Source: Ruminococcus difficilis
GTDB lineage: Bacteria; Bacillota_A; Clostridia; Oscillospirales; Acutalibacteraceae
Direction: 5' to 3'
DNA: 24,177 nt
Assembly (NCBI RefSeq): GCF_016680995.1
Contig: NZ_JAEQMG010000132.1
Location: 1 to 24,177, forward strand
The notes below the pieces were generated by a model. The model searched no databases. It saw only the letters and a list, made by a program, of their open reading frames with translations, and was not told the origin of the DNA. Each line of letters begins with the position of its first letter. Position 1 is the stretch's first letter. Made by a program: the position numbers and the translations under genes. Below are positions 1-24,177 of this stretch, one piece after another.

Positions 1-1256
1 ATCTTTTCACTATAAACTTGAACATTAGCGCCGTTTTCGTGTGACCAATTCTGCAAGTCAAAGCATTTTCCATCATAGCATGAACATATAATGTATGAAC
101 CGTCTGATTGTCTCTTAAATCTCCACAAATCTCTTGCTATTCCGGTTTCTTGTTGTAGAGACACATTGCTATTTTCATCGTTTTGTAAGGTAATCCATGA
201 CTTCATATTTAAAATCGGCGCTGTGAAATCATTACCAAGATTTGCAGCGAAAGAACGAGCGCTCAATCCCCATATTTGGAAAATCTGGGCATTAGTATTG
301 TTTTGTGCATACATTTCAACATTTGTTCCTTCTGCAGAATTACCACCGACAACATCAAGAACACAATCCGAACACTTCGACTTTAATCGATAATTTCCGC
401 TGTTGCCATATATATACCATCGCTGAGCGTCGTTTCCGTTGTCAACACATGTTTTTACATTTGTACCGCTTTCCCTTGAGGCGTTATCAACATCTAAGCA
501 TTCACCATTTGCCGTGCTGATTATTTTATAACTTCCATCCCATTGTCTCTCAAACTTCCAAACTTGATCTGCACAATGATCAGCTTTTTCGCTACGGATA
601 ACAACGTTATTGTTTCCTTCAACCGTTAAGTGTTTCCAAGTTGGTGTGTTAATAATAAAGGCATAAAAATCTGTGCCTAAGTCGAGGGGAGTACCATTGC
701 CTGACCCTCCCTTATAATTCGGTCGTACAAAAACAGCAGTACAACGAGAACCATACTCATCCCAATAAGCATTATATCCATGTGTTGTAGCGTAAGATAC
801 TCCTTTTATCCAATAATTTCCACTAATTGCATTTTGACTGTCTATCATTACACCCACATGCATCCAATTAGATATAGCTTCGTTATAGTAAAAAACCAAG
901 TCGCCTGCTTGAGCTGAACTAACTTTATAACCACCAGCATTTATGACAGCATAGTACATTGAAGATACTAAACCGTTTGTCGGAATAGCTTCATTTTGAC
1001 CTACTATTTTAGCGCAATCACTAACAAAGTCAGCGCACCAAGCTTCTGAATAACCAAAACTACCTTGAGTTCGCCCACTTTGTGCTCTTGCAATATTTGC
1101 CATATCTGAAAAGCCATCACCAGATAAATTGATACTATTAAAATTGTATGTTCTATCTTGCAAAGCATCAACATTAAATGCAGCAACAGTCCCAATGCTA
1201 AATAATACTATTAGCATCAATAAAAACGCTGTTATTTTTCTAAACCATTTCCTCAT
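1..1256 (-). CDS. Secreted CHAP-type (NlpC/P60-like) hydrolase with ricin-type lectin repeats, C-terminus outside the window
   Basis: The reading frame is open from ATG at 1256 to the left edge (418 codons), preceded by a strong GAGGAGG site at 1264-1270. Residues 1-31 form a signal peptide: basic start, hydrophobic core, then a small-residue stretch. Residues about 50-180 resemble a CHAP/amidase domain, with the catalytic-type motif WCADFV (Cys74) and MHVGVMID (His133), so a cell-wall peptide or amide bond is a likely target. From about residue 190 to the edge there are ricin-type beta-trefoil units (QVWKF, QRWYI, QIFQIW and similar QxW-like motifs), suggesting carbohydrate binding. The codon use is strongly A/T-ending, unlike the GC-richer operons to the right, which points to foreign origin. 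It is divergent from the recombinase gene. The domain calls are by motif recognition only. The exact substrate is unknown; it could be a secreted autolysin-like enzyme or an interbacterial toxin-like lectin hydrolase. Confidence 0.85.
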   Translation of the reverse strand, partial: MRKWFRKITAFLLMLIVLFSIGTVAAFNVDALQDRTYNFNSINLSGDGFSDMANIARAQSGRTQGSFGYSEAWCADFVSDCAKIVGQNEAIPTNGLVSSMYYAVINAGGYKVSSAQAGDLVFYYNEAISNWMHVGVMIDSQNAISGNYWIKGVSYATTHGYNAYWDEYGSRCTAVFVRPNYKGGSGNGTPLDLGTDFYAFIINTPTWKHLTVEGNNNVVIRSEKADHCADQVWKFERQWDGSYKIISTANGECLDVDNASRESGTNVKTCVDNGNDAQRWYIYGNSGNYRLKSKCSDCVLDVVGGNSAEGTNVEMYAQNNTNAQIFQIWGLSARSFAANLGNDFTAPILNMKSWITLQNDENSNVSLQQETGIARDLWRFKRQSDGSYIICSCYDGKCFDLQNWSHENGANVQVYSEK

Positions 1257-1271
1257 AAAAAGACCTCCTCA

Positions 1272-1320
1272 AATAAAAATGCGTGACCCAAACGAGCCAC
1301 GCAGAAAAACGCACGGCTCG
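1272..1320 (-). promoter_or_regulatory. Attenuator-like pair of interleaved hairpins in the leader of the CHAP/ricin gene
   Basis: Read on the minus strand, CGAGCC (1320-1315) can pair with GGCTCG (1298-1293). The next element, TGCGTG (1303-1298), can pair with CACGCA (1285-1280) and is followed directly by TTTTTATTT and then the ribosome binding site. The two helices interleave, so they either exclude each other or form a pseudoknot. The second looks like a short intrinsic terminator, the first like its anti-terminator. The pairings are seen in the sequence; a regulatory role is inferred. Confidence 0.4.
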
Positions 1321-1326
1321 ATTTGT

Positions 1327-1429
1327 TGCGACACAAACTAAACATCCATTCAAGTATGCTTATTAGAGCGTGCATTTTTACCATAGTAAAAATGCTCACT
1401 TGAATGAGAATTATTCAGTTTGTGTCGCA
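1327..1429. repeat. 103-bp nested inverted repeat, at the 5' end of the CHAP/ricin transcript
   Basis: There are three perfect nested arms: 13 bp (1327-1339 with 1417-1429), 9 bp (1347-1355 with 1398-1406) and 10 bp (1372-1381 with 1386-1395), closing on a 4-base loop. The predicted start of the minus-strand transcript is at about 1428, so the RNA would begin almost exactly at the base of the long stem. The element also lies just upstream of the serine recombinase gene. It could be a structured RNA leader, a MITE-like insertion or a recombinase-related site. No target-site duplication was evident by eye. Confidence 0.7.
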
Positions 1430-1434
1430 CTTAA

Positions 1435-1463
1435 ATCATACCATATTTTCCTGTATCATGCAA
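1435..1463 (-). promoter_or_regulatory. Promoter of the CHAP/ricin gene
   Basis: On the minus strand, TTGCAT (1463-1458) is followed after 17 bases by TATGAT (1440-1435), a good sigma-A-type promoter. The expected start at about 1428 leaves a leader of about 170 nt that contains the nested inverted repeat and the attenuator-like hairpins. Confidence 0.6.
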
Positions 1464-1532
1464 TCCAAAAAATCACTATCCGATTTAGCAAATTTGCACA
1501 GAACATATCTTCATCAAATTTCATCATGCATG

Positions 1533-1561
1533 TTGACAATTTCTCCCATCCGCGCTACAAT
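1533..1561 (+). promoter_or_regulatory. Near-consensus promoter of the serine recombinase gene
   Basis: TTGACA at 1533-1538, a 17-base spacer, and TACAAT at 1556-1561. The expected start is near 1568, right at the GGAGG site, so the leader would be only about 12 nt. Because the promoter lies downstream of the first in-frame ATG at 1370, it supports translation from 1580. Confidence 0.7.
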
Positions 1562-1579
1562 GCGGACGGAGGTGGTTTT

Positions 1580-3100
1580 ATGAACGGTGTTATCTATGCT
1601 CGTTATTCCAGTGATAACCAGAGAGAAGAAAGTATTGAAGGTCAGCTACGCGAGTGTCAGGCGTTTGCTGAGAAGAACGATATTACAATTCTGAATATCT
1701 ACATTGACCGTGCGTTCTCGGCAAAAACCGACAATCGTCCCGAGTTCCAGCACATGATTGCGGACAGCAAAAAGAAAATGTTTGACGTGGTACTGGTCTG
1801 GAAATATGACCGCTTTGCCCGAAACCGTCTGGACTCACTTATGTACAAACAACTGCTTCAGCGGAATGATATAAAGCTCATTTCAGTAACCGAGCCGATT
1901 ATGAATTCTTCCGTCGGTATCATCGTCGAGTCGATGATTGACAGCTACAATGAATACTACTCCGCCGAGCTTGCCGAAAAGGTCACGCGCGGTATGACTG
2001 AGAACGCGCTCAAAGGCAAATACAACGGCGGTACGCTGCCGATTGGTTACATCATTGACGAGGACAAATACTTTCAGATCGACCCTCTCACAGCCCCAAT
2101 TGTGCTCGAAGCATTTCAGAAATACGACGAGGGCATGACAATGAAGGAGATTGTGGATTATCTCCGCTTGAAAGGCTTGCGCACTAAGAAAAACGGCGAG
2201 ATTTCCATCAACAGCCTGACTCGGATGCTCCACAACAGGCGATATATCGGCGAATACAAGTTCCAAGATATTGTAACGCCCGATGTGATTCCTGCGATTG
2301 TCCCGCAGGATTTGTTTGACCGTGTGCAGGAAAAGCTCGCCAAGAATAAAAAAGCTCCCGCCCGTAAGAAAGCGGAAGACGAGTATTTGCTGACAACAAA
2401 GCTGTACTGCGGAAAGTGTGGCTGCTACATGGTCGGCGAGAGCGGTACCAGTCAGCAGAAAAAGATAGTTCACCGCTACTACAAATGCGTGAGTGTGAAG
2501 AACCACAAAGGCTGTGACAAGAAAACCGTCAAAAAGGATTGGATTGAAGACCTGACGCTTGAAATGATCAAGAGAATCATCTTTGATGACAGGATGCTTG
2601 ATAGCCTTGCCGATGAAATCATCAACTATCTCGGTCAGGAAAGCACCCTGCTCCCACAGCTGCGAAAGCAGTTGAAGGACTGTGAAAAGGGCATCGACAA
2701 TCTGCTCAATGCCATTCAGATGGGTATCTTTACACCGTCAACCAAAGAACGTTTGGAATCACTTGAACAGCAGAAAGAGGAATTGCAAATCCGCATCGCG
2801 CAGGAGGAAATCATCAAGCCACCAATCGATAAGGATAAAATTCTGTTTTGGCTTCACCGCTTCCGCAAATTGGATACCACGAAGTTGGAACATAGAAAAC
2901 GTTTAATTGACAGCTTTGTCAACGTGATTTACCTCTATGATGATAAAATCGTCTTTACGTTCAACTACAAGGACGGCAGCAAAACCATAACAATGGAAGA
3001 AATAGAAAGCTCAGCACTCAGTTCGGATTTAACTTCGCTTGGTGCACCAAAAACAGCCCGATTTTATCGGGCTGTTTTGTTATTTATCTACAAAAAATAA
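1580..3100 (+). CDS. Large serine site-specific recombinase (resolvase/integrase family)
   Basis: The start at 1580 is chosen because GGAGGTGG (1568-1575) precedes it and a consensus promoter sits just upstream. The upstream in-frame extension to 1370 crosses an inverted repeat and has no ribosome binding site. The product is 506 residues. Residues 1-140 are the resolvase catalytic domain, with YARYSSDNQ placing the nucleophile at Ser10 and DRFARNR as the second arginine motif. Residues about 150-260 are the recombinase domain. A zinc ribbon follows with Cys277, Cys280, Cys303 and Cys312. A charged coiled-coil-like region spans about 370-430. Such enzymes integrate, excise or invert mobile DNA through a Ser-DNA link and a central dinucleotide. 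The last 17 or so codons read through a perfect terminator hairpin, so the natural C-terminus may have been lost. It is probably the integrase of an element whose other parts lie left of the window or are gone. Confidence 0.93.
   Translation: MNGVIYARYSSDNQREESIEGQLRECQAFAEKNDITILNIYIDRAFSAKTDNRPEFQHMIADSKKKMFDVVLVWKYDRFARNRLDSLMYKQLLQRNDIKLISVTEPIMNSSVGIIVESMIDSYNEYYSAELAEKVTRGMTENALKGKYNGGTLPIGYIIDEDKYFQIDPLTAPIVLEAFQKYDEGMTMKEIVDYLRLKGLRTKKNGEISINSLTRMLHNRRYIGEYKFQDIVTPDVIPAIVPQDLFDRVQEKLAKNKKAPARKKAEDEYLLTTKLYCGKCGCYMVGESGTSQQKKIVHRYYKCVSVKNHKGCDKKTVKKDWIEDLTLEMIKRIIFDDRMLDSLADEIINYLGQESTLLPQLRKQLKDCEKGIDNLLNAIQMGIFTPSTKERLESLEQQKEELQIRIAQEEIIKPPIDKDKILFWLHRFRKLDTTKLEHRKRLIDSFVNVIYLYDDKIVFTFNYKDGSKTITMEEIESSALSSDLTSLGAPKTARFYRAVLLFIYKK
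3051..3080. terminator. Intrinsic terminator embedded in the recombinase 3' coding end
   Basis: A perfect 12-bp stem (3051-3062 with 3066-3077) has a TTT loop, an A-run on its left flank and a T-run on its right, so it could act in both directions. It lies inside the open frame of the recombinase, about 23 bases before the stop. Confidence 0.75.
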
Positions 3101-3134
3101 GCTAAAAATACCGAAATCAGCCCGATATTTCTCG

Positions 3135-3243
3135 GCAGACGCACGACCTGTGCCTTGCGCGTCTTGGCTATTCCCTACAAAAACTATTCGGAAGCTTTGT
3201 CGGGAATGACGGTTTTTCGGTTGTCTAACGTCGTGCGTCTGCC
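3135..3243. repeat. 109-bp nested inverted repeat, MITE-like or structured intergenic element
   Basis: The outer arms are 14 bp and perfect (GGCAGACGCACGAC at 3135-3148 with its complement at 3230-3243). The inner arms are 12 bp with one mismatch (3171-3182 with 3196-3207). The element lies between the intact recombinase and the remnant of a second one. It is too short to encode a transposase. It could be a non-autonomous element or a structured RNA. Confidence 0.6.
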
Positions 3244-3266
3244 AATTCATTTTTTTATCATTTGAT

Positions 3267-3308
3267 GCAGCCGGATAACATTTGAGGTATCCGGCTGCTA
3301 ATTTTTTA
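3267..3308 (+). terminator. Intrinsic terminator at the end of the recombinase/repeat region
   Basis: An 11-bp perfect stem (3267-3277 with 3288-3298) has a 10-base loop and is followed by TAATTTTTTATT. The T-run is on the plus strand only, so it works for plus-strand transcription. The T-run overlaps the stop of the minus-strand remnant that follows. Confidence 0.7.
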
Positions 3309-3929
3309 TTCTTTAACCCTCATTCTTCTACGCATAGCAAACGGATAATTGTATTTCCCTTCAACTTTGAGGTCGGCATTTTGTTTGCCAAGCTCGTCAA
3401 GTATGATCATGTGTTCGGTGAAGGCCGCCCTGAGATTGACCTGTATTCGTAATCCTTCGCTCGTTTCATAGATCAGTATTTTATCAATAAGCTGCCTGAG
3501 ATTCGCGTCGCTGATCTCCCCCTCCTTGATGATTTCGTCAATCAGCTCCACGGTTCGCTTCATTTCGGATTTGCGCTTTTTGATTGTTTCGCTGTAGTGC
3601 TGAATATCATAAAGCTCCTGCTCGATTTTTTTGATGTCGCTTTCACATGCTGAGAGCATTTCATCATAGACAGAAGCGTGTTCCCTGTCGCGGATTCTCT
3701 CCAGCAGAATTTCTTTCTGGTCATTCTTTCTCTGTTCAAGCTCGGCGTTGAGCTGACGGATTTTGCCCGTGACCGTGCTCTTTTTCTTCAGCCACTTTCG
3801 AACCTCGCCGTCGATGTTTTCATAAAGCTGTGCCGCTTGTTCCTTGACATTGCTGATTTCTCCGCAGATGATCTCGTCGAGCTCTGTCTCCCGGATGCGG
3901 TGCGGAGGACAGTTTTCCTTGCCTTTCAT
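3306..3929 (-). pseudogene. C-terminal remnant of a second large serine recombinase
   Basis: The 207-residue frame begins inside what is normally the zinc-ribbon end of a large serine recombinase (KGKENCPPHRIRE near residues 2-14). It continues through a long charged coiled coil (about 20-135) and the family's usual C-terminal segment with LRQLIDKILIYE and a beta-strand-rich tail. The catalytic resolvase domain, the recombinase domain and the first zinc-binding cysteines are missing. Upstream in-frame sequence reaches a stop within about 14 codons, and there is no convincing ribosome binding site. It is therefore a deletion remnant rather than an active enzyme, although a coiled-coil DNA-binding fragment could still be expressed. 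It lies opposite and 3' to the intact recombinase, which indicates repeated element arrival at this spot. Confidence 0.8.
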
Positions 3930-4054
3930 TTCTTTATATGATAATTCATATAAGATTACTATGCTTTATTATATCGATATATTTCTATTTGTCAATAGTT
4001 CTGTGTGATATAATTGCATACATAATTTTTCAATTGAAATATTTCCTGATGCAC

Positions 4055-4082
4055 TTGACTTTTCAACAAAAGGGTGTATAAT
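4055..4082 (+). promoter_or_regulatory. Promoter of the thiamine operon
   Basis: TTGACT at 4055-4060, a 16-base spacer and a perfect TATAAT at 4077-4082. Transcription should start near 4089, a few bases before the TPP aptamer. Confidence 0.85.
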
Positions 4083-4093
4083 AGCCTTGAACA

Positions 4094-4176
4094 AACGGGA
4101 GCTTGTGTGACAGGCTGAGAGGGAGGTACTACCTCCGACCGGTAACCTGATTTGGATAATGCCAACGTAGGGATAT
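4094..4176 (+). promoter_or_regulatory. TPP riboswitch (THI-box) aptamer
   Basis: The conserved elements appear in order: GGGAGC at 4097-4102, CTGAGA at 4115-4120, a P3 hairpin (GGGAGGT pairing with ACCTCC, 4121-4135), ACCTGAT at 4145-4151, then GGATAATGCCAACG and GTAGGGA up to about 4173. This is the standard thiamine-pyrophosphate aptamer. It lies between the promoter and the terminator ahead of thiS, so TPP should switch off the operon by transcription termination. Confidence 0.95.
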
Positions 4177-4191
4177 ACCTTAGAATTGTTG

Positions 4192-4226
4192 CGGAGTACT
4201 GCCAAATCGGCGGTGCTCCGTTTTTT
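4192..4226 (+). terminator. Riboswitch-controlled intrinsic terminator
   Basis: CGGAGTACTGCC (4192-4203) pairs with GGCGGTGCTCCG (4209-4220), followed by TTTTTT. It sits 16 bases after the TPP aptamer and 20 bases before thiS, the expected place for the expression platform. TPP binding should favour this hairpin. Confidence 0.9.
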
Positions 4227-4245
4227 CTTGCAAGGAGGTTACAAA

Positions 4246-4440
4246 ATGGTTTTAATCAACGGAAAAAACACGTCTGCAGACGGAAAGACAGTCAGTCAGT
4301 ATCTCGAAGAAGCAAACTTCAATCCTCAGACGATTGCGGTTGAACTTAACGAGGATATTCTGCCCAAGCCGCAATACGGAGAAACCGTGCTCAAAGACGG
4401 CGATGTCCTCGAGGTCGTCAGCTTTGTGGGAGGAGGTTAA
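4246..4440 (+). CDS. thiS: ThiS, sulfur carrier protein of thiazole synthesis
   Basis: The start at 4246 follows AAGGAGG at 4232-4238; the in-frame ATG at 4186 is rejected because it lies within the riboswitch terminator. The product is 64 residues, the usual ThiS size, with a ubiquitin-like beta-grasp pattern and a C-terminal Gly-Gly-Gly. The terminal glycine is adenylated by ThiF and converted to a thiocarboxylate that gives its sulfur to ThiG. It is the first gene of the operon, one base ahead of thiF, whose ribosome binding site lies in the thiS 3' end. Confidence 0.95.
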   Translation: MVLINGKNTSADGKTVSQYLEEANFNPQTIAVELNEDILPKPQYGETVLKDGDVLEVVSFVGGG

Positions 4441-4441
4441 T

Positions 4442-5074
4442 ATGCCTACCAAAGAAGAATGGCAGAATGCCTTTGCCGCTCGACACGGTGAAAAGCTGCA
4501 AAAGGTCTTTTCTTCATCGGTCGTCGCCGTATGCGGTCTGGGCGGCTTAGGCTCAAATATCGCGACAGCACTCGCAAGAGCCGGAATCGGCAAGCTGATT
4601 CTGATCGACTTTGACAGTGTGGATCTATCCAATCTCCACCGTCAGCAATATAAAGCCTCGCAAATCGGCAAATACAAAACCGACGCGATAGTAGAAAACC
4701 TGTGCGAGATCAATCCATATATCCGGACAGAAGCACACACCATACGTCTGACTGAGGAAAATGCCCTTACCCTGCTGTCACAGGCAGATGTGATCTGTGA
4801 GGCGTTTGATAATCCGCAGGCAAAGGCAATGCTGTGCAATCTCGTATTAGAGAAGCTGCCGCAAAAGTTCTACGTTGCCGCGTCAGGCATGGCAGGTATC
4901 GACAGTCCGAATCTGATCAAGACAAAACGCGTCAGCAAACGCTTTTATCTCTGCGGCGACGGCGTTAACGGCGTAGGAGAAAGCGACGGCCTGTTTGCAA
5001 GCCGCGTAATGCTGTGTGCGGCTCATCAGGCGCACACGGTTTTGCGCGTGCTGGCAGAGGAATATGAAGTATAA
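4442..5074 (+). CDS. thiF: ThiF, ThiS adenylyltransferase (short type)
   Basis: The start at 4442 is set by GGGAGGAGG immediately upstream; the longer in-frame extension to 4334 overlaps thiS. The product is 210 residues. The nucleotide-binding motif GLGGLG is at 32-37, with the Asp-rich IDFDSVD strand at 55-61 and LHRQQY, all typical of E1-like/ThiF enzymes that activate the C-terminus of ThiS with ATP. The paired zinc-binding CxxC motifs of longer ThiF/MoeB proteins are absent, as in the roughly 200-residue class common in clostridia. The gap to thiS is one base and to thiG 17 bases, so the genes are co-transcribed. Confidence 0.93.
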
Positions 5075-5091
5075 CGAAAGAAGGTCAAAAT

Positions 5092-5862
5092 ATGAATAAC
5101 GATAAACTGATACTCGGCGGTCACGAATTCAACTCGCGTTTTATTCTCGGCTCGGGTAAATACTCTCTGAACCTGATTGAAGCGGCAATCAAAGACGCAG
5201 GCGCTGAAATCATCACGCTTGCAGTAAGGCGCGCCAATACCAAAGACGGAGAGAACATTCTCGATTTTATCCCGAAAAACGTTACCCTGCTGCCCAACAC
5301 AAGCGGCGCGAGAAACGCAAAGGAAGCGGTCAGAATTGCCAAACTTGCGCGCGAGCTGGGCTGCGGCAATTTTGTAAAGGTAGAGATCATGCGCGACTCC
5401 AAATATCTTCTTCCAGACAATCAGGAGACGATCATAGCGACTGAAACGCTTGCAAACGACGGCTTTGTCGTTCTGCCGTACATGTATCCCGACCTCAACG
5501 TTGCGCGCGACTTGGTCAGCGCAGGCGCGGCGGCGGTTATGCCTCTTGCCTCTCCTATCGGCTCCAACAAGGGACTTGCCACAAAGGATTTCATTCAGAT
5601 ACTGATTGATGAAATCGATTTACCCATCATCGTTGACGCGGGCATCGGCAAGCCCTCTCAGGCGTGCGAAGCGATGGAAATGGGCGCTGCGGCGGTCATG
5701 GCAAACACCGCTCTTGCAACCGCGGGCGATTTGCCATTAATGGCGGCAGCCTTCCGTCAGGCAATCGAGGCAGGCAGAAAGGCGTATCTCTCGGGCTTGG
5801 GCAGAGTGCTCACCCGAGGCGCTTCCGCTTCCGATCCTCTGACGGGATTTCTGCATGACTGA
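5092..5862 (+). CDS. thiG: ThiG, thiazole synthase
   Basis: The 256-residue TIM-barrel protein matches ThiG throughout: [19 protein letters not shown] at the start, GNFVKVEI with Lys96 (the position of the Schiff-base lysine for deoxyxylulose phosphate), [23 protein letters not shown], and ASASDPLTG at the end. It condenses deoxyxylulose 5-phosphate, dehydroglycine and ThiS-thiocarboxylate into the thiazole phosphate. AGAAGG lies just upstream of the start. It sits between thiF and thiH, its sulfur-carrier activator and dehydroglycine supplier. Confidence 0.97.
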
Positions 5863-5873
5863 GGGAGAATGAA

Positions 5874-7127
5874 ATGGAAAACCGATTTTTAGTTGATTCC
5901 GATTCTCTTTCAGAGGAAGCGCTCAAACGCAAGCACCGTCTGGAAACCGACCCTTCATCAAGAACAGACCATATGGCATATATGGAAGGAATGGAGATTA
6001 TCGAATCCGACGTGTGCGAGAACGTCATCTCGCAGATGAAATCCTACGACTACACAAAGTACACTGCAAAGGACGTAAAAGCCGCGCTTGAACACGAAAC
6101 CTGCACGATTGAGGATTTCAAAGCGCTCCTTTCCCCTGCCGCCGAACCGTTTCTGGAACAGATGGCACAGCGGGCGCGTCTTGAAACAGGCAAGCACTTC
6201 GGCAACACGGTCTATATGTTCACGCCGCTGTACATCGCGAATTACTGCGAAAACTACTGCGTCTACTGCGGCTTTAACTGCTACAACAAAATCAGCCGCA
6301 TGAAGCTGAGCATGGAACAGATAGAACACGAAATGCAGGTCATCGCACAGAGCGGAATGGAGGAGATCCTTCTTCTCACCGGCGAAAGCCGCGGACAAAG
6401 CAACGTCGAATACATTGGCGAAGCCTGCAAGCTCGCGCGGAAGTATTTCCGCATGGTCGGACTGGAAATCTATCCTGTAAATACAGACGAGTACCGCTAT
6501 CTGCACGAATGCGGAGCGGACTATGTCACCGTTTTTCAGGAAACCTACGACGCCGACAAATACGAAACGCTTCATCTTTTTGGTCACAAGCGCGTCTGGC
6601 CTTACCGCTTTGACGCGCAGGAGCGCGCGCTTCGCGGCGGCATGAGAGGCGTTGCATTCTCCGCTCTGCTTGGGCTTTCCGATTTCAGAAAGGACGCGCT
6701 GGCTTCCGCCCTGCACGTCTATTATCTGCAGAGAAAGTATCCATATGCCGAAATGTCGCTTTCCTGCCCCCGACTGCGCCCGATTATCAACAACGACAAA
6801 ATCAGCCCTCTGGACGTTCACGAAACGCAGCTGTGCCAGATTCTCTGCGCCTACAGAATTTTTCTGCCGTATGTCGGCATCACGGTTTCCTCGCGTGAAA
6901 GCGCAGAATTCCGCAACGGTATCGTCAAAATTGCCGCGACAAAGGTTTCCGCGGGCGTATCGACAGGCATCGGAGACCATGAGAGCAAGTACAGCGGCAC
7001 TGAAGCGGACGGACAGCAGGGCGACGAACAGTTTGAAATCAGCGACAGCCGCAGTCTGTCAGCTATGTATTCAGATATTACAGGCGAAGGCCTGCAGCCT
7101 GTGCTGAACGATTATTTATATGTGTAA
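5874..7127 (+). CDS. thiH: ThiH, radical-SAM tyrosine lyase (dehydroglycine synthase)
   Basis: The 417-residue protein carries the radical-SAM motif CxxxCxxC at Cys125, Cys129 and Cys132 (NYCENYCVYCGF), followed by LLLTGE, FQETY, SFRLRP-like SCPRLRPI, and a C-terminal GLQPVLNDY that matches ThiH. It cleaves tyrosine to dehydroglycine and p-cresol for ThiG, the anaerobic alternative to ThiO glycine oxidase. GGGAG at 5862-5866 precedes the ATG. It is about 40 residues longer at the N-terminus than E. coli ThiH; the extra segment is polar and includes a run of Met residues (34, 37, 40), so a later start cannot be excluded. The stop overlaps the next gene by 8 bases. Confidence 0.95.
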   Translation: MENRFLVDSDSLSEEALKRKHRLETDPSSRTDHMAYMEGMEIIESDVCENVISQMKSYDYTKYTAKDVKAALEHETCTIEDFKALLSPAAEPFLEQMAQRARLETGKHFGNTVYMFTPLYIANYCENYCVYCGFNCYNKISRMKLSMEQIEHEMQVIAQSGMEEILLLTGESRGQSNVEYIGEACKLARKYFRMVGLEIYPVNTDEYRYLHECGADYVTVFQETYDADKYETLHLFGHKRVWPYRFDAQERALRGGMRGVAFSALLGLSDFRKDALASALHVYYLQRKYPYAEMSLSCPRLRPIINNDKISPLDVHETQLCQILCAYRIFLPYVGITVSSRESAEFRNGIVKIAATKVSAGVSTGIGDHESKYSGTEADGQQGDEQFEISDSRSLSAMYSDITGEGLQPVLNDYLYV

Positions 7128-7722
7128 GATAATATGTATCACAAACCGCCTTCTGTGCGGCAAGGACTTTATCGGTCATCTCGAAGCTGTCGCAGCGGCT
7201 CACCCCGACGCTGTTATTCTGCGCGAAAAGGGTTTGTCGGAAGCGGATTATCTGCGCCTTGCGGAACAAACAAAAGCTATATGTGAAAAGCAGCAAACGC
7301 TGCTGATTCTTCACAGCTTTCCCAACGCGGCAAAGGCGCTCAGTCACAAAGCGATTCATTTACCCATGCCCATGCTCAGACATCTTTCGGATAGAGAGCG
7401 CGCGTACTTTTCTGTCTTAGGCGCGTCCTGCCATTCTGTTGAAGAAGCGAAGGAAGCCGAGCGGCTCGGGTGCACCTATATCACCGCAAGTAATGTTTTT
7501 GAAACTGATTGCAAAAAGGGCTTGCCGGGAAAAGGCGTAGAGTTTTTGCGTGAGATTTGCGAAAGCGTCAATATAGATGTATACGCGCTGGGAGGTATTA
7601 CCGCTCGGAATATCGCTGAGCTCATGCGTTCAGGCGCGGACGGCGCTTGTATCATGAGCGGCTTCATGAAGTCCGAGAACCCCGAAATATTGATGGAGGA
7701 ATTACACAATGCGATTTCATAA
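7120..7722 (+). CDS. tenI: TenI-like protein (thiazole tautomerase / ThiE-fold)
   Basis: The 200-residue ThiE-superfamily TIM barrel is distinct from the true ThiE that follows. It matches TenI through VILREKGLS, SCHSVEEA and the signature VFETDCKKGLPGKG near 126-139, then ALGGI and GADGACIMSGFM. TenI converts the ThiG product to the aromatic carboxythiazole tautomer. At the place where B. subtilis TenI has His122 (GHVFETDCKKG), this protein has Asn125 (SNVFETDCKKG), so its activity may differ. The ATG overlaps the thiH stop by 8 bases with no clear ribosome binding site, which suggests translational coupling. It overlaps thiE by 14 bases. Confidence 0.85.
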   Translation: MCKIICITNRLLCGKDFIGHLEAVAAAHPDAVILREKGLSEADYLRLAEQTKAICEKQQTLLILHSFPNAAKALSHKAIHLPMPMLRHLSDRERAYFSVLGASCHSVEEAKEAERLGCTYITASNVFETDCKKGLPGKGVEFLREICESVNIDVYALGGITARNIAELMRSGADGACIMSGFMKSENPEILMEELHNAIS

Positions 7723-8350
7723 GGATATGCTGCTTTTATACGCCATTACCGAGGAGTACTGCAACCGTCAAAGACCGCTGATCGAGATGGTAAAGGAAGC
7801 GCTCGAAGGCGGCGTTACAATCTTGCAGCTGCGCGAAAAGCATTTGAGTGACGAGGAGCTTATGACGGAGGCTCTGGAAATCAAGGAGCTTTGTCATTCC
7901 TACGGCGTTCCGCTGATTATCAACGACAACGTCGAGCTCGCTTTGCGCTGCAGTGCGGACGGTGTGCATGTCGGTATTGAGGATACGCCCGTTGCCGAAA
8001 TCCGCGCAAAGGCAGGCAATGACTTTATCATAGGCGCGACGGCAAAAACCGTTGAACAGGCAACCGCCGCCGAACTGGCAGGAGCGGATTATATCGGCGT
8101 CGGCGCGGTATTCCCTTCACCTACCAAGCAAAACGCCGTGCGTATCACAAACGCTCAGCTTCGTGAAATCACCTCAGCTGTGTCGATTCCTGCCGTCGCA
8201 ATCGGCGGCATTACGCTTGGTAACATTTCGCAGATCGACTGCGGCACCCTTTCAGGGATCGCGGTTGTATCGGCGGTTTTCGGCGCGAAGGATATTACGC
8301 AGGCAGCTAAAGAGTTAAAAGCCAAGGCGACTGCTTTGGTTCATTCATAA
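7709..8350 (+). CDS. thiE: ThiE, thiamine-phosphate synthase
   Basis: The 213-residue TIM barrel has the ThiE active-site set: QLREK at 40-44 (pyrophosphate binding), PLIINDNV with Asn72 and Asp73, ADGVHVG at 83-89, GADYIGVGAVFPSPTK at 125-140, and AIGGI. It joins HMP-pyrophosphate with the thiazole phosphate to give thiamine phosphate. The start follows GGAGG at 7695-7699 inside the preceding gene. The GATAKT segment at 109-114 stands where B. subtilis ThiE has GVSAHT; I take this as lineage variation. Confidence 0.95.
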   Translation: MRFHKDMLLLYAITEEYCNRQRPLIEMVKEALEGGVTILQLREKHLSDEELMTEALEIKELCHSYGVPLIINDNVELALRCSADGVHVGIEDTPVAEIRAKAGNDFIIGATAKTVEQATAAELAGADYIGVGAVFPSPTKQNAVRITNAQLREITSAVSIPAVAIGGITLGNISQIDCGTLSGIAVVSAVFGAKDITQAAKELKAKATALVHS

Positions 8351-8356
8351 AAAACA

Positions 8357-8389
8357 GCGGCGGATCGGGGGCACCACCTTCCGTCGCTC
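8357..8389 (+). other. Hairpin in the thiE-thiD gap
   Basis: AGCGGCGGA (8357-8365) can pair with TCCGTCGCT (8381-8389), one G-T wobble in nine pairs. There is no T-run, so it is not a classical terminator; an mRNA processing or stability element is possible. Confidence 0.4.
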
Positions 8390-8414
8390 AACAAAAATAA
8401 TGTGAGGAGAAAAT

Positions 8415-9212
8415 ATGAGAACTGCATTATCAATCGCGGGAAGCGATTCCTGCGGAGGCGCCGGTATTCAGGCAGATATCAAAACCATGACAATGAACGG
8501 CGTGTATGCCATGACCGCCGTCACCGCTTTGACCGCGCAGAATACGCTCGGCGTGAGGGCGATTCAGGAGGCGACTCCCGAATTTCTCCGTCAGCAGCTC
8601 GACGCGGTATTCGAGGACATCTTCCCCGACGCGGTCAAAATCGGTATGGTCGCAAGCTCGGACCTGATTCGCGTTATTGCGGACAGGCTCCATTGTTGCA
8701 AGGCGATGAACATCGTTGTCGACCCGGTCATGGTATCCACAAGCAACGCAGCCCTGATAAAGACCGACGCTGTTAGCACTTTGACAGAGGAACTGCTTCC
8801 TCTCGCCACACTCATTACGCCAAACATTCCCGAAGCTCAGGTTTTGTCGGGAATGGAGATACACAGCAGCGCCGATATGGAGAAAGCCGCCGAACAGCTC
8901 GGCAAATCCTATGGCTGCGCGGTACTGCTCAAGGGAGGTCATTGCGTGAATGACGCAAATGACCTGCTTTACTCAAACGGTACGCTCCGTTGGTTTGAGG
9001 GAAAACGCATCGACAATCCAAACACCCACGGCACAGGCTGCACGCTGTCAAGCGCGATAGCAGCAAATCTTGCCAAGGGTTACACTTTGGAAAAGTCTGT
9101 TGAACGCGCCAAGGATTATATTTCGGGCGCTCTTGCCGCTATGCTCGATTTAGGTAAAGGCAGCGGTCCCATGAACCACGCGTTTGCGCTGAACAATAAA
9201 TATTCTGACTGA
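8415..9212 (+). CDS. thiD: ThiD, hydroxymethylpyrimidine/phosphomethylpyrimidine kinase
   Basis: The 265-residue ribokinase-fold protein starts with [21 protein letters not shown], the classic ThiD opening. It continues with [28 protein letters not shown] and the C-terminal anion-hole motif [14 protein letters not shown] near 203-216. It phosphorylates HMP and HMP-phosphate to the pyrophosphate used by ThiE. GAGGAG lies just before the ATG. The 64-base gap from thiE holds a small hairpin but no promoter that I can see. Confidence 0.95.
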
Positions 9213-9226
9213 AAGGAACCACTGAA

Positions 9227-10540
9227 ATGAAACAATACTATACGCAAATGGAAGCCGCCAAAAAAGGCATTATCACTCCCGAAATGGAAATTGTCGCCGC
9301 CAAAGAGGACATGGACGTTGAGCCGCTGCGCGAGAGAGTCGCGCAGGGCGTTATCGCGATTCCCTGCAATGTGCGTCATTCCTCGATCTCCCCCGAGGGT
9401 ATAGGTATGGGTCTGCGCACCAAAATCAACGTAAACCTCGGTATTTCGGGCGACTGCAAGGATTACTCGGTCGAGATGCAGAAAGTTGATATGGCAATCA
9501 GATTCGGCGCGGAAGCGATCATGGACTTGAGCAACTACGGCAAGACCAACACCTTCCGCCGTCAGCTTATAGAAAAATCTCCCGCAATGATCGGCACCGT
9601 ACCGATGTACGACGCGATCGGTTATCTCGAGAAAGATCTGCTCGACATCACCGCAGAGGACTTTCTGAGGGTAGTTCGCGCTCACGCCGAGGAAGGCGTT
9701 GACTTCATGACGATTCACGCGGGTATCAACCGCCGCGCTGTGGAAGCATTCATGCGCGACAAAAGAAAAATGAACATCGTATCCAGAGGCGGCTCTCTCC
9801 TGTTTGCATGGATGATGATGACAGGAAACGAAAACCCGTTCTTTGAGCACTACGACGAGGTGCTTGATATTCTACGCGAATTCGATGTTACCATCAGCCT
9901 TGGCGACGCTCTCCGCCCCGGCTGCATTGACGACAGCACCGACGCAGGACAGATTTCTGAGCTGATTGAGCTTGGAAATCTGACAAAGCGCGCATGGGAA
10001 AAGGACGTTCAGGTAATGGTCGAAGGTCCCGGTCACATGGCAATGAACGAAATTGAAGCGAACATGAAGCTGCAAAAACGGCTTTGTCATAACGCTCCGT
10101 TCTACGTTCTCGGTCCGCTGGTAACCGACATCGCTCCCGGCTACGACCACATCACCTCCGCAATCGGCGGTGCAATTGCTGCTGCGAGCGGCGCTGATTT
10201 TCTCTGTTACGTAACCCCTGCCGAGCATCTCAGGCTGCCCGATCTGAGCGACGTAAAGGAAGGCATTATCGCCAGCCGTATCGCGGCTCACGCTGCGGAC
10301 ATCGCAAAGGGCGTTCCTCACGCGAGAGAACAGGACGACGCTATGGCGGACGCCCGTCACAAGGTTGACTGGGATGAGATGTTCAAACACGCGATTGACC
10401 CTGAAAAGGCTCGTGCGTACTTTGAGAGCACTCCGCCTGCCGACCGCCACACCTGCTCCATGTGCGGCAAGATGTGCGCTGTCCGCACAACCAACATGAT
10501 TCTTGAAGGCAAAAAGGTCGAGTTTTGCTCCGAGCTGTAA
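9227..10540 (+). CDS. thiC: ThiC, phosphomethylpyrimidine synthase
   Basis: The 437-residue protein is ThiC of the shorter class that lacks the long N-terminal domain of the E. coli enzyme. It shows [50 protein letters not shown] and [20 protein letters not shown]. The C-terminal cluster-binding motif is Cys410, Cys413 and Cys417 (CSMCGKMC). The spacing is one shorter than the E. coli CX2CX4C, which I believe is normal for this class. The enzyme rearranges aminoimidazole ribotide to HMP-phosphate using a radical-SAM iron-sulfur cluster. GAAAGGA precedes the ATG. It is the last gene before the operon terminator. Confidence 0.97.
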
Positions 10541-10549
10541 AATCATTTC

Positions 10550-10598
10550 ATACCGTACAATTTGCAAGCAGCAAGTTGTGCGGTATTTCTTTTGTTTC
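10550..10598 (+). terminator. Intrinsic terminator of the thiamine operon
   Basis: An 11-bp stem (10550-10560 with 10576-10586, one G-T pair) is followed by TTCTTTTGTTT. It lies 9 bases after the thiC stop. Confidence 0.85.
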
Positions 10599-10657
10599 TG
10601 TGCTTTTTTCTAAAACAGTTATAGTGGTATCCTATTGCTCGGTATAGATATTTCGAA

Positions 10658-10687
10658 TTGGACAACAGCAGACTTTGGTTGTATAAT
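10658..10687 (+). promoter_or_regulatory. Promoter of the metQNI operon
   Basis: TTGGAC at 10658-10663, an 18-base spacer and a perfect TATAAT at 10682-10687. Transcription should start near 10694, leaving a leader of about 164 nt with a small reading frame. I found no S-box or T-box features in that leader. Confidence 0.65.
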
Positions 10688-10739
10688 GACAGCTGTAAGA
10701 CCTACTTATCCACTATGAAATGAAGATGGAGTGAGAATC

Positions 10740-10799
10740 ATGGAACTACAGTTTCCTCATTTGCTTCGTCTGAACTTTCGGTTCGGGCGAATGTGTTGA
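10740..10799 (+). CDS. Candidate 19-residue leader peptide ending in Met-Cys, upstream of metQ
   Basis: The ATG at 10740 follows GATGGAGTGAG with suitable spacing and opens a 19-codon frame, MELQFPHLLRLNFRFGRMC, ending in TGA at 10797. The last two codons are Met and Cys, the sulfur amino acids, directly before the transporter operon expected to import methionine. A 10-11-bp hairpin (10765-10791) is embedded in its second half, and the Met-Cys codons sit at its 3' foot. A ribosome slowing there would change the leader folding. There is no downstream T-run, so any control is more likely of translation or RNA stability than of classical termination. I do not recognise a described family with confidence; function is inferred from position. 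Confidence 0.45.
   Translation: MELQFPHLLRLNFRFGRMC
10765..10791 (+). other. Hairpin within the metQ leader reading frame
   Basis: TTCGTCTGAAC (10765-10775) pairs with GTTCGGGCGAA (10781-10791), with two G-T pairs, around a TTTCG loop. It covers codons 9-18 of the candidate leader peptide. It lacks a T-run. Confidence 0.55.
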
Positions 10800-10857
10800 T
10801 GACAAACCAAAACGATTATAAACAAAACAATTCGGAGTATAGAAAGGATTTATTATC

Positions 10858-11772
10858 ATGAAAAAAATAACCGCAATTCTTACAGCAGCCGCACTGGTTC
10901 TGACATCAGCAATAGCTTTTGCAGGCTGCTCAAACAAAACCGAATCATCTGATTCATCTGCTTCTTCCGACAAAGCGACATCAGCGGTCAGCACCTCTGC
11001 CGAAAAGCTTACAATCGCGATCCCGAATGATACCACAAACGAAGCTCGTGCGCTTCTGCTCTTACAGGAGCTTGGCTACATCAAGCTCAAGGACGGTGCA
11101 GGAATTACCGCAACACCGAAGGATATCGCCGAAAACGCCCACAACCTCGAATTCAAGGAAGTAGAAGCCGCTCAGGTTCCCAACGCACGTCAGGACGTTG
11201 ACTACGCGATCATCAATTCAAACTACGCGATTGAAGCAGGTCTGAATCCCGTCAAGGATTCGCTCGGTATTGAAGGTTCAGCATCCGCATACGGCAACAT
11301 CCTTGTCGTCAAGGAGGGCAACGAGAAAGAACCGAAGCTCCTAGCATTAAAAGCAGCGCTCGAAAGCCGGAAGGTAGCGGACTTTATTAAAGAAAAGTAT
11401 GACGGCTCTGTTGTAAGCGTCGTAGAAAAAACCACCAACGGATTTGATGATTCCATTGATTACGCAGCACTCAAGGGCGAAAAAGTAACCATCGCAGCTT
11501 CTCCTACACCGCATGCAGAGATTCTCTCTGTTGTCAAGGACATTCTCGCAGAGAAGGAAATCACTCTTGACATCAAGGAGTACACCGATTATGTTCAGCC
11601 CAACAACGTAGTTGACAGCGGCGAGCTTGACGCAAACTACTTCCAGCATCTCCCCTATCTTGATGACTTCAACGCTGAAAACGGCACAAAGCTCGTTTCA
11701 ATTTCGACAATTCACGTTGAACCTCTCGGACTCTACGGCGGAAAGCAAACAACTCTTGACGCCTTAAAATAA
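10858..11772 (+). CDS. metQ: MetQ-type methionine-binding lipoprotein, circularly permuted
   Basis: The 304-residue protein has a lipoprotein signal peptide with lipobox FAGC (Cys24) and a Ser-rich linker to about residue 49. Residues 50-189 match the part of MetQ that is normally C-terminal: TIAIPNDTTNEARALLLLQ, IKLKDG, INSNYAIEAGLNP, AYGNILVVKEGN, VADFIKEKYDGSVV. After a linker (190-207), residues 208-304 match the normally N-terminal part: VTIAASPTPHAEIL, YTDYVQPN, GELDANYFQHLPYLDDFN, IHVEPLGLYGGKQTTLDALK. In ordinary MetQ the LDELK segment runs straight into the AIPND segment; here they are the two ends of the mature protein. All parts are present once, so this is a circular permutation and not a truncation or duplication. 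It should bind methionine or a related ligand outside the membrane and deliver it to MetI/MetN. Confidence 0.93.
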   Translation: MKKITAILTAAALVLTSAIAFAGCSNKTESSDSSASSDKATSAVSTSAEKLTIAIPNDTTNEARALLLLQELGYIKLKDGAGITATPKDIAENAHNLEFKEVEAAQVPNARQDVDYAIINSNYAIEAGLNPVKDSLGIEGSASAYGNILVVKEGNEKEPKLLALKAALESRKVADFIKEKYDGSVVSVVEKTTNGFDDSIDYAALKGEKVTIAASPTPHAEILSVVKDILAEKEITLDIKEYTDYVQPNNVVDSGELDANYFQHLPYLDDFNAENGTKLVSISTIHVEPLGLYGGKQTTLDALK

Positions 11773-11785
11773 TCATATAAAACTC

Positions 11786-11815
11786 TGCGCCGACCGTACT
11801 GCTTCGATCGGCGCA
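11786..11815 (+). other. Hairpin between metQ and metN
   Basis: TGCGCCGA (11786-11793) pairs with TCGGCGCA (11808-11815). No T-run follows. Such hairpins after binding-protein genes often protect the upstream mRNA and raise the binding-protein level over the membrane parts; that role is inferred here. Confidence 0.5.
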
Positions 11816-11847
11816 TACTTGTATAAACTATCAGAAAGGCGACAGTT

Positions 11848-12858
11848 ATGATTGAGATTAAAAACCTGTCCAAAACCTTCTCCACGGCTGACGGCACATT
11901 CCAGGCACTGAAAAACGTCAACATCTCCGTCAGCGACGGTGATATTTTCGGTATCATCGGAATGAGCGGCGCTGGAAAAAGCACTTTGGTTCGCTGTATC
12001 AATATGCTCGAGCGTCCCAGCGAAGGCAGCGTGGTGATTGACGGCGTAGATGTCGGCACGCTCGGGAGACGTGAACTGCGCAAGCTTCGCCGCAGCGTGA
12101 CGATGATTTTTCAGGGCTTCAACCTTTTGATGCAGCGCACCTGTCTGAAAAACGTCTGCTTTCCGCTGGAGCTCGACGGCGTCGGCAAAAAGGAAGCAAA
12201 AAAACGGGCTCTTGAGCTGCTTGAGCTCGTCGGACTCAGCGACAAGGCTAACGCCTATCCCTCACGTCTTTCGGGCGGTCAGCAGCAGCGTGTTGCCATT
12301 GCGCGCGCTCTGGCGACAAACCCGAAGGTGCTGCTCTGCGACGAAGCGACCTCTGCCCTCGATCCGAAAACAACGCGTTCCATTCTCTCTTTAATCAAGG
12401 ATATCAACGAAAAGCTCGGTATTACCGTCATCATCATTACTCATCAAATGAGCGTGATTGAGGAAATATGCAGCCGTGTGGCAATTCTTGAAAACGGCGA
12501 GGTTGTCGAACAGGGCGAGGTCAATCAAATATTCAGCTCACCAAAATCAGAGGCGGCAAAACACCTCGTGTTCCCCGGTGAAGAGGAAAATGTCGCCGAG
12601 CTCCAATACGGAAAACGCGTGCTGCGTGTAGTGTTCAACGACTCGGAATCGACAGAAACGCCGTTGATTGCAAAGTTAGCGGCGGAAAAAGGCATCGCGG
12701 CAAATATCCTGTACGCTTCCACCAAGAGCGTCGGCGGAAAAGCGTTCGGCTGTATGCTGCTGAGCTTTCCCGACGGAGAGACAGCCGAAGGAGCCAAAAG
12801 GTATTTGTCGTCACACGACGGAATCACGGTAGAGGAGGTTGTAAACAATGGGAAATGA
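11848..12858 (+). CDS. metN: MetN, methionine ABC transporter ATPase with NIL domain
   Basis: The 336-residue protein has an ABC ATPase at residues 1-240: Walker A GMSGAGKST with Lys44, Q-loop at 89, signature LSGGQQQ at 141-147, Walker B VLLCDEATSALD with Asp165 and Glu166, and the switch His199. Residues about 255-336 form the NIL-type ACT-like domain that in MetN senses internal methionine and inhibits transport. GAAAGG lies upstream of the ATG. It follows metQ and overlaps metI by 11 bases, the usual MetNI arrangement. It energises uptake through MetI. Confidence 0.95.
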   Translation: MIEIKNLSKTFSTADGTFQALKNVNISVSDGDIFGIIGMSGAGKSTLVRCINMLERPSEGSVVIDGVDVGTLGRRELRKLRRSVTMIFQGFNLLMQRTCLKNVCFPLELDGVGKKEAKKRALELLELVGLSDKANAYPSRLSGGQQQRVAIARALATNPKVLLCDEATSALDPKTTRSILSLIKDINEKLGITVIIITHQMSVIEEICSRVAILENGEVVEQGEVNQIFSSPKSEAAKHLVFPGEEENVAELQYGKRVLRVVFNDSESTETPLIAKLAAEKGIAANILYASTKSVGGKAFGCMLLSFPDGETAEGAKRYLSSHDGITVEEVVNNGK

Positions 12859-13558
12859 TTTGTTTTCTGCTGAGGTGCTCAACGAAACATGGGAAATCAT
12901 GTGCAATGATATGCCTCTGGCGCTCTGGGAAACCTTCTATGTCACTGTCGCCGCAACATTTTTCGCGATAGTCATCGGACTGCCGCTCGGCGTGCTGCTG
13001 GTGGTTGGCGAAAAGGACGGTATACTGCCGATCCCAAAGCCTGTCATGGGCTTTCTGAACGTACTGATCAACGTGCTGCGCTCGGTTCCGTTCCTGATAT
13101 TAATGATTCTGGTGTTTCCTCTTACCCGTCTGATTGTGGGCACGATCGTCGGCACAACAGCGTCAATCGTACCGCTTGTGATCGCCGCGTTCCCGTTTGT
13201 AGCGCGGCTCGTAGAAAGCAGCCTGCGCGAGGTCAATCCGAATATCATTGAGGCTGCGCAGAGCATGGGTGCATCGCCGCTGCAGATCATCGTCAAGGTG
13301 ATGATACCAGAGAGCGTTCCATCATTGATATCCAACTTCACCATTGCCGTCACCACGGTTCTCGGCTACACCGCAATGAGCGGCATCATCGGCGGCGGAG
13401 GTCTCGGAAAAATCGCCATTAACTATGGATATTACCGGTATAAATATCTTGTTATGCTTGTTGCCGTCGTAATTCTTGTGCTCCTCGTTCAGCTTTTCCA
13501 GAGCGTAGGCACTAAGCTCGCAAAGGCAACCGATAAACGGCTGAAAAGCGGAAAGTAA
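12848..13558 (+). CDS. metI: MetI, methionine ABC transporter permease
   Basis: The 236-residue membrane protein has about five hydrophobic segments (roughly 32-55, 73-100, 103-120, 160-185, 203-225). It carries the permease EAA loop EAAQSMGASPLQIIVKVMIPES near 135-156, which docks on MetN. Its size and the opening ALWETFYVTVAATFFAIVIGLPLGVLL-like segment fit MetI. The ATG lies inside the metN 3' end behind GAGGAGG, indicating coupled translation. It is the last gene of the operon before the terminator at 13565. Confidence 0.95.
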   Translation: MGNDLFSAEVLNETWEIMCNDMPLALWETFYVTVAATFFAIVIGLPLGVLLVVGEKDGILPIPKPVMGFLNVLINVLRSVPFLILMILVFPLTRLIVGTIVGTTASIVPLVIAAFPFVARLVESSLREVNPNIIEAAQSMGASPLQIIVKVMIPESVPSLISNFTIAVTTVLGYTAMSGIIGGGGLGKIAINYGYYRYKYLVMLVAVVILVLLVQLFQSVGTKLAKATDKRLKSGK

Positions 13559-13564
13559 AAAACA

Positions 13565-13606
13565 CGCAGGCAGATAGCCAAGCGGTTATCTGCCTGCGGT
13601 TATTTT
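13565..13606. terminator. Bidirectional intrinsic terminator between metI and the dehydrogenase gene
   Basis: A 12-bp perfect stem (13565-13576 with 13587-13598) is followed by GTTATTTT on the plus strand and by TGTTTTTT on the minus strand. It ends metQNI and can also end the minus-strand dehydrogenase transcript. Confidence 0.85.
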
Positions 13607-13729
13607 GGTGTATACTGCGGAGAGAATGTTCTTTCTGTGACCCTCGGAATTCATCCAGCCGTTTACAACCTGAGCAGGTGTCGCGTAGCCGTAGGCGATG
13701 TTCTCACCTGTCGTGATACTCCCTGTTTT
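13586..13729 (-). pseudogene. Fragment of a CAP/SCP-domain secreted protein gene
   Basis: In a minus-strand frame different from that of the dehydrogenase, about 47 codons read as the C-terminal part of a CAP (SCP/PR-1-like) domain: TTGENIAYGYATPAQVV, NGWMNSEGHRKNIL, then AVYTKI and a stop at 13586. GENIA and the GHR-NIL segment are the hallmark CAP motifs. There is no start, signal peptide or N-terminal half, and the fragment begins where the dehydrogenase gene ends. The natural C-terminal strand after YTKI is also missing, and the stop lies in the terminator stem. It is the remnant of a gene cut by an insertion or deletion. Confidence 0.75.
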
Positions 13730-14501
13730 ATACACAAGTGTAGCCGCCGTCGACGGGAAGCATTACGCCGTTGACATAGGCTGAGTTGTCGCTGGCGAGG
13801 AAGATTGCCGCCGCGTCAAGCTCGCCCTCGTTACCGTATCTTTCGGCAGGGATTACGGTGTCGGCATACGCCTTGAAGGACGGTGTGTCGAGAGTTTCCT
13901 TTGTGAGCGGTGTGTAGAAATAGCCCGGGCAAATCGCGTTGACGGTGATTCCGTATTTGCCCCACTCTGCGGCGAGCGCTCTTGTGAGATTCACCACGCC
14001 GCCCTTTGCGGCGTGATACGGAGAAGAACCTGCGATTTTGTTGCCGACCAATCCGTACATGGAGGCGATGTTGATGATTCTGCCGTACTTCTGCGGGATC
14101 ATCGCCTGCTTTGCGACCTCGCGCGCGACCTTGAATGTACCGAACAAATCGACGTTGACCTCGTTTGAGAACTGCTCGTCGGTGATGTCCTCCGCAGGAG
14201 CGATCGCTCCAGTTCCGGCGTTGTTGATCAGAATATCGATCCTTTTGAAGTGGTCGAGAACCTTTTTAACGGCTGCTTTTACCGCTTCGGTGTCTGTTAT
14301 GTCGCACTTTACGGCGAGGGTTTCCACACCGAACTGCTCCTTGATTTCATTTGCTACGGCTTCGATTTTGTCCTGTCGTCTGGCAAGGGCTACGATATTC
14401 GCGCCCTGATTCGCGAGAGCCTTTGCCATCTGCACGCCCAAGCCTGTGGAACAGCCGGTAATGATCGCTGTTCTGCCTTTTAAATCGAAATATGCTTTCA
14501 T
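13728..14501 (-). CDS. Short-chain dehydrogenase/reductase (classical SDR)
   Basis: The start at 14501 (ATG) is chosen because AAGGAG lies 8 bases upstream; the GTG at 14510 would overlap that site. The product is 257 residues. The cofactor motif TGCSTGLG is at 15-22, NNAG at 93-96, the catalytic Ser147, Tyr162 and Lys166 (YHAAK), then CPGYFYTPLT and a C-terminal VDGGYT. An Arg pair after the second strand (ALARRQ) suggests NADP(H). Its closest general resemblance is to gluconate 5-dehydrogenase and 3-oxoacyl-ACP-reductase-like SDRs; the substrate cannot be fixed from sequence. It is divergent from a Crp/Fnr regulator gene, with a palindrome between them placed to activate it. Confidence 0.92.
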   Translation of the reverse strand: MKAYFDLKGRTAIITGCSTGLGVQMAKALANQGANIVALARRQDKIEAVANEIKEQFGVETLAVKCDITDTEAVKAAVKKVLDHFKRIDILINNAGTGAIAPAEDITDEQFSNEVNVDLFGTFKVAREVAKQAMIPQKYGRIINIASMYGLVGNKIAGSSPYHAAKGGVVNLTRALAAEWGKYGITVNAICPGYFYTPLTKETLDTPSFKAYADTVIPAERYGNEGELDAAAIFLASDNSAYVNGVMLPVDGGYTCV

Positions 14502-14584
14502 CTGTCTCACTCCTTGAGTACGTCATTTATTACTGCCTTTGATTTTAATTATCTTTCTGATCATTATCCTCACCTCTTGACTAT

Positions 14585-14627
14585 ATTATATGGGAACCAT
14601 TCTCAAAAATCTGTTGCCACGGCAACA
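14585..14627 (-). promoter_or_regulatory. Dehydrogenase promoter with a Crp/Fnr-type palindromic operator
   Basis: TGTTGCCACGGCAACA (14612-14627) is a perfect palindrome. On the minus strand a perfect TATAAT lies at 14590-14585 with no good -35 box. If transcription starts 7 bases after the -10 box (about 14578), the palindrome centre is at -41.5, the standard class II activator position of Crp/Fnr proteins. In the other direction the palindrome precedes a TATGAT (14632-14637) ahead of the regulator gene, so autoregulation is also plausible. Confidence 0.6.
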
Positions 14628-14660
14628 TTTTTATGATATTATTTTAGTGAGGTGACGAGT

Positions 14661-15326
14661 ATGATTACCAACAGAGAATATTTGTACTCCATCAGGAAGT
14701 GCTATCTGTTCGACAATATTCCGGACGAACAGCTCGCCGACGCGATAAAGCTTATGAACGGACGTATCAAAAAGATCGAAAAGGATGATTTCATTGTTCA
14801 GCTCGGCGGCGAATTGCCGAGCGCGGGACTGCTTCTGAAGGGAAGAATTGAAAGCTCCTTTCAGAACGAAAACTTCGACCAGATCACAATGCACTCATTC
14901 GGCGGCGGTTATCTTTTCGGCGAAGCTCTGGTAATTAACAATGCAAAAAACAGCCCTGTACAAGTCAGAGCTGTTGAGGATTGCATTGTGCTGTTTATTG
15001 ATTTGAAAGTAATTTATCATTCGGATATTCAGTCGCCGCTTCGTGTTATTCTCACCGAAAACCTGATCAAAAGCCTTGCGCGCAAAAATCTCATTCTGAA
15101 TCAGAAGGTGCGGATTCTGAGCCGCAAAAGCCTGCGCGAAAGAATACTGTTTTATCTCGGTACTCTGCCAAAGGATAAGAACGGCTGGGTCAAAATCCCG
15201 TTCAACAAAACCGTTCTCGCCGAATACCTCGGCGTAAACCGAAGCGCGCTCTCACGAGAACTTGGCAGAATGCAGGACGAGGAGATTTTAATATCTGACG
15301 GAAGAAAAATGAAAACACTTGTCTGA
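14661..15326 (+). CDS. Crp/Fnr-family transcriptional regulator
   Basis: The ATG at 14661 is preferred over GTG 14652 because GAGGTG (14649-14654) is correctly spaced from it. The product is 221 residues. Residues about 10-120 form the cyclic-nucleotide-binding-like beta-roll, with YLFDNIPDEQL at the start and GGGYLFGEALVI near the usual phosphate-binding loop. A long helix follows, then a winged helix-turn-helix at about 165-215 with VLAEYLGVNRSALSRELGRM as the recognition region. The four-cysteine iron-sulfur pattern of Fnr is absent (only two cysteines). The ligand is unknown. It is divergent from the dehydrogenase gene and probably controls it and itself through the palindrome at 14612-14627. 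Confidence 0.9.
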   Translation: MITNREYLYSIRKCYLFDNIPDEQLADAIKLMNGRIKKIEKDDFIVQLGGELPSAGLLLKGRIESSFQNENFDQITMHSFGGGYLFGEALVINNAKNSPVQVRAVEDCIVLFIDLKVIYHSDIQSPLRVILTENLIKSLARKNLILNQKVRILSRKSLRERILFYLGTLPKDKNGWVKIPFNKTVLAEYLGVNRSALSRELGRMQDEEILISDGRKMKTLV

Positions 15327-15407
15327 GAAACCGGCAAGTATTCCTTTACTATGAACCCGAAGCCGCGCGCACAGGAAACAGAACCGAGAATCTCAACAAG
15401 CGGCAAT

Positions 15408-15455
15408 AATCCGAATCCATCTCCGGCAGGAAAATGGGTTCGGATTTGTCTTTTT
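15408..15455 (+). terminator. Intrinsic terminator of the Crp/Fnr gene
   Basis: An 11-bp stem (15408-15418 with 15436-15446, one T-G pair) is followed by TGTCTTTTT. It lies about 80 bases after the regulator stop. Confidence 0.8.
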
Positions 15456-15483
15456 CTATACTTATCCGATTACATTACACCAC

Positions 15484-15520
15484 AAAAAGCACATAACCGC
15501 TATCTCTTACGGTTATGTGC
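15484..15520 (-). terminator. Intrinsic terminator of the helicase gene
   Basis: An 11-bp perfect stem (15489-15499 with 15510-15520) is followed on the minus strand by TTTTTG. It lies 46 bases beyond the helicase stop. Confidence 0.85.
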
Positions 15521-15565
15521 CTTCTTGTTTATTACGGAACTTTTTTCACAACCCCTGATCGTTTA

Positions 15566-18500
15566 TTATTCCCTGAGTTTCCAGTTGCCGTTGGGTTCCT
15601 GTTCAATGATATTGGCGGATTTCAACTGATCAAAGGCGGTCTGGAAGGCGGCGGAAACGTTGGCGCCCATGCGCGGATAGCCCATCAGCTTGGCTGCCTG
15701 CTTGACCGCGTCCGGCTCGTTCAGGCTGATTTGCTGCCGCAGGACATAGGCGACGGCGTTGACCGCCTCGCAGCGCGGGATGTCCTTGGCGTCGCGCTTG
15801 CATTCTCCCTCGCCGGAAACGCGGATGAGGGTGTAGGCGGACGGGTTCTGTCCCCTGTTCCAGAGAATAGTTTCACCGTCCTGTGCGGTCTCGACCAGCT
15901 CCAAACGGCGATATGCCTCAGAAAGAAGCTCCTGCGTTTTTGCGGTGAATCGGGTGATGGAGTAACTCGCGAGGACGCGCTTATTCAGCAAACTGCGGCT
16001 GACAGGAGCTTCGACGCGCATGATTTCGGAGACCGTATTGCAGAGCTTGTCAAAATGGCGCGGAAGGTTTTCCGCAGAAACGGCGCGGTTTTTGACAGCG
16101 GCGGCGCGATACGGCTGAACCGGAGAAAAGGCGCTTTCGTCCCTGACGTTATCTTCGAGCGTGCCGCTGTCTTCCGCAACGGGTCTGACCTCTTCGCTGA
16201 CTATGCTTTCGCCGTTTTCGAGCTTTTTGAGCAGTTCAAGCAGACGGGCTGTTTCCTTTTCGCGGTTATCCCACCAGTCCATTGTCCAGACGCGGGTCAT
16301 CTGCCAGCCGAGTCCGCTGAGGACGCCGATCTGCGCGTATTCCCGGTCCCTGACAGTTTTGGACGCGCCGTAAATCTCGCCGTCAAGAAGGATGCCGAGG
16401 AGATATTTTTCCGGATTGGCGGGATCGATCACGCCGATATCAATGCGGAAATTGGAATGACCGACATGCTGCGAGGTTTCGTAGCCTGCCTCGCGGAGCC
16501 TGTCGCAGATCTCGCGGGCGATGCCGTCCTGACGGGCATGGTAGCTGTCGGAGGTAGCACGGGTAAGCGCCAGCTCTCTTCCGGAGGCGTATTCCAGAAA
16601 GGCGCGCAACGCTGCCACGCCCTCGGCGCTCGTTTTGGTGAGGTTGATCTGCTCTGGCGTGATGGAGCTGAATACCAGCATCTCGCACCTTGCGCGGGAA
16701 ACAGCTACATTGAGCCGCCGCCAGCCGCCCTCACGGTTGAGCGGACCGAAGTTCATATAGACCTTGCCCTCCTTGTCGGGACCGTAGCCTACGGAGAACA
16801 GGATCACGTCGCGTTCGTCTCCCTGCACGTTTTCAAGATTTTTGATAAATATCGGCTCCTCAGCTTCGTAGAGCCATTTCTCCAGGCTCTCGTCGGCGGC
16901 GCAGGCATCGTTGAGCAGGTCGTCGATAAGGTTTTGCTGGGAAATATTGAAGGTGACAACGCCGAGGCTCTGTTTGTTCAGCTCGCTGTCCTGATAGCGT
17001 CGCTTGATTTCGGCGACGACCGCCTCCGCCTCTCTGAGATTGCGGCGGTTCGTACCGCGCTCAAAAACGCCCTCGACCTGCACCAGATTCACCTTGCTCT
17101 CGCGGTCGTTGACGGACGGGAAGGTGTAGAGCTTGTTCTCATAGAATTGGCTGTTGCTGAACGCAATCAGGCTCTCGTGACGGCTGCGGTAGTGCCAGAG
17201 CAGATGGGTCTGCGGCATATTGAGCGCGAGGCAGTCATCAAGGATGCTTTCAAGATCCTCAACGTCAAGGTTGTCCTCGTCCACGGTATTCGAGGCAAAG
17301 AACGAGGTCGGCGGCATCTGCTTGGGATCGCCGACAATGACGGCGTTCTCACCGCGTGCGAGTACACCGACCGCCTTGCATGTAGGAAGCTGGGAGGCTT
17401 CGTCAAAAACAACTACATCAAAAGGCTTGCGGTTGGTGCTGAGATACTGCGCCGCCGAGATCGGGCTCATCAGCATACAGGGACAAAGGCGCGGCAGAAG
17501 GTTAGGCAGGTCGTCGAATAGCTTGCGGATACTGGTACCGCGGCCGCCGCTGCGGATCATCCGCTGCAGAATGCCCAGCTCGGAGCTGTTTGCCGCCGAG
17601 GAGGTGAAGTCGGGTACATTTGCCGCGAGGCGGCAGTATATCTCCTGCTTGCAAAGCTCGGTCAGCTCTCCCTCGATACGCTTGAACTGCGCAACCTTCT
17701 CGTTGAATACCGAACCCGAGAAGGTGTTAAGGACGGGCGTTTCGTCAATGACGATTCCGATCAGCGACTGCAGCATCGATTTGCGGTAGAGCGGGAGGAC
17801 TTCTTCGTGCGGCAGTCCCTCTTTATACTTGAGAAGCACCTCGCCGAGACCGGCTTCCCCGGCTTCGCGGGAAACATCGTTAAAGACGACCCAGTCCTTG
17901 AGGTCGCTGCAGTGGCGGCGGATTTGCTCACAGAGGTCGAGTTGGGTATCGATCCAGTCGCCGTCCGCGGACTGCTCGCGCAGGGATACGGCGGAAACAA
18001 AGTTCTCACGCGCCTGTTTAAGGGCTTCATACCGCTCGTTGAAGGTATGCAAAACGGCTTTCGCGGTTTGGTCGCCGAGAAGCTGCGAGCGGCGGGATTC
18101 GTCGGGCAGGAGCGCTTCAAGCGCCGGAAGATTGTTGAGCGCCTGTGCCGCCATAGCGGAAACGCGGTTCCAGTCAATATAACTGCCTTCGCCGAGTGCG
18201 CCCAGCTCACTGCCGTAACGCTGATAGAGAGCCTGTGCCGCACGGAATTCGCTCTGATAATCGGCAAGGGTCTTGAAGCTCTGCGAGAGCGTCATGCTGT
18301 TGATCGGCACGCGCGAGAAGGGCTTGAGACGGTCGGTGATCTTACGGATCGCGCCGCTCTTTCCGAGCCACTTGGCATTGGCGGCGTTGTACTCGGCGAG
18401 CAGCTGCTCGGGATTCTGGTTAAGGAAGCCCTCGTTCCAGCTGCGCATCAGCTCCGCGTGCAGGCGGCCGAGGTTGCCGTAGCGCTTTGCCATGGTGAGG

Positions 18501-21304
18501 ACGTCGTTATAATAGCGTCGCTTGTCCGTCGCCTGCGCCCATTGCGGCGGCAGGGAGAGCCAGTAGCAGAGCGCGACGGAGAAACCGTGGATCCGCTCGA
18601 TATCGTCAAAGCCGTTGACCTCGATCTGTGCCATTTCGGCGGCAGCGTCCAGCGAAGGTCGGAAAGCGGTCAGTGCGGCATCATATTCTTCCGAAGAATG
18701 ATCGATAATGGATTTGAGCTGCTGGGAGTACTGTGTGACACCGACGGCGGACAGCGGATGGTGCTGAGGATGTCCGACGGTTCTTCCGGAGGCGACCAGC
18801 CTCTCCAGCAGGGTCAGGTGATTATCCAGCGCGGCGGCGTCGAGCCGCTTGACAAAGTCACGCGAAAAGGCAACGGTTTCGCCCTCAAAATCAACGGTTT
18901 CATAATCACTGATGAGCTGATAGAGCGTTCTGCCGCAGGGTTGGACACTATGGAGCTTGGATGCGTAGGCGTCCAGCTCACCGCGCAGCGCCGCCGCCTG
19001 CTCCGCTTTGGCACGGTATTGCGCAGAAGTGGTCTTTTTGGTGACCTCGGTCGCCTCTCGGAGCTGTTCGAGGACATCGCGCTTCTTGGACTTATTGGAG
19101 TGCAGCTCGAGGCAGAACGCGCCGATGCCGATTTTATTCAGGCGCTTCTGCACCACCTCAAGCGCCGCCATTTTTTCCGCGACAAAGAGCACGCTTTTGC
19201 CGGCAATCAGGAGGTTGGCGATCATCGATGTGATGGTCTGGGATTTACCGGTGCCGGGCGGGCCGTGGAGGACAAAGCTCTTGCCCTCGCAGGCGGATTC
19301 GATTGCAAACAGCTGTGACGCGTCGGCGGGCATCGGAAGCATCATCTTGCCCTCCTCTACCCTATCGCCGATGGTCATCGGTTCGGCGTCCCAGCAGAGT
19401 CTGCCCTCCATAAGGCTCCTGACTATCTTATTCCGTCGGAGATCGCCGGAACGGTTGCGGATGTCGTTCCACATAACAAATTGCGAGAAGGAGAAAATGC
19501 CGAGGTAGGCGGACTCGAGCACATCCCACTTATTCTGATTCATAACCGCCTTGCGGAGTACGGTGAACACGCGTCGTGTATCGATGCCGTGCTCGTCCAT
19601 CGGAAGCGGATCGAGGCCGTTGATGACGATGCCGAAGTCCTGCTTGAGCTTTTCGAGCATGGTGATGTTCATCTGAGGCTCGTCGTCGCGCAGGCGCAAA
19701 ACATAGCCCTGCCGCGAGGATTTGCGGACAATCTCAATCGGGAGCAGTATAATCGGCGCGTAACGAGGCTTGACGCTGCGCTCGGTTTCGTACCAACGCA
19801 GCAGACCCATGGCAATATAGAGCGTATTGGCGCCGTTCTCCTCGATGGACGCCTTGGCGCCGCGGTAAAGGCTCTTGACGCCCGCTTCCAACTCGGATTC
19901 GGTGAGAATGGAGCGCAGGCGGTGGTGCGCAAATTCCGACTTGATCAGCTCGGCAAAGCTGCCCGAATCATGCATATTCTCGAAGCCTGCGTCCTTGGTA
20001 CTGCCCCATTCGGCGGGTTTTGGCAGGACGGTGAAGTCCTCGCCGTCGGAGAGCGCGTCCTCCAGATCGTCGAGCGAGGTGGTGAGGATAGGAACAATGG
20101 TTTTGGAAAAACGCAGGTTTATCAGGTTATTGCGCAGTCCCAGATCAAGCAGCTTGCGTTCCCACTGCATCTGCTTGGTGAGCTGCGATTCGTCCTGCCC
20201 GGGCAGGTCGGTGACAAATTTATCGATTTCCCGCGGCCGCACAGAGGATCGCAGGTTGTTTTTTTCGTCCTTTTGGATAACAAAGCCCGCATCGGTGCGG
20301 ATGCGCTGCGGCAGCGGGCGGACGCCGCTGATGCGCGCGCGGTGCACGTCAATGACGCATTCGACACCATCCTCGTTGAGCTGCTTTTCCGCGTGGGAAC
20401 GCGCCTGATCAAAGGAACAGCGCTTGCCGCTGACCATCATGGTGCTTTCGGCGACGGCGATCTCATTGACTCCGAGGGCAAGGCGCTTGCTTACGACAGA
20501 TGCGTCGTACTGCACCGCCTCCGGGAAGGACAGATCCTCCAGCCAAACGCCGCTGAAAATATGACTGCGCGTCAGCAGCAGAAGCGGGTGCAGGCCTACC
20601 GCCTCCATACATGAGGCGTACAGCAGCGAGAGGTCGAGGCAATTGCCCATTTTCTGCTGCAAAACGGCGTCGCACAGACGGACGCGCTGACCCCTCTCCT
20701 CAAAACTCGCGGGTGCGGTGCAGTAGATAAGCTGCAGTTCGCAGATTGCCTCAAAAATTGCCGCCGACTGAGAAAGCACGCGGTTGACGTCCTGCGACTG
20801 GTAGGCGTCAAAGGAGGGGTCGCCCGTCCATTTTCCGAGGAAATCTGCGGCGCGTGAGATCACCTGCGCCAGCGCGGGATGGTTGGGCACGACGAAGGAG
20901 GTCAGCAGCTCCGGATAGATACCGGCACCCTGCCATTCGTCAAATGCGAGCACCGAAATCTCCGTCGTTTGCGAGGCGAGTTCGCCGCTGCTGTCTGACA
21001 GGGAGACGGTGACGGCGCACGTCATCTTCTCGGTGAGGTTCGCAAGCTCGTCCACGTTCAGCAGCAGCTCGACGTCCGTCACGCGGAAGGTGTTGCAGGC
21101 GGGAATATAGTCGAGCGTGATCGTATATGGCATGATGATCGCGGGCACTGAGGAAACGGACAGCGTGACCCGCTCCAGCGCGGTTTCACGCGTATTTTCC
21201 ACGGTAACACAACGCATCACGCGGAGTTCATTCTGATACAGCGCGTAATTGATGACCGGCGTCATCTCGGCGGTGATGGTGATCGGTTGTTGAGCAGCGT
21301 TCAT
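15566..21304 (-). CDS. Giant SF1 (UPF1-like) helicase with DUF4011, REase-like nuclease and DUF3320 regions
   Basis: The 1912-residue protein starts at ATG 21304 behind GTGAGGT. Residues about 1-145 are a beta-rich region. Residues about 150-320 are transglutaminase/cysteine-protease-like, with GNCLDLS (Cys222) and a His at 248. The DUF4011 region starts near 379 (QWERKLLDLGLRNNLINL). SF1 helicase motifs follow: Walker A GPPGTGKS (Lys687), DEASQ (Asp1301), GDPKQMPP, HYRSRHESL, QGDERDVI near 1495 and NVAVSRAR near 1532-1539. Residues between 720 and 1230 are a long helical insertion. Near 1610-1700 a REase/Vsr-like nuclease region has FRIDIGVID (Asp1622), LDGEIY and GWQMTRVWTMDWW. The end resembles DUF3320. 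It stands alone with its own promoter and terminator. Comparable multi-domain helicase-nucleases occur in anti-phage defence, but the role here is inferred. Confidence 0.9.
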   Translation of the reverse strand: MNAAQQPITITAEMTPVINYALYQNELRVMRCVTVENTRETALERVTLSVSSVPAIIMPYTITLDYIPACNTFRVTDVELLLNVDELANLTEKMTCAVTVSLSDSSGELASQTTEISVLAFDEWQGAGIYPELLTSFVVPNHPALAQVISRAADFLGKWTGDPSFDAYQSQDVNRVLSQSAAIFEAICELQLIYCTAPASFEERGQRVRLCDAVLQQKMGNCLDLSLLYASCMEAVGLHPLLLLTRSHIFSGVWLEDLSFPEAVQYDASVVSKRLALGVNEIAVAESTMMVSGKRCSFDQARSHAEKQLNEDGVECVIDVHRARISGVRPLPQRIRTDAGFVIQKDEKNNLRSSVRPREIDKFVTDLPGQDESQLTKQMQWERKLLDLGLRNNLINLRFSKTIVPILTTSLDDLEDALSDGEDFTVLPKPAEWGSTKDAGFENMHDSGSFAELIKSEFAHHRLRSILTESELEAGVKSLYRGAKASIEENGANTLYIAMGLLRWYETERSVKPRYAPIILLPIEIVRKSSRQGYVLRLRDDEPQMNITMLEKLKQDFGIVINGLDPLPMDEHGIDTRRVFTVLRKAVMNQNKWDVLESAYLGIFSFSQFVMWNDIRNRSGDLRRNKIVRSLMEGRLCWDAEPMTIGDRVEEGKMMLPMPADASQLFAIESACEGKSFVLHGPPGTGKSQTITSMIANLLIAGKSVLFVAEKMAALEVVQKRLNKIGIGAFCLELHSNKSKKRDVLEQLREATEVTKKTTSAQYRAKAEQAAALRGELDAYASKLHSVQPCGRTLYQLISDYETVDFEGETVAFSRDFVKRLDAAALDNHLTLLERLVASGRTVGHPQHHPLSAVGVTQYSQQLKSIIDHSSEEYDAALTAFRPSLDAAAEMAQIEVNGFDDIERIHGFSVALCYWLSLPPQWAQATDKRRYYNDVLTMAKRYGNLGRLHAELMRSWNEGFLNQNPEQLLAEYNAANAKWLGKSGAIRKITDRLKPFSRVPINSMTLSQSFKTLADYQSEFRAAQALYQRYGSELGALGEGSYIDWNRVSAMAAQALNNLPALEALLPDESRRSQLLGDQTAKAVLHTFNERYEALKQARENFVSAVSLREQSADGDWIDTQLDLCEQIRRHCSDLKDWVVFNDVSREAGEAGLGEVLLKYKEGLPHEEVLPLYRKSMLQSLIGIVIDETPVLNTFSGSVFNEKVAQFKRIEGELTELCKQEIYCRLAANVPDFTSSAANSSELGILQRMIRSGGRGTSIRKLFDDLPNLLPRLCPCMLMSPISAAQYLSTNRKPFDVVVFDEASQLPTCKAVGVLARGENAVIVGDPKQMPPTSFFASNTVDEDNLDVEDLESILDDCLALNMPQTHLLWHYRSRHESLIAFSNSQFYENKLYTFPSVNDRESKVNLVQVEGVFERGTNRRNLREAEAVVAEIKRRYQDSELNKQSLGVVTFNISQQNLIDDLLNDACAADESLEKWLYEAEEPIFIKNLENVQGDERDVILFSVGYGPDKEGKVYMNFGPLNREGGWRRLNVAVSRARCEMLVFSSITPEQINLTKTSAEGVAALRAFLEYASGRELALTRATSDSYHARQDGIAREICDRLREAGYETSQHVGHSNFRIDIGVIDPANPEKYLLGILLDGEIYGASKTVRDREYAQIGVLSGLGWQMTRVWTMDWWDNREKETARLLELLKKLENGESIVSEEVRPVAEDSGTLEDNVRDESAFSPVQPYRAAAVKNRAVSAENLPRHFDKLCNTVSEIMRVEAPVSRSLLNKRVLASYSITRFTAKTQELLSEAYRRLELVETAQDGETILWNRGQNPSAYTLIRVSGEGECKRDAKDIPRCEAVNAVAYVLRQQISLNEPDAVKQAAKLMGYPRMGANVSAAFQTAFDQLKSANIIEQEPNGNWKLRE

Positions 21305-21337
21305 GGCAATACCTCACTTTAATTCAGGTTACCTATT

Positions 21338-21366
21338 ATTTTATCACACCGCAAAGGCATTTTCAA
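21338..21366 (-). promoter_or_regulatory. Promoter of the helicase gene
   Basis: On the minus strand TTGAAA (21366-21361), a 17-base spacer and TAAAAT (21343-21338). The leader to ATG 21304 is about 28 nt and holds the GTGAGGT ribosome binding site. Confidence 0.6.
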
Positions 21367-21574
21367 CAAAATAGTTTCATTATTTTTTGGTTTTGTATGC
21401 TTAAAAGCCCGATACCATTTATATTTTTATAGTATTCCAAATCATATTACATATCTAATGTTGATTTTTCCGAGAAGTATATCGCTTGGTATATGAATAG
21501 TAATGATTTTCAGATCCGGTCATTAAAATACCGATTATTTGCGTAATCTTTGATTGGGACTATAAAAGCATAGC

Positions 21575-21787
21575 TCACACAACCTGAGTAATACGCGAGA
21601 GCTTTTCAAAATGGGGACACTTCGTTTCACCCTCGACAAAGCAGCGCGTACATCCGCAGCAAAACTCACCGAAATCTCTGGGCAGGAAAAACTCGGTTGT
21701 TTCTCCTCCGATTTTCTCCGCTAACATACACGCATTATTGTAAGTCGATCCTTTATGACTCTGACCGTGAACGATGACTGTTTTCAT
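21575..21787 (-). pseudogene. N-terminal fragment of a flavodoxin-like NAD(P)H:FMN reductase
   Basis: The 70-residue frame starts like an iron-sulfur-flavoprotein/FMN-reductase family member: TVIVHGQSHKGSTYNNA as the phosphate-binding strand-loop for FMN, EFFLPRDFGEFCCGCTRCF as the cysteine-rich segment, and GETKCPHFEKLSRI. Family members are about 170-200 residues; this one stops right after the segment that would lead to the PVY substrate loop. No continuation could be found in the other minus-strand frames down to 21380. It lies 28 bases after a broken tetR gene, so the pair looks like a dead regulator-reductase operon. A short expressed protein is not excluded, as an AAGGGG site lies upstream. 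Confidence 0.75.
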
Positions 21788-21815
21788 TTCTTATAACCCC
21801 TTTCGGTATATCCGA

Positions 21816-21984
21816 TTATCCAAAAATAGAATTAAATTTATCCTCCATGTCCTTGAAGTGCTTGTAGATCAACGGAATCTTGATCTCTACCTTTTTCGCG
21901 ATTTGCTAAGCACTCGTGCCGACGTAACCGTTCTCCGAAAAAAAGTGTTAAGGCTTCTTCCCGTATTGTTTTTCTTGTTGACAT
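21816..21984 (-). pseudogene. Broken TetR/AcrR-family regulator gene (DNA-binding domain only)
   Basis: From ATG 21984 the frame reads MSTRKTIREEALTLF. It then needs a one-base shift at a run of seven T (complement of 21938-21944) to continue as SENGYVGTSA. After an in-frame TAG at 21906-21908 comes QIAKKVEIKIPLIYKHFKDM and EDKFNSIFG, then TAA at 21816. Together this is a standard TetR N-terminal helix-turn-helix (the ALxLFxxxGYxxTS and IYKHFKDMED motifs). The ligand-binding domain of about 140 residues is absent. Frameshift, nonsense codon and truncation together mark a pseudogene. The homopolymer shift alone could be a sequencing error, but the TAG and the truncation could not be explained that way. 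Confidence 0.8.
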
Positions 21985-22020
21985 AACGACCTACCGACTT
22001 GTCCGCCTTTAATCGTTTGC

Positions 22021-22052
22021 TTAGTTATGACTAACGTGTCTTAGCTTGTCAA
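22021..22052 (-). promoter_or_regulatory. Relic promoter and operator of the broken tetR operon
   Basis: On the minus strand a perfect TTGACA (22052-22047), a 17-base spacer and CATAAC (22029-22024). The palindrome TTAGTTATGACTAA (22021-22034) covers the -10 box, the usual place for TetR self-repression. It is probably now without its repressor. Confidence 0.45.
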
Positions 22053-22161
22053 AACCTTTATCGCAACAACTCACAGTATTATTGTATTCGAAATATTATT
22101 GATTCATAAAAAAGTGTATATTTGTCGCTGCTTGACTTGTTTTGCGATATTTCGCCTTGAA

Positions 22162-22191
22162 TATGGCTGTTATTTATGGCTGTTATTTATG
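22162..22191 (+). repeat. 13-bp tandem duplication in the upstream region of the surface-protein gene
   Basis: TATGGCTGTTATT occurs twice in direct succession (22162-22174, 22175-22187), followed by a third start TATG. A TATGAT at 22193-22198 directly after it is a candidate -10 box, so copy-number change would shift the promoter spacing. Confidence 0.7.
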
Positions 22192-22264
22192 TTATGATAA
22201 AAAGCAAAGATGCAGCGCGGCGCACTCTTTGTCACGCTGTGCGACGGTTAAAGGAGGAATATCC

Positions 22265-24177
22265 ATGAAAATACGCACAAAAGCTGTCAGCCTGCTGCTG
22301 ACGGTTCTGCTGGTGTTCGGCGTGTACGCGATCGTCCCGCCTGCGGCGTTTGCCGAAGAGATCATCGAGGTGACCGCGGAGACAGACTATTTCACGGACG
22401 GCAATACGTACCGGGTCTCGCAGGACGTGACCAACGACAAACGCATCCGGATGCAGGGCAGCGCCGTTCTGACCCTTGACGAAGGCGTTACGCTTACGCT
22501 TAATAAAGGTATTCAGGTCAGTGAAAACAACAGCCTGACCATCCGCGGCGCGGGCAAGCTGATCGCAAACGCGGAGAAAAACAACGCTGCGATCGGCAGC
22601 GGCGAATCGCAAAAAAACGGCGCGATCACGATTGAGAGCGGCGAGATCATCGCCACAGGCGGCGAATTCGCGGCAGGCATCGGCGGCGGCCGCTACAGCC
22701 AGAAGGGCAGCGCAATCAAGATCAGCGGCGGCAAGATCACCGCGACGGGACAAACCTGTTCTGCGGGTATCGGCGGCGGCACCAATAATAACTGGGAGGG
22801 TCATTACGGCTGTGTCGGCGACATCACCATTACCGGCGGTGAAGTCACCGCAAACGGAATCGGCGGCGGCGCGGGTATCGGCGGCGGCGGCACGACCTTC
22901 AACGGCGTCGAAAGCGGTTCCTACGGCGGCAACGTCGGCACCATCACCATCATCGGCGGTAAGGTCACCGCGACAGGCGGCGAGCAAGGCTTCGGCATCG
23001 GACCCGGCATGAACACGGATCTTGTTTCCTCAAATATTGATCAGATAATCCTCGGCTGGACGCAGAAGAGCGACTTTATCGAGGCAAGCAGCTTCGGCGA
23101 CGATGCGGACAAAATTGCTTTTTTTGAAAGACAGACGCTTTATATCGCGGGAACCGCCAGAACAGCGACCGCGGAAAATATTCTCAACGGCTGCAAGCTG
23201 ATTCCGGAGCGCGACGAGAAGGACTACAGTCTTGTGTATGCGGAAGTCGGCAATGTAGAAAGCAGATACTATTACACGGGCGCGGATATCGCCATCACGC
23301 CGGTCATTACGGATTACAACGGCAATGTGCTGCTGGCAGACGACTATGATACCGTGCTTAAACGCGGCGGCGAAGTGGTCGCGGCGGCGAACGAGCTCGG
23401 CTCATACACCTGTACCTTCGAGGGAAAAGGCGATTACAAGGATAGCATAACCTTTGATTTTGAGGTGGTCACTCAGCCCGCTCCGACGCTGCAGGCGACA
23501 GACCTGAAGGAAAGCACCGCGAGGCTGTGCTGGGAGGATGAGAGCGCGGCGACAAACTGGGTCGTGGAATACGGCACGGATGATATCTTCACCGAGGCGC
23601 AGTCAATCACCGTTGCCGGCACAACCGCGGTCACGCTGGACATACAGCCCGAAACAACCTATTGCGCACGCGTGAAATCGGTTATCGGCGCGGTTGAAAG
23701 CGAATGGAGCAACAGCATCTCGTTCGCGTTTTCCGACAAGCGCACGATCGACGGCGAAACCCACGATACGGCAGGTCTTCCGTCGAAGCTTAATTACGGA
23801 TACACCCTGTCGCAGCAGATTTATACGTCCGAAGAGCTCGGCGGCGAAGCGGTGATCACAAGCGTCGGATTTTTCCTCCAATCGGATGAAGAGAGCGACC
23901 CCGTCGAACGGCAGCTGGATATTTATCTGTTATCTACCGAGAATGAGAAATTCACCGAAAATCAATGGATTCCCTACACGGAAGATGACAAGGTGTTCAG
24001 CGGGGCGGTGTCCTTCCGCATTAACGACTGGACGGATATCGTGCTCGATACGCCCTTTGCGTATAACGGCGCCGGCAATATTGCAGTCATCGTATTTGAC
24101 CGCACCAACCGAAAGGAGGCAGGGTATTCCTTCCGCGTGTTCGGGACAGATCAACCGATGAGCATTAACTGCTTTGA
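22265..24177 (+). CDS. Secreted surface protein with Gly-rich beta-solenoid repeats and a Fn3 domain, C-terminus outside the window
   Basis: The frame is open from ATG 22265 (behind AAAGGAGG at 22251-22258) to the right edge, 637 codons. Residues 1-30 are a signal peptide ending AAFA. Residues about 40-110 carry beta-strand-like LTLDEGVTLTL and NSLTIRGAG units. Four imperfect repeats follow at about 119-142, 148-172, 184-208 and 224-248, each of the form ITIxGGxxTATGG...AGIGGG, typical of secreted right-handed beta-helix proteins. A Fn3 domain spans about 404-490 (TARLCWEDE, WVVEYGT, TTYCARVKSV). After it comes a jelly-roll-like region with SQQIYTSEEL, LDIYLLSTE, DIVLDTPF and NIAVIVFD. It is probably a cell-surface or secreted polysaccharide-interacting or adhesive protein. 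No enzyme motif is visible in this part. Confidence 0.88.
   Translation, partial: MKIRTKAVSLLLTVLLVFGVYAIVPPAAFAEEIIEVTAETDYFTDGNTYRVSQDVTNDKRIRMQGSAVLTLDEGVTLTLNKGIQVSENNSLTIRGAGKLIANAEKNNAAIGSGESQKNGAITIESGEIIATGGEFAAGIGGGRYSQKGSAIKISGGKITATGQTCSAGIGGGTNNNWEGHYGCVGDITITGGEVTANGIGGGAGIGGGGTTFNGVESGSYGGNVGTITIIGGKVTATGGEQGFGIGPGMNTDLVSSNIDQIILGWTQKSDFIEASSFGDDADKIAFFERQTLYIAGTARTATAENILNGCKLIPERDEKDYSLVYAEVGNVESRYYYTGADIAITPVITDYNGNVLLADDYDTVLKRGGEVVAAANELGSYTCTFEGKGDYKDSITFDFEVVTQPAPTLQATDLKESTARLCWEDESAATNWVVEYGTDDIFTEAQSITVAGTTAVTLDIQPETTYCARVKSVIGAVESEWSNSISFAFSDKRTIDGETHDTAGLPSKLNYGYTLSQQIYTSEELGGEAVITSVGFFLQSDEESDPVERQLDIYLLSTENEKFTENQWIPYTEDDKVFSGAVSFRINDWTDIVLDTPFAYNGAGNIAVIVFDRTNRKEAGYSFRVFGTDQPMSINCF

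Follow-up and report, generated by a model that had tools for sequence, protein, structure and literature searches.

A gene near the middle of the window, as we call the whole 24,177-nt stretch of DNA analysed here, encodes a protein that resembles the methionine-binding lipoprotein MetQ but presents the two halves of that family in reversed order. The question raised by this locus is whether the order reflects a genuine and working circular permutation or a fault of assembly, and, if it is genuine, how often it arose and what it would do to a substrate-binding protein. The reading favoured below, at a probability of about 0.86, is that the gene product (P0001) is the binding lipoprotein of a MetNIQ methionine importer that underwent a single permutation, in a clostridial ancestor.

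Segment order and methionine site of the window gene

P0001 is a complete, circularly permuted MetQ/NlpA substrate-binding lipoprotein. Against Pfam it matches PF03180 (NlpA lipoprotein) with 266.6 bits, the gathering cut-off being 27, in two stretches of reversed order, the better of which sets residues 43-187 on profile positions 90-234; at E up to 0.001 no Pfam family except PF03180 is found in it. The same crossing is seen with PDB chain 4k3f, the best solved relative by sequence (residues 208-303 on chain 3-98, residues 51-187 on chain 102-238). A blastp comparison with E. coli MetQ, a reference named in the initial annotation, also yields two crossed segments (E 2e-29 and 2e-14), with identity at 54/138 aligned residues in the canonical second part, hereafter the C segment, and at 31/99 in the canonical first part, the N segment. 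A profile of 73 canonical relatives gives native P0001 307.6 bits in total over two crossed domains (176.6 bits, profile 91-238 at residues 43-186; 134.1 bits, profile 1-96 at residues 209-304), and when the halves are rearranged to canonical order the same profile finds a single domain spanning positions 1-238 with 328.3 bits. Two independent matches of such size in reversed order are not chance, and no comparison, whether with Pfam, 4k3f, the canonical profile or blastp, aligned the protein collinearly over its full length. The curated NCBIfam models TIGR00363 (148.8 bits against a cut-off of 228.85) and NF008285 (149.5 against 374) also split into two stretches, and fall below their cut-offs because the segment order is swapped.

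The initial annotation had described two whole but swapped halves, with new termini at the LDALK/AIPND junction, and both the halves and the position of the cut are borne out, as are the reading frame and the stop codon of the ORF. Its linker of 18 residues holds by its own boundaries, but between the HMM edges the linker of the window gene is 20 residues long (187 to 208). The gene and its surroundings are laid out as follows.

10659..10687, + strand: promoter-like TGGACA-17-TATAAT, 11/12 (consensus match; three in the region against 3.2 in shuffles)
10843..10848, + strand: likely ribosome binding site AAAGGA, 9 nt before the ATG (by eye)
10858..11772, + strand: permuted metQ, 304 aa (ORF, Pfam, PDB-chain and profile matches)
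10858..10929, + strand: putative signal peptide with lipobox FAGC, Cys24 (sequence, by eye)
10930..11004, + strand: spacer, residues 25-49, predicted disordered up to 47 (pLDDT <50 for 1-47)
11005..11418, + strand: C segment (canonical second part, AIPND...GSVV), residues 50-187, with R64, N122 and N147 inside (Pfam, 4k3f, profile, alignment)
11419..11478, + strand: new linker between the old termini, residues 188-207, with G195, Y202 and G207 invariant (alignment, 109/109 distinct permuted ORFs)
11479..11769, + strand: N segment (canonical first part, VTIAASPTPHAEIL...LDALK), residues 208-304, with Y245, F262, H264 and Y267 inside (Pfam, 4k3f, profile, alignment)
11786..11815, no strand assigned: hairpin of 11 pairs in the metQ-metN gap (given by the hairpin scan as terminator-like, - strand)
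11848..12858, + strand: metN, ATPase with C-terminal NIL domain (Pfam, NCBIfam)
12848..13558, + strand: metI, permease (Pfam, NCBIfam)
13565..13598, + strand: terminator-like hairpin after metI, 15 pairs (consensus match)

The operon context is intact, as had been annotated, in that metQ is followed by metN with its NIL domain and by metI. The promoter-like site, the likely ribosome binding site and the terminator-like hairpin, consensus matches that are no commoner than in shuffles, suggest that metQNI forms a unit of its own behind the thi operon. The strong hairpin between metQ and metN possibly sets the level of metQ above that of metNI. No SAM riboswitch or other known RNA was found before metQ at E up to 1, and the only Rfam match at gathering score in the window is a TPP riboswitch (4085-4190), behind which runs a thiamine operon (4085-10540 together) for ThiF-like, ThiG, a radical SAM protein with a BATS domain (ThiH-like), two TMP-TENI proteins, phosphomethylpyrimidine kinase and ThiC. 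Elsewhere in the window are a candidate defence protein of 1912 aa with DUF4011, helicase-type AAA domains and an MTES_1575 nuclease domain (15566-21304, - strand), a serine recombinase with resolvase, recombinase and zinc-ribbon domains that possibly marks a mobile element (1370-3100, + strand), ricin-type lectin repeats with a weak NlpC/P60 match, truncated by the window end (3-1256, - strand), and a beta-helix repeat with a weak fn3 match, open at the window end (22142-24175, + strand).

According to the available text of PMC6739813, methionine in N. meningitidis MetQ is contacted by R156, N213 and N238 of one domain and by Y81, F98, H100 and Y103 of the other, and N238A lowers L-Met binding by more than 10^5; the available part of PMC12357092 describes a similar effect for N229A in E. 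coli MetQ. The corresponding positions in P0001 are R64, N122, N147, Y245, F262, H264 and Y267, placed through E. coli MetQ (R144, T204, N229, Y69, F86, H88, Y91) and motif spacing rather than through the meningococcal sequence; N147 corresponds to E. coli N229, and N122 stands opposite a threonine, T204. The C segment supplies three of these positions and the N segment the other four, and both should thus still contribute to the site. All seven are kept in 109/109 permuted genes, and in 70-73 of the 73 canonical ones, and to judge by its sequence the permuted protein looks functional.

There is some reason to ask whether permutation altered the ligand or the closure of the lobes, for example toward a methionine derivative or another sulfur compound, given that the cut would adjoin the hinge, that the anchor would be shifted to the other lobe and that a thiamine operon precedes the gene in this window. 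The initial annotation had suspected a change in ligand choice, but nothing points to one: the methionine contacts are kept in 109/109 permuted genes, the neighbours are metN with its NIL domain and metI, and 84 of 120 permuted ORFs sit in a plain metQ-metN-metI arrangement within the DNA covered (most of the others are truncated or have additional ATPase-like ORFs close by). We regard altered ligand or closure as improbable, and prefer a methionine-binding protein with a conventional site.

Distribution of the permuted form and the quality of its assemblies

The search for homologues of the same order, also asked for in the initial annotation, drew on 190 sources and extracted 120 ORFs with the C segment before the N segment (C-N), 74 with the canonical order (N-C) and one lone C piece; after removal of one short N-C ORF and of identical copies, 109 permuted and 73 canonical sequences were left. 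In a scan of one genome per species, with a query biased to permuted forms, the C-N order was present at 77 of the best 80 loci among at least 590 relatives, and six other ORFs there were canonical. Records titled by strain carry the permuted gene in Faecalibacterium prausnitzii APC923/61-1 (L117), Faecalibacterium An122 (L121), Oscillibacter ER4 (L101) and MSJ-31 (L075). Vescimonas fastidiosa MM35 (NZ_AP023416, linear, 861 kb, among plasmid records) has a one-piece match in a metQ-metN-metI arrangement that is annotated as MetQ/NlpA family. All 34 genomes chosen from the matches listed for a split-match signature match P0001 through the junction, a count that confirms this two-match signature, by which they were preselected, and is no estimate of frequency. 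These genomes span 17 families of the class, 8 inside the order and 9 outside it, and include assemblies of a single contig (G1009) and of two contigs each (G880 and G588).

In the genus of G001, the nearest of the genomes searched (it shares 25% of the window's words), a match is present in 21 of 100 genomes; both halves are essentially whole in 16 of these (17 loci), always with C before N, and no full-length canonical match was found in those 16. G001 itself, at 89% completeness, yielded the permuted gene only and no conventional metQ. At the level of the family a match is present in 59 of 249 genomes, of which 23 are permuted (14 genera), 32 have near-full-length canonical copies above 200 bits and six have only weaker or partial matches; two genomes, G288 and G334, carry both forms, their canonical copies being very divergent (branch 2.5). 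Permuted MetQ is not a one-off on these counts, and looks like an apparently single-origin clade spread over many families. An apparent broken permuted copy was also seen (G059:C162:6456-6943), with two short ORFs that carry part of a C segment before part of an N segment.

Could the permuted gene be an artefact in which two tandem canonical copies of metQ were collapsed, so that the tail of the first and the head of the second pass for a single gene? The initial annotation had named such misassembly among the findings that would undo it, and oddly joined MetQ forms do exist in the protein database: among 121 proteins (P0001 and its best 120 matches), 84 are C-N, 19 are C-N-C, 16 are N-C-N and 2 were scored C-C-N. 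Misassembly is nonetheless excluded by the assemblies of one or two contigs and by the isolate-titled records, and was rejected on these records together with the 34/34 matches through the junction and the 77/80 loci; moreover, 109 distinct permuted ORFs have a linker of 20-23 residues and a stop of their own, and one clade with a conserved linker is not expected from collapse. We give the artefact practically no credence, and return to a real permuted gene.

The oddly joined forms call for an account of their own. C-N-C and N-C-N proteins came only from the protein search (sources ena, lgn and jgi). None occurs in the best 80 of at least 590 relatives, though the first row of the query is itself C-N-C, and none was seen by eye among the genus, family and wider matches listed. 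By eye the two forms look reciprocal, switching between canonical and permuted sequence in near-alike stretches around ANYFQHLPYLE, EPMGIY and YVNVLVCK. It might be held that they are real surviving duplication intermediates or recombinants, as they form several clusters whose members are alike in length but come from different contigs, a few of these long (42 kb for P0010, 24 kb for P0138), and P0074 represents 93 member sequences. Their absence from the loci and matches just named and their reciprocal look make this unlikely, and they look instead like misjoins or rare recombinants; as duplication intermediates they were given no weight, since the genome records covered contain none of them and a switch between paralogues is the best reading. 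P0005 (281 aa), one of the proteins scored C-C-N, is probably a split match of a shortened copy. Two further oddities may be tandem binding-protein fusions, a 544-aa open frame with canonical MetQ behind other sequence (L034 / L196, G272) and a 656-aa protein with PF00497 and MetQ (P0199).

Origin of the permuted clade, its operon and its linker

The metQ tree of 86 rows was built from 42 of the 109 permuted genes, 43 canonical genes and E. coli MetQ as outgroup; 45 of the 73 canonical rows had been sampled after seven long branches were set aside, and L040 and L041 (branch 2.5) were then left out. Over 233 columns the permuted genes form a clade with support of 100/99, nested among canonical Clostridia, and this clade is present in 100% of 200 bootstrap trees from a bootstrap that was itself incompletely settled. 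In a FastTree analysis of 182 rows and 233 concatenated columns the permuted genes fall on one side of a branch with support 99, and with the C columns alone the branch has 96; the N columns alone (96 columns) give a tree that requires two changes and not one. Neighbours of the permuted clade are L045, then L128, L127 and L049 with support of 71-85, the sister being weakly placed (71/86 for L045, 75/84 for the group with L128). Identity between canonical and permuted sequences reaches 69% in single pairs and, as a mean for the nearest canonical row, 63%; the window gene averages about 52% to all 73 canonical rows. Canonical and permuted metQ co-occur within the same order and family.

A second line of evidence comes from the transporter genes. 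In a tree of MetN and MetI from 98 operons, the 70 permuted operons form one group with support 88, a value that stood at 98 in a tree of 90 rows before L128 and other canonical metQ-first operons were added; an earlier tree with only three canonical rows showed two changes. Five permuted loci that have no usable metN or metI in range (L065, L071, L074, L107 and L126) lie outside this tree. The sister of the permuted group is a canonical metQ-first operon of Gemmiger formicilis An723 (L128, support 92), and next outward is Flavonifractor L127 with L195 (99).

Because the permuted genes are one clade nested among canonical MetQ, one origin appears likely. Repeated permutation, or reversion as the source of the canonical forms in these bacteria, could be read from the two changes in the N-segment tree, from the presence of both forms in G288 and G334 (albeit with very divergent canonical copies) and from the weakly resolved position of the closest canonical rows. 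Against this, the 233 columns give a single change at 100/99, the MetNI tree likewise gives one, and a single type of linker is found in 109/109 distinct permuted ORFs, so that repeated origin or reversion is very improbable and the single origin is retained.

Gene order changes four times across the MetNI tree. In 70/70 permuted operons metQ stands first; in the 28 canonical operons it is last in 22 and first in six (L034, L040, L041, L042, L113 and L128), and the order metN-metI-metQ is found at 60 of the 73 canonical ORFs. The idea that the operon flip was tied to permutation, with permuted genes always first and canonical ones always last, was rejected on account of those six operons. Since the sister operon L128 has a canonical metQ already in first place, metQ probably reached the operon front, still canonical, before it was permuted, a conclusion drawn from one sister locus, which lies where its contig ends. 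L128 itself, a 5.9 kb contig with canonical metQ before metN-metI, may represent a forerunner state of the permuted operon.

The linker between the HMM edges measures 20-23 residues in 120 ORFs, and 21 in 87 of them, with a consensus of roughly VV[ST]VVENP[TG]DG[YF]DxSVDYxALxGxTI in which a glycine, a tyrosine and a second glycine are invariant in 109/109 permuted ORFs. By eye its tail, LxGTTI, resembles the N-terminal spacer leading into the first strand of 3 of the 17 canonical rows inspected (LEGTTLKV in L049, LEGTVIKV in L127 and LAGTTIKV in L128), all of them near the permuted clade, a likeness to be expected if the linker goes back to the N-terminal spacer in a second copy of the gene. 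Summed across 64 pairs at 80-99% identity, pN/pS is 0.091 in the C segment, 0.165 in the linker and 0.100 in the N segment, rough values in that synonymous differences are high (0.48-0.58 per site, uncorrected). Both halves and the linker look to be under purifying selection, and by these measures the linker is evidently conserved rather than a passive splice.

Proposed lobe exchange and retethering, and known permutants

The AlphaFold2 model of P0001 has a mean pLDDT of 85.2 and a pTM of 0.77, with 227 residues at 90 or above, residues 1-47 below 50 and ten-residue means of 88-99 from residue 51 onward; a control model of canonical MetQ from 62 closely related rows reached a pLDDT of 42.6, too low to serve for comparison. 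Each modelled lobe starts strand-helix-strand-helix-strand-helix-strand (E51 H59 E97 H104 E116 H121 E147 in the first, plus a short strand at 90, and in the same order E209 H216 E236 H247 E259 H265 E279 in the second). In VIA comparisons, which are sequence-ordered, the MetQ-family chains listed match mainly the C segment, from residue 48 to about 182-192 (1p99 up to 271): the best rmsd, 2.0 A over 142 residues, is that of residues 48-192 on substrate-free N. meningitidis MetQ 6cva, and fits to closed MetQ structures over the same stretch are poor (4.3-5.5 A). At lower Z, LAO, GlnP domains and OpuAC match from about residue 47 through to residue 304 (180-219 residues, 3.8-7.3 A). Among these, LAO 6ml0 takes residues 49-304 in sequence order (182 residues, 3.8 A), GlnP SBD2 4kr5 takes residues 47-304 (184 residues, 4.1 A), and OpuAC, which we take to be type II, fits at 6.9-7.3 A. 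A library of viral structures gave five matches at E up to 0.001, all with TM of 0.32 or below. The model thus points to two lobes in type II strand order that have been exchanged, and, given the order of the predicted strands and what is generally known of this fold, the LDALK/AIPND cut would adjoin the first inter-lobe crossover.

If so, the permuted chain should fold to the same two-lobe trap, hold methionine at the lobe interface through the same seven residues and deliver it to MetI. The main physical consequence would be a shift of the lipid tether to the other lobe, the anchor now standing before the first strand of the former second lobe. We propose that the swap is tolerated because the lobes are pseudo-symmetric, which would leave the permuted chain on a type II path that starts in the former second lobe. 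The route may have begun with movement of a canonical metQ to the operon front, as in Gemmiger, followed by tandem duplication of metQ and in-frame fusion, and then by loss of the N segment of the first copy and of the signal and C segment of the second; in the genomes examined no duplication intermediate was found.

The export signals of the permuted proteins vary. By eye, the permuted MetQ of Faecalibacterium prausnitzii (L117, 4830-5774) has a Tat-like RRDFLK signal with a lipobox and may be exported folded, and the lipobox cysteine is absent from the permuted MetQ of two Treponema MAGs (L108 and L113). As export signals vary and some have no lipobox cysteine, lipid anchoring cannot fully account for the persistence of the permuted form. 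One of these MAG contigs (L113, 141-7568) has a canonical metQ-metN-metI followed downstream by a permuted metQ-metN-metI, and L108 and L095 are further Treponema MAG cases, possibly transferred from Clostridia or else bin contamination.

The PDB entry 1r9l, which enters the comparison below, is presumably ProX. Canonical MetQ (E. coli, N. meningitidis; PF03180) is like P0001 in segments homologous end to end, in ligand positions and in its MetN and MetI partners, as far as the available text of PMC6739813 goes; P0001 differs in its swapped segments, its new linker and, by inference, an anchor on the other lobe. The closest parallel in kind is TpMglB-2 (Tp0684), a 'Type Ic' glucose-binding protein that the available parts of PMC4990184 describe as a natural permutation in a membrane-tethered ABC binding protein, also reported in Gram-positive gut bacteria, with ligand binding and conformational change kept. 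That protein has a type I fold, a sugar ligand and a cut that adds a fourth crossover, and its permuted part is poorly similar in sequence (PMC4990184, same parts), whereas both halves of P0001 are clearly similar to canonical MetQ. Nor does P0001 belong to the Type Ic sequence family, PF03180 being the single Pfam family that it matches at the threshold given above. In the available text of PMC2395249, circular permutants are also described among glycine betaine-binding proteins (OpuAC, 2b4l; 1r9l; 1sw1); these bind another ligand family, and their members share less than 24% identity, which makes the event difficult to follow. Permutation of binding proteins (TpMglB-2; OpuAC/ProX) is thus already known, but permuted MetQ is new in the literature searched: no paper on it was found in the open-licence PMC literature, judged by titles and abstract starts, in keeping with the initial annotation, which had known of none.

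Natural circular permutants are often too diverged for the event to be easily reconstructed, and here canonical and permuted pairs are up to 69% identical. These close pairs, together with the shared ligand positions and an apparently single event, make the effects of tether position, folding order and a hinge-side cut testable on an ABC importer. It is a tentative and rather doubtful further suggestion that a single natural exchange of lobes gave rise to a separate MetNIQ lineage in gut Clostridia, with the other lobe tethered to the membrane, and that this new tether altered docking, release or the discrimination of L- and D-methionine; the forerunner of this lineage would likely have resembled the canonical metQ-first Gemmiger relative. 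If this were true, the event would offer a traceable model of lobe swapping in type II binding proteins.
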